This document shows positions 1-64,000 of a DNA stretch of 64,000 nt, in pieces. The stretch spans positions 3,348,139 through 3,412,138 of the forward strand of contig NZ_JAASRM010000001.1 of assembly GCF_011761565.1 (NCBI RefSeq), given 5' to 3'. The notes under the pieces are model-generated. The model was not told the origin of the DNA. It worked only from the letters and a program-made list of their open reading frames with translations, and did no database searches. The number at the start of each line of letters is the position of its first letter. Position 1 is the first letter of the stretch. The stretch comes from Rhizomicrobium palustre (GTDB taxonomy: Bacteria; Pseudomonadota; Alphaproteobacteria; Micropepsales; Micropepsaceae). The translations under genes were made by a program, and so were the position numbers.

Positions 1-225
1 TTACGCGAAGACCTGCAACCGATATCGCCGAAGATGCTCGATTCCACTCTCAAAAAGTTGATCCGCATCGGCTTCGTGAAGCGCTGCGGAACACATAGCC
101 AAATATATTATGAGCTTACCGCTCTCGGCCTCTCCTCGCGCCCCGCAGTTCGCAAGCTCTTGAGCTGGCCGCTGCGCCAAAACGTGATGCTTTATATTCG
201 CGAAAGCATGGACCACAAAGCCTAG
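1..225 (+). CDS. HxlR-family transcriptional regulator, C-terminal part (truncated by window edge)
   Basis: The frame is open from the first base and ends at a TAG. The 74 visible residues contain the helix-turn-helix and wing of an HxlR-type winged-helix DNA-binding protein: the stretch LREDLQPISPKML followed by LKKLIRIGFVKR and YELTALG matches the family pattern of a recognition helix, a short connector and a wing. The N-terminal part, including the start codon, lies outside the window. It runs convergently into the next gene, also an HxlR regulator, with only 6 bp between the two stops. The two proteins are similar in kind but clearly not copies of one another. Confidence 0.7.
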   Translation, partial: LREDLQPISPKMLDSTLKKLIRIGFVKRCGTHSQIYYELTALGLSSRPAVRKLLSWPLRQNVMLYIRESMDHKA

Positions 226-231
226 GCCAGA

Positions 232-669
232 TCACCTTCGATTGCTGCTGTTCTTTCGGTCCTGCTTACTTTCGGTATCGGCGGTCATGGCGGCCAGGAT
301 GTCGGTTTCATGCAATCGCATCCAGAGGTATAAATCCCCCATATGTTCTAACAAAGAGCGACCCTCTGGGGTTAGGCGGTAGGCTGCCTGGGCTGCTGTC
401 GTGTTGGATTCCTCGCGCTCAATCAGGCTGAAACGCTCCAGTTTCTTCAGCGCCAAGATCAGCATGCGTTCCGAAATGGGAGTGAGAGACTTGCGAAATT
501 GTGAAAATCTCAGCGGACCGTTGTTCAGTAATCCTAGAACAGGCAGCGTCCATTTGTCGGCGAAGTGCAGGAAGAACCAACGCGCAGGACAATCGCTCTC
601 TGTTGCCGATTGTCGGTTAGTGCAGGTGGCGCAAAGAAACTGGTCCGTGTCAGTGCTGGCGCAGTTCAT
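232..669 (-). CDS. HxlR-family winged-helix transcriptional regulator
   Basis: 145 residues. The N-terminal segment carries four Cys (positions 3, 13, 16 and 27), the last in the family-typical spot before the helix block WFFLHFADKWTLPVLGLLNNGPLRFSQFRKSL. The recognition helix (ISERMLILALKKLE) and wing (YRLTPEGRSLLE) follow. HxlR regulators often sense electrophiles or thiol stress through such cysteines and repress their own or neighbouring genes. An inverted repeat with GTAC half-sites lies about 40 bp upstream of the start and fits autoregulation. No divergent target gene is present, because the next gene upstream is also on the minus strand. The inducer cannot be told from sequence. Confidence 0.88.
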   Translation of the reverse strand: MNCASTDTDQFLCATCTNRQSATESDCPARWFFLHFADKWTLPVLGLLNNGPLRFSQFRKSLTPISERMLILALKKLERFSLIEREESNTTAAQAAYRLTPEGRSLLEHMGDLYLWMRLHETDILAAMTADTESKQDRKNSSNRR

Positions 670-694
670 TGTATTCCGTGTCTGGATTGGAATT

Positions 695-723
695 GTATCA
701 AGAATACGTACAAATTTGGTACG
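695..723. promoter_or_regulatory. Candidate HxlR operator (two overlapping dyads)
   Basis: CGTAC, seven bases, GTACG forms a perfect inverted repeat at 707-723. It shares its first C with a second dyad, GTAT, five bases, ATAC, at 695-707. The site sits 26-54 bp before the start of the HxlR gene, where a repressor operator is expected. HxlR proteins are known to bind dyads with TAC/GTA-rich half-sites; assignment to this regulator is inference. Confidence 0.5.
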
Positions 724-898
724 GCATTTGAAACCTTGCCGATGCGCTATCGCGCAATAGGATTAATTTTTCGCGCGGTTGTATAGGCTGGACTTAGACT
801 GATTATAAAATAACGCTGAAATTCAGCAGCAGGATATCTCTCTGGTTTCGGTTCGCGGCATCGCTTACAGATCACTGTGTCTGCTTGGAGCTAGTGGT

Positions 899-2200
899 TC
901 AGCGTGTTGCGCTCACCCGCCATACAGCCCCACCGAGATCGTCAGCGATAAGCAGCGCGCCGTTCTTATCCAGCGCTAGTCCTACGGGCCGTCCGTGCGC
1001 CACGTCTCCATCGATAAAGCCGGTGACAATATTCTCTGGCTGGCCGTTGGGACGGCCGTTGACGAACGGTACAAAGACGACGCGATAACCATTGTAGGGG
1101 CTTCGATCCCAACTTCCATGCTCGCCGATAAAAGCCCCACCCTTAAAGCGCGCGGGGAAGGCATTGCCGGTATTGAAAACCATACCGAGCGGCGCGACGT
1201 GTGAACTCAGCGAATAGTCAGGCTCGATGGCTTTCGCGACGAGGTCGGGGCGCTGTGGCCGTACGCGGGGATCAACATGCTGACCCCAGTAGGAGTAGGG
1301 CCAGCCATAAAAGCCGCCATCTTTGATAGAGGTGAAATAGTCCGGCACGAGGTCGGGGCCTAGTTCGTCGCGCTCGTTAACCACAGCCCATAGCGTTTTT
1401 GTGGTGGGTTCGAATTGCAGCCCGTTGGGGTTGCGTATTCCGGTGGCATAAAGGCGGCGGGCGCCGGTTTGGCGATCAATCTCCCAAATGGCGGCGCGGT
1501 CCTTCTCTGCCTCCAGACCGTTTTCCATCACATTGCTGTTGGAGCCGACACCGGCATAGAGCTTGGTGCCATCCGGGCTGGCGGTCAGCGATTTGGTCCA
1601 ATGGTGATCGATAGGGCCGCCGGGCAGGTCGGTCAGCTTGGTGCCAGGCCCGGATATATATGTGTCGCCCTCGTAATAGGCGAAGCGCATCACGGAATCT
1701 GTGTTAGCGACGTAGAGATCATTGCCCACCAGAACGACGCCAAAGGGATGGACTAGGTGATCGATAAAGACGGTACGCAGGTCGGGAATGCCGTCGCCAT
1801 TGGTATCCCGCAATAAAAGAATCCGGTTGCCTGCAGGATTGGCGGAATGGGCGCTGGCTTCAATCCATTTCACAACAATTGTCTTAGGGCGGAAGATCGG
1901 CTCTTTGGGCCCATCGGATTCCACCACCAGAATGTCGCCATTGGGCAGGGTATAAACCGTACGCGGATTGTTGAAATCCTTGCCCAGCGCCTGGATCTTG
2001 AAACCCCGCGGCACATGCGGGCTGGCGTTACCCCATGCCTCATGGCTCGGCACGCGCATAGGCGGAAAGAGGTACTGATGCGGCTCGGGTAATTTCGGAT
2101 GTGGCCCGGTCTGCTCTTTGGGATTCTTCGCAGGTTCTGGCCCGCAGGCGGAAAGGGCGACCGCGGCCGCCGCGCATAACAAGAGGGCGCGAGGCTTCAC
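899..2200 (-). CDS. Sorbosone dehydrogenase-like PQQ beta-propeller lipoprotein
   Basis: 433 residues. It begins with a lipoprotein signal peptide (MKPRALLLCAAAAVALSAC, lipobox LSAC, lipidated Cys at 19), so it is likely anchored in the periplasm. The mature part is a glucose/sorbosone dehydrogenase-type six-bladed propeller: PRTVYTLPNGDILVVESDG, NGDGIPDLRTVFIDHL, RNPNGLQFEPTTKTLWAVVNERDELG and the C-terminal HGSWDRSPYNGYRVVFVPF are family signatures. Such proteins oxidise sugars with PQQ, but many homologues have no measured substrate. Its start overlaps the end of the upstream DUF2231 gene by 4 bp, indicating translational coupling, and this pairing recurs in other proteobacteria. Function is inferred from family only. 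Confidence 0.82.
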   Translation of the reverse strand: MKPRALLLCAAAAVALSACGPEPAKNPKEQTGPHPKLPEPHQYLFPPMRVPSHEAWGNASPHVPRGFKIQALGKDFNNPRTVYTLPNGDILVVESDGPKEPIFRPKTIVVKWIEASAHSANPAGNRILLLRDTNGDGIPDLRTVFIDHLVHPFGVVLVGNDLYVANTDSVMRFAYYEGDTYISGPGTKLTDLPGGPIDHHWTKSLTASPDGTKLYAGVGSNSNVMENGLEAEKDRAAIWEIDRQTGARRLYATGIRNPNGLQFEPTTKTLWAVVNERDELGPDLVPDYFTSIKDGGFYGWPYSYWGQHVDPRVRPQRPDLVAKAIEPDYSLSSHVAPLGMVFNTGNAFPARFKGGAFIGEHGSWDRSPYNGYRVVFVPFVNGRPNGQPENIVTGFIDGDVAHGRPVGLALDKNGALLIADDLGGAVWRVSATR

Positions 2201-2685
2201 CGGGTTTCTCCTTCATGGCGACGGTCTAGCTGTTCCGGTGCCACGCCTACGCCATGGCGATAAACCATCGCCCAGCCATTCCAACCGGTGACGAGCAGGA
2301 TCAGAACCACAATGGCCGACAGCGTGATCCCCGTGGGCACCACGCCGGTGTAACCGTCATGGGTATGCACAAAGGCATTCCAGATCGCGACGAGGAGGGC
2401 GATGCCATTGCCGATGCCGTGAATCCAAGCCTTGCGCAGAGAACGGATGCGGCGCTCGCCTGCAAAATCGGTGAGACCGGTGATGACCACGAAAGCGGAA
2501 ACCAACAACCCGATGGCGAGAAACCACGACGACATGTTCGCCCATTGCGGCTCATAGGAATTGGCATAGGCGATGTCGGTCAGAAGCGTCGCCACGAAGC
2601 AGACAATAGGCACCGGCACCAGCATGGGGTGGATTGGGTGACCGGCGATGCGTGCCGTAGATTTCGGAAAAGGGGAGTTGATCAT
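2197..2685 (-). CDS. DUF2231-family integral membrane protein
   Basis: 162 residues with about four hydrophobic segments (roughly 22-42, 52-72, 92-108, 118-138). The N-terminal motif GHPIHPMLVPVPI is diagnostic of DUF2231 proteins, which are small quinol- or electron-transfer-associated membrane proteins of unproven function. It is the first gene of a two-gene unit with the sorbosone-dehydrogenase-like lipoprotein, overlapping it by 4 bp. A role as membrane partner of that enzyme is plausible but is inference. Confidence 0.8.
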   Translation of the reverse strand: MINSPFPKSTARIAGHPIHPMLVPVPIVCFVATLLTDIAYANSYEPQWANMSSWFLAIGLLVSAFVVITGLTDFAGERRIRSLRKAWIHGIGNGIALLVAIWNAFVHTHDGYTGVVPTGITLSAIVVLILLVTGWNGWAMVYRHGVGVAPEQLDRRHEGETR

Positions 2686-2830
2686 TGCTAACGGCTGCCT
2701 CGGCAGGGGGACCGGGACTAACGGGCCGCTTCCCGGCGGGTTCCGGGCGAAAAACCCCGAGTTTCCCTGGGATAACTGGCGTGTGCGTCATGTTGACATT
2801 CAACTAATTCTATAGTTTCCTCTCGCAGCT

Positions 2831-2849
2831 ATTGCGACTGAATTGCAAT
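2831..2849. promoter_or_regulatory. Fur-like iron box upstream of hemP
   Basis: The stretch ATTGC-GACTGAATT-GCAAT is an interrupted palindrome resembling proteobacterial Fur sites of the form TTGCGAATGATTCGCAA. It lies 13 bp upstream of the hemP start codon, with a TATAGT hexamer just before it at 2811-2816. Iron-dependent repression of the hemP-receptor-piuC-piuB unit is the natural reading. The match is by eye. Confidence 0.55.
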
Positions 2850-2862
2850 TCAAGAGGGCAAA

Positions 2863-3018
2863 ATGAACCAGGCGCCGCTTCCGCGGACCAAGCCAGAACC
2901 CCCGCGTCTCAGTGCTCAGATGGTGCTGAAAGGGGCTCGTGAGGTGATCCTGGTGCATGGTCGCGAGGAATATAGGTTGAAGCTTACCGCAGCAGGCAAG
3001 CTGATCCTGACCAAATAG
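2863..3018 (+). CDS. hemP: Hemin uptake protein HemP
   Basis: 51 residues. The C-terminal half, AREVILVHGREEYRLKLTAAGKLILTK, is the conserved HemP domain (a ligand-binding-like GxEYRLRxTxxGKLILTK pattern), and the length fits the family. A GAGGG ribosome-binding site lies 7 bp before the ATG. HemP is a small cytoplasmic regulator or accessory of haem and iron uptake and is usually the first gene of Fur-controlled receptor operons. Here it precedes a siderophore receptor by about 80 bp. Confidence 0.85.
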   Translation: MNQAPLPRTKPEPPRLSAQMVLKGAREVILVHGREEYRLKLTAAGKLILTK

Positions 3019-3099
3019 TCTGCTTACTGATCAAGTCTATTTTTATCCAAGCCAGCCACGGAGGTTCCTCCTTTAGCCAGCCAGGATGCTGAGGGGAAC

Positions 3100-5496
3100 A
3101 TGTCTAAATCATCCTGGAACGTTCTGTTTGCCTTGTGCGGCCTCATCGGCCCCGCAACCGCCGAGACCATGTCCGTTGAAACCGTGCGGGTGGACGGCAA
3201 AGCCAGCGGCACTGAGCTGCAAGCCCTTCCAACCTCAATCCAGGATACGCCGCAGGCCATCCAGGTCATCTCGAAAGAAATCCTGGAGCAGCAGAAGGTG
3301 GGCTCGCTGGAGCAGGCGCTGCGCAACGTCCCAGGCATCACAATTGCTATCGGTGAAGGCGGTGCGCTGGCGGGCGATCAGTTCAAGATTCGCGGCTTCG
3401 ATGCCAAGGACGACGTCTATCTCGATGGCTTGCGCGATTTCGGTGTCTATTCGCGCGACAGCTTCAACGATCAGGAAATCGAGGTCCTGAAAGGTCCGTC
3501 CGGCGCATTGTTCGGGCGCGGCACGACCGGCGGGGCGATCAACATCGTCTCAAAAACGCCCGAAGCGGGCGATCATATCAGCGCGCAAGTGATCGGCGGT
3601 GATAAATATCTGCGCGGCACGGCGGATCTCAACCTCGCGCTCAGCGATACCGCCGCGGTACGCCTGAATGTGATGGGCAATTGGACCGGTGTGGAAGGGC
3701 GCGATGTGGTCTATTCGCATCGCTGGGGCGTGGCGCCGAGCATCGCCTTCGGTATTGGGACGAATACCACCTTCAGCCTCTCGGCGCTGCATCAGCAAAG
3801 CGACGCCATTCCCGATTACGGCCTGCCGGTCTCGGTAGATCCCATAACGCGCATTGCCAAGCCGGTGACAGAGAAGGGCATCCCGCGCTCTAATTTCCTG
3901 GGCTATGACAGGGATCGCGACAGCACCACGGCAGATATTCTGACCGCCAAATTCAAGACTAAGCTTTCGGACGGGCTGACGCTGGCGAACGATACCCGTA
4001 TCGGCATCTATTCGCGCTATTTCCAATACACCACGGTGGACCGCTGCGATGAAACCGCCGCGACCAACACCTGCGCCACCAATATGGCGATCAACCCGGC
4101 TACGGCCTATGGCGGCATAGGCGGCGGCGGGCCTTATCGCCAAGCCGCTTGGGGCATTCAGGATATCGCCAGCGCGAAAGCCGATTACGATCTTTTGGGC
4201 CTGCGCAGCCAGACCATATTCGGGGTGGACGTTTCCTATCAGCGCAACAAGCGCACTTTCTATGCCTATACGCTGCCGGCGAAAGGCGCCTTCAATTACC
4301 TCCTCGGCAATGGCTCGGCCTCACGTACCAATATCGGCGTGAGCCTGCTCAATCCGGTGCATACGCCGCCTGCGGGATATAGCGTCTATTTGCCGACGCT
4401 GAATGGCGCGCTGCCTGCGCTCACCACCGCGTCCCCGTCGACCAATCTTTATGCCAGCGGCGATGCCACCGATGTGGCGCTGTTCGCGGTGGAGCGGCTG
4501 TGGTTCACGCCGCATTGGTCGGTGATCGGCAATCTGCGTTGGGATCATTATGATTCCAGCTATGCCACGCAGACCATCGGTTCGCCCACGACGTCGTCGG
4601 CGACGGCAGCGCTTTCCGCAAAAAGCGAGTTCTTCAGCCCGCGCGGCAGCCTGGTGTTTGAACCGTCCGAGGATCAAACTTTCTACTTCACCTTTGGCCG
4701 TTCCAACACGCCGCAAGGCACCTCTATCGTTGGCGCAGGCACAGGCATCGCCGCCACCACGGCGGATCTGAAGCCCGAAGTCGCCGAAACCATGGAGCTG
4801 GGCGCCAAGCTGGGCCTCGCGAAGCTGGGGCTGGAAGATTTCATGCTGACGGGCTCGCTCTTTGTGGTGAACAAGCAGAACGCGACAAAGGTGGATTCCT
4901 CCACCGGCGATGTTCTCAGCCAGTCCGGAGAGCGCCAGCGCGCGCAAGGCATCGAGCTTGGGCTTTCAGGAAAGCTGCTTCCGGATTGGAGTTTCACCGC
5001 CTCCTATACCTTCCTCGACACCAAGACGCGCGATTCCTATGTGAACTGCATCGCGGCGCCGCCAGCGGGCAGCATCATTACCGGTGTGATTTGTCCAACC
5101 GGCATTGCCACGGGTTCGCCGGTGCGCAATAGCATCGCGATTGGGCGCCAGATCACCTACACCCCCAAGAACGCGGCGACGCTGTGGACCTCGTATAAAT
5201 TTCCTTTTGGGATGGAGGCGGGCGGCGGGCTCTTTTATCAAAGCGCGCTCTATAATGCTTTCACGCCTGCGAGCGCGTCTGTGGCGGCGCCTGCAACCCA
5301 GGTGCCGTATCGCATCGTGAAAATTCCCGAGACAATCCAGCTCGATCTTTTCGCGGCCTATGAGGTGCAGAACTGGCGGCTGGGGCTCAACGTGATCAAT
5401 GCCACGGACCGGCTGAATTACGCGCAGAGCTTTTCCAATCGCGCCACGCCCGCGCCATCGCGCACCTTCATGTTCTCCGTCTCCACCGCCTATTAA
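3100..5496 (+). CDS. TonB-dependent catecholate siderophore receptor (Fiu/PiuA type)
   Basis: 798 residues with a signal peptide ending near ATAE (about 22). The plug domain (about 40-160) contains [43 protein letters not shown] and [25 protein letters not shown], which is very close to the Fiu/PiuA siderophore-receptor signature. The rest is a 22-strand barrel ending in an aromatic residue (STAY). There is no N-terminal secretin/TonB short domain, so it does not itself signal to an anti-sigma factor. The good RBS GAGGGG and the following piuC and piuB genes support ferric-siderophore uptake. The ligand, probably a catecholate, is inferred. Confidence 0.88.
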
Positions 5497-5506
5497 TGGG
5501 GCTGAC

Positions 5507-6187
5507 ATGCTGATCCGCATCCCAGAGGTTCTTTTGTCCGAAGAGGTGGCTCACTGCCGAACGGTGCTGGAAGCGGCGTCCTGGGTGGATGGCAAGGTGA
5601 CGGCGGGGGCGCAATCGCGCGAGGCCAAACAGAATCTGCAAATCCCGCAGAATTCCGAGGCCGCGCGCGAATTGGGCGAGATCATCTTGCGGCGGCTCGG
5701 CACCAATCCGGCGTTCACTTCGGCGGCCTTGCCGCTGCGCGTGTATCCGCCGCTGTTCAATCGCTACGATGAGGGGATGCATTTCGGCACCCATATCGAT
5801 AATGCGATCCGCCCGGTGCCAGGCGTCAATCTGCGCGTGCGGACCGATCTTTCCGGCACACTGTTCTTAACCGCGCCGGAAGATTATGACGGCGGTGAAC
5901 TTGTCATCGAAGATACCTATGGTGAGCAGCGCGTGAAGTTCTCGGCGGGCGATATGGTGCTATATCCGGCCACCAGCCGCCATCGGGTCGAGGCCGTCAC
6001 GCGCGGCAGCCGCTGGTGTTCCTTTTTCTGGATTCAGTCCATGGTGCGCGACGGAGAAGCTCGCGCCACTCTGTTTGATCTGGACACGGCCATTCAGTCT
6101 TTGCGCGCTAAATCGGGCGAAAGCGAAGAGGCGGTGCGGCTAACCGGGGTCTATCATAATTTGTTGCGCCGCTGGGCGGAGGTTTAG
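5507..6187 (+). CDS. piuC: Fe(II)/2-oxoglutarate dioxygenase of the PiuC/YbiX family
   Basis: 226 residues, the usual length of the family. The double-stranded beta-helix core carries the iron ligands His96-x-Asp98 (in HFGTHIDNA) and His159 (in TSRHRVEA), with Arg169 placed to bind 2-oxoglutarate. PiuC/YbiX hydroxylases are iron-regulated and sit beside catecholate-siderophore receptors, but their substrate is not settled. The gene starts 10 bp after the receptor and ends 6 bp before piuB, so the three are one transcription unit. Confidence 0.9.
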
Positions 6188-6193
6188 GGGATT

Positions 6194-7342
6194 ATGTTTC
6201 GCAAGGTTTTGTTTCAGGCCCATCTTTGGACGGGGCTGATTTTAGGTATTGTCTTTGTTGTGCTGGGGGTGACGGGGGCGCTTCTGGTCTATCAGAAAGA
6301 GCTGATCGCGCTGGGCCAGAAGCCCTTGCCGCGGGCCGAGAGCCAGGGGGCGATGCTCTCCGCCGATGCTTTGATCGCGGCAGGCAAAGCCGCGGTGCCC
6401 GGCAAGACCGATAACGTCACCCTGGTTTTCCCCAAGGAGCAGGGCGAGGCTGCTGCCGTCTTTATGCGGAAGGTTGAGGGTGGCAAGCACGGGCATAAAG
6501 CCCGTGGCGAGATGCGCGGGCCCAAAGCAGGCATGGATGGCGACGGTGGCCGCAAGAATTACACCTATGTCTATCTCGATCCTGTGTCCGGCAAAGTGCT
6601 GGATGTGCGCGATACTAAGCTCAATCCCTTCTTCGCCACGCTGCATCAGCTTCATGCCAATCTGATGCTGGGCCCGGACGGGCGCCAAGTGGTGGGCTGG
6701 TTCGGCGCGGGCATGCTGCTTCTGGGCCTCAGCGGGATCTATCTGTGGTGGCCGCGGCGCGGCGCCTGGAAATACGCCTTCGGCATTCGCAAACACGCCA
6801 AGGGCTATCTCTTTCACCGCGATCTGCACGGGGCGGCGGGCATCTGGTTTTGGGTGGTGTTTGTGATCGTCACCTTTTCGGGCGTGGTGATTTCATTCCC
6901 TGCCACGTCGCGCGCCACCTTTGTGGCCGAGAAGCCTGCCTTCGATTTGCGCCGCGGGCCTGTGGTGCAGCCAGTTGAGGGCGTCGATCCCATCGGTGCG
7001 GATGCTGCGATCACGCTGGTGAAGAAGGAAATCCCGGGGGCGCAGCTCGCCACCATCAGCTTTCCCGGCAAGCCCGACGAGACCTTGCGCGTGACGTTGC
7101 AGGGCGATCCCGCAACCATTGCGTTTGTCGATCCCTATGCCAAGAGGATCGCGGGCTGGCGCAATAAGCCTGCGGATTTCGTCTCCTGGCAGCGCATCTT
7201 GCATGATGGCCGTGGCTGGGGACCGGTGTGGCGCGCGCTGGTGTGCATTTCCGGGCTGCTACCGCTGCTCTTCACGATCACAGGCACAGTGATGTGGCTG
7301 AAAAAGCGTAAGGGCAAAACGGCAGCGCTCCGGGTGGTCTAA
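6194..7342 (+). CDS. piuB: PepSY-associated membrane protein, PiuB-like iron-uptake reductase
   Basis: 382 residues. The protein has a first TM at about 11-35 (LWTGLILGIVFVVLGVTGALLVYQKEL), a PepSY domain rich in Lys/Gly/His, TMs at about 170-190 and 215-240, and a last TM near 350-372. The pattern HLWTGL...HQLHANLM...HRDLHGAAGIW with conserved histidines is typical of PepSY_TM proteins, some of which are siderophore-reducing flavin/haem reductases in the inner membrane. It closes the hemP-receptor-piuC-piuB operon. Its stop codon overlaps that of the convergent serine hydrolase gene by 4 bp. Confidence 0.85.
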   Translation: MFRKVLFQAHLWTGLILGIVFVVLGVTGALLVYQKELIALGQKPLPRAESQGAMLSADALIAAGKAAVPGKTDNVTLVFPKEQGEAAAVFMRKVEGGKHGHKARGEMRGPKAGMDGDGGRKNYTYVYLDPVSGKVLDVRDTKLNPFFATLHQLHANLMLGPDGRQVVGWFGAGMLLLGLSGIYLWWPRRGAWKYAFGIRKHAKGYLFHRDLHGAAGIWFWVVFVIVTFSGVVISFPATSRATFVAEKPAFDLRRGPVVQPVEGVDPIGADAAITLVKKEIPGAQLATISFPGKPDETLRVTLQGDPATIAFVDPYAKRIAGWRNKPADFVSWQRILHDGRGWGPVWRALVCISGLLPLLFTITGTVMWLKKRKGKTAALRVV

Positions 7343-8439
7343 TATTCGGCAAGGATCGCTTGGCGTGCCTCGCGCAGCCGCGGTCCGACCCGCACCAGGA
7401 AGTCTTTCAAGAAGAAGACACCATAGATACCGCTTTTGCGGTCGATAAAGGGCAGTGTGCCGAAAGCGCCAGGGCTGGAGACGAGGGTGCAGTGTTTATC
7501 CGCGTCCCAGCGCTCGCACCAATTGCCTAAGCCATATTGCGCGCCTTCGCTGACGCCGGGGGGCATGAAACCGCGTTCAAGCCCGAGCGTCTGCGCGGTT
7601 TCCATCGCGGCTATGGCTTGTGGCGAGAGGATCTGGTGATCCTTGAAACGCCCGTTCGCGGCCAGCATGGTGAGAAACTTCATATAGTCATCCGCTGTGG
7701 TCACCACGCCGCCTTGCAGAAGCGGGTTCAGGGTTTCGCTGGCGGCTACGCGGGCGCCACGGCGGGGATGTTCCCAACGCGTAGAGGTCATGCCGAGCGG
7801 TATCGCGATGCGCTCATTGAATAGATCGGCCCAGCGCTTGCCGGTGACTTTTTCCACCATCGCGCCTGCCACCTGAAATCCGGGGCCGCCATATTCGAAC
7901 ACGGCACCGGGCGGATGGGCGAGCGGACGTTTGGCGACTTCCGCCGCGCTCTCGGCCAGGGTGATGCGCGGGTCTTGGCTGATATCGATATGGCCTTTGC
8001 GCAAAGAGCCAGTGCCTGCGGTTTGTGCGAGCAGCATGCGCAAGGTGATGGTGCTTTTCTCACCGGAAAATTCCGGCAGTACTTTCGAGATGGGCTCATC
8101 CAGCGAGAGCTTGCCTTCATCCACCACCGTCATCACCAGCGCGGCCGTCATCCATTTGCTGGCAGAGGCGATATCGTATTGAGTGGAGGCATCGATTTTG
8201 CCGATATCGACGCGATAAAGCTGTTTGCCGTCCTTCATCACAATCGCTGTGACGCCGGACACACCGCTTTTGACGATGGCCAGCAGATTATCGTTGACCG
8301 CTTTTGGGACGGAAGCCCCGCTTGTTTGTATCGCGGGCGGATTAATGGTGCTTTCGACGCGATGAGCAACCCGCCGCGCCGCCATCATGCAGCCGGAGAG
8401 CACAAGCGAGGCGGCCAGAGCGGCAATGAGTTTTTTCAT
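7339..8439 (-). CDS. Serine hydrolase of the beta-lactamase/class C family, lipoprotein
   Basis: 366 residues with a lipoprotein signal (MKKLIAALAASLVLSGC, Cys17). The catalytic SxxK motif is SASK, in YDIASASKWMTAALVMTVVDEG. The second motif region reads FEYGGPGFQVAGAMVEKVTGKRW, with Tyr-Gly-Gly in place of the classical YxN. The family includes esterases, D-amino peptidases and class C beta-lactamases, so the substrate cannot be predicted and calling it a resistance gene would be unjustified. It is likely on the periplasmic face of a membrane. Confidence 0.83.
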   Translation of the reverse strand: MKKLIAALAASLVLSGCMMAARRVAHRVESTINPPAIQTSGASVPKAVNDNLLAIVKSGVSGVTAIVMKDGKQLYRVDIGKIDASTQYDIASASKWMTAALVMTVVDEGKLSLDEPISKVLPEFSGEKSTITLRMLLAQTAGTGSLRKGHIDISQDPRITLAESAAEVAKRPLAHPPGAVFEYGGPGFQVAGAMVEKVTGKRWADLFNERIAIPLGMTSTRWEHPRRGARVAASETLNPLLQGGVVTTADDYMKFLTMLAANGRFKDHQILSPQAIAAMETAQTLGLERGFMPPGVSEGAQYGLGNWCERWDADKHCTLVSSPGAFGTLPFIDRKSGIYGVFFLKDFLVRVGPRLREARQAILAEY

Positions 8440-8462
8440 GAAATATTCCCTTTAGTCTAAGA

Positions 8463-8499
8463 GAGCCCGGCCGTTGGGGGGGACGAAGCGGCCGGGCTC
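8463..8499 (-). terminator. Inverted repeat, probable terminator of the small secreted-protein gene
   Basis: GAGCCCGGCCG and its exact complement CGGCCGGGCTC enclose an 15-base loop. It lies just after the stop of the 8510-8920 gene and before the next minus-strand gene. There is only a weak T-run on the minus strand, so it may act as a processing or Rho-assisted end. Confidence 0.5.
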
Positions 8500-8509
8500 C
8501 ACGCGGTTC

Positions 8510-8920
8510 TCAGTTCTGGGGTCTATTGACTGAGCCGCTACGCGAAATGCTGCCGCCATTCGGACCGGTGGTGTTCGAATACCAGCTTGAACCATTCTCA
8601 TCGCGGCTGACACCGCCGTTATGCGTCCAGCTGCGGCCATTGTTGCCGGTCACCTTGGTCGAGCCGGTGCAGCTGCCATCGGCGCAAGACCGGGTGCGAT
8701 CTGCCGTATAGCCATAGCCGCGGTTGGTCTGGACCGAGCGGTGCCCGGTGCAGGCACCGCCGCCGCAATTGCGGTCGACGTTTTTGACAAAGCCGCGGCC
8801 TTGGCTGCCTTGGGCCCAGCTGGTGCGATGGAAGCTGCGCGCTACAGCGCTATCCAATGTGGCGGCGAAAGCGGTTGTAGCAATCAGGGCGACAAAGGCG
8901 GTGGAAAGAAGCTTTTTCAT
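8510..8920 (-). CDS. Small secreted Gly/Ser/Asn-rich protein with two CxxxxCTG motifs
   Basis: 136 residues from an ATG with a good AAGGA ribosome-binding site. An earlier in-frame ATG exists but would remove most of the promoter of the divergent regulator gene. A Sec signal peptide ends near AFAATLDSAVA. The mature part has two matching cysteine pairs, Cys52-x4-Cys57-Thr-Gly and Cys79-x4-Cys84-Thr-Gly, followed by a low-complexity Asn/Gly/Ser/Trp tail. No recognised domain. It is transcribed divergently from an OmpR-type two-component system, so envelope-stress control is possible. Confidence 0.65.
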   Translation of the reverse strand: MKKLLSTAFVALIATTAFAATLDSAVARSFHRTSWAQGSQGRGFVKNVDRNCGGGACTGHRSVQTNRGYGYTADRTRSCADGSCTGSTKVTGNNGRSWTHNGGVSRDENGSSWYSNTTGPNGGSISRSGSVNRPQN

Positions 8921-9065
8921 GGGGAAATCCTTCTGGTCAGTGAGGGCGCTCCGATGAAAGGCAGTGTGGCCTGCACCCGTATCGCCAGGATTTCGCGACC
9001 GAAACGCCGTGTAACGCTTTGTAACCGGGCTTGCCTCAGGGGCGGGTGAGCCGCAAAACTGTGCC

Positions 9066-9776
9066 ATGAGCCAAACCATCCTGATCGTCGAGGACGACCG
9101 CGAGATTTCGAGCCTTGTGGAGGCGCTGCTGACGCGGGAAGGCTTTCACGCCCGCATTGCTGCCACCGGCGCGGCTATGGATGCGGTTTTGTTAGAAGCG
9201 GTTCCCGATCTGATCCTGCTTGATCTCATGCTGCCCGGGGAGGATGGACTTTCGATCTGCCGCCGCTTGCGGGCGAATTCCAATGTGCCGGTGATCATGG
9301 TAACCGCCAAAGGCGACGACATCGACCGCATCATCGGGCTTGAAGTCGGCGCCGACGATTATGTCGCCAAGCCCTTTAACCCGCGCGAGCTGATCGCCCG
9401 CATTCGAGCGGTGCTTCGGCGTGCCGTTCCGGCGGCGATTGGTCCATCTATTCAGGTGTCACGGCGGATGTGGTTCGGAGATTTCACGCTCGATCTCGAT
9501 GCGCATCGCCTCTTTCGGGGCGCGGAGGAAATCGAACTTTCCACCGGCGATTTCGATCTGCTCAGTGTGTTGGTCGAGCATCCGATGAAAGTTCTGTCGC
9601 GCGATCAGTTGATGGATTTGACCAAGGGGCGAAGCTGGGACGTCTTCGATCGTTCTATCGATGTGGCTTTGTCGCGGCTTCGCAAAAAGATCGAAACCGA
9701 TCCGGCGCATCCGGTCCTGATCAAGACGATCCGCAATGCCGGTTATATGCTGGCCGTTCCAGCCGGGAAGGTTTGA
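9066..9776 (+). CDS. OmpR-family response regulator
   Basis: 236 residues. The receiver domain (1-115) has acidic residues ED at 10-11, phospho-acceptor Asp53 (LILLDLMLPGEDG), Thr (VTAKGDD) and Lys (YVAKPFNP). The C-terminal winged helix (about 140-232) ends with the typical DRSIDVALSRLRKKIE and IKTIRNAGYML. It binds DNA as a phosphorylated dimer. The sensor kinase gene begins 1 bp after its stop, so they form one operon. Targets are unknown; the divergent secreted protein is a candidate. Confidence 0.93.
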   Translation: MSQTILIVEDDREISSLVEALLTREGFHARIAATGAAMDAVLLEAVPDLILLDLMLPGEDGLSICRRLRANSNVPVIMVTAKGDDIDRIIGLEVGADDYVAKPFNPRELIARIRAVLRRAVPAAIGPSIQVSRRMWFGDFTLDLDAHRLFRGAEEIELSTGDFDLLSVLVEHPMKVLSRDQLMDLTKGRSWDVFDRSIDVALSRLRKKIETDPAHPVLIKTIRNAGYMLAVPAGKV

Positions 9777-9777
9777 G

Positions 9778-11106
9778 ATGCGCCTCAGCTTGCGCTTGGC
9801 TCTTATCTTAGGCGTCACCTTGACCTTGCTGCTCTCGGTGCTGTTGCTCGCCTTCATTGTCGCGCAACGTCCGGCGCGTGCCTTTGGCGTCGTCTTACCG
9901 CGTCCGGCCCAGGTTGCGGCGATGGCGGAGCTGATCGAAACGACACCGCAGCAACATTGGGATTTGGCCATTACCGCAATCAGCACGCCCTATACCAAGC
10001 TGCAGGTATTGGAACAGCCGCCGCAATCGGCAGGCGGACGTCCGATGCCCGGCATCGTGTTGGCCTTGCGCCGCTATCAACGCGCGGTTGGAGATCGGCC
10101 TGTCAGCGTGATGGCGGAGCTTGAGCAGGACAGCGCCGCGCCAGATATCGAACTTCGCGACGACCAAGTGCGCGCAACGCGTCCTGTTCGTATCCTGCTC
10201 GGGCTTCATAATGGCAAACTCTTGATGATCGAGGCGCGGCGGCCATTGTCGGAGCGCTTCACCGGGTTAAAGCTCGGCTTTCTCGCGCTCGGCGTTACCA
10301 TCGTGATCGGATTGATCGCGCTCTGGGTCATTCGCCGCCAGTTGAAACCTCTGGAGCGCCTCGGCGCCGCGGTGGAGAAATTCGGCACGCGGCTGGAAGT
10401 CTCCTTGCTTCCCGAAAAAGGCTCACTGGAGCTGCGCCAGTTGATTGCCGCCTTCAACCGCTTGCAGGCCAATATCGGCGAACTCGTCAAAGGACGTACG
10501 CGGATCATCACCGCGGTGGGTCACGATCTCGGAACATATCTAACGCGGCTGCGGCTCAGGGTGGAATATATCGGTGACAACAGCCAGCGTGAAAAGGCCA
10601 TAAGCGATATCGAGGATATGCAGGCCTTGATGCAGGAAACCATTGCGCTCGCAAAACTCGAGCATGACGGGCAGGCCGATGGGGCGATTGATTTGGCCGC
10701 GTTGCTGCCAAAAATCGCAGAACGCTTCGGCGAGGGGGCATCTTATGATGTTCCGGCTGACCATCTATGGGTGCGGGCCGCTGGCATTGAGCGCGCGATT
10801 GGAAATCTCGTTTCAAACGCTCTGAAATATGGTCATGAGGCGCATTTGGCAGCCGCCGCCAATGGCGATGAAATTCACATCGTCGTGGAAGATCGCGGTC
10901 CCGGAATCCCGCTTGGAGAACGAGCGGCGGTGCTGGAGCCATTCTACCGGCTGGATAGCGCACGCAATCTCAACGAACGTGGCTTCGGTTTAGGGCTTGC
11001 GATTGTGGCTGAGGTGGTAAAGGCCGCGTCGGGAAAGCTTCTGTTTGAAGATCGTGAAGGGGGCGGCCTGCGCGTCCGGATGATTTTTCCAAACGCGCAG
11101 GCTTAA
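9778..11106 (+). CDS. EnvZ-like membrane histidine kinase
   Basis: 442 residues from the ATG right after the response-regulator stop. It has TM1 at about 7-28, a roughly 130-residue periplasmic sensor region, TM2 at about 166-185, HAMP, a dimerisation domain with His249, and an ATPase domain with NLVSNALKYG, DRGPGIP and GFGLGLAIV. The H-box reads GHDLGTYLTRLRLR. The usual Arg-Thr-Pro after the acidic residue (SHDLRTPLTRLR) is replaced by Gly-Thr-Tyr, which may alter phosphatase or autokinase behaviour. It ends 3 bp from the convergent GH31 gene. Confidence 0.9.
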   Translation: MRLSLRLALILGVTLTLLLSVLLLAFIVAQRPARAFGVVLPRPAQVAAMAELIETTPQQHWDLAITAISTPYTKLQVLEQPPQSAGGRPMPGIVLALRRYQRAVGDRPVSVMAELEQDSAAPDIELRDDQVRATRPVRILLGLHNGKLLMIEARRPLSERFTGLKLGFLALGVTIVIGLIALWVIRRQLKPLERLGAAVEKFGTRLEVSLLPEKGSLELRQLIAAFNRLQANIGELVKGRTRIITAVGHDLGTYLTRLRLRVEYIGDNSQREKAISDIEDMQALMQETIALAKLEHDGQADGAIDLAALLPKIAERFGEGASYDVPADHLWVRAAGIERAIGNLVSNALKYGHEAHLAAAANGDEIHIVVEDRGPGIPLGERAAVLEPFYRLDSARNLNERGFGLGLAIVAEVVKAASGKLLFEDREGGGLRVRMIFPNAQA

Positions 11107-11109
11107 GCC

Positions 11110-13947
11110 TTACTTCAGTGTGATGACCTGCTTCTTGCCGTCGTAGCTGACAGTCTTGTCGGCATTCGCGGTGATTTCCACGCCCGTGCCGCGGCCTTGG
11201 CTTACCAGCACGAGTTTGAAATTGCGCTTCTCCAGCATGCCGGGGAATTTCCCCTTGCGGTCCGCGATGGTGAGCGTGCGGGCCTTGTCGTTCCAGGTAA
11301 AGCTGATGGTGGCATAGACGCCTTTCTCATAGGCGTAGGTTTCGTCCTGGTCTTCATATAGGGTGAAGTGCCCGTCCGTGCCGGGATAGATGCGCAGCTC
11401 GATGGGATCGGCTTTCTTTTCCGTGGCGTATTGCAGGTACGGTCCCATCGGCACGATGGAGCCCGCGCGCACCATCAACGGCATGGTTTCGATTGGCGCA
11501 TCTGCGGTGATGGTCTGGCCGCCCGTCATGCCCTTGCCTGTCCAGAAATCGATCCAGGACGTGCCCGCCGGCAGATAGACGTCGCGGGTTTTGGGTGTGT
11601 TGGCGGGCAGGGGCGCTGCATCGCGCGCGTGAATATCCGGCGTCTTCCAATAGACTTGCGCGCGGAAGGCGCCGAGCACGGCGTTCGAAGTTTCGAATTT
11701 AAAGTCGTATTGCTTACCAGCTTCCAAGGTCAGCGGCACCGTCCAGGACCCCATGGAGTCGTAATTGTGCGTGATCTCCTTGCCATCGAGATAGACTTTC
11801 TTCGGCCCGAAGCTGCGCAGATCAAAGCGATAGGTGCCGGATTTTGCGACCACCAGCTTGCCTTCCCAACGCATGGAGAAATGCGGGTCTTTGATGAAGC
11901 TCGGCCAGCCGGTGTACCAGAAGAGGTCTACGGTCGGTTCGATGGCTTCGTGGCAGACCTTGCCCCAGTGATCGTCGCAGAAATATGTGGCTTTCAGGCC
12001 GGGCTTGCCATCCGCAGTGCGGAAGTTTTCCGAGCCCACGATGATGCTCTGTTCCGGTTCGCGATGATACATCGGTGTTGTCACCGGCGCCGCCATCAGC
12101 GAGGGCCCGAAGAGGAACTGGTCCGAGATGCCATAGGTCTTTTTATCGGCCGGGAAATCCATCGGCAGGCCGCGCATGATGGAATAGCCGTCATGGGTGA
12201 TCTGCCACGCCACCGAATAGATATAAGGCAACAGGCGGTAGCGCAGATTGTCGAACTTCTCGAGCACGGGAGAGTATTCACCGAACTCCCAAATCTCGCG
12301 CGGCGTCTCGGAGCCATGGCTTCTGAAGATCGGCGCAAAGGTCCCGAACTGGAACATGCGGGTATAAAGTTCCTGATACGCCGGATCTTTGCCGCCGTTT
12401 GAAAACACGCCGCCTTGGCAGCCGAGCGAATAGGCACCGATGTCGAAGGTCCAATAGGGAATGCCCGCCATGGAGTGGTTTAGGCCTGCCGGAATCTGCG
12501 CCGCGTAAACGCCCCAGCTTGCGCCGATATCACCGGACCAAGTGGTGGCTGCCGCCCGTTGCTGGCCCGCAAAGGTCGAACGGGTAAGAATATAGACGCG
12601 CTTATCGTCGGTTGTCTTGCGCTGATTGTTATAGACGCTTTCCGTCACCACCAGCGAATAGGGGTTGAGATAGCGGGCGAAGGAGCCGAGGTGGTTATCC
12701 TCCACCTTCTTCATCTCATATTCGTGTGAGTCCTTTGTGAGGGCGTTTACGATGTCCGGTTCAGTCGAATCCATCCACCAGGCATCATTGCCGATGCCGA
12801 AGATGTTCTTGTTGAGGTACTTCCAGAAGAGATCGTTGGCGGCGGGGTTGTAGGCATCATAATATTTGAAACCCGCCCAGCCGACGGGCGAATAAAGCCA
12901 GCCGTGCTTATCCATCTCTTTGTGAATGTCGGAGGCCGGGCCTAGCGCTTCCCAGATCGTCGTCATGACGTGGAAGTTTTTGGCGTGCAGCTCGTCATAC
13001 ATGGCCTTGGGATCGGGATAGCGTTCGCTGTCCCAAACCGTGGAACCCCAATTTTCCAGGCCTTTCCAGTAATTCCAATCCTGCACGATGGCGTCGACCG
13101 GAATCTTCAGTTCGCGATATTTCTTGGCGACGCCCAGGATTTCCGCCTGGGTGTGATAATGCTCCTTGCTCTGCCAATAGCCATAAGCCCATTTGCCATA
13201 AAGCGGTGCTTCGCCCGTCAGTTTGCGATAGCTTTTAATGGTCGCATCGATGGATGGGCCGGCGAAAAAGTAATAGTCGACATTGTCGGCGACTTCCGAC
13301 CATAGCGATGCGCCCTTGGCGTCATCGGAAAAGACGGTCTTGGAATAATTATCCCAGAAAAGACCATAGCCCGCGGAGGATACCAGCATCGGGGTGACGG
13401 CGGCGGTATTGGCCTGAACAAGTTTCACCGTCTTGCCGCGATAATCGAACGCGCCATCCTGATGCTGGCCAAGGCCGTAAATGCCTTCTTCCGGGGAAAG
13501 CGTGAAAGCCTGTTTAATGCTGAAGGCTTTCGGCTCTTGTGGCAGACCGGTCGGGGCGAAGCTGGCGGCGCTTTGTTCGGCGAGCAGCACATGCCCATCC
13601 GGCGCGGTGAAGGAAACACTGCCATCCGTCTTTTTGATCTCTACGCGCAGGTTGGGAGAGGTGATGACGACAGCGCTTTCCTTCTCGGCAAAAGAAAGCT
13701 TCAGCTTCGGCAGTGTGGTCTGCACCGCGGAGAGGCTGCGCTTCTGATCGGTGCCATCTTTGGTCCATTTCAGGATGCGCACAGTGCCCGGCGCATAAAA
13801 CACGGCTCGGACCGTCTCGCCGCCCGCCGATATCTCCGCGCCATTTGGAACAGGCCTGTAGCTGCTTGAGCTATGTGTCGGTTGGGCGAGCGCGCCCGTG
13901 GCAGCAATGACAAGCATTGCCGCAATGGAAAAGTATGTTACTCGCAT
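11110..13947 (-). CDS. GH31 alpha-xylosidase with a C-terminally inserted PA14 domain
   Basis: 945 residues with a Sec signal peptide (about 1-21). The GH31 barrel spans about 250-620: predicted nucleophile Asp393 in WWMDSTEPD and acid/base Asp473 in TTWSGDIGASWG. The block VDAIVQDWNYW and the WWMD(x)xEPD form place it with bacterial alpha-xylosidases rather than sucrase-maltases. A PA14 carbohydrate-binding domain (about 648-775: KATYF..., TYRFDLRSFGPKKVYLDGK) is inserted between the barrel and the distal beta-sandwich (about 785-945). This differs from the second GH31 of the window, where PA14 lies before the barrel. Expected to remove xylose from the non-reducing end of xyloglucan oligosaccharides in the periplasm. 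Confidence 0.87.
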   Translation of the reverse strand: MRVTYFSIAAMLVIAATGALAQPTHSSSSYRPVPNGAEISAGGETVRAVFYAPGTVRILKWTKDGTDQKRSLSAVQTTLPKLKLSFAEKESAVVITSPNLRVEIKKTDGSVSFTAPDGHVLLAEQSAASFAPTGLPQEPKAFSIKQAFTLSPEEGIYGLGQHQDGAFDYRGKTVKLVQANTAAVTPMLVSSAGYGLFWDNYSKTVFSDDAKGASLWSEVADNVDYYFFAGPSIDATIKSYRKLTGEAPLYGKWAYGYWQSKEHYHTQAEILGVAKKYRELKIPVDAIVQDWNYWKGLENWGSTVWDSERYPDPKAMYDELHAKNFHVMTTIWEALGPASDIHKEMDKHGWLYSPVGWAGFKYYDAYNPAANDLFWKYLNKNIFGIGNDAWWMDSTEPDIVNALTKDSHEYEMKKVEDNHLGSFARYLNPYSLVVTESVYNNQRKTTDDKRVYILTRSTFAGQQRAAATTWSGDIGASWGVYAAQIPAGLNHSMAGIPYWTFDIGAYSLGCQGGVFSNGGKDPAYQELYTRMFQFGTFAPIFRSHGSETPREIWEFGEYSPVLEKFDNLRYRLLPYIYSVAWQITHDGYSIMRGLPMDFPADKKTYGISDQFLFGPSLMAAPVTTPMYHREPEQSIIVGSENFRTADGKPGLKATYFCDDHWGKVCHEAIEPTVDLFWYTGWPSFIKDPHFSMRWEGKLVVAKSGTYRFDLRSFGPKKVYLDGKEITHNYDSMGSWTVPLTLEAGKQYDFKFETSNAVLGAFRAQVYWKTPDIHARDAAPLPANTPKTRDVYLPAGTSWIDFWTGKGMTGGQTITADAPIETMPLMVRAGSIVPMGPYLQYATEKKADPIELRIYPGTDGHFTLYEDQDETYAYEKGVYATISFTWNDKARTLTIADRKGKFPGMLEKRNFKLVLVSQGRGTGVEITANADKTVSYDGKKQVITLK

Positions 13948-14119
13948 GGCGTCCCCTGAAATCTGGCCTTGTTGGTCTTTTTGAGAATTATATGACGATT
14001 ACGGAAAGCGACAAGGTGGCCAATGTGCGGCCCGATTCCACGAAGGGGCTTTCCCGGATTCAAAATATCATATAATTACGCGTATAGCGTGTCGCAGTTC
14101 CTGCTTGTATAGTTCCTGA
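13948..14119. other. Intergenic region upstream of the GH31 gene
   Basis: AT-rich for this window, including a run of TATA/ATAT around 14066-14078. It should carry the promoter of the minus-strand GH31 gene and of the candidate small RNA on the plus strand. A TATAGT hexamer sits at 14108-14113, about 15 bp before the small RNA structure. No coding capacity was recognised. Confidence 0.4.
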
Positions 14120-14220
14120 CCGGTTTGGTTGGTGATCGCTCAAAGCGATGATTGGACGTCTCCTTCTGAGAATCACCAGCCTCACTTGACGAGGCGCCTT
14201 AAAACGCCTCGTCTTTTTTT
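14120..14220 (+). ncRNA. Candidate structured small RNA ending in a strong terminator
   Basis: There is no open reading frame here, yet the segment ends in a perfect Rho-independent terminator. The preceding 50 bases fold into a three-way arrangement. An outer stem TGGTGA (14130-14135) pairs with TCACCA (14173-14178). Hairpin one is ATCGCT-CAA-AGCGAT (14135-14149). Hairpin two is TCTC-CTTCT-GAGA (14159-14171) and exposes a pyrimidine loop complementary to a ribosome-binding site. This is the anatomy of an Hfq-type trans-acting small RNA. It loosely recalls alphaproteobacterial families with UCUCCUUC loops such as suhB/MmgR, but that assignment is from memory and unverified. Confidence 0.55.
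14188..14220 (+). terminator. Rho-independent terminator of the candidate small RNA
   Basis: GACGAGGCG, an 8-base loop, CGCCTCGTC and seven T residues: a nine-base-pair perfect stem with U-tract on the plus strand. No protein gene precedes it on this strand for more than 3 kb. Confidence 0.9.
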
Positions 14221-14408
14221 ATGCGCGGGCCCGTCGCGTGTTAGGAAATGAGACGTATACAGAGTAAATGTCAGAGCGTTGGGCTATGATGTTCCGGCGC
14301 GTGCAGAAGTTCTTTTAGGGCACAGCGCTTACCGCACACCCAAGGGCATAATTTTGACATGGGTAGACGGTTTGGTTGCGCGCGCATTCGCGCAATGGGG
14401 GGGGTACG

Positions 14409-15416
14409 ATGGGGCAGTCCGGCTTTAGCCGCCGTCATCTCTTGCAAATGGGCGCAGCGGCATCGCTGCTGGGGCGGGCGCGTGCTGAAGCTCCGCCTGC
14501 GTTTCTAGCCGCGGAAGCTGGCACCTCGCTCCTCACCACGGATGTCCGCTTGAACGGTCAAGGCCCGTATCATTTCGTGGTCGATACGGGGGCCGACCGG
14601 ACGGTGCTCGCCGACACGGTGGCACGCGATCTGCTCTTCGCGGCCAGTGGCAAGATCAACGTTCAGGGGATCGTCCGCACGGTGGAAGCGCCGTCGGTGC
14701 GGATCACAAAGCTCGAGGCTGGACCGGTGCGGGGGGAGGCGCTCGATGTGCCAATCCTGCCGCGAGAGCTTTTGCAAGCAGATGGTTTTCTCGGTCTTGA
14801 TGTGTTGGACGGCCACCGCGTCGTGATGGATTTCCGCGAGGGCGTTTTGCGGCTGTTGGAACCGCGCCCCTCCCAACTCATCGGCTTCGATGCGCCGCGC
14901 GAAGTTCCAGTGAAATTAAGCGGCTCAGAGGGACGTTTGCGGTCCACCCAATGTTTGGTGGACGGCGTGCGCTGCACGGCTTTTATCGACACCGGCGCGG
15001 AAATTTCGGTTGGAAATGGGCCGCTCTATCGTGCATTGGCGGAGAAGCACCCGACCCTTAGGAGTGTGGAGACCATTCCGTTGACCGGTGTCACTGGCGG
15101 AGTGGTTGCGGGTGATGTGGTAGCCTTGAATGGTATTAGTCTTGGCGGGCTCAGCATTCTGGATAGCCGCATCGCGATTGCTGATCTTCAGGTGTTCCGC
15201 TTATGGGATTTGGCAGAGACGCCTGCGCTTTTCATCGGTATGAACTGGCTGCACCGCTTCAACCGCGTCGCCATTGATTATGGCCGCAAGGAAATGCGTT
15301 TTGATCTTGCCGTGGCGCGGCCCGATACACGCTGGAAATGCAACGCGCCGGACGAGGATTGCCATTACCGGCTGGGTTCTCCGTATACGATTCCGCGCCC
15401 ATCTGTGGCGACGTAA
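14409..15416 (+). CDS. Exported single-chain aspartyl protease with two retropepsin-like lobes
   Basis: 335 residues from an ATG at 14409. The leader SRRHLLQMGAAASLLGRARA has a twin-arginine look, suggesting Tat export. Two catalytic motifs are present, Asp59-Thr-Gly in VVDTGADRTV and Asp194-Thr-Gly in FIDTGAEISV. Each lobe also has a downstream hydrophobic-hydrophobic-Gly turn (DGFLGLDVL and FIGMNWL). Retropepsins normally dimerise from one-motif chains, whereas this chain carries both halves, as in pepsin. The 3-prime end overlaps the 3-prime end of the convergent GH74 gene by 52 bp. Its substrate is unknown, and its link to the xyloglucan genes is positional only. Confidence 0.78.
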   Translation: MGQSGFSRRHLLQMGAAASLLGRARAEAPPAFLAAEAGTSLLTTDVRLNGQGPYHFVVDTGADRTVLADTVARDLLFAASGKINVQGIVRTVEAPSVRITKLEAGPVRGEALDVPILPRELLQADGFLGLDVLDGHRVVMDFREGVLRLLEPRPSQLIGFDAPREVPVKLSGSEGRLRSTQCLVDGVRCTAFIDTGAEISVGNGPLYRALAEKHPTLRSVETIPLTGVTGGVVAGDVVALNGISLGGLSILDSRIAIADLQVFRLWDLAETPALFIGMNWLHRFNRVAIDYGRKEMRFDLAVARPDTRWKCNAPDEDCHYRLGSPYTIPRPSVAT

Positions 15417-17617
15417 ACCCGCCCGAAGATGTTCTTATCGGCGGCGATGCGGCGGAAGGCGCGATAGTATTCGTGCGCCGCGTCGTTGAGCCTGGTCCAG
15501 CTTTCGCCGTTGTCGAGAGACTGCCAGATCGCGCGTTCATTGGCTTTCGTTGCAATGGCATAAAGAGCCATCTCGGTTGCACCAGGCGCGGCTTTGCCGA
15601 AATCCATCCCTGAGATGTTTATGCCTTTGGCCGTGGCGCTGAAATGTTGCCCGCCATCGGTAGAATGATAAAGCGTTCCTTGGGCCACGAACCAGAGGTC
15701 GCCCACCTTGTTCGGCGTGGCGAGCAGCTTCTGCCAATCCTCGCGCCGCGTCGGCTCATCGGCTTTGATATCGGGCAAGCCCTTGGTCGCTATAGGCTTG
15801 AAGGTGAGGGCGCCGTCGTTGCTGACATACAGGACGGACTTTTCGAAATCCAAGGCATAGAAGCGGTTGGCGTCGGCGCGGTCTGCCACGATCCAGCCGT
15901 GACGGGCGGGCAGGCCCTTAGCCTTGGTCCAGCTTTGCCCGCGATCCGACGTCACCACCGGTTCGGGCGTCATTACCACGAAGCGCGCGCCATCGGCTGA
16001 GACAATGATATTCGCATCGATATAGGCATCGCCGTAATTATAGCCGAGCTTGTCGTCGGGAATTTCACTGTATCCCGCGGGCAGAGGTGCTTTAAGCGGC
16101 CGCCAATGGGCACCGTAATCCGTCGAATAGCTCAGCGAGTAGGAGGGGCGGTTATGCTTGGACCGTGTGCCACTGCGCACAAGTACATTCGGCGCCTTTT
16201 CGGCATAGTCGATGGTGTTGGTATTGGTGAACATCGGGTTGGAGGTGATCGGCATCGACTGAGTTAAGTCAGTGTGCACGAAGCCCCCAATATCCCCGAA
16301 ACCCGAGATCAGCGGTGCGCCAGCGGCGGGGCTTGTCATGGTGATCACCGCGGTTTGCTCAACCCCCTCCACCCACGGCTTCCATAAAATCCGCTGATTG
16401 CGCTCGGCGTGGCCGAGCTCGTCGGTGCCATAGACGGTTGCGCCGGTGGTATAGGCGACATGGTCTGAATTAAACGGATCGATGGCGAGGCCGGAAATCC
16501 ACCAGCCGAATTCGGCTTGACGTTCGCCCCAATAGAGGAACGGCACGGCGGAGACATCACGGTCCGAGAGCTCGCGCAGATTTTGCCAATGTGCCCCGCC
16601 ATCCTGAGAGCGCCAGATGATGTCGCCTTTCTCGCGGCAGCTCGTAGAGACGACCAGCGTTCCTGTATGCGCGCGATCCAGCGATAGGCCGGCATAGCCG
16701 CCCTTTGGTTTGTTCGCGCCTGTCTCCGGTGTGATCTCGGTCCACACGCCGCTTTTAATGTCGAGCTTATACACCGCGCCATCGCTGATACCGTATGGCC
16801 CGGCGTGATCGCTATAAGTGATATACAGAATGCCTTTGCCATCCAGCTTGGCCTGTTGCGGCAGACTTGGCGGTTGGCCCTGCACCGCTTGCCAGCTTTT
16901 GCCCGCGTCATCAGAGCGATAAAGATGCACAGGCCCTGGATCGGCAATGCCGACAAAAATAGTGCTGGAACCTTTATTTTTGCTGCCGCTTGCAGGATCG
17001 AACACGACAAAGCTCAGCCCCGCATGCGGGCGCGCATGGCCAGGAGGAACGCCAAGGCCGGCGTAGGGGAAGCTCGTCACTTTGCTCCAATGCTTCCCGT
17101 TGTCGGTGGAGCGTTGCAGCCCATCATATCGTGAGCCGAAATAAAGAATGTTCGTGTTGTTGGGATCGACGGCGAGCCGCTCACCAACTGCGCGGCCTTC
17201 CTCATTGCCGCCCATGCGAAAGGGTACAGGCACAATATCCCAATGGGCGCCGCGATCCTTCGATCGCAAAATCGCGGAGGGGAAAAAACGGTACGTCCCC
17301 ACCGCCATATAGACGCTATTGGCGTCTACAGGATCGGGAGCGATGCTTTCAATGCCGGTGTAATTCGGTTCAGGAGAGGTGTCCTGCAATGGGATCCAGC
17401 GCTTGGCCTGATCATCCCAGCGATAAGCACCGCCCATGTCAGAGCGCAAATAGGCGAGGCCTTTTTCGACTTGGCTGAAGACAAGGCCTGGCATGTAGCC
17501 ACCGCCTCCAACCTTGACGTTGCGCCATATATATTCGGCCCCGAACGCGCTGGTCAGGCTCATCACCGTCAACGCTAACCCGAAGGCCGCGATCCGCGAC
17601 AGGCTTGGCTTCATCAT
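15365..17617 (-). CDS. GH74 endo-xyloglucanase
   Basis: 750 residues with a Sec signal peptide (about 1-27) and an adequate GAGGAAC ribosome-binding site. It has the two seven-bladed propeller lobes of GH74, with repeated Asp-box strands (STDNGKHW, SDDAGKSW, SQDGGAHW, SLDNGESW). The two catalytic carboxylates are Asp60 in LRSDMGGAYRWD and Asp442 in GFGDIGGFVHTD. GH74 enzymes cleave the beta-1,4-glucan backbone of xyloglucan, either at the unsubstituted glucose or between substituted ones. It lies head-to-head with the big TonB receptor, sharing a 680-bp control region, and starts the degradation pathway outside the outer membrane or in the periplasm. Confidence 0.9.
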   Translation of the reverse strand: MMKPSLSRIAAFGLALTVMSLTSAFGAEYIWRNVKVGGGGYMPGLVFSQVEKGLAYLRSDMGGAYRWDDQAKRWIPLQDTSPEPNYTGIESIAPDPVDANSVYMAVGTYRFFPSAILRSKDRGAHWDIVPVPFRMGGNEEGRAVGERLAVDPNNTNILYFGSRYDGLQRSTDNGKHWSKVTSFPYAGLGVPPGHARPHAGLSFVVFDPASGSKNKGSSTIFVGIADPGPVHLYRSDDAGKSWQAVQGQPPSLPQQAKLDGKGILYITYSDHAGPYGISDGAVYKLDIKSGVWTEITPETGANKPKGGYAGLSLDRAHTGTLVVSTSCREKGDIIWRSQDGGAHWQNLRELSDRDVSAVPFLYWGERQAEFGWWISGLAIDPFNSDHVAYTTGATVYGTDELGHAERNQRILWKPWVEGVEQTAVITMTSPAAGAPLISGFGDIGGFVHTDLTQSMPITSNPMFTNTNTIDYAEKAPNVLVRSGTRSKHNRPSYSLSYSTDYGAHWRPLKAPLPAGYSEIPDDKLGYNYGDAYIDANIIVSADGARFVVMTPEPVVTSDRGQSWTKAKGLPARHGWIVADRADANRFYALDFEKSVLYVSNDGALTFKPIATKGLPDIKADEPTRREDWQKLLATPNKVGDLWFVAQGTLYHSTDGGQHFSATAKGINISGMDFGKAAPGATEMALYAIATKANERAIWQSLDNGESWTRLNDAAHEYYRAFRRIAADKNIFGRVYVATDGRGIVYGEPSR

Positions 17618-17992
17618 CCGGTTCCTCGGTTTTTGCCTGAACTGCTCCCATCCCGGGATCCACAGGCCTGTTAGGCATGGCTCGGCATTGTTAGGCGATA
17701 CCGCGCGTCATTTTACAAATGACAACGGTATCTGACAGCGGTGTAAGCGTTGGCTGCTCTGGAATTAATGCCGCATTTGCGCCCACATATTGCCATGTCG
17801 TCCGTTCCCTCATTCCGCATATTCTTGCGGCAATCAATGTACAAGTTTTGCGGGAAAACGTAATTTATCATTTTAAAACAGTTCATTACAGTCGTCTTAC
17901 TGGTGCGTTGGCCTGTTAGAAAATAGTCACATACTGCGTTAGTTTTGGCGTGATAGGTCGAAACAAGGCAAATGTGGCATTCTGTGTCTTGC

Positions 17993-18017
17993 TGGTAAGC
18001 GCTTCCAGTGGTAACGC
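17993..18017. promoter_or_regulatory. Operator-like pair TGGTAAGCGCTTCCA / TGGTAACGC
   Basis: A near-palindrome with a central CG (17993-18007), the style of LacI-family operators, is followed one base later by the half-site TGGTAACGC (18009-18017). The core GGTAAGCGCTT reappears at 28009-28019, and TGGTAACGC reappears at 26924-26932. Both recurrences lie at the edges of the same locus, so one regulator may act at all three. Confidence 0.5.
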
Positions 18018-18210
18018 ACAGGTCAGAAACCTGAGGTGGCGATACATCGAACCGCCATGAGGGCTTTCTGGTTAGCGTTCGATCGCTTCGTGCTGAGATC
18101 AGAGCGCACGTGCTGAGGGGTGAGCTAGGTCGAGTCCGACCGATCATGCTGGGGGACTGCGCTTGAAGCTTAAGCATTGCAACGTTCGGAGGTGTTTGTA
18201 GCTGCGCAAA

Positions 18211-18230
18211 TTATCCGATCAATCGGATAA
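18211..18230. promoter_or_regulatory. 20-bp dyad in the TonB receptor leader
   Basis: TTATCCGAT-CA-ATCGGATAA is a nine-plus-nine inverted repeat, followed by GTTTTT. It lies 68-88 bp before the receptor start codon. It could be an operator for a dimeric regulator, or an attenuator hairpin in the messenger leader; the six-base T-rich run suits the second reading. Sequence alone does not decide. Confidence 0.45.
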
Positions 18231-18298
18231 GTTTTTAATGGCGGAAGCCCCGCCAAAAACGGCGAAACCGCCGAATGAAAAACAACTGGGAGGGCATC

Positions 18299-21200
18299 GT
18301 GAATAAATTCGAACAATTCAGAACAGTGCTGCTATGCGGCGCATCACTTGTGGCTGTTGGCGTGTTGTCTGGTGCCGCCTTGGCGCAGGAACAGCCGATG
18401 GAAACGGTCACGGTGACCGGCATCCGCGCCAGCTTGCAATCGGCACAGGCAATCAAGCAGAAATCTGATCAGGTGGTGGACTCCATCACCGCTGTGGATA
18501 TTGGCGCGTTGCCTGACCGCTCCGTGGCCGAAGCGCTGCAGCGCGTGCCGGGCGTTCAGCTCACCCGCACCGACGCTTTGCGCGATCCGGTTCGCTACGG
18601 CGGCACCGGTAACGGCGTCTTTATTCGCGGCCTGTCGTGGGTTTCGTCGCTGACCAATGGTCGTGACACCTTCTCGGCCTCCAACGGCCGCACGCTTTCC
18701 TTCGCCGATATCTCCGCCAACCTGATGGCTGGCGTTGACGTTTATAAGAACCCGACCGCCAAGATGATCGAAGGCGGTATCGGCGGCACCGTCGACCTTC
18801 GCACCCGCAAGCCGTTTGACGCAGATGGCCGTGTGATCGCGGCGTCGGCCGATGTCACCTATGGCGCGCTGGTTGATGCGGCCACGCCCTCCGTCAACGT
18901 GCTCGTCAGCGATCGCTGGGACACGAAGATCGGTGAATTCGGTGCGCTGTTCTCGGCCGACTATCAGGTCCAAAAGAACCGCACCTCGAGCATCTACACC
19001 CAGCGTTACGACGTCAAAGTTCCAGTCGGCACTGGTTCGGGCTATTTGCCGGACAGCACGATTGGCTGGCGTACCATCGACTGGACCCAGGCGCGCACCG
19101 CGTTCGATCTCTCGCTGCAGTATCGCCCCAACGAAAAGCTCGAATTCACCCTGACCGGTATCTATTCGAAGGCCGAGCCGCATGAAGGCGAATATGCGGC
19201 GTCTTTGAACGTCGATTCCGATGCGGCCTATCTGCCGAACTACAAGTTTGCCAGCGATGGCACTTGGGTTGGCGGCACGATGGTCAATTCGCTGGCCGTG
19301 GGTAATGACACCCGCGTCGGCTCGCATCACAACACTAATGCCGACTATTCGCTGACGGCCAAGTACAACCCGACCGATGCGTTGGAAATCACCGCGGATC
19401 TGCAATATTCGGAATCCCGCGCCTATTTCCGCAGCATGGCCGTGTTTATGAACGTCATCAATAACCGCCGCACATCGAGCCATGCGGACTGGGACGGCAA
19501 CAACAAATACGTGATTTGGCCGTCTGCTCCGATCATCAGCCCGAAAGTTGATTTCTCGGGTGATGATCCGATGATCAGCTACACCAGCACCGAAGCCTCT
19601 GCTGTGCAGAACCCGAAGAACAACGTGTTCGGCGCGGCCATGGATCATGTCGAAAACAACTACGCCCATAACTGGGCAGGCCGTCTCGACGCGACCTATC
19701 GCTTCCAAGGCAAGGGGCTAGGCGGTTGGCTGCAGTCCGTCGAATTCGGCTATCGCCAGGAAAATAAGAACGCCATTACCCGCCAGACGGGCTGGAACTG
19801 GGATACGCTGAGCTATGAAGACTGGTTCGGCGGCCAGGATAACATGGCTGCCGCCGTCAAATATGCTGACGATGCCTCGATGACCAAGGATATGACCCTG
19901 CGCAATCTGGGCACGATCCTGGGCAACAACGTGCCGAGCGTCTGGCTGGTCAAGGCGTCGTCGCTCATGGGCGATACCCGCGATACCGCCAAGCTGCTTG
20001 CGACGGCCAAGGGCACGGGTGGCTGGACTCCCTATGCCAACCAGGTCGGCTGCCAGGGCGTCGATTACAAGTGCCAGAAGATCTACGAAAACAACGATCC
20101 CAAGGCCGATAACGTCAGCGGCGGCATCAATAAGCAGGCCGAAGTCACCTACGCCGGCTACTTCGTCGCCAACTTCGCCAATGACGGCTTCCTTGGATAT
20201 GATCTCCCGGTCGATGGTAACATCGGTCTGCGCGTGATTAAGACGGAAGTTTCCTACGGCGCTGGCTACACCTTCTATCCGGTCATCGCAGCATGCTGGG
20301 ATGGCGCGGCGCTGTGCGCCAGCAATGCGGCTGCGGCCAAGTTCGTCGGCAACATTTCGTCTGACGGAACCAAGGGCCTCGGCGGCAAGGCGATTACGTC
20401 CTCGCCGGGCACGCACAGCTACACCAATGTGCTGCCGAGCTTTAACTTCCGCGCGCATCTGTCGGATCAGTTGCAGGCCCGCGTGGCGTATTCACAGGCG
20501 ATGGTCCGCCCGGACTTCTCCTATACCCAGAACTACACCTCGCTGTCTTTCAACTGGGATTCCCAGCATGGCGGCATGTTCCGGGCAAACGATCCGTACA
20601 CGGCTGGCGGCGGCAACCCCAACCTGAAGCCGATGTCCGCGCAGCAATACGATGCAAGCCTGGAATATTACTTCTCGTCTACCGGCAGCTTGTCCTTCGC
20701 AATCTTCCACAAGACGCTGTCGAACTACTTCCTGACGGCGACTGCACCGGAAAGCTATGCGCCGAATCCGAATGGTGGTTCGGGCCCGAACTACATCTTC
20801 CAGACCACCCGCACCATGAATGGCGGCAAGGGTTCGGTTGAGGGCTTCGAATTTGCCTACCAGCAGTTCTTCGACGGGCTGCCGGGCTTCTGGGCAGGCT
20901 TCGGTCTGCAAGCCAACTACACCAAGATCTACAATCATGGTGGCGGCAATGCAGTTCAGAACGTCAACGAAGAAGCGCAGCGCAACAACCACCTCCAGGC
21001 AGGCCTGCCGATCGAAGGCATGTCGAACGACAGCGCGAACCTCGCTCTTCTGTATGCGAAATACGGCGTCGACTTCCGTCTCGCCTACAACTGGCGTTCG
21101 CGTTACCTGATGACCAGCTCTGCGGCGAACATCAATCAGCCGATCTGGTCGCGGAACTTCGGTCAGCTCGACTCATCGGTGTTCTATGATTTCCTGGATC

Positions 21201-21340
21201 ACTACAAAGTTGGTGTCCAGGCGACCAACCTGCTGAATACCACGACGGTCCTCGATGTCGGCTACACCGATTATCACCCGCGCTATGACTGGATCGACAC
21301 GGATCGCAAGATCTCGTTGATCTTCCGCGCCAACTGGTAA
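18299..21340 (+). CDS. TonB-dependent receptor, Xanthomonas/Caulobacter carbohydrate type
   Basis: About 1013 residues. A GTG at 18299 is chosen because GGGAGG lies 5 bp before it. An ATG 24 bp upstream (18275) has no ribosome-binding site and is the alternative. The signal peptide ends at GAALAQ; the plug starts METVTVTGIRASLQSAQAIKQKSDQVVDSITAVDIGALPD, hallmark of the large receptors associated with plant-polysaccharide uptake. The plug also contains RVPGVQLTR, IRGLSWV and EGGIGGTVDLRTRKPFD. The barrel ends in the aromatic residue of FRANW. Position between GH74 and GH35/GH31 genes points to xyloglucan oligosaccharide import. A strong terminator follows, so the GH35 gene may need its own promoter. 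Confidence 0.88.
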   Translation: MNKFEQFRTVLLCGASLVAVGVLSGAALAQEQPMETVTVTGIRASLQSAQAIKQKSDQVVDSITAVDIGALPDRSVAEALQRVPGVQLTRTDALRDPVRYGGTGNGVFIRGLSWVSSLTNGRDTFSASNGRTLSFADISANLMAGVDVYKNPTAKMIEGGIGGTVDLRTRKPFDADGRVIAASADVTYGALVDAATPSVNVLVSDRWDTKIGEFGALFSADYQVQKNRTSSIYTQRYDVKVPVGTGSGYLPDSTIGWRTIDWTQARTAFDLSLQYRPNEKLEFTLTGIYSKAEPHEGEYAASLNVDSDAAYLPNYKFASDGTWVGGTMVNSLAVGNDTRVGSHHNTNADYSLTAKYNPTDALEITADLQYSESRAYFRSMAVFMNVINNRRTSSHADWDGNNKYVIWPSAPIISPKVDFSGDDPMISYTSTEASAVQNPKNNVFGAAMDHVENNYAHNWAGRLDATYRFQGKGLGGWLQSVEFGYRQENKNAITRQTGWNWDTLSYEDWFGGQDNMAAAVKYADDASMTKDMTLRNLGTILGNNVPSVWLVKASSLMGDTRDTAKLLATAKGTGGWTPYANQVGCQGVDYKCQKIYENNDPKADNVSGGINKQAEVTYAGYFVANFANDGFLGYDLPVDGNIGLRVIKTEVSYGAGYTFYPVIAACWDGAALCASNAAAAKFVGNISSDGTKGLGGKAITSSPGTHSYTNVLPSFNFRAHLSDQLQARVAYSQAMVRPDFSYTQNYTSLSFNWDSQHGGMFRANDPYTAGGGNPNLKPMSAQQYDASLEYYFSSTGSLSFAIFHKTLSNYFLTATAPESYAPNPNGGSGPNYIFQTTRTMNGGKGSVEGFEFAYQQFFDGLPGFWAGFGLQANYTKIYNHGGGNAVQNVNEEAQRNNHLQAGLPIEGMSNDSANLALLYAKYGVDFRLAYNWRSRYLMTSSAANINQPIWSRNFGQLDSSVFYDFLDHYKVGVQATNLLNTTTVLDVGYTDYHPRYDWIDTDRKISLIFRANW

Positions 21341-21362
21341 TTCATCCCATTGGATGTCTTCG

Positions 21363-21392
21363 GCCCCCCGGTTAATACCCGGGGGGCTTTTT
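21363..21392 (+). terminator. Rho-independent terminator after the TonB receptor
   Basis: GCCCCCCGG, a short TTAATAC loop, CCGGGGGGC and five T residues, 22 bp after the receptor stop codon. The strong stem separates the receptor transcript from the GH35-GH31 pair. Confidence 0.9.
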
Positions 21393-21476
21393 CACGCGCA
21401 TATGTGATCTTCTCGAAGATTGCGAAGCTCAGCGAACCGCGCCAAACTCGCTGGTGCAATTCCCATAAGGTGCAGG

Positions 21477-23105
21477 ATGGCCGCCAAGAGAATCTCATTA
21501 TGTGCGGCTGCGCTGCTATGGGCGTGTCTTCTGCCCGCGGCCGCGAAGGATGTTCCCATTCCAGCCGTGGTTCAGGATCATGGCCGTTTCGCGCTGATGG
21601 TCGATGATGCGCCTTTTTTGATGCTTGGGGTCCAGGCCAACAACTCCTCGAATTATCCCGCCGTGCTGCCACAAGTGTGGCCTGCGCTTGACCAGCTTGG
21701 GGCCAACACGCTGGAAATGCCCATTGCCTGGGAGCAGATCGAGCCAGTGGAAGGCCGCTTCGATTTCTCGTTTTTGGATGCGCTGCTGAAGCAGGCGCGA
21801 GGTCACAAGAAACGCCTCGTGCTGTTGTGGTTCGGGGCCTATAAGAACACCGGACCGTCTTATGCCCCTCAATGGGTGCAGACCAATAGGGATCGTTTTC
21901 CGAAATTGATCGACGGGCAGGGCAAGCCCAATGGCGTGCTCTCGCCGCATAGCCCCGCGCTGATCGCTGCCGATAAGAAAGCTTTCATCGCCTTGATGAC
22001 GCATTTAAAGGCGGCGGACCCAGAGCGGACCGTCATCATGGTGCAGGTCGAAAACGAAACGGGCACCTATCGCTCGGTGCGTGATTATTCGCCGGCTGCG
22101 GAAAAGATTTTCGCCGGTCCTGTTCCGGATGTTCTGATCAAGGGGCTTGGCAAGCAGCAAGGCGATTGGAAAACCGTATTTGGCAAGGACGCGGACGAGT
22201 ACTTCCATGCTTGGGCCTTCGCCCATTATGTCGAGGAGGTCGCGCGGGCGGGGAAGGCGGTCTATCCCCTGCCGATGTATGTCAATGCGGCGCTGCGCGA
22301 TCCTGACCCAGAAAAGAAAGTAGACCCAATCAATTATTCATCGGGCGGGCCAACCTGGAACGTACTCGATATCTGGAAACTGGCGGCGCCATCAATTTTC
22401 ACGGCCGCGCCGGACATTTATGGTCACGGCTATGCTGATGCGATGGGCCAAATCCGCCAGTATACGCGTCCCAATAATCCCTTGATGATCGTGGAGATTG
22501 GTTCGTCGTCGGATTTTGCCCGCTTCTTTTATCCGGCTTTGGGGAATGGCGCGCTCGGCTTTGCGCCGTTCGGGTTCGACTTCACCGGCTATTCCAATTT
22601 CCCGCTTGGCGCCAAAAAGGTGGATGCGGCGTCCATCGCGCCCTTTGCGGCGAATTTCAAACTGGTTGGGCCGATGATGCGTGAATGGGCCAAGCTTGCC
22701 TTTGCGCATCCCACCTATGGCGTCGCTGAGCCCGACGATCATGCCGCGCAAACCATCGCGCTCGGCAAATGGCAGGCCAAGGTCGAATACCGGCTCTGGC
22801 AGTTCGGTTTTCCAGAATGGAAGGGGCTTTTCGAAACCGCGCCCGAGGGAACTGAAAATCCGAGCGGTGGCGTTTCGCTGATCCAACTCTCTTCGGATGA
22901 GTTACTGCTGATCGGGTTGCACGCCCGCGTCACCTTCAGCCTTGCTGCAAAAGACAGCAAAGAAATGGTCTATCAGCATGTGGAAGAGGGCCATTTCGAA
23001 AAAGGCAAATGGGTATTCGAGCGCGTCTGGAACGGCGATGAAACCGATTACGGCCTGAACCTCGCTCAGCCGCGCATCCTGCGCATCAAGCTTCAAGCGT
23101 ATTAA
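21477..23105 (+). CDS. GH35 beta-galactosidase (Bgl35A-like)
   Basis: 542 residues from the ATG at 21477 (AAGG upstream); an earlier in-frame ATG gives an implausible leader. Signal peptide about 1-23. The GH35 barrel carries the acid/base Glu194 in VQVENETG and a predicted nucleophile Glu340 in [14 protein letters not shown]. The arrangement of barrel plus a C-terminal DUF5597-like beta domain resembles the Cellvibrio japonicus xyloglucan galactosidase Bgl35A more than plant or human GH35. It should remove beta-1,2-galactose from xyloglucan oligosaccharides. It is followed after 16 bp by a GH31 alpha-xylosidase gene, and the two are probably cotranscribed. Confidence 0.87.
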
Positions 23106-23121
23106 AACAAGAAAGACAGGG

Positions 23122-26070
23122 ATGAACCTCATGCAGACCAGAAAAATCGCACTGATGGCCGCTGCAGTGGCCGCGCTGAGTGCGACCGCCTGCTCCAATT
23201 ATGCGTTGATGGGCTCCAAGCCCAAAGCTGAAGCGCCCGTAGCTGTGAATTGGCAGAAAACAGAAACGGGCGTGGTGGTCACGCCGAGTGAGGCGGGCGC
23301 CAAGAAGGTCACGCTGTCGGTGATGACCGACAGCATCATCCACGTCGTGGCGCAGGGTGCAGACACACTGGCGCCCAGCCAGAGCCTGATAGTGCGTGCG
23401 GCCCCGCAAAAGGTAGCCTTCGATGTTAATGCAGAGGGCGATGCGGTTGTTTTGAAAACTGCGAAAGTCTCCGCCGCGGTCTCGCTGAAGACCGGAAAAG
23501 TCGTTTTCCGCGATGCCAGCGGCAAGGTTGTGTTGGATGGCGTCAATGGCGGTCAGTTCACGCCGGTCAAGGTCGATGGCAAGGACTTCTTTGCGGTTCG
23601 TCAGGAATTCAATCGCGGCACGGATGAAGGCTTTTATGGCCTTGGCCAGCATCAGAACGGCCAGATGAATTACAACAGCGAAGATGTGATCCTCGCCCAG
23701 CACAATATGGATGTGGCGGTACCGTTCGTGGTGTCGACCAAGAACTATGGCGTGTTGTGGGATAATTATTCGATCACCCGCTTCGGGTATCCCGCCGAAT
23801 ATCCGGCGATCAATGCGCAGCTCAAGATTTACGATGCCTCGGGCAAGGAGGGTGGCTTCACTGCCCGCTATACCGACAAGGGCAAGTTGCTGGCCGAACG
23901 GGTGGAAGCCGATCCCAATTACCAGTTCATCGAAGACCAGAAGAATTTTCCGCCCGGCGTGATGCAGGAGCAGAAAGGGGCGGGCACTTCCAATCTGCCG
24001 CCAGCACCTCCGCAGACGCTCACTGTCACCTATGATGGCGCGATCGAGACCCAGAAGAGTGGCGTTCACAAATTCCGCTTCTATGTCTCCGGCTATTTCA
24101 AGCTATGGATCGACGGCAAGCTGGTGATGGATAGCTGGCGCCAGGGCTGGCAGGGCTGGTACCGTAACATCGATATTCCGATGACCGCCGGCAAGAAGGT
24201 CACCTTCAAGGCCGAGTGGAAGCCGGAAGGCGGTTATTTGCGCTTCCTGCATCTCGATCCGATGCCGCAGGACGAACGCCGCGAGCTGTCTCTGCATTCC
24301 GACGTCGCCAAGGCGATCGACTATTACTATGTCGCCGGATCGAACCTCGACGAAGTGATCGCCGGTTATCGTCATCTCACCGGCCCGGCGATCATGATGC
24401 CCGAATGGTCCTACGGCTTCTGGCAGAGTCGTCAGCGCTACGAAACACAGGACCAGCTCGTTGACGTCTTCAAGAAATATCGCGAACTGAAACTGCCGAT
24501 CGACGCGATCGTGCAGGACTGGCGCTATTGGAAGGATCCAGAGTGGGGCAGCCACGATTTCGATCCTAGTCGCTTCCCCAATCCTAAAAAGATGTTCGAC
24601 GATGTGCGTGCGATGCATGGCAATGTCATGCTGGTCATCTGGCCGAAATTCTATGAGGGCCTGGCGCACTTCAAGGAGTTTGACGACAAGGGCCTGATGT
24701 ACCGTTATGCGATCGAGCAGAAATATCTCGATTGGGTCGGTCCGGGCTACGTCTCGTCGAACTACGACGCCTATTCCAAGGAGGCACGCGACATCTATTG
24801 GGACCAAGTCCAGAAGAAGCTCGACAGCCTGGTCGCGCCCGATGCGTGGTGGATGGACAATGACGAGCCCGACATCCACTCCAACATGTCGATGGATGTG
24901 CAGATCAAGATGCGCGGGCCGACGGTGCTGGGGCCGGGGGCCGAGTTCTACAACACCTATCCCTTGGTGCATACTTGCGGTTTCTATGATCATTGGCAGT
25001 CGGCCCATCCGGATAAGCGCACTTTCATCCTGACGCGCTCGGGCTTTGCTGGTTTGCAGCGTTGCAATGGCGCGGTGTGGAGCGGCGATATCGCGGCGCG
25101 CTGGAGTGATATGCGTGAGCAGATTTCGGCTGGCGTGAACTTCTCGATGTCGGGAATTCCGAACTGGACCTTCGACATCGGCGGCTATTCACTGGAAAAC
25201 CGCTACATCACGATGGACGTCGGCAAGAAGCACATCGTTCCGACGCGGGCCGACAAGGCGGAATGGACGGAGCTTTATACCCGCTGGTATCAGTTCGGCG
25301 CTTTCGTGCCGGTGTTCCGCAGCCATGGTGAGGCCGTCAAACGCGAGACGTTCGAAATCGCCAAGCCGGGCAGCAAGGTTTTCAACATCCTCGCCGCCTA
25401 CGACAAGCTGCGTTATCGCCTGCTGCCGTACATCTACACTATCGCAGCTGATACCTATCACAAGGCGGGCACGATGATGCGCGGGCTGGTGATGGACTTC
25501 CCGAACGATCCCAAGGTGAAGAACATCGCTGACCAATATATGTTTGGTCCGTCGTTCCTGGTTGCGCCGGTCACCGAGCACAAGGCGACCTCGCGGTCGG
25601 TCTATCTACCGGCCGGCACTCGCTGGTACGACTTCTATAGCGGCACGGTGTATGAGGGCGGCCAGAGCATTACAGCGGCGGCGCCGCTCGACAAGATGCC
25701 GGTGTTCGTCAAGGAAGGCGCGATCGTGCCGACCGGCGTTGCCAAGCAGTACACCAGCGAAAAGCCGGACGCGCCGCTCACTCTCCTGGTCTATCCCGGC
25801 AAGAACGGTCGTTTCGATATCTATGAGGATGATGGCAAGACGCTGGGGTATCAGCGTGGCGCCTTCGCCCGCATTCCGGTGACGTGGGATGAGGCCTCTG
25901 GCACGCTCAGCATCGGCGCGCGTCAGGGCAGCTTCCCTGGCATGGTTGCCGGGCGCACCATTCATGTGCGCTGGATTTCCGGCCCATCGAAGAACGCGGC
26001 CAATTTCGCGGCTAAGCCAGAGGCAACCGTGACTTATGACGGCAAGGCGGTGACAGTGAAGCGGCCTTAA
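23122..26070 (+). CDS. GH31 alpha-xylosidase with N-terminally inserted PA14 domain (Xyl31A-like), putative lipoprotein
   Basis: 982 residues. The leader ends ALSATAC with Cys24 as possible lipidation site, though Thr at -2 is less typical. The GH31 barrel (about 425-800) holds predicted nucleophile Asp579 in AWWMDNDEPD and acid/base Asp656 in VWSGDIAARW. A PA14 domain (about 295-385) is inserted in the N-terminal beta-sandwich before the barrel, as in the C. japonicus xyloglucan alpha-xylosidase Xyl31A. Membrane anchoring would keep it in the periplasm, acting after the TonB receptor delivers oligosaccharides. An ATG nine bases downstream is an alternative start. Codon use looks slightly different from neighbours, with more GC-rich third positions in the second half. 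Confidence 0.9.
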   Translation: MNLMQTRKIALMAAAVAALSATACSNYALMGSKPKAEAPVAVNWQKTETGVVVTPSEAGAKKVTLSVMTDSIIHVVAQGADTLAPSQSLIVRAAPQKVAFDVNAEGDAVVLKTAKVSAAVSLKTGKVVFRDASGKVVLDGVNGGQFTPVKVDGKDFFAVRQEFNRGTDEGFYGLGQHQNGQMNYNSEDVILAQHNMDVAVPFVVSTKNYGVLWDNYSITRFGYPAEYPAINAQLKIYDASGKEGGFTARYTDKGKLLAERVEADPNYQFIEDQKNFPPGVMQEQKGAGTSNLPPAPPQTLTVTYDGAIETQKSGVHKFRFYVSGYFKLWIDGKLVMDSWRQGWQGWYRNIDIPMTAGKKVTFKAEWKPEGGYLRFLHLDPMPQDERRELSLHSDVAKAIDYYYVAGSNLDEVIAGYRHLTGPAIMMPEWSYGFWQSRQRYETQDQLVDVFKKYRELKLPIDAIVQDWRYWKDPEWGSHDFDPSRFPNPKKMFDDVRAMHGNVMLVIWPKFYEGLAHFKEFDDKGLMYRYAIEQKYLDWVGPGYVSSNYDAYSKEARDIYWDQVQKKLDSLVAPDAWWMDNDEPDIHSNMSMDVQIKMRGPTVLGPGAEFYNTYPLVHTCGFYDHWQSAHPDKRTFILTRSGFAGLQRCNGAVWSGDIAARWSDMREQISAGVNFSMSGIPNWTFDIGGYSLENRYITMDVGKKHIVPTRADKAEWTELYTRWYQFGAFVPVFRSHGEAVKRETFEIAKPGSKVFNILAAYDKLRYRLLPYIYTIAADTYHKAGTMMRGLVMDFPNDPKVKNIADQYMFGPSFLVAPVTEHKATSRSVYLPAGTRWYDFYSGTVYEGGQSITAAAPLDKMPVFVKEGAIVPTGVAKQYTSEKPDAPLTLLVYPGKNGRFDIYEDDGKTLGYQRGAFARIPVTWDEASGTLSIGARQGSFPGMVAGRTIHVRWISGPSKNAANFAAKPEATVTYDGKAVTVKRP

Positions 26071-26073
26071 AGC

Positions 26074-26868
26074 TTATTCCGCGGCGGGAACCAGCAATGG
26101 TTCCCGCTCGCCGTGGGATTGTCTTTGCGCGTTGACGATCAGCTCCATAGCTTCGTCGAGCATGACTTGCATGGCTTGCTGCGCGGTGGCGGGATCGTGC
26201 GCGATAATGGCGTCCGCCACCTTCTTGTGGTCGGCCACCGAGGCTTGACGCACGCCCTTGAGCTGATTGGTCATGCGGATGGAAATGCGTAAAGCCGTGT
26301 CGATCATATCGCAGAGCTGTTCGTAGAAGCGGTTGCCGCTCGCTTTCATCACCGCGACATGGAAGGCGATATCGGAGGTGAGGGGATCGTCATCGCCTTG
26401 TTCGGCGGCGGTCATGCGCGAGAGGGCGTGCAGAATAGGGGCAACTTCGCGCGCGCCCGCTGTTTGGGCGGCCGTCGCAGCGGCGAAGGGTTCCACCGCC
26501 ATGCGCATCTGGGTGAATTCGATCAAAAGAGAATAGGAGAGCTTGCGTTCCAACAGCCAGCGCAGCACGTCTGGATCGAAGAAATTCCAATTCTGTTCGG
26601 GCTGAACCCAGGTGCCGTGTCGGGGGCGGGCACTCAAGAGTCCTTTGGCCGTGAGCATCTTCACCGCTTCACGCAGCACGCTGCGGCTGACGCTGTACTT
26701 TTCGCAAAGCGAAGCCTCGATGGGGAAGGGGTTCTTCTCGGAATAATGCCCCGTGACAATAGCGATGCCGAGGTCTTCCATGATGCGGAAGGTGAGGTTA
26801 GAGCCCGCAAGTCCGCCCACAGGGCTCAGGCCGACGCTATTACCGATCCCATCTGAAGTTTTGCGCAT
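26074..26868 (-). CDS. GntR-family transcriptional regulator, FadR subfamily (FCD domain)
   Basis: 264 residues from an ATG six bases after a perfect GGGAGG; an upstream TTG in frame is not needed. The winged helix (about 28-95) contains FPIEASLCEKYSVSRSVLREAVKMLTAKGLLSARPRHGTWV, the FadR subgroup signature. The FCD effector-binding domain (about 110-245) has conserved metal-ligand-like residues (DIAFHVAVMKASGN and HKKVADAI). Such proteins respond to sugar acids or small carboxylates, or to fatty acyl groups. It ends 4 bp from the convergent GH31 gene and is a natural candidate for controlling the xyloglucan locus. The true effector is unknown. Confidence 0.88.
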   Translation of the reverse strand: MRKTSDGIGNSVGLSPVGGLAGSNLTFRIMEDLGIAIVTGHYSEKNPFPIEASLCEKYSVSRSVLREAVKMLTAKGLLSARPRHGTWVQPEQNWNFFDPDVLRWLLERKLSYSLLIEFTQMRMAVEPFAAATAAQTAGAREVAPILHALSRMTAAEQGDDDPLTSDIAFHVAVMKASGNRFYEQLCDMIDTALRISIRMTNQLKGVRQASVADHKKVADAIIAHDPATAQQAMQVMLDEAMELIVNAQRQSHGEREPLLVPAAE

Positions 26869-26923
26869 TGCCAACCTCCCGCAAGGTAGTGCGCCCGTAC
26901 GTGCGGTCGCATCAGTTTTATGG

Positions 26924-26937
26924 TGGTAACGCTACCA
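26924..26937. promoter_or_regulatory. Operator-like dyad TGGTAACGCTACCA
   Basis: TGGTA-ACGC-TACCA is a 14-bp dyad with one mismatched pair, 56 bp upstream of the FadR-type regulator start. It may be the regulator's own site. Its central CG is also compatible with a LacI-family protein. Its left nine bases recur in the GH74/receptor control region at 18009-18017. Confidence 0.5.
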
Positions 26938-26982
26938 TGCGTTCGATGGGGAGGCAATGCCGGGCTGCGGCAGTTTGGGCCG

Positions 26983-27972
26983 TTATCTGTTACCGGGGAG
27001 GGCACAGAGTGCGCCCCGTTTGAAAGCTGCGGCACAGTCCAGGGTTTCAAAGGGGGCGGTGGAATCGCCCAGGGGTATGAAGGCGACGAGCCCGCCGGGC
27101 TGCTCGTGGCATTGAAATTCCACCACATAGCGTTTTTGCGCATTTTCGCGGCCAATCAGCCGTGTGGTGCTATCGTCAGCGGTGCAAGCAATTTTCTTCT
27201 CCGCCATGGCGTCTCGGAAGGTCTTCAGGCTCACCGCCGGGGCACCGTTATCGGAGAGCTTGCAGGGCAGGCCGCGCGAAGCCGATTCGGCGCAAGTCTC
27301 GACATGGATCGGGATGTTCGCACCGGGCAGGCCTGCCACTGAGATATAGCCTTTGCCATCCTCGCAGGCATATTCGACGAATTCAGTGTGGTTGGCGCTG
27401 TTTTGGCCGATATAGCGATACTGCTTCAGGGTGCAGGTCTTACCTGTCTTGGAAAGAATATTGGCTGCGAATTTCTTCATGTCGGCACTGGCGGGCAGGC
27501 CGCAGACGGCAGTCGGTTTGCGTCCTGCTTTGATATCGGCCTGGCGTGTGGCATCCACCGAAAAGCAAGAGAACCCATAAGGCTTTTCCGGCTCCTGGGT
27601 GACCAGAAAATACCCCATTCCATTTGAGCAGCTCGCTTCATAGGTAATGGTGTCGACCTTCTTGCCGTTAATAGTGTCTGGCCCCTCGGCGGAGCGGATC
27701 GCGTCGGTCACTTCGCAATTCAGCGGCAAGGTCTTCACCAATGTGGCTACTGCGGCGCGGTCTTCGGCCAAGAGGCTTTCGAGTGTTTTGCCCTTCGCCT
27801 TATCTTCCTTGGTCAGGCGTTTGGCGCGATCGGCATAATCGGAAAGGGTATTGAACTGATCTTGGCTCATGGTTTGGCCCATATGGTTGTCGGACCCACC
27901 ACCCGCATAAACGGGTCGCGAAATTGCCAGCGCGGTCAGCACGGCCGCCACAACCAGATGCCCCAATTTCAT
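26983..27972 (-). CDS. Secreted 12-cysteine triple-repeat protein of unknown function
   Basis: 329 residues from an ATG with a GGGGAGG ribosome-binding site; a longer frame adds 47 residues without a signal peptide and is rejected. Sec signal about 1-23. After a charged helix-like stretch (35-80) come three imperfect repeats with four Cys each: 86/115/136/157, 180/203/227/237 and 263/288/313/323. Each has an acidic or aromatic residue run just before the second Cys (TYEASC, VEYACE, VEFQCH). The Cys pattern implies six disulphides. No known family was recognised. A LacI-like site lies 37 bp upstream of the ATG and shares an 11-base core with the GH74/TonB receptor control region, so coregulation with the xyloglucan genes is likely. 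Confidence 0.72.
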   Translation of the reverse strand: MKLGHLVVAAVLTALAISRPVYAGGGSDNHMGQTMSQDQFNTLSDYADRAKRLTKEDKAKGKTLESLLAEDRAAVATLVKTLPLNCEVTDAIRSAEGPDTINGKKVDTITYEASCSNGMGYFLVTQEPEKPYGFSCFSVDATRQADIKAGRKPTAVCGLPASADMKKFAANILSKTGKTCTLKQYRYIGQNSANHTEFVEYACEDGKGYISVAGLPGANIPIHVETCAESASRGLPCKLSDNGAPAVSLKTFRDAMAEKKIACTADDSTTRLIGRENAQKRYVVEFQCHEQPGGLVAFIPLGDSTAPFETLDCAAAFKRGALCALPGNR

Positions 27973-28008
27973 TGCAAGACCTCCCCAGGACCTTTGTACG
28001 ATAATACG

Positions 28009-28021
28009 GGTAAGCGCTTTC
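28009..28021. promoter_or_regulatory. Operator-like site GGTAAGCGCTTTC
   Basis: Near-palindromic with central GCGC, 37 bp upstream of the triple-repeat gene. Eleven bases (GGTAAGCGCTT) are identical to 17994-18004 in the GH74/receptor control region. Confidence 0.5.
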
Positions 28022-28129
28022 GTCGCCAAGGCAATGCTGTGTCGCGTCGCGATTATTTGAGGCTGCGGGCCCCCCCCGCGACGGAAGGCACCATGGACAA
28101 ATGCATGGAGCAATTCTAAATATCACCCC

Positions 28130-28501
28130 ATGAAGTCGAACTGGCGCACCGTTTTGAGCCTGTTCGTGGCGCTGGTTTTCTCCATCGCCGCGATACCTGG
28201 CTCTATGGCGATGCCGGCGCCCAAGGCTTCATCTGCCCCCATGGCCGCGATGCACCACTGCGATCACATGCAGATGATGAAGGCCGGCCATGATTGCGCC
28301 CAACACAAAACCAAAGAGCAGGGCTCGCCCTGCAAGAACATGGCGGCGTGCATGGGAGTGCTGGGATGCTTTGGTGTAGTGGCTATCGATTTCGTGCAGG
28401 TGCACGCATTCGTCCCCGCCCGTGGGGCCGCGGTCGCGATTACCCATCAATCTGTGCAGGGCCTCTCGTTGCGCCCCGATAATCCTCCTCCGATCGCCTA
28501 A
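28130..28501 (+). CDS. Small secreted His/Met/Cys-containing protein of a metal-efflux operon
   Basis: 123 residues with a Sec signal (about 1-27). The mature N-terminus is rich in metal ligands: MHHCDHMQMMKAGHDCAQH then a pair of Cys-containing turns (SPCKNMAACMGVLGC). A hydrophobic stretch follows at about 85-100. No family could be named, but its place as first gene upstream of a CusB/CusA-type efflux pair and its residues suggest periplasmic copper or silver handling. There is no clear ribosome-binding site before the ATG. Confidence 0.6.
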   Translation: MKSNWRTVLSLFVALVFSIAAIPGSMAMPAPKASSAPMAAMHHCDHMQMMKAGHDCAQHKTKEQGSPCKNMAACMGVLGCFGVVAIDFVQVHAFVPARGAAVAITHQSVQGLSLRPDNPPPIA

Positions 28502-28606
28502 CGGAAAAGCCGCGTTTGTGCTTGCGCTTCGGTGCGTACGCACGCGCGCGAATTTCCCACAGGCTTTGATCTATGTGCCCGGCGCTCTGCCGGGCCGGAG
28601 GAAGAC

Positions 28607-28984
28607 ATGAAATCCTATCTTTTTGCCGTGCTTACGGCTGGCGTACTGACATCTGCATCCTTAGCTGGGGCACCCATGCATCGCATGGCACAAGCAGAGC
28701 CCGCTTATGAAATCCAACTCGATGGCAAGCTGATCGCAGGAAAGCCCCTGTATCTTCGGCTGGTCGACAAGACCAGCGGCCAAGCGGTCGAGGGAGGAGA
28801 GGTGGCCGTCCTGCGTCCGGTTTATGCCGGGCCCAAGACCCCCATCCGCTATGAGGTGCAGGCCCTGCCGCATGACGCGCAGGGGCGCTTTGTATGCGCC
28901 AGCGAACATCACGCAGCCGGTGTCACGCTGCGCGGTGCGGGCCCGGCCGGAGTCTCTCCGGTTTGGATTTCCATCCATAGCTGA
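28607..28984 (+). CDS. Small secreted immunoglobulin-like protein of the metal-efflux operon
   Basis: 125 residues from an ATG with GGAGGAAG upstream; a longer frame starting 75 bp earlier lacks a signal peptide. Sec signal about 1-22. The mature part reads like a beta-sandwich of the FixH/YtkA kind (YEIQLDGKLIAGKPLYLRLVDKTSGQAVEGGEVAV), a fold found in periplasmic metal-efflux accessory proteins. It has a single Cys (near 97) and is followed by the adaptor gene after 59 bp. Family assignment is tentative. Confidence 0.55.
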   Translation: MKSYLFAVLTAGVLTSASLAGAPMHRMAQAEPAYEIQLDGKLIAGKPLYLRLVDKTSGQAVEGGEVAVLRPVYAGPKTPIRYEVQALPHDAQGRFVCASEHHAAGVTLRGAGPAGVSPVWISIHS

Positions 28985-29043
28985 GTTCCTCGGCGGGACG
29001 GGCACAAGCCTGTCCCGCTCCGACACAAATTCCGGAGAAGAAG

Positions 29044-30558
29044 ATGTATAGAATTATTTTTGCAGCGCTTGTCTTGGCGTTCGCGTTCGTCCCGGCGCGC
29101 GCCGATGCAGGCGTTACCTTCAAATTGCGCGATGCGGTGGTCACCTCGGGCGTGGTCTCGAAAATCCGCATCGATGCGGTGGATGCGGCGGGTAAGCCGG
29201 TCGCGGTTTCCAATCTTCAAGTCCGGGTCGATATGAGCCCGGATGCCATGGCCGATATGACGGCGGATGCCAAAATCTCCGCTGTGAACGGCGGCTTGGT
29301 GGTGGAGACCAATATCTATGCGCCGGGGCGCTGGGCGGTGATCGTCAGCGGCACGGCCAATGGCAAGCCGGTAAAGGTGAGCCTCACTGTGACGGCGAAA
29401 CGGAAGAGCGCGGAGGCGGCATTGCCGCCTCCCGCCAACCCTCAGCCCAAGTCCGGGCAGGAACGAAAGATCCTTTATTACCGCAACCCGATGGGCCTCG
29501 CCGACACCTCGCCGGTGCCGAAAAAGGATTCCATGGGGATGGACTACATTCCCGTCTATGCCGATGAGATGGCAAAGACGCCGGGCGCCATCCGCCTGAC
29601 CACGGAGAAAATGCAACGCGCCGGTGTGCGCACTACCGTGGTCACACGCATGGCGCTGGATAAAACCGTGCGCGCCACCGGTACTGTCGCCGCCGATGAA
29701 ACCCGCCAAGCGGTACTTTCGGCCCGGTTCACTGGGTTCATCGAGAAGCTCTATGTCTCCCAAACCGGCGATGTGGTGCGCGCGGGCCAGCCCTTGATGC
29801 GGGTCTGGGTTGAAAGCGCCGATCTTCTAGTCAAATCCGCCGACTATATCGGCTCGCTGCAATCGGGCGCGCAGGATCATGCCGCTTCCGCTGCCGCGTT
29901 GCTCCGCCAATATGGTGTCAGCCCGTCCGAGCTTACCGCTATGGCGAAATCTGGGGTTCCGACACGCAGTCTGACCATTGTCGCGCCAGCTTCGGGTACG
30001 GTGATGGAAAAGCCCGCGGTGCAAGGCATGCATTTCGCCACCGGCGACACGCTGTTCAAGACCACCGATCTGTCGCGGGTGTGGATTTTGGCTGATGTTT
30101 CCGAACGCGATCTCGCCGCCGTGAAAAAGGGCCAGAAAGCTTTTGTCAGTTTCCGCGATAGTCCTTCGGAGTCGTTTGAAGGCACGGTGCTGCTGGTCTA
30201 TCCCGAGCTTAATGCAGCGACCCGCACGACAAAGGTGCGTATCGCGGTCGCCAACAAGAATGGCCGCTTACGCATTGGTCAATATGCCGATGTCCGCATT
30301 GCGGTGCCGGGCGCGGCCGCTTCGGCACTCACCATTCCAGCTTCCGCTGTGGTGGATGACGGCACGCGGCAGGTCGCCTTCGTGGCTTTGCCGGGCGGGC
30401 TGTTCGAACCGCGCAAGCTCACGCTTGGCGCACGCAATGGCGATAGCGTTGAAGTTCGCGCCGGCCTGAAAGAAGGCGAGCATGTCGTCACTTCCGGCAA
30501 TTTCCTCATTGATGCGGAAAGCAATCTGCAATCCGCCCTGCAGAGTTTCCGCAAATGA
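29044..30558 (+). CDS. CusB-type periplasmic adaptor of an RND metal efflux pump, with N-terminal YtkA-like domain
   Basis: 504 residues with a Sec signal (about 1-20). The N-terminal 25-120 is a beta-sandwich of the FixH/YtkA type. A heavy-metal-binding domain follows at 143-173 (ILYYRNPMGL, KKDSMGMDYIPVY), with Met and Tyr ligands. The classical adaptor part (190-500) has barrel-sandwich, alpha-hairpin and beta-barrel elements. It links the inner-membrane RND pump to an outer-membrane channel. The gene overlaps the RND gene by 4 bp (ATGA). Substrate is a monovalent or divalent heavy metal; Cu/Ag is inferred from the Met-containing domain. Confidence 0.85.
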   Translation: MYRIIFAALVLAFAFVPARADAGVTFKLRDAVVTSGVVSKIRIDAVDAAGKPVAVSNLQVRVDMSPDAMADMTADAKISAVNGGLVVETNIYAPGRWAVIVSGTANGKPVKVSLTVTAKRKSAEAALPPPANPQPKSGQERKILYYRNPMGLADTSPVPKKDSMGMDYIPVYADEMAKTPGAIRLTTEKMQRAGVRTTVVTRMALDKTVRATGTVAADETRQAVLSARFTGFIEKLYVSQTGDVVRAGQPLMRVWVESADLLVKSADYIGSLQSGAQDHAASAAALLRQYGVSPSELTAMAKSGVPTRSLTIVAPASGTVMEKPAVQGMHFATGDTLFKTTDLSRVWILADVSERDLAAVKKGQKAFVSFRDSPSESFEGTVLLVYPELNAATRTTKVRIAVANKNGRLRIGQYADVRIAVPGAAASALTIPASAVVDDGTRQVAFVALPGGLFEPRKLTLGARNGDSVEVRAGLKEGEHVVTSGNFLIDAESNLQSALQSFRK

Positions 30559-33500
30559 TCGCACGCGTCATCCGCTGGTCTGCCCAGCACTGGGGTTTCG
30601 TTCTGATCGCCACCGCGGTTCTGGTGCTGGCGGGCATTTTCGCCGTCAGCCGTATTCCGCTCGATGCGATCCCGGACCTCTCCGATACCCAGGTCATCGT
30701 CTACACCGACTATCCGGGGCAGGCGCCGCAGGTCGTCGAAGACCAGGTGACGTTCCCGCTGACCTCGGCCTTGCTCAGCGTGCCTAAAGCCAAGACTGTG
30801 CGTGGCGTCTCGTTCTTCGGCGTCTCCTTCATCTATGTGATTTTCGATGAAGGCACCGATGTCTATTGGGCGCGCTCGCGGGTGCTCGAATATCTCAATG
30901 GGGCCTCGGGAAAACTGCCGCAAGGTGTTTCGCCAAGCCTGGGACCGGACGCGACCGGGGTGGGCTGGGTTTATGAATATGCGCTGACCGGCAATAAGCA
31001 GGATCTTTCCCAGCTTCGCTCTTTGCAGGATTGGCATTTGCGCTATGCCTTGGCGAAAACCGAAGGCGTCGCTGAAGTCACGTCTGTCGGCGGGTATGTC
31101 AAGCAATACGCGGTGGTGGCCGATCCAGGCCGTTTGCGCGCTTATGGTATCACGCTTGGCCAGCTGCGCGATGCGGTGATGAATGCCAACACCGATGTCG
31201 GCGGGCGTACGGTGGAGCTTTCCGAAACCGAATTCATGATCCGTGGCCGTGGTTATCTGAAAACGCCCTCCGATCTCGAGCAGGTGGTGCTGAAAGCCAA
31301 GGACGGTACGCCGGTCACGCTCGCGTCGGTGGCGCATGTCGAAATCGTGCCGGATGAACGCCGCGGCCTGGCTGAGTTGAACGGCGAGGGCGAGGTCGCT
31401 TCCGGTATCGTGGTGCAGCGTTATGGCGCCAATGCGCTGAACGTCATTAAAGCTGTCAAAGCGCGTATTGCCGAAATCGTCCCCAGCCTGCCGCAAGGCG
31501 TGAAGCTGATCCCGGTCTATGACCGCTCCGAACTGATCGGTCGTGCCATTGCAACCCTGAAAAGCACGCTGATCGAGGAAAGCATTATCGTAGCTTTGGT
31601 GTGTTTCCTCTTCCTGATGCATGCGCGCTCGGCCTTAGTGGCGATTTTCACCCTGCCGGTCGGCATCTTGATGGCTTTCATTGCCATGCATGCGCTCGGC
31701 ATCGGTTCCAACATCATGAGTCTTGGCGGCATTGCGATTGCCATCGGCGCCATGGTGGATGCGGCCATTGTGATGATCGAGAATGCGCATAAGCGCCTGG
31801 AACGTGCGGCCCCTGACGAGCCCCGCATAAAGGTGCTCGTCGCGGCGGCCGTCGAGGTGGGCCCCGCGCTGTTTTTCAGCCTCTTGGTGATCACCGTTTC
31901 CTTCATTCCGATCTTTGCCTTGGAAGAGCAGGAGGGGCGGCTGTTTCATCCGCTTGCTTTCACCAAAAGCTTTGCCATGGCAGCGGCGGCGATGTTGTCG
32001 GTCACATTGGTGCCCGCGCTGATGGCGCTCTTTGTTCGGGGCAAGATTGCGCCGGAGGAAAAGAACCCCGTCAATCGTGCGCTGATTGCGGTCTATCGGC
32101 CCGTGATCCGCCTGGTGCTGGCGCGGCCTTGGGCGACGTTAGGCGCGGCGGCGGCAATCCTGCTCGTCAGCCTTTATCCCGCCGCGAAGCTCGGCAGCGA
32201 ATTCATGCCCGCGCTGAACGAAGGCACACTCCTCTATATGCCCACCACACTGCCAGGGCTTTCCATCACCAAGGCGGCGCAAATTCTGCAAACCCAGGAC
32301 CGCATCATCAAGTCGTTCCCAGAGGTGGAAAGCGTTTGGGGCAAGGCGGGCAGGGCGGAAACGGCTACCGATCCCGCGCCGGTGGAAATGTTCGAGACCG
32401 TCATCAACCTCAAACCGCAAGCACTCTGGCCGCATGGTGAGACGACCGAACAGCTCATCGCCAAGCTCGATGCGGCGTTGCAATTCCCCGGCATCTCCAA
32501 TGCCTGGACCATGCCGATCAAGGCGCGCACCGATATGCTGTCGACGGGCATCCGCACGCCGGTTGGGGTGAAGATCTATGGCAAGGACCTCGCGGTGATC
32601 GAGAAGCTGTCGAAAGAAGTGGAAGCGGCGGTGCACAGCGTTCCGGGCACCACCTCGGCCTATGCCGAGCGCATCAATGGCGGCTATTACCTCGACATCT
32701 CACCGGATCGTGAACAAATCGCGCGCTATGGTCTTTCGATCAATGATGTGCTCGACACCATCGCCAACGCCGTTGGTGCCAAAGTGGTGACGACCACAGT
32801 GGAAGGGCGCGAGCGCTATGGCGTTGTGGTGCGCTATCCGCGCGATGTGCGTTCCGACCCCGAAAGCCTCGCGGCCAATACCCTGGTCTCGCTGCCGGAT
32901 GGAAATTCCATTCCGCTCGGCGAGATTGCCAAGATCACGCGACCGCGTGGCCCTACCATGGTGCGCACTGAGGACGGGCAGCTGGTGAATTATGTCTATG
33001 TCGATTTTCATAACCGCGATCTCGGCGGCTATGTGGAGGCAGCGCAGCGTGCGGTGGCCGAGAAGGTGAAATTCCCGCCCGGCTATTATGTGCGCTGGAG
33101 CGGCCAGTTCGAATATCTGGAACGCGCCAATGCGCGGCTGAGGGTGGTGGTGCCTGCCACGCTTCTGGTGATCGTCTTCCTGCTCTGGCTCAACTTCCGC
33201 CGCATCTCCGACACGCTGATTGTGCTCCTGTCCTTGCCTTTTGCCTTGGCGGGCGGGTTCTGGCTGATGTGGGCGATGGGCTTCAATATGTCGGTCGCCG
33301 CCGCGGTGGGCTTCATCGCGCTTGCCGGTGTGGCGGCGGAAACCGGGGTGGTGATGCTGATCTATCTCAACCACGCGCTGGAGGAGGCGCGGGCGGCAGG
33401 CAGCCTCGACCGTAACGCGATCATCGCTGCGATCATGCGCGGCGCGGTTGATCGTGTCCGGCCGAAGATGATGACCGTCGCGGCGATCATGGCGGGGTTG

Positions 33501-33644
33501 ATCCCCATTCTTTGGGCCAGCGGTACCGGCTCGGAGATTATGCAACGCATTGCCGTGCCGATGATTGGTGGAATGCTGTCTTCAACCCTGCTGACGTTGT
33601 GCGTCATTCCGGCGCTGTTCTATTTGGTGCATCGCAGGGATTGA
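30555..33644 (+). CDS. CusA/CzcA-family RND heavy-metal efflux pump
   Basis: 1029 residues, normal for the family. Twelve TM segments; the N-terminal signature IRWSAQHWGFVLIATAVLVLAGIFAVSRIPLDAIPDLSDTQV and the second-repeat motif GAMVDAAIVMIENAHKRLE are diagnostic. The C-terminal repeat contains AAVGFIALAGVAAETGVVMLIYL. It exports heavy-metal ions from the periplasm or cytoplasm by proton antiport. No CusC-type outer-membrane channel gene and no CusF gene are seen in the operon, so a channel must be supplied from elsewhere. Confidence 0.92.
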   Translation: MIARVIRWSAQHWGFVLIATAVLVLAGIFAVSRIPLDAIPDLSDTQVIVYTDYPGQAPQVVEDQVTFPLTSALLSVPKAKTVRGVSFFGVSFIYVIFDEGTDVYWARSRVLEYLNGASGKLPQGVSPSLGPDATGVGWVYEYALTGNKQDLSQLRSLQDWHLRYALAKTEGVAEVTSVGGYVKQYAVVADPGRLRAYGITLGQLRDAVMNANTDVGGRTVELSETEFMIRGRGYLKTPSDLEQVVLKAKDGTPVTLASVAHVEIVPDERRGLAELNGEGEVASGIVVQRYGANALNVIKAVKARIAEIVPSLPQGVKLIPVYDRSELIGRAIATLKSTLIEESIIVALVCFLFLMHARSALVAIFTLPVGILMAFIAMHALGIGSNIMSLGGIAIAIGAMVDAAIVMIENAHKRLERAAPDEPRIKVLVAAAVEVGPALFFSLLVITVSFIPIFALEEQEGRLFHPLAFTKSFAMAAAAMLSVTLVPALMALFVRGKIAPEEKNPVNRALIAVYRPVIRLVLARPWATLGAAAAILLVSLYPAAKLGSEFMPALNEGTLLYMPTTLPGLSITKAAQILQTQDRIIKSFPEVESVWGKAGRAETATDPAPVEMFETVINLKPQALWPHGETTEQLIAKLDAALQFPGISNAWTMPIKARTDMLSTGIRTPVGVKIYGKDLAVIEKLSKEVEAAVHSVPGTTSAYAERINGGYYLDISPDREQIARYGLSINDVLDTIANAVGAKVVTTTVEGRERYGVVVRYPRDVRSDPESLAANTLVSLPDGNSIPLGEIAKITRPRGPTMVRTEDGQLVNYVYVDFHNRDLGGYVEAAQRAVAEKVKFPPGYYVRWSGQFEYLERANARLRVVVPATLLVIVFLLWLNFRRISDTLIVLLSLPFALAGGFWLMWAMGFNMSVAAAVGFIALAGVAAETGVVMLIYLNHALEEARAAGSLDRNAIIAAIMRGAVDRVRPKMMTVAAIMAGLIPILWASGTGSEIMQRIAVPMIGGMLSSTLLTLCVIPALFYLVHRRD

Positions 33645-33700
33645 GCGGCGCGGTATTCGGGTTTATTGCAGTTTTGTGACAACCCAAATCGGAGTGGACC

Positions 33701-34486
33701 ATGACCAAGACTGCAATCGCCTTTCTGGCCGCGGCCATAGTCCTCTCCGGCGGCGCATCTGCCAAGGATGCGAAGGCTCAGCGTGAAGGCTATTTGAAGC
33801 CTGGCGTGGTGGACATCATGTCGATCCTGCCGCCGGCGCCCGTCGTTGGCGATCCGCGCTACGAGACCGACCGGGCCATCTTCAAGGCGACGCGGCGCTA
33901 TATCGGCACGCCCCGCTGGTCCATGGCCACCAATGATGCGCGCTACGATGATGTGAGCATGCTGGCCGATTTTTCCTGCGCGCTCGGCGCCAGCCTCGAT
34001 CCGGCCTCCGTGCCGCATCTGATGGCGCTGATGCGTAAGGTTGGCACTGATACCCAGCGCGAGACAAACGTCGCCAAGAACATCAATAAGCGCCTGCGCC
34101 CCTATAAGATCGACGATGGCGAAATCTGTCAGCCCAAGGAAGAACTGGGCGACAGCTACGATTATCCCTCAGGCCATACCACTGGTGGCTGGACCTGGGC
34201 GCTGGTGCTGTCTGACGTGGTGCCGGATCGGGCCTCTCAGATCATGGCGCGCGGCCGCGCTTATGGCGAAAGCCGCATCGTTTGTGGCGCGCATAACGCC
34301 AGCGCGGTTGAAGGCGGGCGCTTATCAGCCACCACCACTTTGACCGTGGTACGCAATACCAAGGCCTATCAGGATGATGTGGCCACGGCGCGGGCGGAAT
34401 TTGCAGCGGTGAAGAAGGCTGCGCCCGCGATGTGCCAGGCGGAACAGGCGCTGATCAAAGAGAATATCTTCGTTCCGGCACCCTGA
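33701..34486 (+). CDS. Class A acid phosphatase (PAP2 superfamily), periplasmic
   Basis: 261 residues with a Sec signal (about 1-21) and a good GGAG site. It has the three PAP2 motifs: KNINKRLRP, YPSGH and GESRIVCGAHNASA. In the third (SRx5Hx3D) the final residue is Ala instead of Asp. That Asp supports the catalytic histidine in this family, so activity may be reduced or changed. Location 56 bp after the RND pump suggests loose cotranscription. Typical substrates are phosphomonoesters. Confidence 0.84.
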   Translation: MTKTAIAFLAAAIVLSGGASAKDAKAQREGYLKPGVVDIMSILPPAPVVGDPRYETDRAIFKATRRYIGTPRWSMATNDARYDDVSMLADFSCALGASLDPASVPHLMALMRKVGTDTQRETNVAKNINKRLRPYKIDDGEICQPKEELGDSYDYPSGHTTGGWTWALVLSDVVPDRASQIMARGRAYGESRIVCGAHNASAVEGGRLSATTTLTVVRNTKAYQDDVATARAEFAAVKKAAPAMCQAEQALIKENIFVPAP

Positions 34487-34491
34487 CCGGC

Positions 34492-36267
34492 CTAGCGGAC
34501 TTTCCGTTCCACGCGCGAGACGTCTTTCGCCCGGAACTCGCCCCACACTTTGGTCCCTGATCCGGGCGTGCTTTCGATGTGGAAATCGGCGCCGTGATAT
34601 TCGATCAGGGCTTTGGCGATGGGAAGGCCAAGGCCGGTGCCGTCCCGCTCGCTGGCGACGTCCATATGCGCTTGGCCGAAGGGCTCGAGTGCCGTGGCGA
34701 TGCCTTGCGCATCCATACCGGCGCCATTGTCTTCCACGCCAAGCGACAACCCGCCTGAAATCAGGCGCTTGGCGAAAAGGCGAACATCGCCGCCTTCATT
34801 GGTGAATTTGACGGCGTTGGAAAGGAAATTCACCAGGGCTTGGCGAAGTGCACGCGCATCCGCATAGAGCATTACATCCGTGGGGACGTCGAGTTTCAGC
34901 GAAACGCCTTTAGCAAGTGCCTGCGGTCGGACCAGCAATAGGGCGCTGTCACAAAGCTCGTCGAGTCGCACCGAGTTGCGATGCAATTCGAAGCGCTGAG
35001 CCTCGATTTTCGCCATGTCGAGCACATCATTGATCAGGCTCAAGAGATGTTCGCCGGATTTGTAGATGTCGTTGATATAGTCCTCATAACGCGGCGGCGT
35101 AATCGGGCCATAGACGCGGCTCCGGATCAGATCAGAAAACCCGATAATCGCGTTCAGGGGGGTGCGCAGTTCATGACTCATGCTTGCCAGGAAACGGCTC
35201 TTGGCAATATTGGCAGCCTCGGCGGCTATTTTTGCACTCTCCAGCTCTCGCTCGTGCTTTTTCTGTTCGGTTATATCAATCAGCGCACCGACCACATGCT
35301 GGCTCGTGGCATATTCATCGGAAACCAAGCAGCCGATATTGAGGAGGGTGCGTTCTTCGTCGGTATCCGCACGCCGAATGCGAATTGTGGAATGCCAAGG
35401 ACTGTTGAACGGGGGATCAGGATAATTGGGCATATTTGCCCGAACAATATGACGGTCTTCTGGGACGATCAGTTCTAGAAAATTGGCGTAAGTGGATTCG
35501 AAATTGTCATCCACCCCCAACAGTTCACGCAGTTGCGGCGACCACACGTCTCTCGGTTTTGCCGTATCGGCATCATAGGTCCCAATCCCAAGCGCCTCAG
35601 TCCCGAGCCGCCAGCGTGCATCCACCGCTTTCAAGTCACGCTCTCGTCGCGCCGCCACAATGGCGAGTCGCACCAGTTTGAGGCAGGACTGGATGAGCTG
35701 CTCTTCCTCCCGGGTGGGCGCCCGCGGCTCACGGTAGTAAAGGGCCAGCGTTGCAAGCACGCTACCGTCCCGATGCATAACTGGTGTCGACCAGCAGGCG
35801 TATAGGCCATGCGGTAAAGCCAGGTCTCGAAACGGCGCCCATAGAGGATCCGTCGCGATATCGGTCACGACAACAGGTTTTTTAAGGTAGGCAGCGGTCC
35901 CGCAAGATCCTATCTGTGGGCCAATCGGCACTCGCGTCAGGTGGGCGAGATAAGCCGGGGGCAGGCTGGGCGAAACCAGCGGGGTCAGATTTTCTCCGTC
36001 CGGGGTAACCGTCATGATCGAGCACAGCATGGCCGGGCAGGTGCTTTCGATCAGGGCTGCGACTGCACCCAAGGTTTCCTGCAACGACGCGCCATCGGAC
36101 ATCCCCTCCAGAATTTCATTCTGGACGGCAAGCAGGCGCTGCGCTGAAAAAAGTTCGTTCAGGATACGACTCCGCGAGGGGCAGTACGCGACCCAAACTA
36201 ACGGTGCTTCGGTTACTAAAGTCAAAACTGGCCGTAATCTCGGCTTATCAAAATTCGCTCCAGTCAT
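34492..36267 (-). CDS. Soluble GAF-PAS histidine kinase
   Basis: About 591 residues from an ATG at 36267. The open frame extends upstream but would run deep into the chemoreceptor gene, and the chosen start overlaps it by 20 bp. A GAF domain (about 40-190: [21 protein letters not shown]...[18 protein letters not shown]), a PAS domain (about 200-330), then HisKA with [19 protein letters not shown] and an ATPase domain with [25 protein letters not shown] and [18 protein letters not shown]. There are no TM helices and no receiver. The chemoreceptor upstream suggests a shared signalling unit; the cognate regulator is not adjacent. Confidence 0.83.
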
Positions 36268-37807
36268 TTTGGGGCTGTAGGCGGGTGATTTGTACGACGT
36301 TCGTATCGCGAACCGGGGGAGGCGCGGCGGGGCGCCGGACGGACGCCGCTCCGGTTCGGAAAAACGCCATTTGCTGGGAAAGTGTCTGCGCCTCGCCTGC
36401 GAGCTGGCGGGCGGCATTGGTGGATTCACCTACCATCGCCGCGTTTTGCTGGGTGACCTGATCCATTTGGTTGACAGCTACGTTCACCTGCTCGATGCCG
36501 ATGGCTTGCTGTTCGGCCGCTTGGGCCATTTCGCCGATCAGGCTGTTGATGCCCGTCACTTGTTCGGCGATCCTGGACAAGGCTTCGCCTGTGGCGCCCA
36601 CCAGCTTGACGCCAGAGGCTACATGATCGCTGGCGGTCTGGATTAAGGTCTTGATCTGCTTTGCGGCTTCGCTCGAGCGTTGAGCCAGTGCGCGCACTTC
36701 GCTTGCCACTACGGCGAAACCTTTGCCCGCTTCTCCCGCGCGCGCCGCTTCCACGCCCGCGTTGAGCGCGAGGAGGTTGGTCTGGAACGCGATTTCGTCA
36801 ATGACGCCGATAATCTCGGTGATCTCGCGCGAGGACTGGGAAATCGCGTCCATGGCGTCGATCGCGGTGTCGACCACCTGCGCGCCATTCTCGGCCGCGG
36901 CTTTGGCGGTCTTCACGCCAGAATGCGCGTCATGCGCATTGGCGGCGGTCTTTTTGACGGTAGCGGTGATCTCTTCCAGGGCGGCGGCGGTTTGCTCCAG
37001 GCTCGCCGCCTGTTGCTCGGTGCGGCGCGAGAAATTATCGGCAGAGCGTGAGATTTCTTCCGCGTTGCTGGTGATAGTCGTGGCTTCTGTACTCACGTTT
37101 TGGATGGTCTTTTGGAGATGATCCAGCGCATCGTTGAAGTGCTGACGCAGAGCTTCATAGCTTCCGCCAAGCGAATGATCGATCCGGGCCGTCAGATTGC
37201 CTTCCGACAGGTGCTTTAGGGCCTCGGTCACGGAGGCAACGACGTCTTCCTGCTGCAATTGAATGGCGGTGTAGTCCGTCATCCAGTCCACGACCTTCAC
37301 AAGTTTTCCATTCAGGTCGTAGACTGGTGTGTAGTTATTTAAGACATAAATTTCGCGCCCCCCAGCGGCTTTACGCTTATATTGTTGCTGGACATATTCG
37401 CCGCGCGCCAGCCGGGCCCAATATTGGCGATAGTCGTCGCTGATGGCGGTTTCGGCATCCACAAATATGGAGTGGGGGCGCCCGATGCACTCGCTCTCGC
37501 AATAGCCCAGCATCTCCAGCGCAGACGGGTTCACCGAGAGAATAGTACCGTCCGGCTTGTATTCGATCACTTGGCGCGTGCGGTTCAGCCCGTCTAGTTT
37601 CCATTCAAACTCATTGAGCCGTTTCAAATCGGCATAAGCGGTTTTGATCCCGGCTATGCCTGCCAATGCGGTCAGCACGCCCACGACTGCTAGCTCGGTA
37701 GACGTGCCGTTTCCAGCTATGAAATGAAAGTAGATCAATGCCGCAAACGGCACAGCAAACGTGCACAGAACAAGCACTGTGCGCAGAACAGACGGCTTTG
37801 CAGCCAT
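36248..37807 (-). CDS. Methyl-accepting chemotaxis protein with PAS domain
   Basis: 519 residues from an ATG with GGGGG upstream; a longer frame adds 13 residues. Two TM helices at about 10-55, little or no periplasmic loop, then a cytosolic PAS domain (about 70-190: [32 protein letters not shown]), a HAMP-like segment and a long coiled-coil signalling domain. The hairpin tip is [44 protein letters not shown]. It ends in NDWSEF, a pentapeptide that tethers adaptation enzymes. A PAS-type cytosolic receptor usually senses redox or energy. Confidence 0.9.
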
Positions 37808-37906
37808 GAAATCATCCCCCCGAACGATTTCGCCGGAAACACACACGGCGAGTGGGAGAGTCTTGTCACGGCCAAGTTGATTTTGGTTTAATCAAACGAG
37901 GGTAAG

Positions 37907-37948
37907 AAGAAAATTGAGGGGTAGATTTCTCCGCCCCACAATTTTCTT
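37907..37948. terminator. Inverted repeat between chemoreceptor and oxidoreductase genes
   Basis: AAGAAAATTG (37907-37916) and CAATTTTCTT (37939-37948) form a ten-bp stem that extends inward through GGGG/CCCC past one mismatch. On the minus strand it lies 18 bp after the oxidoreductase stop and ends in TTTTCTTCTT, so it probably ends that transcript. Confidence 0.65.
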
Positions 37949-37965
37949 AGCCGCAGCCGGAAGAG

Positions 37966-39324
37966 CTATTCAAATGTGTATGGTGGCCGCATCGGGCGGC
38001 TCAGCATGGCATTGGCTTCGTCGTCATTCTTGAAGCGCTCTTTCACTGGATCCCAAGTAAGGCGGCGCTTCAAATGCATGGCGATGAAGTGCAGCAGACA
38101 GGTCGAATTCGCGCGATGACCGATTTCGGCATCGGTTGCCATGGGCGCGCCTGTCAGAATCGCGCGCACCCAATCGGCATGTTGTTCGGGGCTGGCATGG
38201 AGATGGATTTCATTCGGGCCAATCACGCTATCCAAAATTTTCGGATCGGATGCCGCGAAAGAGGGCGGAGCCGCGACGGTCGATTTAGGATCGGAAGCTG
38301 TCGCGCTGCCGCTGCGGGCGACAAAGATCCAGCCTTTTTCGCCGATGAACTTTACCCCGTTCGGAAAATCACCTGAAATGTCCATGGTCACGCCATTGGC
38401 GTAGCGCGCATGGGTAAGGAATTTGCCATGCACATTCCAAAGCCCGCTTTTGGGGAACTCCGCTTCGCCCCAAATTTCGACCGGCCCTGAATGCTCCATA
38501 TCCATCGCCCAATGGGCGGTGTCGACATGGTGTGAGCCCCAGCCGGTGATCATCCCGGCAGTGAATTGTTCGCAGCGCAGCCAGCCGGGGCGATCGAAGC
38601 TGTCCTGCGGATGCACGCGCATTTCTGTGTAATAGACTTCGGGTGTCGAGCCGAGCCAGGCATCGTAATTGAGATTTGGCGGTACGGGCTGCTGCGGTGC
38701 CTCGGGGCCGGACGGATCGCCGGGCAAGCCAATCTCGACATGTTTCAGCGCGCCGATACGGCCATTGCGGACGAGTTCGCAGGCTTTGCGAAATTGCGGC
38801 CAGGGATCGTCGGAACGCTGTTGTGAGCCGATCTGCAAAAGCTTGCCTGTCTTTTTTACCTCATCGGCCATGATGCGGCCTTCGGCGATGGTGAGCGCGG
38901 CGGGCTTCTGCAGATAGATATGCTTTCCAGCGCGCGCCGCATGCACGGCAAGGGTGGCGTGCTGGTGATCTGGTGTCGAGATGATCACCGTGTCGAGGTC
39001 TTTATTCGCAAGAAGCTCGCGATAATTCGCATAGGTGATTGTGGCGTTCCAGGATTTGCCGCTCTGGCTCGTATAAGTCTCATCGACCAATTGCTTGCCA
39101 AGGGCGAGGCGCTTGGAATCGACATCGCAGACCGCCAGAACCTGCGCCCCGGAAATTTTGAAGACCTCTTTCAAATCGTGACCGCGGCTGATGCGGCCGA
39201 CACCGATGGCGCCAATATTAAGCCGCGCATTGGCGCCGAAGGCACGCTCCGGGATGATGGCGGGAAAGGCCGCGAGCGCGAGACCTGCTTTAAGGATGCC
39301 GCGGCGGGAAAGAGTGCTGGTCAT
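37966..39324 (-). CDS. Exported Gfo/Idh/MocA-family oxidoreductase
   Basis: 452 residues. The leader MTSTLSRRGILKAGLALAAFPAIIPERAFG has a twin-arginine motif (SRRGILKAG), so the enzyme is folded before export and probably carries a nucleotide cofactor. The Rossmann fold starts LNIGAIGVGRISRGHDL (GxGxxxGxx) with AVCDVDSKR. The sugar-binding half contains KHIYLQKPAALTIAEGR, with Lys of the EKP-like motif, and GWGSHHVDTAHW. Such exported members oxidise or isomerise sugars or glycosides. It is the second gene of a two-gene unit. Confidence 0.87.
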   Translation of the reverse strand: MTSTLSRRGILKAGLALAAFPAIIPERAFGANARLNIGAIGVGRISRGHDLKEVFKISGAQVLAVCDVDSKRLALGKQLVDETYTSQSGKSWNATITYANYRELLANKDLDTVIISTPDHQHATLAVHAARAGKHIYLQKPAALTIAEGRIMADEVKKTGKLLQIGSQQRSDDPWPQFRKACELVRNGRIGALKHVEIGLPGDPSGPEAPQQPVPPNLNYDAWLGSTPEVYYTEMRVHPQDSFDRPGWLRCEQFTAGMITGWGSHHVDTAHWAMDMEHSGPVEIWGEAEFPKSGLWNVHGKFLTHARYANGVTMDISGDFPNGVKFIGEKGWIFVARSGSATASDPKSTVAAPPSFAASDPKILDSVIGPNEIHLHASPEQHADWVRAILTGAPMATDAEIGHRANSTCLLHFIAMHLKRRLTWDPVKERFKNDDEANAMLSRPMRPPYTFE

Positions 39325-39336
39325 GTGGCATCCTCC

Positions 39337-40494
39337 TTACGCGATCACGGGGTTGGTGGCGATTTTCTGTGCCGTCAGCACCAACTCGGCCGTGAGCAGG
39401 GCCTCATCCTGGTTCTGCGCCGTTTCGGTGCGATGGATGATGTCCGACACGAATTGCGGCCCGAACGGTAGCACCACATTGTTGCAGTCGATGAAGCGCA
39501 CGCCTTTCTTGTCCACCATGAAAAGGTGATTGCCGCCGGATCGTCCGGCGATATCGGTGTATTTGCGCAGTTCGATATAGCCCTCGGTGCCGAGCAGGAA
39601 GAGCCGCCCGTCGCCCCAGGTGGAAAGCCCATCCGGCGTGAACCAATCGACCCGTATATACCCCGTGCCGCCGTTACCTACCGCGACCATATCCCCGAAA
39701 TCCTCGAACTCCGGCTTTTCAGGATGGGCGACGTTCCCGGCTTGCGCAGCTACGACGCGCGCTGAGGTGGATTTGGTGTAGTAGAGGAATTGCTCGATTT
39801 GATGCGAGCCGATGTCGGTGAGAATCCCGCCATAGCGGTTCTTGTGCCAGAACCATTCCGGCCGTCCACCAGCATCTGCGTTACCGATCCGGTGTGGGGC
39901 GAGGTTGACGGTCTGGATCACCTTGCCGATGGCGCCTTGCTCAACCAGATACCCGGCCTGGATCGCGGCTTTCACCTCCAGCCGCTCCGAATACATGATG
40001 GCGAACTTTTTCTTGGTCTCCTTGACCGTCTTGCGCACCTCGGCAAGCTGCTCGAGTGACGTGATCGCGGGCTTGTCGGAAAGAAAATCCTTGCCCGCTT
40101 TCATCACCCGAATGCCGAGTGGGGCGCGCAGGTCCGGAATAGGGGCGCCCGCCACCAGCTTGATGGTCTTGTCCGAGAGGATCTCGTCCTCGCTTTTGGC
40201 GAGCGGAACGTCACCGAACTGGGCCCGAAAATCGGCGATATGTTTGGGATCGGTGGCATAGAACTTCTTCAGCCGCCCGCCGCCGCGCTTGATCGCGGCT
40301 GTCATGCCCATGATGTGATAATGGTCCAGACCGATGACGCCGAAATCAATCGCCTGTTTGGCGAAAGGGGCGGCGTCAAAGCCCGGCGCGGCGCTTTCTT
40401 CGGCAACACCCTTGCCCGGTTCGGCCAGCGCGGGCATGGCGCTCATCATCCCCGCGGCCAAAAGCAGGGCTCTGCGGTCAACAGCTTCGCTCAT
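39337..40494 (-). CDS. Exported Gfo/Idh/MocA-family oxidoreductase
   Basis: 385 residues from an ATG with GGGGAG; a 15-codon longer frame would start inside a palindromic operator. The leader DRRALLLAAGMMSAMPALA has the twin-arginine look. Mature protein begins with a Rossmann-like strand at AIDFGVIGLDHYHIMGM and has DFLSDKPAI in the EKP position. The second Rossmann Gly signature is atypical (GLDHYH rather than GxGxxG), so cofactor binding may differ. It is followed by the paralogous oxidoreductase after 12 bp. Substrate unknown. Confidence 0.83.
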   Translation of the reverse strand: MSEAVDRRALLLAAGMMSAMPALAEPGKGVAEESAAPGFDAAPFAKQAIDFGVIGLDHYHIMGMTAAIKRGGGRLKKFYATDPKHIADFRAQFGDVPLAKSEDEILSDKTIKLVAGAPIPDLRAPLGIRVMKAGKDFLSDKPAITSLEQLAEVRKTVKETKKKFAIMYSERLEVKAAIQAGYLVEQGAIGKVIQTVNLAPHRIGNADAGGRPEWFWHKNRYGGILTDIGSHQIEQFLYYTKSTSARVVAAQAGNVAHPEKPEFEDFGDMVAVGNGGTGYIRVDWFTPDGLSTWGDGRLFLLGTEGYIELRKYTDIAGRSGGNHLFMVDKKGVRFIDCNNVVLPFGPQFVSDIIHRTETAQNQDEALLTAELVLTAQKIATNPVIA

Positions 40495-40524
40495 AGGTTT
40501 TCTCCCCGAAATCCGGTTTGTTTT

Positions 40525-40538
40525 TGATACCGGTATCA
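40525..40538. promoter_or_regulatory. Perfect 14-bp palindrome TGATACCGGTATCA
   Basis: A central CG and six-base arms make a LacI-family-like operator, 30 bp upstream of the oxidoreductase pair. The regulator gene is not in this window. Confidence 0.6.
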
Positions 40539-40707
40539 TGTCGCACTATAACACTCGGCCGAAGGGCCGGGGAGGGCCGCGCCATCACATTCTCTTGCGG
40601 GGCTCTTGCGGGCTTTCCACACCTAATTAGGTCGGGAAATGCCCTTGCGGCTTGCACTTGGCTTTAGCTTGTCCATAACTCGATCAGGGATTTCAGCGAG
40701 GCAAGCC

Positions 40708-41349
40708 ATGCCCAAGACCTTTCCGGGCGTCACCGTCGTAGACCATCCATTGGTCCAGCATAAGCTCACGCTGATGCGCCGCACGTCTACATCGACCAAG
40801 CAGTTCCGCGAGCTGCTCAACGAGATTGGCATGCTGATCTGTTACGAGATCACGCGCGAATTGCCGACAGAGCTGATCGACATCGAAACGCCGCTCTCGC
40901 CCATGAAATCCCCGGTGATCGAGGGCAAAAAGCTGGTGTTCGCGCCGATCCTGCGCGCCGGAATGGGCTTTCTGGATGGAATGCAGAACCTCATCCCGTC
41001 GGCCCGTGTCGCCTTTATCGGCCTTTACCGCGATCCGACCTCGCTTAAGAGCGTCGAATACTATTTCAAGGCGCCAGAGGACGTGGCAGACCGCTTGGTG
41101 GTTGTGATGGACCCCATGCTGGCGACTGGCAATTCGGCCATTGCCGCGGTGGATATGCTGAAAGACAAGGGCGTTACCAAGCTTCGCCTGATGTGCCTTC
41201 TGGCGGCCCCCGAAGGGGTGGAGAAGTTCACCAAGGCCCATCCGGACGTGCATGTCTGGACAGCGGCGGTCGACGACCATCTCAACGATCACGGCTATAT
41301 CGTCCCCGGCCTCGGCGATGCGGGTGACCGCATGTTCGGCACCAAATAG
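40708..41349 (+). CDS. upp: Uracil phosphoribosyltransferase
   Basis: 213 residues from the ATG after GCGAGG; a longer frame starting 69 bp earlier is an artefact. The sequence matches Upp throughout: [47 protein letters not shown] and the PRPP-binding MLATGNSA. It makes UMP from uracil and PRPP and fits the pyrimidine salvage genes found 11 kb downstream. No adjacent uraA permease. Confidence 0.95.
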
Positions 41350-41380
41350 CCGATTTAACCCATCCGCCTACGGAATATTT

Positions 41381-41570
41381 GCGTATACGTAACATCCCTA
41401 GCTAGGGGTATTGCGTATGTGCACGCATACGCATTTTGCGGGCAGAAAATTCCGCGAAAATGACGGAAAAACGCGGTGTATATACGGTTAACTTCTCCCG
41501 GTCCTTTGTCTGTATACGCCAAAAGTAGAATTACTATAAACAAATTCGAAATCTCGCATCGCGCATACGT
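41381..41570. promoter_or_regulatory. Cluster of CGTATACG-like boxes upstream of the chemoreceptor
   Basis: In 190 bases there are several related boxes: GCGTATACGT (41381), a 20-bp dyad of GCGTATG and CATACGC (41413-41432), GTATATACGG (about 41477), TGTATACGCC (41511) and GCGCATACGT (41561). Such density is unusual and fits cooperative regulator binding. It lies between upp and the first tandem chemoreceptor. Confidence 0.45.
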
Positions 41571-41608
41571 CGTTGAACCTTCAACTAGATTTCGCGCGGA
41601 GCAGATAC

Positions 41609-43480
41609 GTGAACTGGAAAGACTTTTCCGTTTCCAAGAAAGTCATTGGCGCTTTTGCCATTGTCCTGGCGACCACCATCGCTTTGGGTTTGCTCGCGCT
41701 CGGTGACCTTTCACGGCTGAATAACGACGCCAAGGATCTGCGCACCAACTGGCTGCCATCCATTCAATATCTGGGAGACGTGCAATACGTCGCGACGCGC
41801 TATCGGGCTTATGAAGCCTCCATGCTTCTGGTGGAAGGCGATCAGGCGGCGATTGATAACCGCACCCGCATGTCGCTCGGCCAGCAGGTCGATAAGTATT
41901 TGGATGAGTATGAGCGTTTGGTCACCGACGATCACGAGCGCCAGCTCTTCAATGCGCTGAAGGAAAAATGGACCACTTATCGCCAGATGGACGCCAAGCT
42001 TGTGGAGATCTATCAGGCGCAAGGGGCGAAAGCGGGGTCAGATTTCCTGACACACGACATGCGCACCAGCTTCAAGGCGCTGCTCGATGTGTTGCAGGAT
42101 GCCGTCAAATATAACCGCGATGGCGGTGAGGCGTCCGGCAAGCATGGCGAGGCGACGTTTGACTCGTCTCGCCTGATCATCCTCTTCTCGCTCGCCGCCG
42201 CCGCGCTTTTGTGCAGCCTCGCGGGATGGGCGCTTATCCGCGGTGTTTCCACGCCGTTGGGGCATATGACCGGCGCCATGGGGGAGCTGGCGCGCGGCAA
42301 TCTCAATGCCGCCGTTCCCTGCGCCGGGCAGAAAGATGAAATCGGTGCGCTTGCGGAAGCCATGACGAGTTTCAAGAACCAGCTCGCGGCGGCCGAACGC
42401 GCCAAGGCGGAGCAGACCAAGATCATTGTCGAGAGTATCGGTCAGGGTCTCTCCCGTCTTGCGGAAGGCGATCTCACCCATCAAGTGACGGCCGATCTCA
42501 GCGGTGAGTTCGCTAAGCTGAAGAGCGATTTCAACAGCGCTATCGAGCGCCTGCGCGACACGATGCAGAGTGTGCTGGACTCCACCTACCAGATCGCGAG
42601 CAATGCGAGCGAGATTTCCATTGCGGCGGACGACCTTTCGCGGCGCACCGAGCAGCAGGCAGCTGGTCTCGAAGAAACCGCAGCCGCTTTGGAAGAGATC
42701 ACCGCGACGGTGAAAACGACAACCGCGAACACGCGTGAAGTCACCGTAAATGTCACGAGCGCGAAAGCGGCGGCGGAAAATGGCGGTCGTGTGGTGGAAA
42801 CCGCCGTCAAGGCGATGGATGCCATTGCACAGTCTTCCAAGCAGATTACCGACATCATCGGCGTGATCGACGAGATCGCTTTCCAGACAAATTTGCTCGC
42901 CTTGAACGCGGGCGTGGAAGCCGCACGTGCCGGCGATGCCGGACGAGGGTTCGCGGTGGTGGCATCGGAAGTGCGCGCTCTGGCGCAACGCTCCTCGGAA
43001 GCCGCCAAGGAGATCAAGGCGCTGATTAACACCTCGTCGGAGCAAGTTGGCGCGGGGGTGAAATATGTCGGCGAATCCGGAGAGGCGCTGAAGCGCATCG
43101 TCGATCAGGTGGTGCAGATCAATGCGGTGGTCGGCGAGATGGCCTCCGCTGCGGAACAGCAGGCGACGGGGATCGAGCAGGTCAACATCGCGGTCAGCCA
43201 TATGGATCAGGCGACCCAGCAAAACGCCGCGATGGTGGAAGAATCCACCGCCGCTTCGCGCAGCCTTGCGGGTGAGACCAAGAAACTGACGGAGATCGTC
43301 TCCTTCTTCCGTGTCGGGGAGCGAAACCGTGTTGCCGAAACGGTCTCGGCGCGTCCGGTGAAAGCTGTTTCCCGCCCCCCTGTCACGCCGCGCCGTGCCA
43401 ATCGTGTTGGGGCTGCGAGGCTTGCAGCGAAACCGCAAGTTTCTACGGCGGCAGAAACCAGTGATTGGTCAGAGTTTTAA
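41609..43480 (+). CDS. Methyl-accepting chemotaxis protein (tandem paralogue 1)
   Basis: 624 residues starting at a GTG with GGAG 8 bp upstream. The start is supported by alignment with the next gene ([15 protein letters not shown] against [15 protein letters not shown]); a TTG 36 bp earlier gives no homologous N-terminus. TM1 about 12-32, a four-helix-bundle sensor domain (about 35-185) with [24 protein letters not shown]2 about 190-212, HAMP and signalling domain with [48 protein letters not shown]. The C-terminus is SDWSEF. The ligand is unknown. Confidence 0.91.
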
Positions 43481-43625
43481 GCGTCAAAACACGAGCTAAA
43501 TGAGAAAGTTATCCGGGTACGGAAATATACCTACCGTGACTATTTTGACCGTACCCAGATCAATTGGGGCCACAATTTATTAATGTACCAGACTTAACGT
43601 GCAGGAAGCCTATCCGGAGGCCTCC

Positions 43626-45479
43626 ATGGCGTTGAAAGATATATCTGTTCGAAACAAAGTGATTGGCGCATTCGCGGTTGTTCTCGCCGCGACCATCGCG
43701 CTCGGAATGTTCGCGATCATCAATCTCGGTCGCCAGGCGGCTGAGGCCGACGAACTGCGCACGGATTGGCTTCCATCCATCAGCTCGCTGGGAAATTTCC
43801 AATATCAAATTACACGTTATCGCTCGTTCCAGGCCTCTATTCTGATGGTTCCTGCAGAGCAGCGCGAAAAGGATACCAAAACGCGCATTGCCGTGATGGA
43901 AGCGGCCGATAAAGCGCTGGGGCAATATCTGACGATGGTGGACTCCCCGGAAGAGCGCGAGCTCGCTGAGACCATCAAAGCCAAGTGGGCTGAATACAAG
44001 CCGACCGACGACAAGCTCATCGCGATCTTCAATGCCAAGGGGCAGGCGGACGCGAACTATTTCCTCACCCATGAATCGCGGACGATCTTCAACCAGTTGA
44101 AGGACGCTGTCGAAAAAGACGTCGAGTTCAACCGCAAGGGCGGCGAGGCCGCGGCCATCCGCGCCGACCAAACCTATAAGTCGGCGCGTCTTTTGATCAT
44201 GCTAGCCTTAGGTCTTGCCTCGGCTTTGTGCTGCGCGGCGGGTTGGATTTTGATCCGTGGTGTCTCCGCGCCTTTGTCGGCCATGACGGACGCCATGGAT
44301 GGCCTCGCGCGGGGCAACCTTAATGCGGACGTCCCTTGTACGGACCAGGAGGACGAAATCGGCAAGCTTGCTGGGGCCATGACGAGTTTCAAACATCAGC
44401 TCGCGGATGCCGAACGCGCCAAGGCAGAGCAGACGAGGCTTATCGTCGACAGTATCGGTCAAGGACTTTCAAATCTCGCCAAAGGCGATCTTACCCACCA
44501 GATCACCGCCGATCTCACCGGCGAATTTGCCAAGCTTAAGACCGATTTCAACGCTGCCATCCAGCGTTTGCGTGACACCATGCAGAACGTTCTGGATTCG
44601 GCGCATCAGATCGATTCCAATGCGGGAGAGATTTCCTCTGCTGCCGATGATCTTTCTCGCCGTACCGAACAGCAGGCAGCTGGCCTGGAAGAAACCGCAG
44701 CGGCGCTGGAAGAGATCACCGCTACCGTCAAGAAGACGAGTGAAAACACCCGCGAAGTCACGGCCAATGTCGCTTCCGCGAAGACGGCTGCCGAGGACGG
44801 CGGGCGTGTGGTTGAGACGGCGGTCAAGGCGATGGATGCCATCGCGCAATCGTCCAAGCAAATCACCGACATCATTGGTGTGATCGATGAAATCGCTTTC
44901 CAGACCAATCTTCTCGCCTTGAATGCGGGCGTCGAGGCAGCTCGCGCGGGCGATGCAGGTCGAGGTTTCGCTGTGGTGGCCTCGGAAGTGCGCGCGCTGG
45001 CGCAGCGCTCTTCGGATGCGGCCAAGCAGATCAAAGCGTTGATCAATACCTCTTCCGAACAGGTCGGAGCCGGCGTGAAATATGTCGGCGAATCCGGCGC
45101 AGCGCTGAAGCGCATCGTGGAGCAGGTGGTGCAGATCAACGCCGTGGTGGGCGAGATGGCGCTTGCAGCCGAACAGCAGGCGACCGGTATCGAGCAGGTC
45201 AACGCCGCCGTCAGTCAGATGGACCAGGCGACCCAGCAGAATGCCGCGATGGTGGAAGAATCTACCGCCGCTTCGCGCAGCTTGGCGGGCGAGACCAAGA
45301 AGCTGACCGAGATCGTCTCGTTCTTCAGCGTCGGCGGGCAAAATAGATCTGTCGCGCCGTCGCGTCAGACCCGCGTCACCCCCACTACACGTCCTGTGGT
45401 TCGTTCCGGCAATCGGGCGCTTGCGCAAAAGGCCCAACCCAAGGCGGAAGCCGAAGCCAGCGATTGGGCGGAGTTCTGA
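43626..45479 (+). CDS. Methyl-accepting chemotaxis protein (tandem paralogue 2)
   Basis: 617 residues from an ATG with CCGGAGG upstream. The domain order is the same as in the preceding gene: TM1, four-helix-bundle sensor ([22 protein letters not shown]), TM2, HAMP and a nearly identical signalling domain, ending in SDWAEF. The cytosolic halves are far more similar than the periplasmic halves, as expected from duplication followed by ligand-domain divergence. It lies 145 bp after the first copy, with its own ribosome-binding site. Confidence 0.91.
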
Positions 45480-45481
45480 AC

Positions 45482-46291
45482 CTAGTGCCGGCGATACAGC
45501 CTAGTGCGATACGCACTGGGCGTTTCGCCGGTGATGCGGGCGAAGGCTTGCGCGAAAGCACTCAACGAGGAAAACCCAACTTGTAACGCGGTCTCGGTGA
45601 CTCTCTCGCCCTCCGCCAACAGCCGCATGGCCGTGAGAATCTTGGCCTGCGTCAGCCAGTTCTGCCACGACATTCCCGTCACTTCGGAAAATCTGCGGCG
45701 CAGACTGCGTTCGGAGAGATGGGCGGCGGCGGCTGCCTGTGTCGCCTGAGCTTGCGCGAGATTGGCTATGGCATACTCCATCGCGCGGCTGATCGCGGCG
45801 TCGTGCACGCGGGGTAAACGCAGCGGCTCTTCCTCTGTCAGGCGCTCGGCGCAAATCAGCGACAGAGTCGAAAAATAGCTCTGAGCAACGGCATCATCTT
45901 TTGCCGATCCTGGTTGCCAGCGGCGCGCATGCAGGATCATCTCGCGCAAAAGCGTATCGACGATGAGGAAGCGCAGGCGACCTTCCGTAGGGCTGCTGCT
46001 GCTTGGTGCCAAATACAGCGAAATGCCTTCGGCATCAGTCAATTGTGTACGATGCGGCAGCCCTGCTGGTATCCAGGCGGCGCGTGCTGCGGGTAGGGCA
46101 TAGTTCGCGTCAGAAGTTTCCAGATGAACCATGCCATGCACGCTGTACAAAAGCTGATCATATTCGTGGCTGTGCCAGCCATAGAAAATGCGCGGGTGTG
46201 GATCGCAGAAAGCAAATCCGGTGCCTGATGGCGCGGAAAGACCGACCTCCTTCAGGAAATGCGTGGTTTGCTGCTCATCGAGCGTGTGCAT
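45482..46291 (-). CDS. AraC-family transcriptional regulator with cupin sensor domain
   Basis: About 269 residues from an ATG at 46291; a TTG 30 bases upstream is also in frame and neither has a strong ribosome-binding site. The N-terminal cupin (about 20-100) has GWHSHEYDQLLYSVHGMVHLET and IPAGLPHR. The C-terminal pair of helix-turn-helices (about 165-265) reads AAAHLSERSLRRRFSEVTGMSWQNWLTQ and ETALQVGFSSLSAFAQAFARITGETPSAYR. It is divergent from the methyltransferase gene, its most likely target. Confidence 0.87.
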   Translation of the reverse strand: MHTLDEQQTTHFLKEVGLSAPSGTGFAFCDPHPRIFYGWHSHEYDQLLYSVHGMVHLETSDANYALPAARAAWIPAGLPHRTQLTDAEGISLYLAPSSSSPTEGRLRFLIVDTLLREMILHARRWQPGSAKDDAVAQSYFSTLSLICAERLTEEEPLRLPRVHDAAISRAMEYAIANLAQAQATQAAAAAHLSERSLRRRFSEVTGMSWQNWLTQAKILTAMRLLAEGERVTETALQVGFSSLSAFAQAFARITGETPSAYRTRLYRRH

Positions 46292-46382
46292 GGCCGATTG
46301 CCGTTGAATTATGGCCGCCAAGCGTTAGCGGCTGTCTCGGAGCCAATGATACTGACGCTCTGCTGTCAAGAGGAGCAGACCC

Positions 46383-47147
46383 ATGAGGGACGCAGACCCG
46401 CATAATGCGAAAGTTGTCGACCAGTTTACCCGCTGGGCGGAACGTTTTTCGAAAGAACCGCTTCACGCCGAACCAGATGCGATGCAGCGGCTTCTTGCGG
46501 CGGTTGCGCCACAATCTTCGTCGCGCGTTCTCGATGTCGCTTGCGGTCCCGGTATCGTGGCCTGCGCACTGGCCCGCTACGCGGCGAAGGTAACGGGCGT
46601 TGATCTCACCGCGGCTATGCTGGAAGAGGCGAAGCTCCGTCAGGAACGAGAGGGGCTCACCAATCTCACCTGGATGCAAGCTGATGCCACTGAGCTGCCT
46701 TTCGGCGATGAGTGCTTCGATGTCGTTGTGACGCGCTACAGTTTTCACCATATGCGCCAGCCAGAGAAAGCCTTATCCGAGATGCGGCGCGTCTGCCGCG
46801 CGGGTGGTCGTGTGGTGGTGGTGGATGCGACGCCAACGACGGAAACCCAATTGGCTTACGACGCTATGGAGACGCTGCGTGATCCCTCGCATGCCAGCGC
46901 CTTGACGGTTGCACAGATCCGTCACTACGCCAAAGATCTCGGCTTGAAGGAAGTCGCTTATGATTTCCATTGGCTGGAGGCCGCGCTTGAGCCCTTGGCG
47001 GATCAGGATCGGATGGGCGCGCTAACCGCCGTATTCAATGCGGATATCGAAAGCGGAGCGGACCTCATCGGCGTCAAGGCGCGCCGCACAGAGAGCGGCA
47101 TTCGCTTCAGTTTTCCGATTTCCGTATTTGCGTGGCTAAGAGATTAG
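46383..47147 (+). CDS. Class I SAM-dependent methyltransferase
   Basis: 254 residues with GAGGAG upstream. Motif I is VLDVACGPGIVACALA; the acidic SAM ligand is in VTGVDLTAAMLEEA; later motifs are LTWMQADATELPFGDECFDVVVTRYSFHHM and GGRVVVVDATP. This is the UbiE/menaquinone-like fold but small-molecule methyltransferases of this group are too diverse to name the substrate. Its stop overlaps the stop of glgA by 4 bp on the opposite strand. Confidence 0.88.
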   Translation: MRDADPHNAKVVDQFTRWAERFSKEPLHAEPDAMQRLLAAVAPQSSSRVLDVACGPGIVACALARYAAKVTGVDLTAAMLEEAKLRQEREGLTNLTWMQADATELPFGDECFDVVVTRYSFHHMRQPEKALSEMRRVCRAGGRVVVVDATPTTETQLAYDAMETLRDPSHASALTVAQIRHYAKDLGLKEVAYDFHWLEAALEPLADQDRMGALTAVFNADIESGADLIGVKARRTESGIRFSFPISVFAWLRD

Positions 47148-48646
47148 CCGCTAACGGCTTCCTGAAGAGGTTCTTCCGGCGCGGGCTCTTCAGCCAATTC
47201 AGGCGCGTTCTTTTTGGCGAAGCGGCGGTAGAGTTCAGCATAGCGCTGGCCGCTGCGACGCCAGGAAAAATCCATCCGCATGCCTTGTTCCTGAAGCGCT
47301 TTCCAAGTCGGGCGGTCCTGATAGCGATAGATCGCGTGAGAGAGGACTCGCGACAGCGTATCGTGATTGACCTCATCGAAGAGGAAGCCCGTGGCTACGC
47401 CCGCAGAAAGCGCCGCCTCATTGGCATCGATGATGGTGTCCGCGAGGCCGCCCGTATGCGCCGCAATCGGCACGCAGCCATAGCGCAAGCCATATAGCTG
47501 CGTCAGCCCGCAAGGTTCAAAGCGCGAGGGCACCAAAATCGCATCCGATCCGCCTTGCAGAAGATGCGAAAGCTCCTCGTCATACCCAATCTTGACGCCG
47601 ATCCGCCCCTTGAAGCGTTTGGCCGCGTCCATGAAGGCGTTTTCGATGTAGTGCTCGCCCGTACCGATCAAAGCCAGGCGTCCACCCATGGTGACAATGT
47701 TCTCCGCCATCCCGGCGAGCACATCCATGCCTTTCTGCGTCGTAAGGCGACTGACGACGCAGAAAATGGGCCCCGTGCCGCCGTCCAGATCGAAGGCCTT
47801 TTCGACCTGCAAACGATTTTGCAAACGGCGGTTCAGGGTCAGGCGCTCATATTGCGCCAGAAGGTGCGGGTCCTCGGCGGGATTCCAGACCTCGGTGTCG
47901 ATACCGTTGACGATGCCATAGACGCGGTCGCGCCTTGCCCGCACCAGGCCTTCCAGCCCCATACCGAAATGCGCGTCTCCGATTTCTTCGGCATAGGTCG
48001 GGCTTACCGTGGTGATGGCGTCGGCGCAGAACAGCCCGGCTTTCAAGAAGCCGACGCCGCCATAATATTCGACACCATGCATGGAATAGGCATGCCAGGG
48101 CAGGCCAAGCCAAACGAAGATATCGTTGGGAAACCAGCCCGCGAAAGCGATGTTATGCACCGTCATGATGCTCGGCACATGGGCGCCATCGTAGTGCAGA
48201 TACGCCGGCGCCATCGCCGCCTGCCAATCATGGGCATGCAGCACATCGAAGCTGGGCATGTTGAACTTGCCCTGCGCGACATCCGCGGCAGCGCGGGAGA
48301 AGGCTCCGAAACGGCGCCAGTTATCATCCCAGTCTTTGCCGCTGGCATCGCAATAAGGTCCGCCCGGACGATCATAAAAGCCGGGCAGGTCGAGCACGAT
48401 CAGCTTCAGCTTGCCCGCCCAGCCACTGAGGATCTGCGCCTTTTCGCCGAACAAGCTGTCATAGCTGTGCAGCACCACCGCATCGCGCAGCGCCTTCATT
48501 ACCGAGGGGTAGCCGGGAAGGAAGGTCGTGACCTCCACGCCATGCGGGGCCAAGGCTGATGGTAGCGCTCCCGCAACGTCTCCAAGCCCGCCCGTTTTCA
48601 CCAGGGGATAGGCTTCGGAGACGACGGAGAGGACTTTTAAGCTCAT
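47144..48646 (-). CDS. glgA: Glycogen synthase (ADP-glucose)
   Basis: 500 residues starting at the ATG whose ATGA overlaps the stop of glgC. The N-terminal motif [13 protein letters not shown] binds ADP-glucose. The catalytic half has [17 protein letters not shown]5 family, transferring glucose from ADP-glucose to the non-reducing end of glycogen. It forms an operon with glgC; glgB, glgP and glgX are not here. A second glgA lies at 60.0-61.5 kb. A short Pro/Glu-rich tail ([16 protein letters not shown]) follows the conserved part. Confidence 0.94.
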
Positions 48647-49902
48647 GACAGCCGGTCGATCATCGCCTGAGTTATAAGACACACACCAGATTCAGTACGC
48701 CTGAAACGCTTGGCATCGAGTTCCGGGTCCTCGCCCACCACCATTCCTTCCGGGATGATGACGTCACGGTCCAGAACCACTTTGCGCAAGCGTGCCGAGC
48801 GGCCAATATAGCAGCGCGGCAGGATAACAGCATCCTCCAGAACCGAGAAGCTGTTGGCTCGTACGCCGGTGAAGCAAAGGCAGCGGCGCAAATGCGCGCC
48901 CGAAATGATGCAGTCGCCGGAAACAAGAGAGGCCACAGCCGAACCGCGCCGTCCTTCCAGGTCGTGCACGAATTTGGCAGGCGGGGAGATTTCCGCATAG
49001 GTCCAAAGTGGCCATTTGCGGTCATAAAGGTCGAGCTTGGGTACCACATCGGTCAGGTCGATATTGGCTTCCCAATAGGCATCCACCGTCCCAACGTCAC
49101 GCCAATAGGGTTCGCTTTCGCCTTCCGCACGGACGCAGGAGTCTGAGAATTTATGCGCCACCGCTTTGCCGTGTTTGACGAGGTAGGGGATGATGTCCTT
49201 ACCGAAGTCGCGGCTGGAGCCCGGCGTGGCTGCATCGCGGCGGAGCTCTTCGAACAGCTTCTTGGTATTGAAGACATAGATGCCCATGGAGGCGAGGCAG
49301 GTATCGGGCTTGCCGGGAATGGTCGGCGGGTCAGAGGGCTTCTCGACGAAGCTCGTGATGATGCCTTTTTCGTCCACGCCCATCACCCCGAAGCCCTTGG
49401 CTTCTTCCTTGGAGACTTCCAGGCAGCCAATGGTGACGTCCGCGCCCGAATCCACGTGCTGGATGAGCATCAGCTCGTAATCCATCTTGTAGACGTGGTC
49501 GCCCGCCAGGATGACCATGTATTCGGGGTTGTTAGAGTGGATGATGTCGATGTTCTGGTACACCGCATCCGCCGTGCCCTGATACCAAAGGCCCTCCGAC
49601 ACGCGTTGCGAGGCAGGCAGAATGTCGAAGCTTTCGTTACGCTCGGGGCGGAAGAAGTTCCAGCCCGATTGCAGATGGCGGATCAGCGAATGGGCTTTGT
49701 ATTGGGTAGCCACCGCAATGCGGCGGATGCCGGAGTTGACCGCATTGGAAAGAGCGAAATCGATGATGCGGGCTTTGCCGCCGAAATAGACCGCGGGCTT
49801 GGCGCGGACATCGGTGAGCTCCTTCAGCCGCGAGCCGCGGCCCCCCGCAAGCACATAGGCCATAGTATCTCGGGCCAGCGGGTATCTACGCTCCATAACC
49901 AT
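48643..49902 (-). CDS. glgC: Glucose-1-phosphate adenylyltransferase (ADP-glucose pyrophosphorylase)
   Basis: 419 residues. The nucleotide-binding N-terminus is [32 protein letters not shown] with the expected basic residues, and [13 protein letters not shown] and [14 protein letters not shown] follow. The C-terminal left-handed beta-helix (about 290-400) is where allosteric effectors act. It makes ADP-glucose for the downstream glgA, committing carbon to glycogen. Start at the first ATG with GGGAG; a second ATG six bases later is possible. Confidence 0.95.
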
Positions 49903-50053
49903 CGGTCTCCCTGGGCGACACCAAATCGCGTGCGCGTCGCCATCATCCCTATCTCAGGCTGGCATTGTAAAGCCTGTTTTGCCAGCGAAAGTGTAAAGAA
50001 ATCAGCGGCAAAAGATCAGATAACGGAGGAGTGTTCTGCCCCCGGTGTCAAAC

Positions 50054-50082
50054 AAAAGCCCCCGCGCTTTCGCCGGGGGCTT
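50054..50082 (-). terminator. Rho-independent terminator of amtB-glnK
   Basis: On the minus strand AAGCCCCCGGCG pairs with CGCGGGGGCTT around a GAAAG loop, then TTTGTTTGAC. It begins 26 bp after the glnK stop. Confidence 0.82.
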
Positions 50083-50107
50083 AATGACTTCGGAAAACGT
50101 TTTCGCC

Positions 50108-50446
50108 TTACAGCGCGTCGCCGTCGCGCTCGCCGGTGCGCACGCGCAAGGCGGCTTCAAGGTCCAGCACAAAGATCTTGCCGTCGCCGATCTTGCCGGT
50201 ATGGGCTGCTTTCTGAATCGCGGCGATAACCGCCTCAGCGCGCTCATCGGTGACCGCGACTTCGAGCTTGAGCTTTGGGATGAAGGAAATCGTGTATTCG
50301 GCACCGCGATAGACCTCTTTATGGCCTTTCTGACGGCCATAGCCGCGCACTTCGGTGACGGTCATGCCTTCCACGCCTGTCGCCAAAAGGGCGTCGCGGA
50401 CGATTTCGAGGCGATGCGGCTGGATAATGGCGCTGATGAGCTTCAT
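50108..50446 (-). CDS. glnK: Nitrogen regulatory protein P-II (GlnK type)
   Basis: 112 residues from an ATG after AGGAG. The T-loop has the uridylylated Tyr51 in EVYRGAEYTISFIPK, and the C-terminal signature GDGKIFVLDLEAALRVRTGERD is present. It senses 2-oxoglutarate, ATP and ADP and blocks the ammonium channel when nitrogen is rich. It lies 8 bp after amtB in the same operon, the standard arrangement. Confidence 0.95.
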   Translation of the reverse strand: MKLISAIIQPHRLEIVRDALLATGVEGMTVTEVRGYGRQKGHKEVYRGAEYTISFIPKLKLEVAVTDERAEAVIAAIQKAAHTGKIGDGKIFVLDLEAALRVRTGERDGDAL

Positions 50447-50454
50447 GGGATCTC

Positions 50455-51672
50455 CTAACCTGCTGAGTGGTATCCGGCTTCGCCATGGCTGGTGAAATCG
50501 AGGCCCTGGATTTCGCCCTCGCGTCCGATATGCCAACCGGCGACTTTCTTGACTGCTAGTATAATGAGAGCCGTCGCGATGAGCGACCAGGCGCCCACGA
50601 TTGCCACGGCTTCAAGCTGAACCAGGAATTGGGCGCCAACACTGCGGGCGAGGGCTGTGCCGCCGTTGCCGAGCCCCGTCACAAACGGCAGAACCAAGCT
50701 GCCCAAGGCGCCGCCCACGCCATGCACCCCCAAAACGTCCAGCGCGTCATCGACCTTCATATGGCGTTTGACCACCAGCACCGCGCCATAGGTGACGAGC
50801 CCGCCCAGAATGCCCAGCACGACCGCGCCTTCGGGGCCCACATAGCCCGAAGCCGGGGTGATGGTGGCGAGCCCCGCCACCGTGCCGGTCACCGCGCCGA
50901 CCAGGGACGGCTTGCCGAATTTGATCCATTCGATACCCATCCAGACACAGGTCGCGGTCGCAGCGGCAAGGTGGGTCGCCAGCATGGTCATGCCCGCATC
51001 CGCCCCCGCTTTCAGGGCCGAGCCAGCGTTGAAGCCGAACCAGCCAACCCAGAGGAAGGCCGCGCCGACCATCACCATCCAAGGCGCATGGGGCGGGTTG
51101 ACGGAATGGGGGAAGCCGCGGCGCGGCCCCAGAGCCCAGGCGGCGAGGAGGGCGGAAAGCCCTGCCGTCAGATGCACCACGATGCCGCCCGCGAAATCCA
51201 TTGCGCCCCATTGGGCGAGAAAGCCACCGCCCCAAATCCAGTGACAGGCTGGGGCATAGACCAGCACCAGCCAGAGGGCGGAAAAGAGCAGCACGGCGCC
51301 GAATTTGATGCGCTCCACATAGGCGCCGATGATCAGCGCCGGGGTGATGGCTGCGAAGGTCATCTGATACATCACAAAGACGCTTTCGGGGATGGCTGTG
51401 CCGGGATGGATGCTGCCGCGCGCCATATGGTTCAGGAACGCGGCCTTCAGATCGCCAATCCAGGCCCCCGAACCTGAGAAGCACTCGCTATATACAAAGA
51501 CGAACCAGAAGAGGGAGACCATCGCGGCAATGGCGAAAGTCTGAAACAACACGGAAAGGATGTTTTTGGCCTGCACCAGCCCGGCATAGAAAAATCCCAG
51601 CGCGGGCAGGGTCATCATCAGCACCAGCGCGCTGGAGACCATCAGCCAAACCGTATCCGCCCCGTTGATCAT
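50455..51672 (-). CDS. amtB: Ammonium transporter AmtB
   Basis: 405 residues from an ATG after GGAGGGG; a longer frame of 21 residues is not needed. Eleven TM helices. The signatures are DTVWLMVSSALVLMMTLPALGFFYAG, DFAGGIVVHLTAGLSALLAAW (twin-His region) and LGVHGVGGALGSL with the second conserved His. A trimeric ammonium channel in the inner membrane, gated by GlnK. No convincing sigma-54 promoter was found by eye upstream, although such operons usually have one. Confidence 0.95.
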   Translation of the reverse strand: MINGADTVWLMVSSALVLMMTLPALGFFYAGLVQAKNILSVLFQTFAIAAMVSLFWFVFVYSECFSGSGAWIGDLKAAFLNHMARGSIHPGTAIPESVFVMYQMTFAAITPALIIGAYVERIKFGAVLLFSALWLVLVYAPACHWIWGGGFLAQWGAMDFAGGIVVHLTAGLSALLAAWALGPRRGFPHSVNPPHAPWMVMVGAAFLWVGWFGFNAGSALKAGADAGMTMLATHLAAATATCVWMGIEWIKFGKPSLVGAVTGTVAGLATITPASGYVGPEGAVVLGILGGLVTYGAVLVVKRHMKVDDALDVLGVHGVGGALGSLVLPFVTGLGNGGTALARSVGAQFLVQLEAVAIVGAWSLIATALIILAVKKVAGWHIGREGEIQGLDFTSHGEAGYHSAG

Positions 51673-51979
51673 CGCCCCTCCAAAGTCTTTTTGTTTATTG
51701 GCTAGGCAAGATGCAAATAAGAGCGCCGCACGCAACGCGGCATGTTGCCAAAGTTGTGGGCAATTTAGAAATATTGTTACGCGGGCCGTCAGGACCTAGT
51801 TTTCCCTCAATCGTCATGGGCTGGGCCTGACCCGGTCATCCAGCCTTCCACATAGCCTGGATGGCCGCCTCAAGGGCGGCCATGACGGGTGTTGAGCTAG
51901 GTGCGACCTAGAAACTGCCCCACAGGCTTTCGCCTGGGGCTTGCTTGACTTGGCCTTCCCCGGGTGGAAGCGTCCGGAA
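51673..51979. other. Intergenic region between amtB and deoC
   Basis: About 300 bp between divergent genes, holding the first copy of the palindromic repeat (51812-51887). An AT-rich stretch near 51755-51780 may hold the amtB promoter. No gene seen. Confidence 0.5.
51812..51887. repeat. Palindromic intergenic repeat, copy 1
   Basis: Begins CGTCATGGGCTGGGCCTGACC and ends GGCGGCCATGACG, forming a long imperfect inverted repeat of the REP type. This copy is the most diverged of four in the window. It sits in the amtB-deoC gap. Confidence 0.85.
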
Positions 51980-52882
51980 ATGTTGAATAATCACGCCCCG
52001 AACGCCCGCAATCCGATCCACCCCTATGATGAGGGACTGGTCCAATCTCTCTCTATCGAGGAGGGCGAGGTCGCGAACGCTGTCGCCGCGCTTGGCGAGC
52101 AAGTCTCGAGCCCGGCCCGGCTCTTGAAGGCGCTCGCCGTCATCGATCTCACCACGCTGTCGGGCGATGATACGCCGGAGCGGGTGAAGGCCCTTTGCGC
52201 CAAGGCGCGCCAGCCCTTGAAGCCGGAGGTGCAGGCAAAGCTCGGCGCTGAAGGCGTCACCACGGCGGCGGTCTGCGTTTATCACGCCTTCATTGGAACG
52301 GCGTTGGAAGCGTTGAAGGGTGCCTTGCCGCTCGCCGTTGTCTCGGCGGGCTTTCCCCACGGCCTCTCGCCTTTGAAGGCACGCATTCTGGAAGTGGAAG
52401 AATCCGTGGCCGCGGGCGCCACCGAAATCGACATCGTGATCGACCGCTCCAAGGCGCTCACCGGCGATTGGAAGGGCGTCTATGACGAGGTGCGCGCCTT
52501 CCGCCAAGCCTGCGGCGAGGCTCATATGAAAGCCATCATCGCCACGGGCGATCTGGGTTCGCTCGGCAATGTCGCCAAGGCGTCGGTGGTTTGCATGATG
52601 GCGGGCGCCGATTTCATCAAGACCTCCACCGGCAAGGAAGCCGTCAACGCCACGCCGAACGTGGCGCTGGTGATGGCGCAGATGATTGCGCTGTGGCTGA
52701 AGAAGACGGGCTATAAGGTTGGCTTCAAGCCCGCGGGCGGCATCTCCAAGGCCAAGGACGCGCTGGTCTATCAGGCGATCATGCAGGATGTGCTGGGCGA
52801 GGAATGGCTTGAGCCGCATCTCTTCCGCATCGGCGCCTCCAGCCTGCTCGGCGATATCGTTACGCAGCTTGAAAACGCCTAA
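51980..52882 (+). CDS. deoC: 2-deoxyribose-5-phosphate aldolase
   Basis: 300 residues. Schiff-base Lys214 in DFIKTSTGK and the second Lys in FKPAGGISKAKDA are present, together with VVSAGFPHGLSPLKARILEVEES and EIDIVIDRS. It splits deoxyribose-5-phosphate to acetaldehyde and glyceraldehyde-3-phosphate, the end of pyrimidine deoxynucleoside breakdown begun by deoA. First gene of the salvage cluster. The start has only a weak GGAA site. Confidence 0.93.
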   Translation: MLNNHAPNARNPIHPYDEGLVQSLSIEEGEVANAVAALGEQVSSPARLLKALAVIDLTTLSGDDTPERVKALCAKARQPLKPEVQAKLGAEGVTTAAVCVYHAFIGTALEALKGALPLAVVSAGFPHGLSPLKARILEVEESVAAGATEIDIVIDRSKALTGDWKGVYDEVRAFRQACGEAHMKAIIATGDLGSLGNVAKASVVCMMAGADFIKTSTGKEAVNATPNVALVMAQMIALWLKKTGYKVGFKPAGGISKAKDALVYQAIMQDVLGEEWLEPHLFRIGASSLLGDIVTQLENA

Positions 52883-52967
52883 CTGCTCTGGGGCGGTTTA
52901 GGTTCAAATCACATCATGGGGCGGCTGGCGCGCCTGCAAAAGTGCCAGTGAAGGGGAAAACGAAAAC

Positions 52968-54266
52968 ATGTCTGGCATGATCAGTCCGCTCAATTTGCAG
53001 AGCATCGCCGGGATGGCATTGATCCTGGTCTTGTGCTGGCTGTTTTCGGAAAACCGCCGCCGCTTTCCCTTCCTGCTCATGCTGGGCGCGATTGGGCTGC
53101 AATTGGCGCTGGTGTTGTGCCTCTTCGGCGTGCCCGCGATCCGCGCCGGGCTGACGAGCTTCGGCGGTCTGTTCGAAGGTCTCTCCAAATCCGCCCAGAC
53201 CGGCATGGCTTTCGTGTTCGGCTATTTGAGCGGCGCTGGCCCGCAGCCTTATCCGCTCACCACGCCGGGCGCCTTGTTCGTCTTCGGCTTCCGCGTCTTG
53301 CCGGTGATCATGGTGGTCTGCACGCTTGCGGCGCTGCTGTGGCACTGGAACATCCTGAAATGGATCGTCAAAGGCTTCGGCTTTGTTTTCTCGCGCACCA
53401 TGGGGCTGCGCGGGCCGACGGCGTTGGCCGTTGCCGCGACCATCTTCATGGGGCAGGTCGAAGGCCCCATCGTCATTCGCGCTTATCTTAATCGCCTGAC
53501 GCGCTCGGAGCTGTTCCTGCTCATCACCGTCGGCATGGCCTGCGTTTCGGGCTCCACCATGGTGGCCTATGTCACCATTTTGCAGGGCGTTCTGCCTGGC
53601 GCCGCCGCGCATGTGCTGACGGCCTCGATCATCACCGCACCCGCGGGTATCTTGCTCGCCCGCATTCTGATCCCGCGCGATCCCATCGCCGAAGCCGCGC
53701 AGGATAAGCTGCCGCCCGATGAGCGCGTTTATAAAAGCTCGATGGATGCCATCATGAAGGGCATCAATGACGGCATGCAGATCGCCGTGAATGTGGCAGG
53801 CTGCCTGATCGTTTTCGTGGCGCTGGTCGCGATCGTCGACATGCTGCTCGGTGGCTTGCCGCAGATTGGCGGCGCGGCCATCAGCGTCGAGCGCATTCTT
53901 GGCTATGTCTTCTCGCCGGTCGCCTGGTGCCTCGGCATTCAGTCCAGCGAAATCCATACCGCGGGCCAGCTTCTCGGCACCAAGATGATCCTGACCGAGT
54001 TCACCGCCTTCATCAAACTCGGCGCCATTCCCGCTGCGGAAATGACCGAGCGTACCCGCACCATCATGACCTATGCCTTGTGCGGCTTCGCCAATGTGGC
54101 CTCGGTCGGCATCAACCTTGCCGGTTTCTCGGTGCTGCTGCCGGAACGCCGCGACGAGATCATCAAGATGGTGGGCAAGGCGATGCTGGCGGGCTTTTTC
54201 GCCACCTGCATGAGCGCCGCGCTCGTCGGTGCCATTCCGGCTTTCATTACGGCGATGCCGAATTAG
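52968..54266 (+). CDS. nupC: NupC-type nucleoside:cation symporter
   Basis: 432 residues, about 10 TM segments, a concentrative nucleoside transporter. Conserved stretches: FVFGYLSGAG, FVFGFRVLPVIMVVCTLAALLWHWN, MGQVEGPIVIRAYLNRLTRSELF and GMACVSGSTMVAYVTIL, with the Asn/Glu-containing ion-site region EFTAFIKLG. It supplies nucleosides to Cdd, DeoA and the deaminases of the cluster. Confidence 0.92.
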   Translation: MSGMISPLNLQSIAGMALILVLCWLFSENRRRFPFLLMLGAIGLQLALVLCLFGVPAIRAGLTSFGGLFEGLSKSAQTGMAFVFGYLSGAGPQPYPLTTPGALFVFGFRVLPVIMVVCTLAALLWHWNILKWIVKGFGFVFSRTMGLRGPTALAVAATIFMGQVEGPIVIRAYLNRLTRSELFLLITVGMACVSGSTMVAYVTILQGVLPGAAAHVLTASIITAPAGILLARILIPRDPIAEAAQDKLPPDERVYKSSMDAIMKGINDGMQIAVNVAGCLIVFVALVAIVDMLLGGLPQIGGAAISVERILGYVFSPVAWCLGIQSSEIHTAGQLLGTKMILTEFTAFIKLGAIPAAEMTERTRTIMTYALCGFANVASVGINLAGFSVLLPERRDEIIKMVGKAMLAGFFATCMSAALVGAIPAFITAMPN

Positions 54267-54273
54267 TTTTTGC

Positions 54274-54354
54274 CGTCATGGCCGGGCTCGACCCGGCCAT
54301 CCAGCGGATCTTCGCGATATGTTATGGATGTCCGGGTCAGGCCCGGCCATGACG
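54274..54354. repeat. Palindromic intergenic repeat, copy 2
   Basis: CGTCATGGCCGGGCTCGACCC at the left, GGCCCGGCCATGACG at the right; symmetric halves both of the GGGC type. The ATG within its right-hand CCATGACG (54349) is in frame with cdd. Confidence 0.9.
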
Positions 54355-54360
54355 AATGAT

Positions 54361-54768
54361 ATGGTGAAAACAATGATCGAAGACATGCACGCCCTGGCGA
54401 AGCTCTACCGCTCCCGCGCCTATGCTCCCTATTCCAAATTCCTGGTCGGGGCGGTGGTGAAGGGCGCCAATGGCAAGCTCTATGGCGGCTGCAATGTCGA
54501 GAACGCGGCCTATCCCGTCGGCAATTGCGCCGAGGCTTCGGCCATTGCCGCGATGGTGGGCGATGGTGAAACCCACATTGTGGAAGCCCTGGTGATGGGG
54601 CCGGAGGGGCAGATTTGCACCCCTTGCGGTGCCTGCCGCCAGCGCCTGCGCGAGTTCGCATCGGCGGACCTTAAAATCCATCTCGCGGACCCCACCGCGG
54701 TCCTGCAAACCATCACCCTGGGCGAGCTTCTGCCCATGTCGTTCGGGCCGGAAAATCTCAACCGTTAG
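54361..54768 (+). CDS. cdd: Cytidine deaminase
   Basis: About 135 residues. The zinc ligands are the Cys of NCAEASA and the two Cys of TPCGACRQRLREFA, and Glu of the CAE triad is the proton shuttle: the tetrameric bacterial type. The substrate-binding GCNVENAAYPVGN is intact. The start is uncertain: ATGs at 54361 and 54373 follow the repeat, and one inside it (54349) is also in frame; none has a clear ribosome-binding site. It converts (deoxy)cytidine to (deoxy)uridine for DeoA. Confidence 0.92.
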   Translation: MVKTMIEDMHALAKLYRSRAYAPYSKFLVGAVVKGANGKLYGGCNVENAAYPVGNCAEASAIAAMVGDGETHIVEALVMGPEGQICTPCGACRQRLREFASADLKIHLADPTAVLQTITLGELLPMSFGPENLNR

Positions 54769-54783
54769 AATATACAATTATAT

Positions 54784-54867
54784 CGTCATGGCCGGGCTTG
54801 ACCCGGCCATCCAGACAACCGAGTGCTGGTCCTAAGATGGATGGCCGCCTCAAGGGCGGCCATGACG
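54784..54867. repeat. Palindromic intergenic repeat, copy 3
   Basis: CGTCATGGCCGGGCTTGACCC at left, CCGCCTCAAGGGCGGCCATGACG at right, each arm containing its own short hairpin. The ATG in the right CCATGACG (54862) is in frame with deoA. Confidence 0.9.
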
Positions 54868-54885
54868 GAATGTGAAAGGCGCCTC

Positions 54886-56193
54886 ATGCTCCCCCAAGAA
54901 ATCATCCGCAAAAAGCGTGACGGCTTTGAGCTGTCGGAAGAGAACATCGCCGAGTTCATCACCGGCGTGACCAAGAGCGCGGTGACCGAGGCGCAGATTT
55001 CCGCCTTCACCATGGCGGTGTTCTTCCGCGGCATGAGCTTTCCCGAACGGGTGGCGCTGACCCGCGCCATGACCCATTCGGGCACGGTGCTGGATTGGGG
55101 CGATTTCGGCCCGGTGCTGGATAAGCATTCCACCGGCGGGGTAGGCGACAAGGTCTCCCTCATGCTCGCCCCGATGGTGGCGGCTTGCGGCGGCTATGTG
55201 CCGATGATTTCGGGGCGCGGTCTCGGCCATACCGGCGGCACCCTCGATAAGATGCAGGCGATCCCCGGCTACAACGCGACGCCCGATCTGATGACCTTGC
55301 GCGATGTGGTCAAGAAAACCGGCTGCGCCATCATCGGCCAGACCTCCGATCTCGCCCCCGCCGACCAGCGCATCTATGCCGTGCGCGATGTGACGGCGAC
55401 GGTGGAATCTATCCCGCTGATCTGCGCCTCTATCCTCTCCAAGAAGATCGCGGCGGGGCTGCAGGGCCTCGTTATGGACGTGAAGCTCGGCACCGGCGCC
55501 TTCATGGAAAATCTCAACGACGCGACCGATCTGGCCGAAACCATTGTGAAAATCGCGGGCGGAGCAGGGCTGCCTACCGCCGCCATCCTGACCGATATGA
55601 ACGAGGTTTTGGGCCTTACCGCCGGTAATGCCATCGAAGTTCAGGAAGCGGTTGAGTATCTCACCGGAACTCATCGTGAGCACCGCTTACATGAGATCAC
55701 CAAAGCCCTGGTCGGTCAGATGCTGGTCTTGGGCAAGCTTGCCGCTACGCCTGAAGAAGGTGCCGCAAAGGCCCAAGAAGCCTTGGATTCCGGTAAAGCC
55801 GCCGAGAAATTCCAGGAGATGGTTTCCGCCCTTGGCGGTCCACATGATTTCCTCACCCAATCTCTGAAGTATCTGGATAAGGCGCCGCTGACCGTGCCCT
55901 TCAAGGCGGCGCGCTCCGGGGTGATCGCGGGGGAAAAGACCCGCGCCATTGGCCTCGCCGTGGTCGATCTTGGCGGCGGGCGCCGCAAGACCTCGGATGT
56001 CGTCGATATGGGCGTCGGCATTTCCGGCTTCCTCCCGGTCGGCACCAAGGTTCAGGCCGGGGACACCATCGCCCTCATTCACGCAAAAGATGAGGCCGAT
56101 GCGGCGCGCGCGGCTAAGACGCTGGAAGAGGCCATCGAAATCGCCGATACCGCTCCGCCTGCGCGTCCTCTCATCCATGCGCGGGTGATGTAG
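54886..56193 (+). CDS. deoA: Thymidine phosphorylase
   Basis: 435 residues from ATG at 54886, typical for DeoA. Signatures: LPQEIIRKKRDG, KHSTGGVGDKVSLMLAPMVAACGGYVPMISGRGLGHTGGTLDKMQAIPG and AGNAIEVQEAVEYL. It phosphorolyses thymidine and deoxyuridine to base and deoxyribose-1-phosphate. No deoB/deoD gene is seen next to it, so conversion to deoxyribose-5-phosphate needs a mutase encoded elsewhere. The gene's only plausible ribosome-binding site is weak (AAGG). Confidence 0.93.
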   Translation: MLPQEIIRKKRDGFELSEENIAEFITGVTKSAVTEAQISAFTMAVFFRGMSFPERVALTRAMTHSGTVLDWGDFGPVLDKHSTGGVGDKVSLMLAPMVAACGGYVPMISGRGLGHTGGTLDKMQAIPGYNATPDLMTLRDVVKKTGCAIIGQTSDLAPADQRIYAVRDVTATVESIPLICASILSKKIAAGLQGLVMDVKLGTGAFMENLNDATDLAETIVKIAGGAGLPTAAILTDMNEVLGLTAGNAIEVQEAVEYLTGTHREHRLHEITKALVGQMLVLGKLAATPEEGAAKAQEALDSGKAAEKFQEMVSALGGPHDFLTQSLKYLDKAPLTVPFKAARSGVIAGEKTRAIGLAVVDLGGGRRKTSDVVDMGVGISGFLPVGTKVQAGDTIALIHAKDEADAARAAKTLEEAIEIADTAPPARPLIHARVM

Positions 56194-56202
56194 GGAGTAA
56201 GC

Positions 56203-57492
56203 ATGGCGCGCCAAGCGTTCCGCGGTCCGATTTTCCACCTCCTCGACGACCCCGATTTGGGGCCCGAGGCGGCGGTCATTTATGAAGATGGCGGGCTCCT
56301 GGTCGAAGACGGCCATGTGGCGGAGGTCGGCCCCTTTATCGAGGTGCAGCCCTTCCTCAAAGGTGCGCCGCTGACCCGCGTCACCGACGGGCTGATCGTG
56401 CCCGGCTTCATCGATTGCCACGTCCACTTCCCGCAGGTGGACATGATGGCCTCGCCGGGCAAGAACCTGCTGCACTGGCTATCGGCCTATGCCTTCCCGG
56501 CGGAGAGCCGCTTCTATCACGAGGATGTCGCCGCCGAGGCCGCGCGCTTCTTCCTCGACCAGCTTCTGGCCCATGGCACCACCTCGGCACTGGTTTTCGC
56601 CACCGCCCATAAGGTCTCGGCGGAGGCTCTGTTCGCGGAGGCCTTCGCGCGCAACATGCGCCTCATCACCGGCAAGGTGCTGATGGATGTGAACGCGCCC
56701 GCGGGCATCTCCGACACCGCCGAAACCGGCTTCATGGAAAGCCGCAGCCTGATCCGCGAGTGGCACGGCAAGGGGCGGCTCGGCTATGCCGTGACCCCGC
56801 GTTTTGCGCTGACCTCCAGCGAACGCCAGCTGGAACTGGCGGGCCGTCTTTTGGGCGAGCATCAGGGCGTCAAGCTGCACACCCATCTCTCCGAAAACTA
56901 TGACGAGCTTGAGGCGGTCAAAAAGCTCTATCCTGATTGCCCGGATTATTTCGGGGTCTATGAGAAATTCGGCCTCGCCACGCCGCAATCGGTGTTCGCC
57001 CACTGCCTGCACTTAAGCTCGTCGGAATGGCAGCGGATGGGGCAGGCCGGGTGCGGTGTCGCCCATTGCCCGACCTCCAACCTGTTTTTGGGCTCGGGCC
57101 TCTTCAATCTCACCGACGCGGAAAAAGCGGGCGTGCGTACCGGGCTTGCCAGCGATGTCGGGGCAGGGACCTCGCTCTCGCTGCTCGCCACCATGAATGA
57201 GGCCTATAAGGTCCATCAGCTGCAGCAGCGCCGCCTTTCGGCCTTCAAGCTGTTTTACCTCGCCACGCTGGGCGCGGCCCGCACGCTGCGGCTGGACGAC
57301 AAAATCGGCAATCTCACCCCGGGCAAAGAGGCCGATTTCCTCATCCTCGATGCCAAGGCTTTGCCGGTGCTGCAACGCCGTTGGGAACGCTCGTCATCGC
57401 TGGAAGAAAAACTCTTCGCCCTTGCCATCCTCGGCGACGACCGCGCCGTGGCCGCGACCTATGTGGCGGGAGAGTTGGCGCATAAGCGGTAA
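56203..57492 (+). CDS. guaD: Guanine deaminase
   Basis: 429 residues. Metal-binding motifs of the amidohydrolase fold are present: FIDCHVHFPQ, KLHTHLSE, FAHCLHLS and ASDVGAGTSLS. The motif FPAESRFYHEDVAAEAARFFLDQLLAHGTT matches guanine deaminases of bacteria and plants. It converts guanine to xanthine and ammonia. It starts 9 bp after deoA with GGGAG upstream and is probably cotranscribed. Confidence 0.93.
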   Translation: MARQAFRGPIFHLLDDPDLGPEAAVIYEDGGLLVEDGHVAEVGPFIEVQPFLKGAPLTRVTDGLIVPGFIDCHVHFPQVDMMASPGKNLLHWLSAYAFPAESRFYHEDVAAEAARFFLDQLLAHGTTSALVFATAHKVSAEALFAEAFARNMRLITGKVLMDVNAPAGISDTAETGFMESRSLIREWHGKGRLGYAVTPRFALTSSERQLELAGRLLGEHQGVKLHTHLSENYDELEAVKKLYPDCPDYFGVYEKFGLATPQSVFAHCLHLSSSEWQRMGQAGCGVAHCPTSNLFLGSGLFNLTDAEKAGVRTGLASDVGAGTSLSLLATMNEAYKVHQLQQRRLSAFKLFYLATLGAARTLRLDDKIGNLTPGKEADFLILDAKALPVLQRRWERSSSLEEKLFALAILGDDRAVAATYVAGELAHKR

Positions 57493-57513
57493 TCTCCAGC
57501 CACTCCACCAATT

Positions 57514-58657
<1,144 letters not shown>

Positions 58658-58768
58658 TTTTTCTCGTCGCCAGCTTTATTGTATGTAATCATTACAAAAC
58701 CCCATAGGGTGAATGTGACGCTACCGCCAAGCGACTGATGGTGTTGCTAAATGTCTAGCGCGCCTTTC

Positions 58769-58784
58769 TGGCACGGGCGTTGCT
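58769..58784 (+). promoter_or_regulatory. Sigma-54 promoter of the PEP-CTERM gene
   Basis: TGGCACG-GGCG-TTGCT matches the RpoN consensus, with the -24 GG and -12 GC exactly 12 bases apart. It lies 88 bp upstream of the PEP-CTERM start codon. The repeat GTTGCTAAAT occurs at 58743 and again at 58779. RpoN control of PEP-CTERM genes by PrsR-type activators is known in other bacteria. Confidence 0.85.
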
Positions 58785-58871
58785 AAATCGCTTCCAGCTC
58801 CGGATCAGCATTTGGGCAACGATCCGGGCCGGGATGACTGCAGAACGCGGCATCCGCTTTTGGAGGCAACG

Positions 58872-59687
58872 ATGACACTCAAATCAGTTTGGCAGGGCGC
58901 GGTAGCGTTGGGCGCGCTTGTCCTTGTGGCGCAAGGGGCGAGCGCGTCTGCTTTTGTGAATGGCGGTTTTGAGGCTGGAGATGCGAGCGGTTGGACCATC
59001 GGTGGCGGCTATCGCGCCCCGGTCTACAATCCGCCGAACCCTGCCGACTTCATGCCGGGCGGCACCTATTACGATCCCAGCGTTGCATCTAGCCATTCGG
59101 CTATTGTGTCGACCAGCAGTGTTGATCCCAATCTTGGCAGCAAGATAGGTTCGCTGGTCTATTCCGGCAAATATGCCTGGCGTGTCGAAGATACGGTCGC
59201 GGGTGGCTATGCCTCGGTGATCAGCCAGACCGTGACCAACTACACGGATCCGACCATCTATTTCGAATGGAAATCGGTATTGCTCGGCGCGCACGACGCG
59301 ACTGAAGCTGCCACCATGGTGATTTCGCTCAAGGATTTGACGAGTGGAACCGAATTGATCCATCGCGAGTATAACGCTGCTGCGGGCGGCGGCGGGGTGG
59401 ATCCGCGCTTCACTTATGACAATCCGACAGGCAATTTTTATACCGCCGATTGGCAGATCGAATCCCTCAACATCGACGCCTCACTCTCTGGCCATGACTT
59501 CATGTTGTCGGTGTTGGGATCAGACTGTGAACCCACGGCGCATTGGGGCTATGTCTATCTTGATGGCTTCGGCTCAGTCGTGGTGCCGCCGAACAATCCG
59601 GGCGTGCCGGAACCTGCCACCCTCGCACTTATGGGCGCGGCTTTCGCCGGCCTCGGGCTTTTGCGCCGCCGCCGCAAACAGGCTTAA
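58872..59687 (+). CDS. PEP-CTERM sorting-domain exoprotein
   Basis: 271 residues from an ATG with TGGAGG; a longer frame without a signal peptide is rejected. Sec signal about 1-27. The C-terminus VPEPATLALMGAAFAGLGLLRRRRKQA is a classic PEP-CTERM signal: Val-Pro-Glu-Pro, a TM stretch and an Arg cluster. It is cleaved by exosortase. The mature part has the GFEAGDASGWTIGG motif at its N-terminus and beta-rich Gly/Ser/Asn content, as in surface or extracellular matrix proteins. No exosortase gene is seen in the window. Confidence 0.9.
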   Translation: MTLKSVWQGAVALGALVLVAQGASASAFVNGGFEAGDASGWTIGGGYRAPVYNPPNPADFMPGGTYYDPSVASSHSAIVSTSSVDPNLGSKIGSLVYSGKYAWRVEDTVAGGYASVISQTVTNYTDPTIYFEWKSVLLGAHDATEAATMVISLKDLTSGTELIHREYNAAAGGGGVDPRFTYDNPTGNFYTADWQIESLNIDASLSGHDFMLSVLGSDCEPTAHWGYVYLDGFGSVVVPPNNPGVPEPATLALMGAAFAGLGLLRRRRKQA

Positions 59688-59703
59688 GCCGCGCGGCAAA
59701 ACA

Positions 59704-59737
59704 AAAGAGCTGTGCGGTCGGGCGCACAGCTCTTTTT
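59704..59737. terminator. Bidirectional terminator between PEP-CTERM and DUF2934 genes
   Basis: AAAGAGCTGTGCG, loop GTCGGG, CGCACAGCTCTTT then TTC: a 13-bp perfect stem flanked by A and T runs, so it can end both convergent transcripts. Confidence 0.92.
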
Positions 59738-59755
59738 CTTTGGGTCGGGAAAATG

Positions 59756-60019
59756 TCAGGCCGCTTCAGGCATGGCCACGCGGCCCGCTTCATGGCGCTG
59801 CAAGGGTTTTGAAATCGGAAGCTTGGGCATGCAGAGCTCGAGATTTTCGCGCTCTTCCAGAGCGACCAGCCAGGATTTTTCCAGCTCACGTTCCAGCTCC
59901 GCCGCGGCGCGAAGCCAGAACTCCTCGGAGCGGCCATCGGGGCGGCCTTCATTTTCCCAGATCATATAGCTGCGTGCGCGCACCTGTTCTTCGGGTATTA
60001 GCTGCTCGAGTCCCATCAT
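59756..60019 (-). CDS. DUF2934 domain protein
   Basis: 87 residues. The core VRARSYMIWENEGRPDGRSEEFWLRAAAELERE is the DUF2934 signature, found in alphaproteobacteria close to glycogen genes. Its start has AGGAGAGG and lies 7 bp after the second glgA, so they form one operon. Its role is unknown. Confidence 0.85.
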   Translation of the reverse strand: MMGLEQLIPEEQVRARSYMIWENEGRPDGRSEEFWLRAAAELERELEKSWLVALEERENLELCMPKLPISKPLQRHEAGRVAMPEAA

Positions 60020-60026
60020 ACCTCTC

Positions 60027-61538
60027 CTATCCGGCTGCTCGCCGGGCTGCGTTCTCCGTCCTTCCCCCTTGATGTTCTCGCTTCACGTCGTCCTGCTGAG
60101 GCAAGCCCAGCAACTCTTGGTAAAGCGCCATATAAGCCCGCGCACTTCTATCCCAGCCGAAAGAGCGGGTCATGGCTTGAAGCTGCAATCGGCGCCAGTG
60201 CAATGGATCGTGATAAAGCGCCAATGCGCGCGTCAAGGCAGACACCATACTATCAGCAGACGGATCATCAAAGACAAATCCGCTCGCCGAACGGTCTAAA
60301 ATTGATTGATTGTTTGCATCTACAACGGTATCGGCAAGGCCGCCGGTACGCCGCACAACAGGCAGCGTGCCATAGCGCAGCGCATACAATTGGGTGAGGC
60401 CGCAAGGTTCAAAACGTGCGGGCGCTAACAAAATGTCCGCCCCTGCTTGCAGTTTGTGCGCTAAGGCCTCGTCATAGCCTATGGTTACAGAAATCTTTGC
60501 GGGATAGGCTGTTTGTGCATCTTTCAGTTTAGCCTCGATACTTCGATCGCCTTCGCCCACAATGACAAGCTGAGCGTTTTGGCCGACAATAAAGGGCAGG
60601 GCCTCGATCAGCGTGTCGGCCATTTTTTGTTCAGTGAGGCGGCTTACAAAGCCGAGCAGCGGCGTTTCTGGATCAGCATCGAGGTTAAGCTCGTGTTGTA
60701 GCGCTACCTTGCAGGCTCTTTTACCAAGCATATCGCTGGCGCGGTAATTAGCGGCCAAAAAGGGATCGGTAACAGGATTCCAGATGTCCTCATCGATGCC
60801 ATTAAGAATGCCGCTGAAAACCTCCTGCCGCGCGCGCAAGACACCATCCAGGCCGCAGCCGAATTCCGGGGTCAGAATTTCCTGGGCATAGGTTGGGCTG
60901 ACAGTGGTCACGCGATCGCCATAGGCGAGGCCAGCTTTCAGATAGGAGAGGCGACCGTAGAATTCGAGATCGTCGCCCGATTGCAGCGGCAGGGGCGGTA
61001 CTTCATGGGGCGCAAAGGCACCCTGAAACGCCATATTGTGGGTGGTGAAAACGCTTTTGGGACGGCAACCAAGCTCATGCGCGAGAAACAACGGCAAAAG
61101 CCCGGTGTGCCAGTCATTGGCGTGAACGACATCCGGCTGCCAACCCAGATCGCAATGGCCTAGTGCGATATCGCTAGCGACTTGCGAAAGAAACGCAAAG
61201 CGATGTGCGTTATCGGGCCAGTCCTGACCATTATCGTCTTGATATAATCCGCCCGCGCGCCCGAACAAGCTGGCGCTGGAAACGAGATAGACCGGCAAAT
61301 CGCAATCGGGAAAAAGCCCGGCGAGCACAATTCCATCGCTCACGCCCATAACGGGCTCGAGTTTCGCCACCACGCGCGGCTCTCGCAATTGGCCTACGGC
61401 GCGGGGATAAGCGGGCATGATCAGGCGGATGTCGGCTCCGAGCCGCTGCAGCGCGGCAGGTAGAGCACGGGAAACATCCGCGAGACCTCCCGTCTTTGCG
61501 AGAGGATAAGCTTCTGAAGTTGCGAAAAGTATGCGCAT
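60027..61538 (-). CDS. glgA: Glycogen synthase, second copy
   Basis: 503 residues from an ATG with GAGGCGGGG; a longer frame adds 57 residues of low-complexity leader. Motifs: SEAYPLAKTGGLADVSRALPAAL, HANDWHTGLLPLF, FTTHNMAFQGAF, VNGIDEDIWNP-like LNGIDEDIWNPVTDP and [16 protein letters not shown]. It shares the GT5 fold with the first copy but is clearly diverged (KTGGLADVSR against [10 protein letters not shown]). It may make a different alpha-glucan or be used under other conditions. The partner here is a DUF2934 gene, not glgC. Confidence 0.93.
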   Translation of the reverse strand: MRILFATSEAYPLAKTGGLADVSRALPAALQRLGADIRLIMPAYPRAVGQLREPRVVAKLEPVMGVSDGIVLAGLFPDCDLPVYLVSSASLFGRAGGLYQDDNGQDWPDNAHRFAFLSQVASDIALGHCDLGWQPDVVHANDWHTGLLPLFLAHELGCRPKSVFTTHNMAFQGAFAPHEVPPLPLQSGDDLEFYGRLSYLKAGLAYGDRVTTVSPTYAQEILTPEFGCGLDGVLRARQEVFSGILNGIDEDIWNPVTDPFLAANYRASDMLGKRACKVALQHELNLDADPETPLLGFVSRLTEQKMADTLIEALPFIVGQNAQLVIVGEGDRSIEAKLKDAQTAYPAKISVTIGYDEALAHKLQAGADILLAPARFEPCGLTQLYALRYGTLPVVRRTGGLADTVVDANNQSILDRSASGFVFDDPSADSMVSALTRALALYHDPLHWRRLQLQAMTRSFGWDRSARAYMALYQELLGLPQQDDVKREHQGGRTENAARRAAG

Positions 61539-61942
61539 GCCCCGCCTCACTTTGTGGTCGAAGATAGCGCTCTCATGCCGGAGCGGTGGCGGAAACGCGG
61601 GCGCGGTACCCGAAGGAGAAGACACGATATAGCTGGCACTATCGTGGGCACCGTTTGCGTTCCTAGACTTAAGATGCCGAGAGGCATTATGTGGGGTGTG
61701 ATGGGCCAAACCGCAACGGCAGCTGGCCCACTTGATCCAACGCCGTCAGGTTGGCGGAGTTCCCTCTGATCGTCACAAATTTGTCCGCGCCCTGCGGATA
61801 CACGCAAAAGCTGCGCTGCTGTTAGGCCGGGAAGATGTGACTGTCGCGTATATTTCGTCCCCAAACCCCTGGAAATTTGCTAAAAATGACGGGCGGGGCG
61901 GTCGGCCTTTCGGGGCGGCTGCTGAACAATGGGGGTGGGGAT
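61539..61942. other. Divergent control region between glgA2 and the YbjN operon
   Basis: About 400 bp. A GC-rich segment at 61560-61620 superficially looks like a tRNA arm but has no matching acceptor stem. It should hold both promoters. No gene recognised. Confidence 0.45.
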
Positions 61943-62275
61943 ATGCGGTACGCGGAGTACCACAAAGAGATCGCGCGTCTCGATAAGGAGATCGCCAAAA
62001 AACTTTTTCGTGAGGAACGCGCCGCCAATGGCAGTGGTCCTTGGTATCTGCATTTATTTCCGGATATGCGCAGCTCGGTGGTGGAAAAAGCTGCACGGGA
62101 GCGCTTGGCTCTTGCCAAGAAACGCGCCCTCCTGGAGCGCGACATGTTCGGGGCCGCGACGCTGATCTGTAATGCCGATGCGACCGCCGTCTTCCGTCGC
62201 ACCGTGCCAAGTTCGTCCGATGCTGTCGAAACCTTGCGGGTTGCGGCCGATGCCGCGCTCGAATGGAAGCGGTGA
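61943..62275 (+). CDS. Small cytoplasmic helical protein of unknown function
   Basis: 110 residues from an ATG with GGGGTGGGG upstream; a longer frame begins 66 bp earlier. It is largely helical and charged (YHKEIARLDKEIAKKLFREERAA; EKAARERLALAKKRALLERDMFGAA). No signal peptide, TM segment or recognised domain. It is followed 7 bp later by the YbjN gene, so the two are cotranscribed and may interact. Confidence 0.6.
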   Translation: MRYAEYHKEIARLDKEIAKKLFREERAANGSGPWYLHLFPDMRSSVVEKAARERLALAKKRALLERDMFGAATLICNADATAVFRRTVPSSSDAVETLRVAADAALEWKR

Positions 62276-62282
62276 GGGCGTC

Positions 62283-63329
62283 ATGGCGAAAGACAATAAG
62301 GTCATTGGCTATATGACCCCGGCTGATCTCGTGGCGCTGATGCGCGAGACTGGCAACATTCTGGTGCAAGAGACGACGGTCTCCGACGGCAAGCCCGCCA
62401 TCCACGCGGCGTTGCGCGTCGTCAACGCACAGACTGGGGAACAGCTTCCGGGCGGGCTGCCGTTTTCGGTGGTGATGTTTAAATCACCTACCGAGCCCAG
62501 CTTCTCCAACATCGCGATTGGCACCATCGTTCCGGCGGCCGAACTCGATATCCGTTTGCCGCGGGACTATTTCAATTTCTGTAACCAGCGGCTGCGGTTC
62601 ATGCGGGTGTTCCCGTTGGATGAGCGTTCATTTGTCATCCAAATGGATCTCATTCTGCACAACGCCACACGCGAATACGTCAAGTTCAGCCTTGGCGTCT
62701 GGGGCGCATTGTTCACACAGGTGCTGTTCGAGTTGATGGGCAGAGGCCGCGAGTCTCTTGTGCATGCGGCGGAAGTCTATGCCGCCACTGATGTGGCGCA
62801 GAATTATGTCTCTACTGTCACCGCGTCAGATGCAGAGGCGCCGGTGGAAGAGACGGTGACGGAGCCCGTCACACAAGCAACGGAGGTGGTGAATGCCTCT
62901 GTTGGGCAAAGCGGTCAGGCCGAGGCTGAGATCAGCGCGGCGTCCACCGAGATCGTGCCCGTTGAAAGCGTGCCGGTCGAGGTTGCGCCCGAGGAAACCG
63001 TCCCGGCGGCTTGCCAAGAAGAGGCGAGCGACTTTGTCGCCGAAGGGCCGTACTCAACGCTCGCTCCAGAGCCTGCCAGTGAAACGCCTACCGAAACTTC
63101 CAGCGAGGTTGCGCCGGAAATCACCGAGCCCGAGCATGAATCCCTGCTCGTGCGCAATTATCGCCTGATGCACAGCGAACCTGCGGAAGGCAAGGACATG
63201 CCGGAAGAGGTGATCGTTTCGGATACGGTTGTGGCGAATGACGCCGAAGCTTCGCCGGAAGCCGCGCCAGCGCTGCATGAAAATCTGCTGCCGTCGGCAG
63301 CAAAAGAAGAGGAAAGGCTGGCGGTTTGA
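62283..63329 (+). CDS. YbjN-domain protein with long acidic tail
   Basis: 348 residues from an ATG after GTGAGGGC; an upstream in-frame ATG 111 bp earlier runs over the previous gene. The N-terminal 1-165 resembles the YbjN fold (type III secretion chaperone-like): FNFCNQRLRFMRVFPLDERSFVIQMDLILHNATREYVKFSLGVWGALFTQVLF. The C-terminal 180 residues are disordered in appearance, rich in Glu, Val, Ala, Pro, Thr and Ser (ETVTEPVTQATEV..., ETSSEVAPEITEPE). A regulatory chaperone role is suggested by the fold only. Confidence 0.7.
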   Translation: MAKDNKVIGYMTPADLVALMRETGNILVQETTVSDGKPAIHAALRVVNAQTGEQLPGGLPFSVVMFKSPTEPSFSNIAIGTIVPAAELDIRLPRDYFNFCNQRLRFMRVFPLDERSFVIQMDLILHNATREYVKFSLGVWGALFTQVLFELMGRGRESLVHAAEVYAATDVAQNYVSTVTASDAEAPVEETVTEPVTQATEVVNASVGQSGQAEAEISAASTEIVPVESVPVEVAPEETVPAACQEEASDFVAEGPYSTLAPEPASETPTETSSEVAPEITEPEHESLLVRNYRLMHSEPAEGKDMPEEVIVSDTVVANDAEASPEAAPALHENLLPSAAKEEERLAV

Positions 63330-63350
63330 TCGCGCCGCCATGCCAAGCCA

Positions 63351-63380
63351 AGAGCCGGGCAATGTCCCGGCTCTTTTTTT
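63351..63380 (+). terminator. Rho-independent terminator of the YbjN operon
   Basis: AGAGCCGGG, CAATGT loop, CCCGGCTCT and TTTTTT, 22 bp after the YbjN stop. Confidence 0.92.
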
Positions 63381-63398
63381 GTGACGGTGTCTAGAAAT

Positions 63399-63563
63399 TC
63401 AATGGTGTAAAGCGGCCGCGATCACGCCCAGGTGATAGGGCCAGATGAACAGCGCGATGATGGCTGGCCAGACGCTCAGCTTCATATAGCCGATGGTGAA
63501 AAGCCAGCCCGCGAACCACACCAGGCCGCCTGACCCGCTATTGACGACTTTGTACCGTTCCAT
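63399..63563 (-). CDS. 54-residue double-spanning membrane protein
   Basis: Starts MERYKVVNSGSGGLVWFAGW and has two hydrophobic segments (about 13-29 and 31-51) with Trp at the boundaries, ending HH. The upstream GGGTGGGG is a fair ribosome-binding site. Too short for usual annotation thresholds, yet composition and start make it a convincing gene. No family name can be given. Confidence 0.6.
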   Translation of the reverse strand: MERYKVVNSGSGGLVWFAGWLFTIGYMKLSVWPAIIALFIWPYHLGVIAAALHH

Positions 63564-63654
63564 GGAACCCCACCCTTTGGAACTATCCTAACCTCAGCTT
63601 TCGCGCTCGTGCCAGCGAAAGGATTGTCGCGAGGGCCGCGAATGCGGGTTGTGG

Positions 63655-63685
63655 TAAAAAAGAAAGGCGGCCCGAGAGCCGCCTT
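63655..63685 (-). terminator. Terminator of the partial TonB receptor
   Basis: On the minus strand AAGGCGGC, loop, GCCGCCTT and TTCTTTTTT, starting 22 bp after the receptor stop. Confidence 0.88.
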
Positions 63686-63707
63686 CCCGAAAGAACTGTC
63701 GCAGAAC

Positions 63708-64000
63708 TTATAATTTCGCGGTCAGCACCACGCGGATATCGCGGCCCGGCGCCACCACCAGATCCTTGTTGAACGCGGCGGCGTTGCGTTCCTCTGCATT
63801 GGTGAGATTATGGCCGATGAGTTCGATCTGATAGCCGTCCATCGGGCGCCAAGCGAGCTTGGCGTTCAGCTCGGTATAGCCGCCGGTGGCGGTATCGAAG
63901 GCGCCCGCATCGGTCTGCTTGCCGGCCGCGGTGGCATTTACGCCGAGGTCGAATTGATCGCTTTCCCAGGCAAGACCCCAGCCGATCCGCATCGCGGGAA
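63708..64000 (-). CDS. TonB-dependent receptor, C-terminal end (truncated by window edge)
   Basis: 97 visible residues, open to the window end. They show amphipathic beta strands of an outer-membrane barrel: TGGYTELNAKLAWRPMDGYQIELIGHNLTNAEERNAA and the final strand GRDIRVVLTAKL. The GHNLTNAEER turn is typical of the last barrel strands of TonB receptors. The plug and substrate class are outside the window. Confidence 0.85.
   Translation of the reverse strand, partial: PAMRIGWGLAWESDQFDLGVNATAAGKQTDAGAFDTATGGYTELNAKLAWRPMDGYQIELIGHNLTNAEERNAAAFNKDLVVAPGRDIRVVLTAKL

Follow-up and report, generated by a model that had tools for sequence, protein, structure and literature searches.

A secreted-looking protein with three four-cysteine repeats, linked to a xyloglucan-type locus in Rhizomicrobium, belongs to a family absent from the libraries searched

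The window, a 64,000-nucleotide stretch of the genome of the soil bacterium Rhizomicrobium palustre, contains a group of xyloglucan-type genes, xyloglucan being a polysaccharide of plants, and, next to them, a minus-strand gene for a protein with twelve cysteines (the 12-Cys protein). The features on which the analysis rests are the following; L, G and f numbers in the text are our own handles for loci, genomes and families.

11110..13947, minus strand: second GH31, alpha-xylosidase-like
15365..17617, minus strand: GH74 endo-xyloglucanase-like enzyme (match to 2cn2, 490 bits)
17994..18006, plus strand: second operator-like copy, GGTAAGCGCTTCC, in the divergent GH74/TonB-receptor region (pattern search)
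18275..21340, plus strand: TonB-dependent receptor
21420..23105, plus strand: GH35 beta-galactosidase, Bgl35A-like (3u7v, 639 bits; 4d1i Bgl35A, 549 bits)
23122..26070, plus strand: GH31 alpha-xylosidase, Xyl31A-like, with PA14 (CjXyl31A 2xvg, 1065 bits)
26074..26874, minus strand: GntR/FCD regulator, next downstream of the 12-Cys gene on the same strand
26923..26938, minus strand: palindrome ATGGTAGCGTTACCAC before the GntR gene, differing from the LacI-like site (by eye)
26983..27972, minus strand: gene of the 12-Cys three-repeat protein, 329 residues plus stop (ORF translation)
26995..27240, minus strand: repeat 3, residues 245-326, Cys 263/288/313/323 (model, unit alignment, shuffles)
27253..27489, minus strand: repeat 2, residues 162-240, Cys 180/203/227/237 (unit alignment; single-unit model, mean pLDDT 86)
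27493..27771, minus strand: repeat 1, residues 68-160, Cys 86/115/136/157, in which an extended hairpin and one additional helix lie between the third and fourth Cys (model, unit alignment, profile)
27904..27972, minus strand: signal-peptide-like residues 1-23, ending in VYA before GGG, with no lipobox Cys (by eye)
28009..28021, plus strand: operator-like site of LacI type, GGTAAGCGCTTTC, preceding the 12-Cys gene (pattern search)

A Xyl31A-type GH31, a Bgl35A-type GH35 and a TonB receptor, the combination by which a xyloglucan locus was recognised, occur together in the window. Divergent from the 12-Cys gene are CusBA-type efflux genes (28130-33644), with a small His/Cys/Met-rich, exported-looking protein at 28130-28501; among the nine other xyloglucan-type loci, some with short flanks, such an efflux neighbour was seen in L107 only.

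Translation of the 12-Cys gene places the cysteines at residues 86, 115, 136, 157, 180, 203, 227, 237, 263, 288, 313 and 323, exactly as the earlier note on this DNA had listed them. The N-terminus, MKLGHLVVAAVLTALAISRPVYA followed by GGG, resembles a Sec signal when inspected by eye, and the note's description of the protein as secreted is upheld to that extent. The lipidated N-terminal Cys of SusD/SGBP proteins is absent, the first Cys being residue 86, so the protein does not have the look of a lipoprotein. A GGAGG-type ribosome site lies 5' of the ATG (by eye); an alternative, longer in-frame start exists at 28113, but the starts assigned to the aligned homologues lie near the short one, with a hydrophobic stretch after each. 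Cysteine makes up 3.9% of the mature chain, tryptophan is absent, and the protein contains no CxxC motif. All 12 Cys are invariant across 24 aligned homologues, a set that excludes the stop-broken L023 and the fragment L026 and includes the fragment L014. Comparison of the gene with seven orthologues gave dN/dS of 0.12-0.19 in five pairs, at dS values (1.8-2.7) that are near saturation, and could not be computed in the other two, in which dS was saturated.

The three groups of four cysteines pointed out in the earlier note are three copies of one unit, as judged from the unit alignment and the single-unit model. In order, the unit comprises a helix, C, four strands, E-x2-C, G, C, a short helix and C-x-L. 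Among 89 units from 29 proteins, the four Cys are present in 89/89, a count biased in that direction by the excision of the units by their Cys, the Glu of E-x2-C in 88/89 and the Gly in 87/89, while the C-terminal Leu of C-x-L is found in 83/88. The 12-Cys protein itself has the features that define the four-Cys repeat family (four Cys, Glu at -3, Gly and C-x-L). Its repeats 2 and 3 align with each other better than 1000 out of 1000 shuffles. Repeat 1 taken alone is weak, with 25/1000 shuffles matching its score against repeat 2 and 24/1000 that against repeat 3, and its pairwise alignment with repeat 3 is out of register. Within the 89-unit alignment it is in register, and it matches the repeat profile with E = 0.0016; it is this profile and this alignment that identify repeat 1 as a copy of the unit. 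Its deviant Cys spacing is due to an insertion, namely the longer hairpin and extra helix between the third and fourth Cys.

The full-length model of the protein has a mean pLDDT of 83, and a single-unit model, built from 58 units, one of 86. Both contain a helix, antiparallel strands and a short helix, and each unit is predicted to pack a single helix against an antiparallel sheet of four strands, with a short second helix. Foldseek found nothing in the PDB at E ≤ 0.001 with either the full model or the single unit, and the best VIA-align Z-scores were 5.7 (full model) and 6.7 (single unit), every Z being below 8. Stefins, potato multicystatin, monellin and YpmB are among these weak structural matches, at Z about 5-6, and unrelated kinases reach equal or higher values; no kinship of fold is claimed from matches of such low Z that are common to phosphotransferases, propellers and stefins. 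With best Z-scores of 5.7 and 6.7 and unrelated proteins scoring equally, “cystatin-like” is used here for topology alone: the order of elements in the modelled unit resembles that of cystatin/PepSY-like domains (stefins, multicystatin, YpmB), in which a helix is likewise packed on antiparallel strands. Kininogens and multicystatins use tandem inhibitory domains, and the 12-Cys protein might similarly be a secreted inhibitor of proteases or of another hydrolase, with three cystatin-like modules shielding the exported enzymes. The predicted helix and four-strand sheet, the four Cys per unit, the tandem layout and the names among the weak matches all agree with such a function. We consider it improbable, however, as the Z-scores stay low and are equalled or exceeded by those of unrelated kinases, there is no sequence match to cystatin/PepSY-like proteins, QxVxG, the inhibitory hairpin motif of cystatins, is absent from the 12-Cys protein, and the adjacent genes included no noticeable protease partner.

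No Cys has been swapped for another residue in 217 aligned segments of the unit (159 complete, 58 cut short), and for this reason Cys loss gives no signal of disulphide pairing. Four invariant Cys, accompanied by a Glu three residues before the second of them in 88/89 units, could also belong to a module that binds metal or exchanges thiols in place of forming structural disulphides, a reading with which the CusBA-type efflux genes divergent from the 12-Cys gene, here and in L107, would fit. It appears highly improbable: CxxC is missing, an efflux neighbour is present in only 2/10 xyloglucan-type loci (some flanks being short), and exported proteins with conserved Cys in fours are more often disulphide-bonded.

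Within its own order, the family was found in 13/96 genomes, all of them of the genus Rhizomicrobium (13/69), at 26 places. Two of these, L014 and L026, which are identical over an overlap of 46 residues, are parts of a single gene divided between two contigs. Rhizomicrobium electricum carries the family at L028, an orthologue, and at L043. A Xyl31A-like gene (E ≤ 1e-150, identity ≥ 58%) is present in 10/69 genomes of the genus, and all ten also carry the 12-Cys family; the best-scoring copy of each (L001-L010, chosen as the best copy per genome and not as the ten closest overall) lies near a GH31 gene in 10/10. In nine genomes this copy is within about 5 kb of the GH31 gene, of which only the end is present in G051, at a contig break; in G023 the Xyl31A-like gene is about 16 kb off, and the adjoining GH31 is closer to the second GH31 of the window. 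The GntR gene follows directly downstream on the same strand in 8/10 xyloglucan-type loci, the exceptions being L110 and L114. The family also occurs elsewhere: L010 scores below L014 and L015, which are copies outside xyloglucan loci, and in G019, G025 and G027 the family is present as copies outside such loci. The co-occurrence has p = 3e-12 when linked, related genomes are treated as independent, a value that overstates their independence given physical linkage in related genomes. In a tree of 27 sequences (L071 and L072 omitted, the first 35 residues of each row trimmed), the xyloglucan-linked copies cluster, with 3 changes and 0/500 shuffles as low, a result compatible with one origin or with several. 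The finding stands: the 12-Cys protein is conserved, and it is linked to the xyloglucan locus.

The earlier note had raised the possibility that one operator governs both this gene and the xyloglucan genes, and in the window genome the pair of operator-like sites at 17994 and 28009 gives this suggestion support at the level of sequence pattern. An even palindrome with a central CG marks LacI-family sites, according to the accessible text of PMC4052901. The site at 28009 lies inside the spacer of a minus-strand, sigma-70-like TTGGCG/TATTAT pair, recognised by consensus match alone. The form GGTAAGCGCTT[CT]C at 17994 and 28009 accounts for two of only four exact copies in the genome; the four exact copies of GGTAAGCGCTTYC in 4.26 Mb are all intergenic and precede the 12-Cys gene and three TonB-receptor genes. 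The looser pattern GGTAAGCGCTTNC has six exact genome copies, against one for the reversed control; two of the six, GGTAAGCGCTTGC with G at N, are located within long ORFs, and the four with C or T are the intergenic ones. A genome search for the site with one mismatch allowed showed no excess (26, vs 39 for the reversed control). The two exact copies outside the window locus, at 614923 (L140) and 1248545 (L141) of G000, stand before two further TonB-receptor genes, of which one has a GH26 gene close by and the other adjoins a gene of the Trp-halogenase family; together with the sites of the window locus they form a small candidate regulon. Both xyloglucan-locus sites are kept in G064 (L122); across the ten xyloglucan-type loci, the site before the 12-Cys gene is exact in 2, has two mismatches in 2 and is at chance level in 6. 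The palindrome at 26923-26938 was rejected as an operator of the 12-Cys gene, since it is located downstream of it, ahead of the GntR gene. A palindrome of this type, TGGTANCGTTACCA, recurs before the GntR gene in 5/7 other loci compared by eye (intergenic stretches of L102, L107, L115, L118 and L122), and it is probably GntR's own autoregulation site. No operator was found in the accessible part of PMC11897816.

Besides the ten best copies, the genus has 16 further places, which correspond to 15 genes, one of them decayed, and belong to about 10 locus kinds in our grouping. The paralogue is directly beside a TonB receptor in L103, L105, L120 and L126, a receptor is about 5-6 kb away in L108, L112 and L125, and L113 has a receptor fragment at the contig end; the remaining paralogue loci have no TonB receptor detectable by a locally built plug profile. 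Direct adjacency, counted in three locus kinds, gives p = 0.0009 at an assumed rate of 2%, and nearness, in 4 of about 10 kinds, is not significant (p = 0.12) at an assumed rate of 20%, both rates being approximations based on the 528 plug domains of 13 genomes. Glycosidase neighbours are GH42 (L120), GH2 (L105) and GH115 (L109, beside a decayed copy), and other paralogues have neighbours of housekeeping or unrelated function (SAICAR synthetase, Fe-alcohol dehydrogenase, molybdopterin-binding, MOFRL/DUF4147). Two of the loci (L103:10900-15899 and L120:5461-13882) combine a paralogue and a TonB receptor with a nearby TPR-sulfotransferase gene, L120 having GH42 as well. The decayed paralogue (L109:6458-10148, in G020) has in-frame stops and comes directly after the GH115 gene. 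At L106:10825-17823, two genes from a paralogue, there is a 2333-aa ORF, most of which matches ALTTAQ repeats; it is perhaps a stretch of repetitive DNA and not an ordinary gene.

Profile searches of Pfam, NCBIfam and PHROGs and a comparison with PDB sequences gave no significant match for the 12-Cys protein and hence no named domain, which bears out the earlier verdict of “no known family”. Single weak library matches of the protein (PT-TG 0.14, parB_part 0.074, phrog_7923 0.15), eight one-member Pfam matches among the 24 homologues (best PAAR, 0.012) and a few weak matches of distant members formed no pattern and were set aside. No SusD or CBM/lectin domain was above cut-off in the 12-Cys protein and 24 members, the sole glycan-related match being GBD_Y3 (E = 0.06) in 1/24 members. 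The plasmid records contained no match to the family, and the literature searched contains no description of the four-Cys repeat and no paper combining Rhizomicrobium with the terms TonB-dependent and polysaccharide utilization. Across a class-wide sample, the family is detected by the full profile in at least 5/385 genomes and by the unit profile in at least 6/385, with no more than 5 candidates scored per genome for the former and 14 for the latter, and with the genome of the window counted in each. In the distant family f63, the four-Cys unit is present in 117/119 sampled genomes, most commonly with five matches per genome. Its presence in almost all genomes sampled from another bacterial family makes the four-Cys unit a true protein family, one absent from the libraries searched, and a curated repeat model would unite many uncharacterised proteins under one name. 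A set of 36 distinct ORFs, the 12-Cys protein and four or five others not from f63 included, has five units in 20, three in 14 and one in 2. In a further family, f102, a 144-aa single-unit ORF with a membrane-anchor-like N-terminus (L084:1288-1719, E = 3.9e-5) is possibly a minimal form of the repeat.

The uncharacterised multi-repeat proteins of f63 (for example L071 and L164-L190) have a homologous unit with the four Cys, E-x2-C, G and C-x-L. They differ from the 12-Cys protein in that many contain five units instead of three, in their identity of 28% (one blastp pair, L129) and in their gene neighbours, which are MBL-fold or exonuclease III genes and not a xyloglucan locus: of 27 f63 loci (best matches, short flanks), 21 have an MBL-fold gene nearby and 8 have exonuclease III. 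Being near-universal in f63 beside genes with no evident glycan role, the domain is not specific to xyloglucan; an older role of that kind is unlikely, and the Rhizomicrobium lineage may have put the domain to xyloglucan use. The same observations would suit a general envelope protein with a housekeeping function (envelope stability, stress), the Rhizomicrobium copy being a passenger in the xyloglucan locus, and the genus paralogues that adjoin housekeeping genes point the same way. We regard this as unlikely, because the family is far from universal in its own genus, the GH31-adjacent copy accompanies Xyl31A in every one of the ten genomes, and a rare, shared operator-like site is not expected of a passenger.

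At the sequence level, then, the 12-Cys protein combines a Sec-like start, three four-Cys units, a recurrent place in the locus and a rare operator-like site in common with the receptor region. That it is an exported accessory of the xyloglucan utilisation locus, built of disulphide-stabilised repeats, is in our estimate an evenly balanced proposition; a part as an accessory of uptake is, taken separately, rather probable, and binding of oligosaccharide or of the receptor within that part is put forward tentatively. Glycan binding as such is possible and hypothetical, with no backing from residues, fold or family-wide context. As an accessory of uptake, the protein would function as follows. 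In the presence of xyloglucan oligosaccharides, a LacI-type repressor would leave both promoters; the protein would be exported, with the four Cys of each unit forming two disulphides, and would act in the periplasm or at the surface. There the three modules, arranged in a string, would bind xyloglucan oligosaccharides, or else the receptor or the enzymes dealing with these sugars, and this binding would help uptake. To our knowledge, proteobacteria have no SusD, and for the step in which oligosaccharides are handed over to their many TonB receptors the 12-Cys protein is a testable candidate by virtue of its presence with the xyloglucan alpha-xylosidase in 10/10 genomes and of the rare operator-like site that it has in common with the receptor in two. 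A wider proposal, which we hold to be quite unlikely, is that Alphaproteobacteria possess in this unit a new domain family, which is a near-universal envelope protein in f63 and was expanded in Rhizomicrobium to serve TonB receptors in the way of SusD-type proteins, but in soluble form and built with disulphides. The exported modules would deliver oligosaccharides to particular receptors or gate them, and the xyloglucan copy would be the founding case.

Two known systems are closest to this locus. The XyGUL of Cellvibrio japonicus contains xyl31A, bgl35A, a TonB receptor and afc95A, and has been tied to the use of xyloglucan oligosaccharides by expression, reverse genetics and enzymology, as given in the accessible text of PMC4285296, which names no 12-Cys-like protein. 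The Xyl31A/Bgl35A/TonB-receptor core, as far as that text describes it, is common to both loci, and the window locus adds the GntR gene, GH74 and the 12-Cys protein. The 12-Cys protein may, in addition, be compared by analogy with the SusD/SGBP proteins of Bacteroidota, surface glycan-binding proteins that are encoded with a TonB receptor and glycosidases. Like them, it appears to be exported, has no enzyme match and is encoded with a TonB receptor and glycosidases; unlike them, it has neither a lipobox nor a SusD match, contains no Trp, and is made up of four-Cys repeats.
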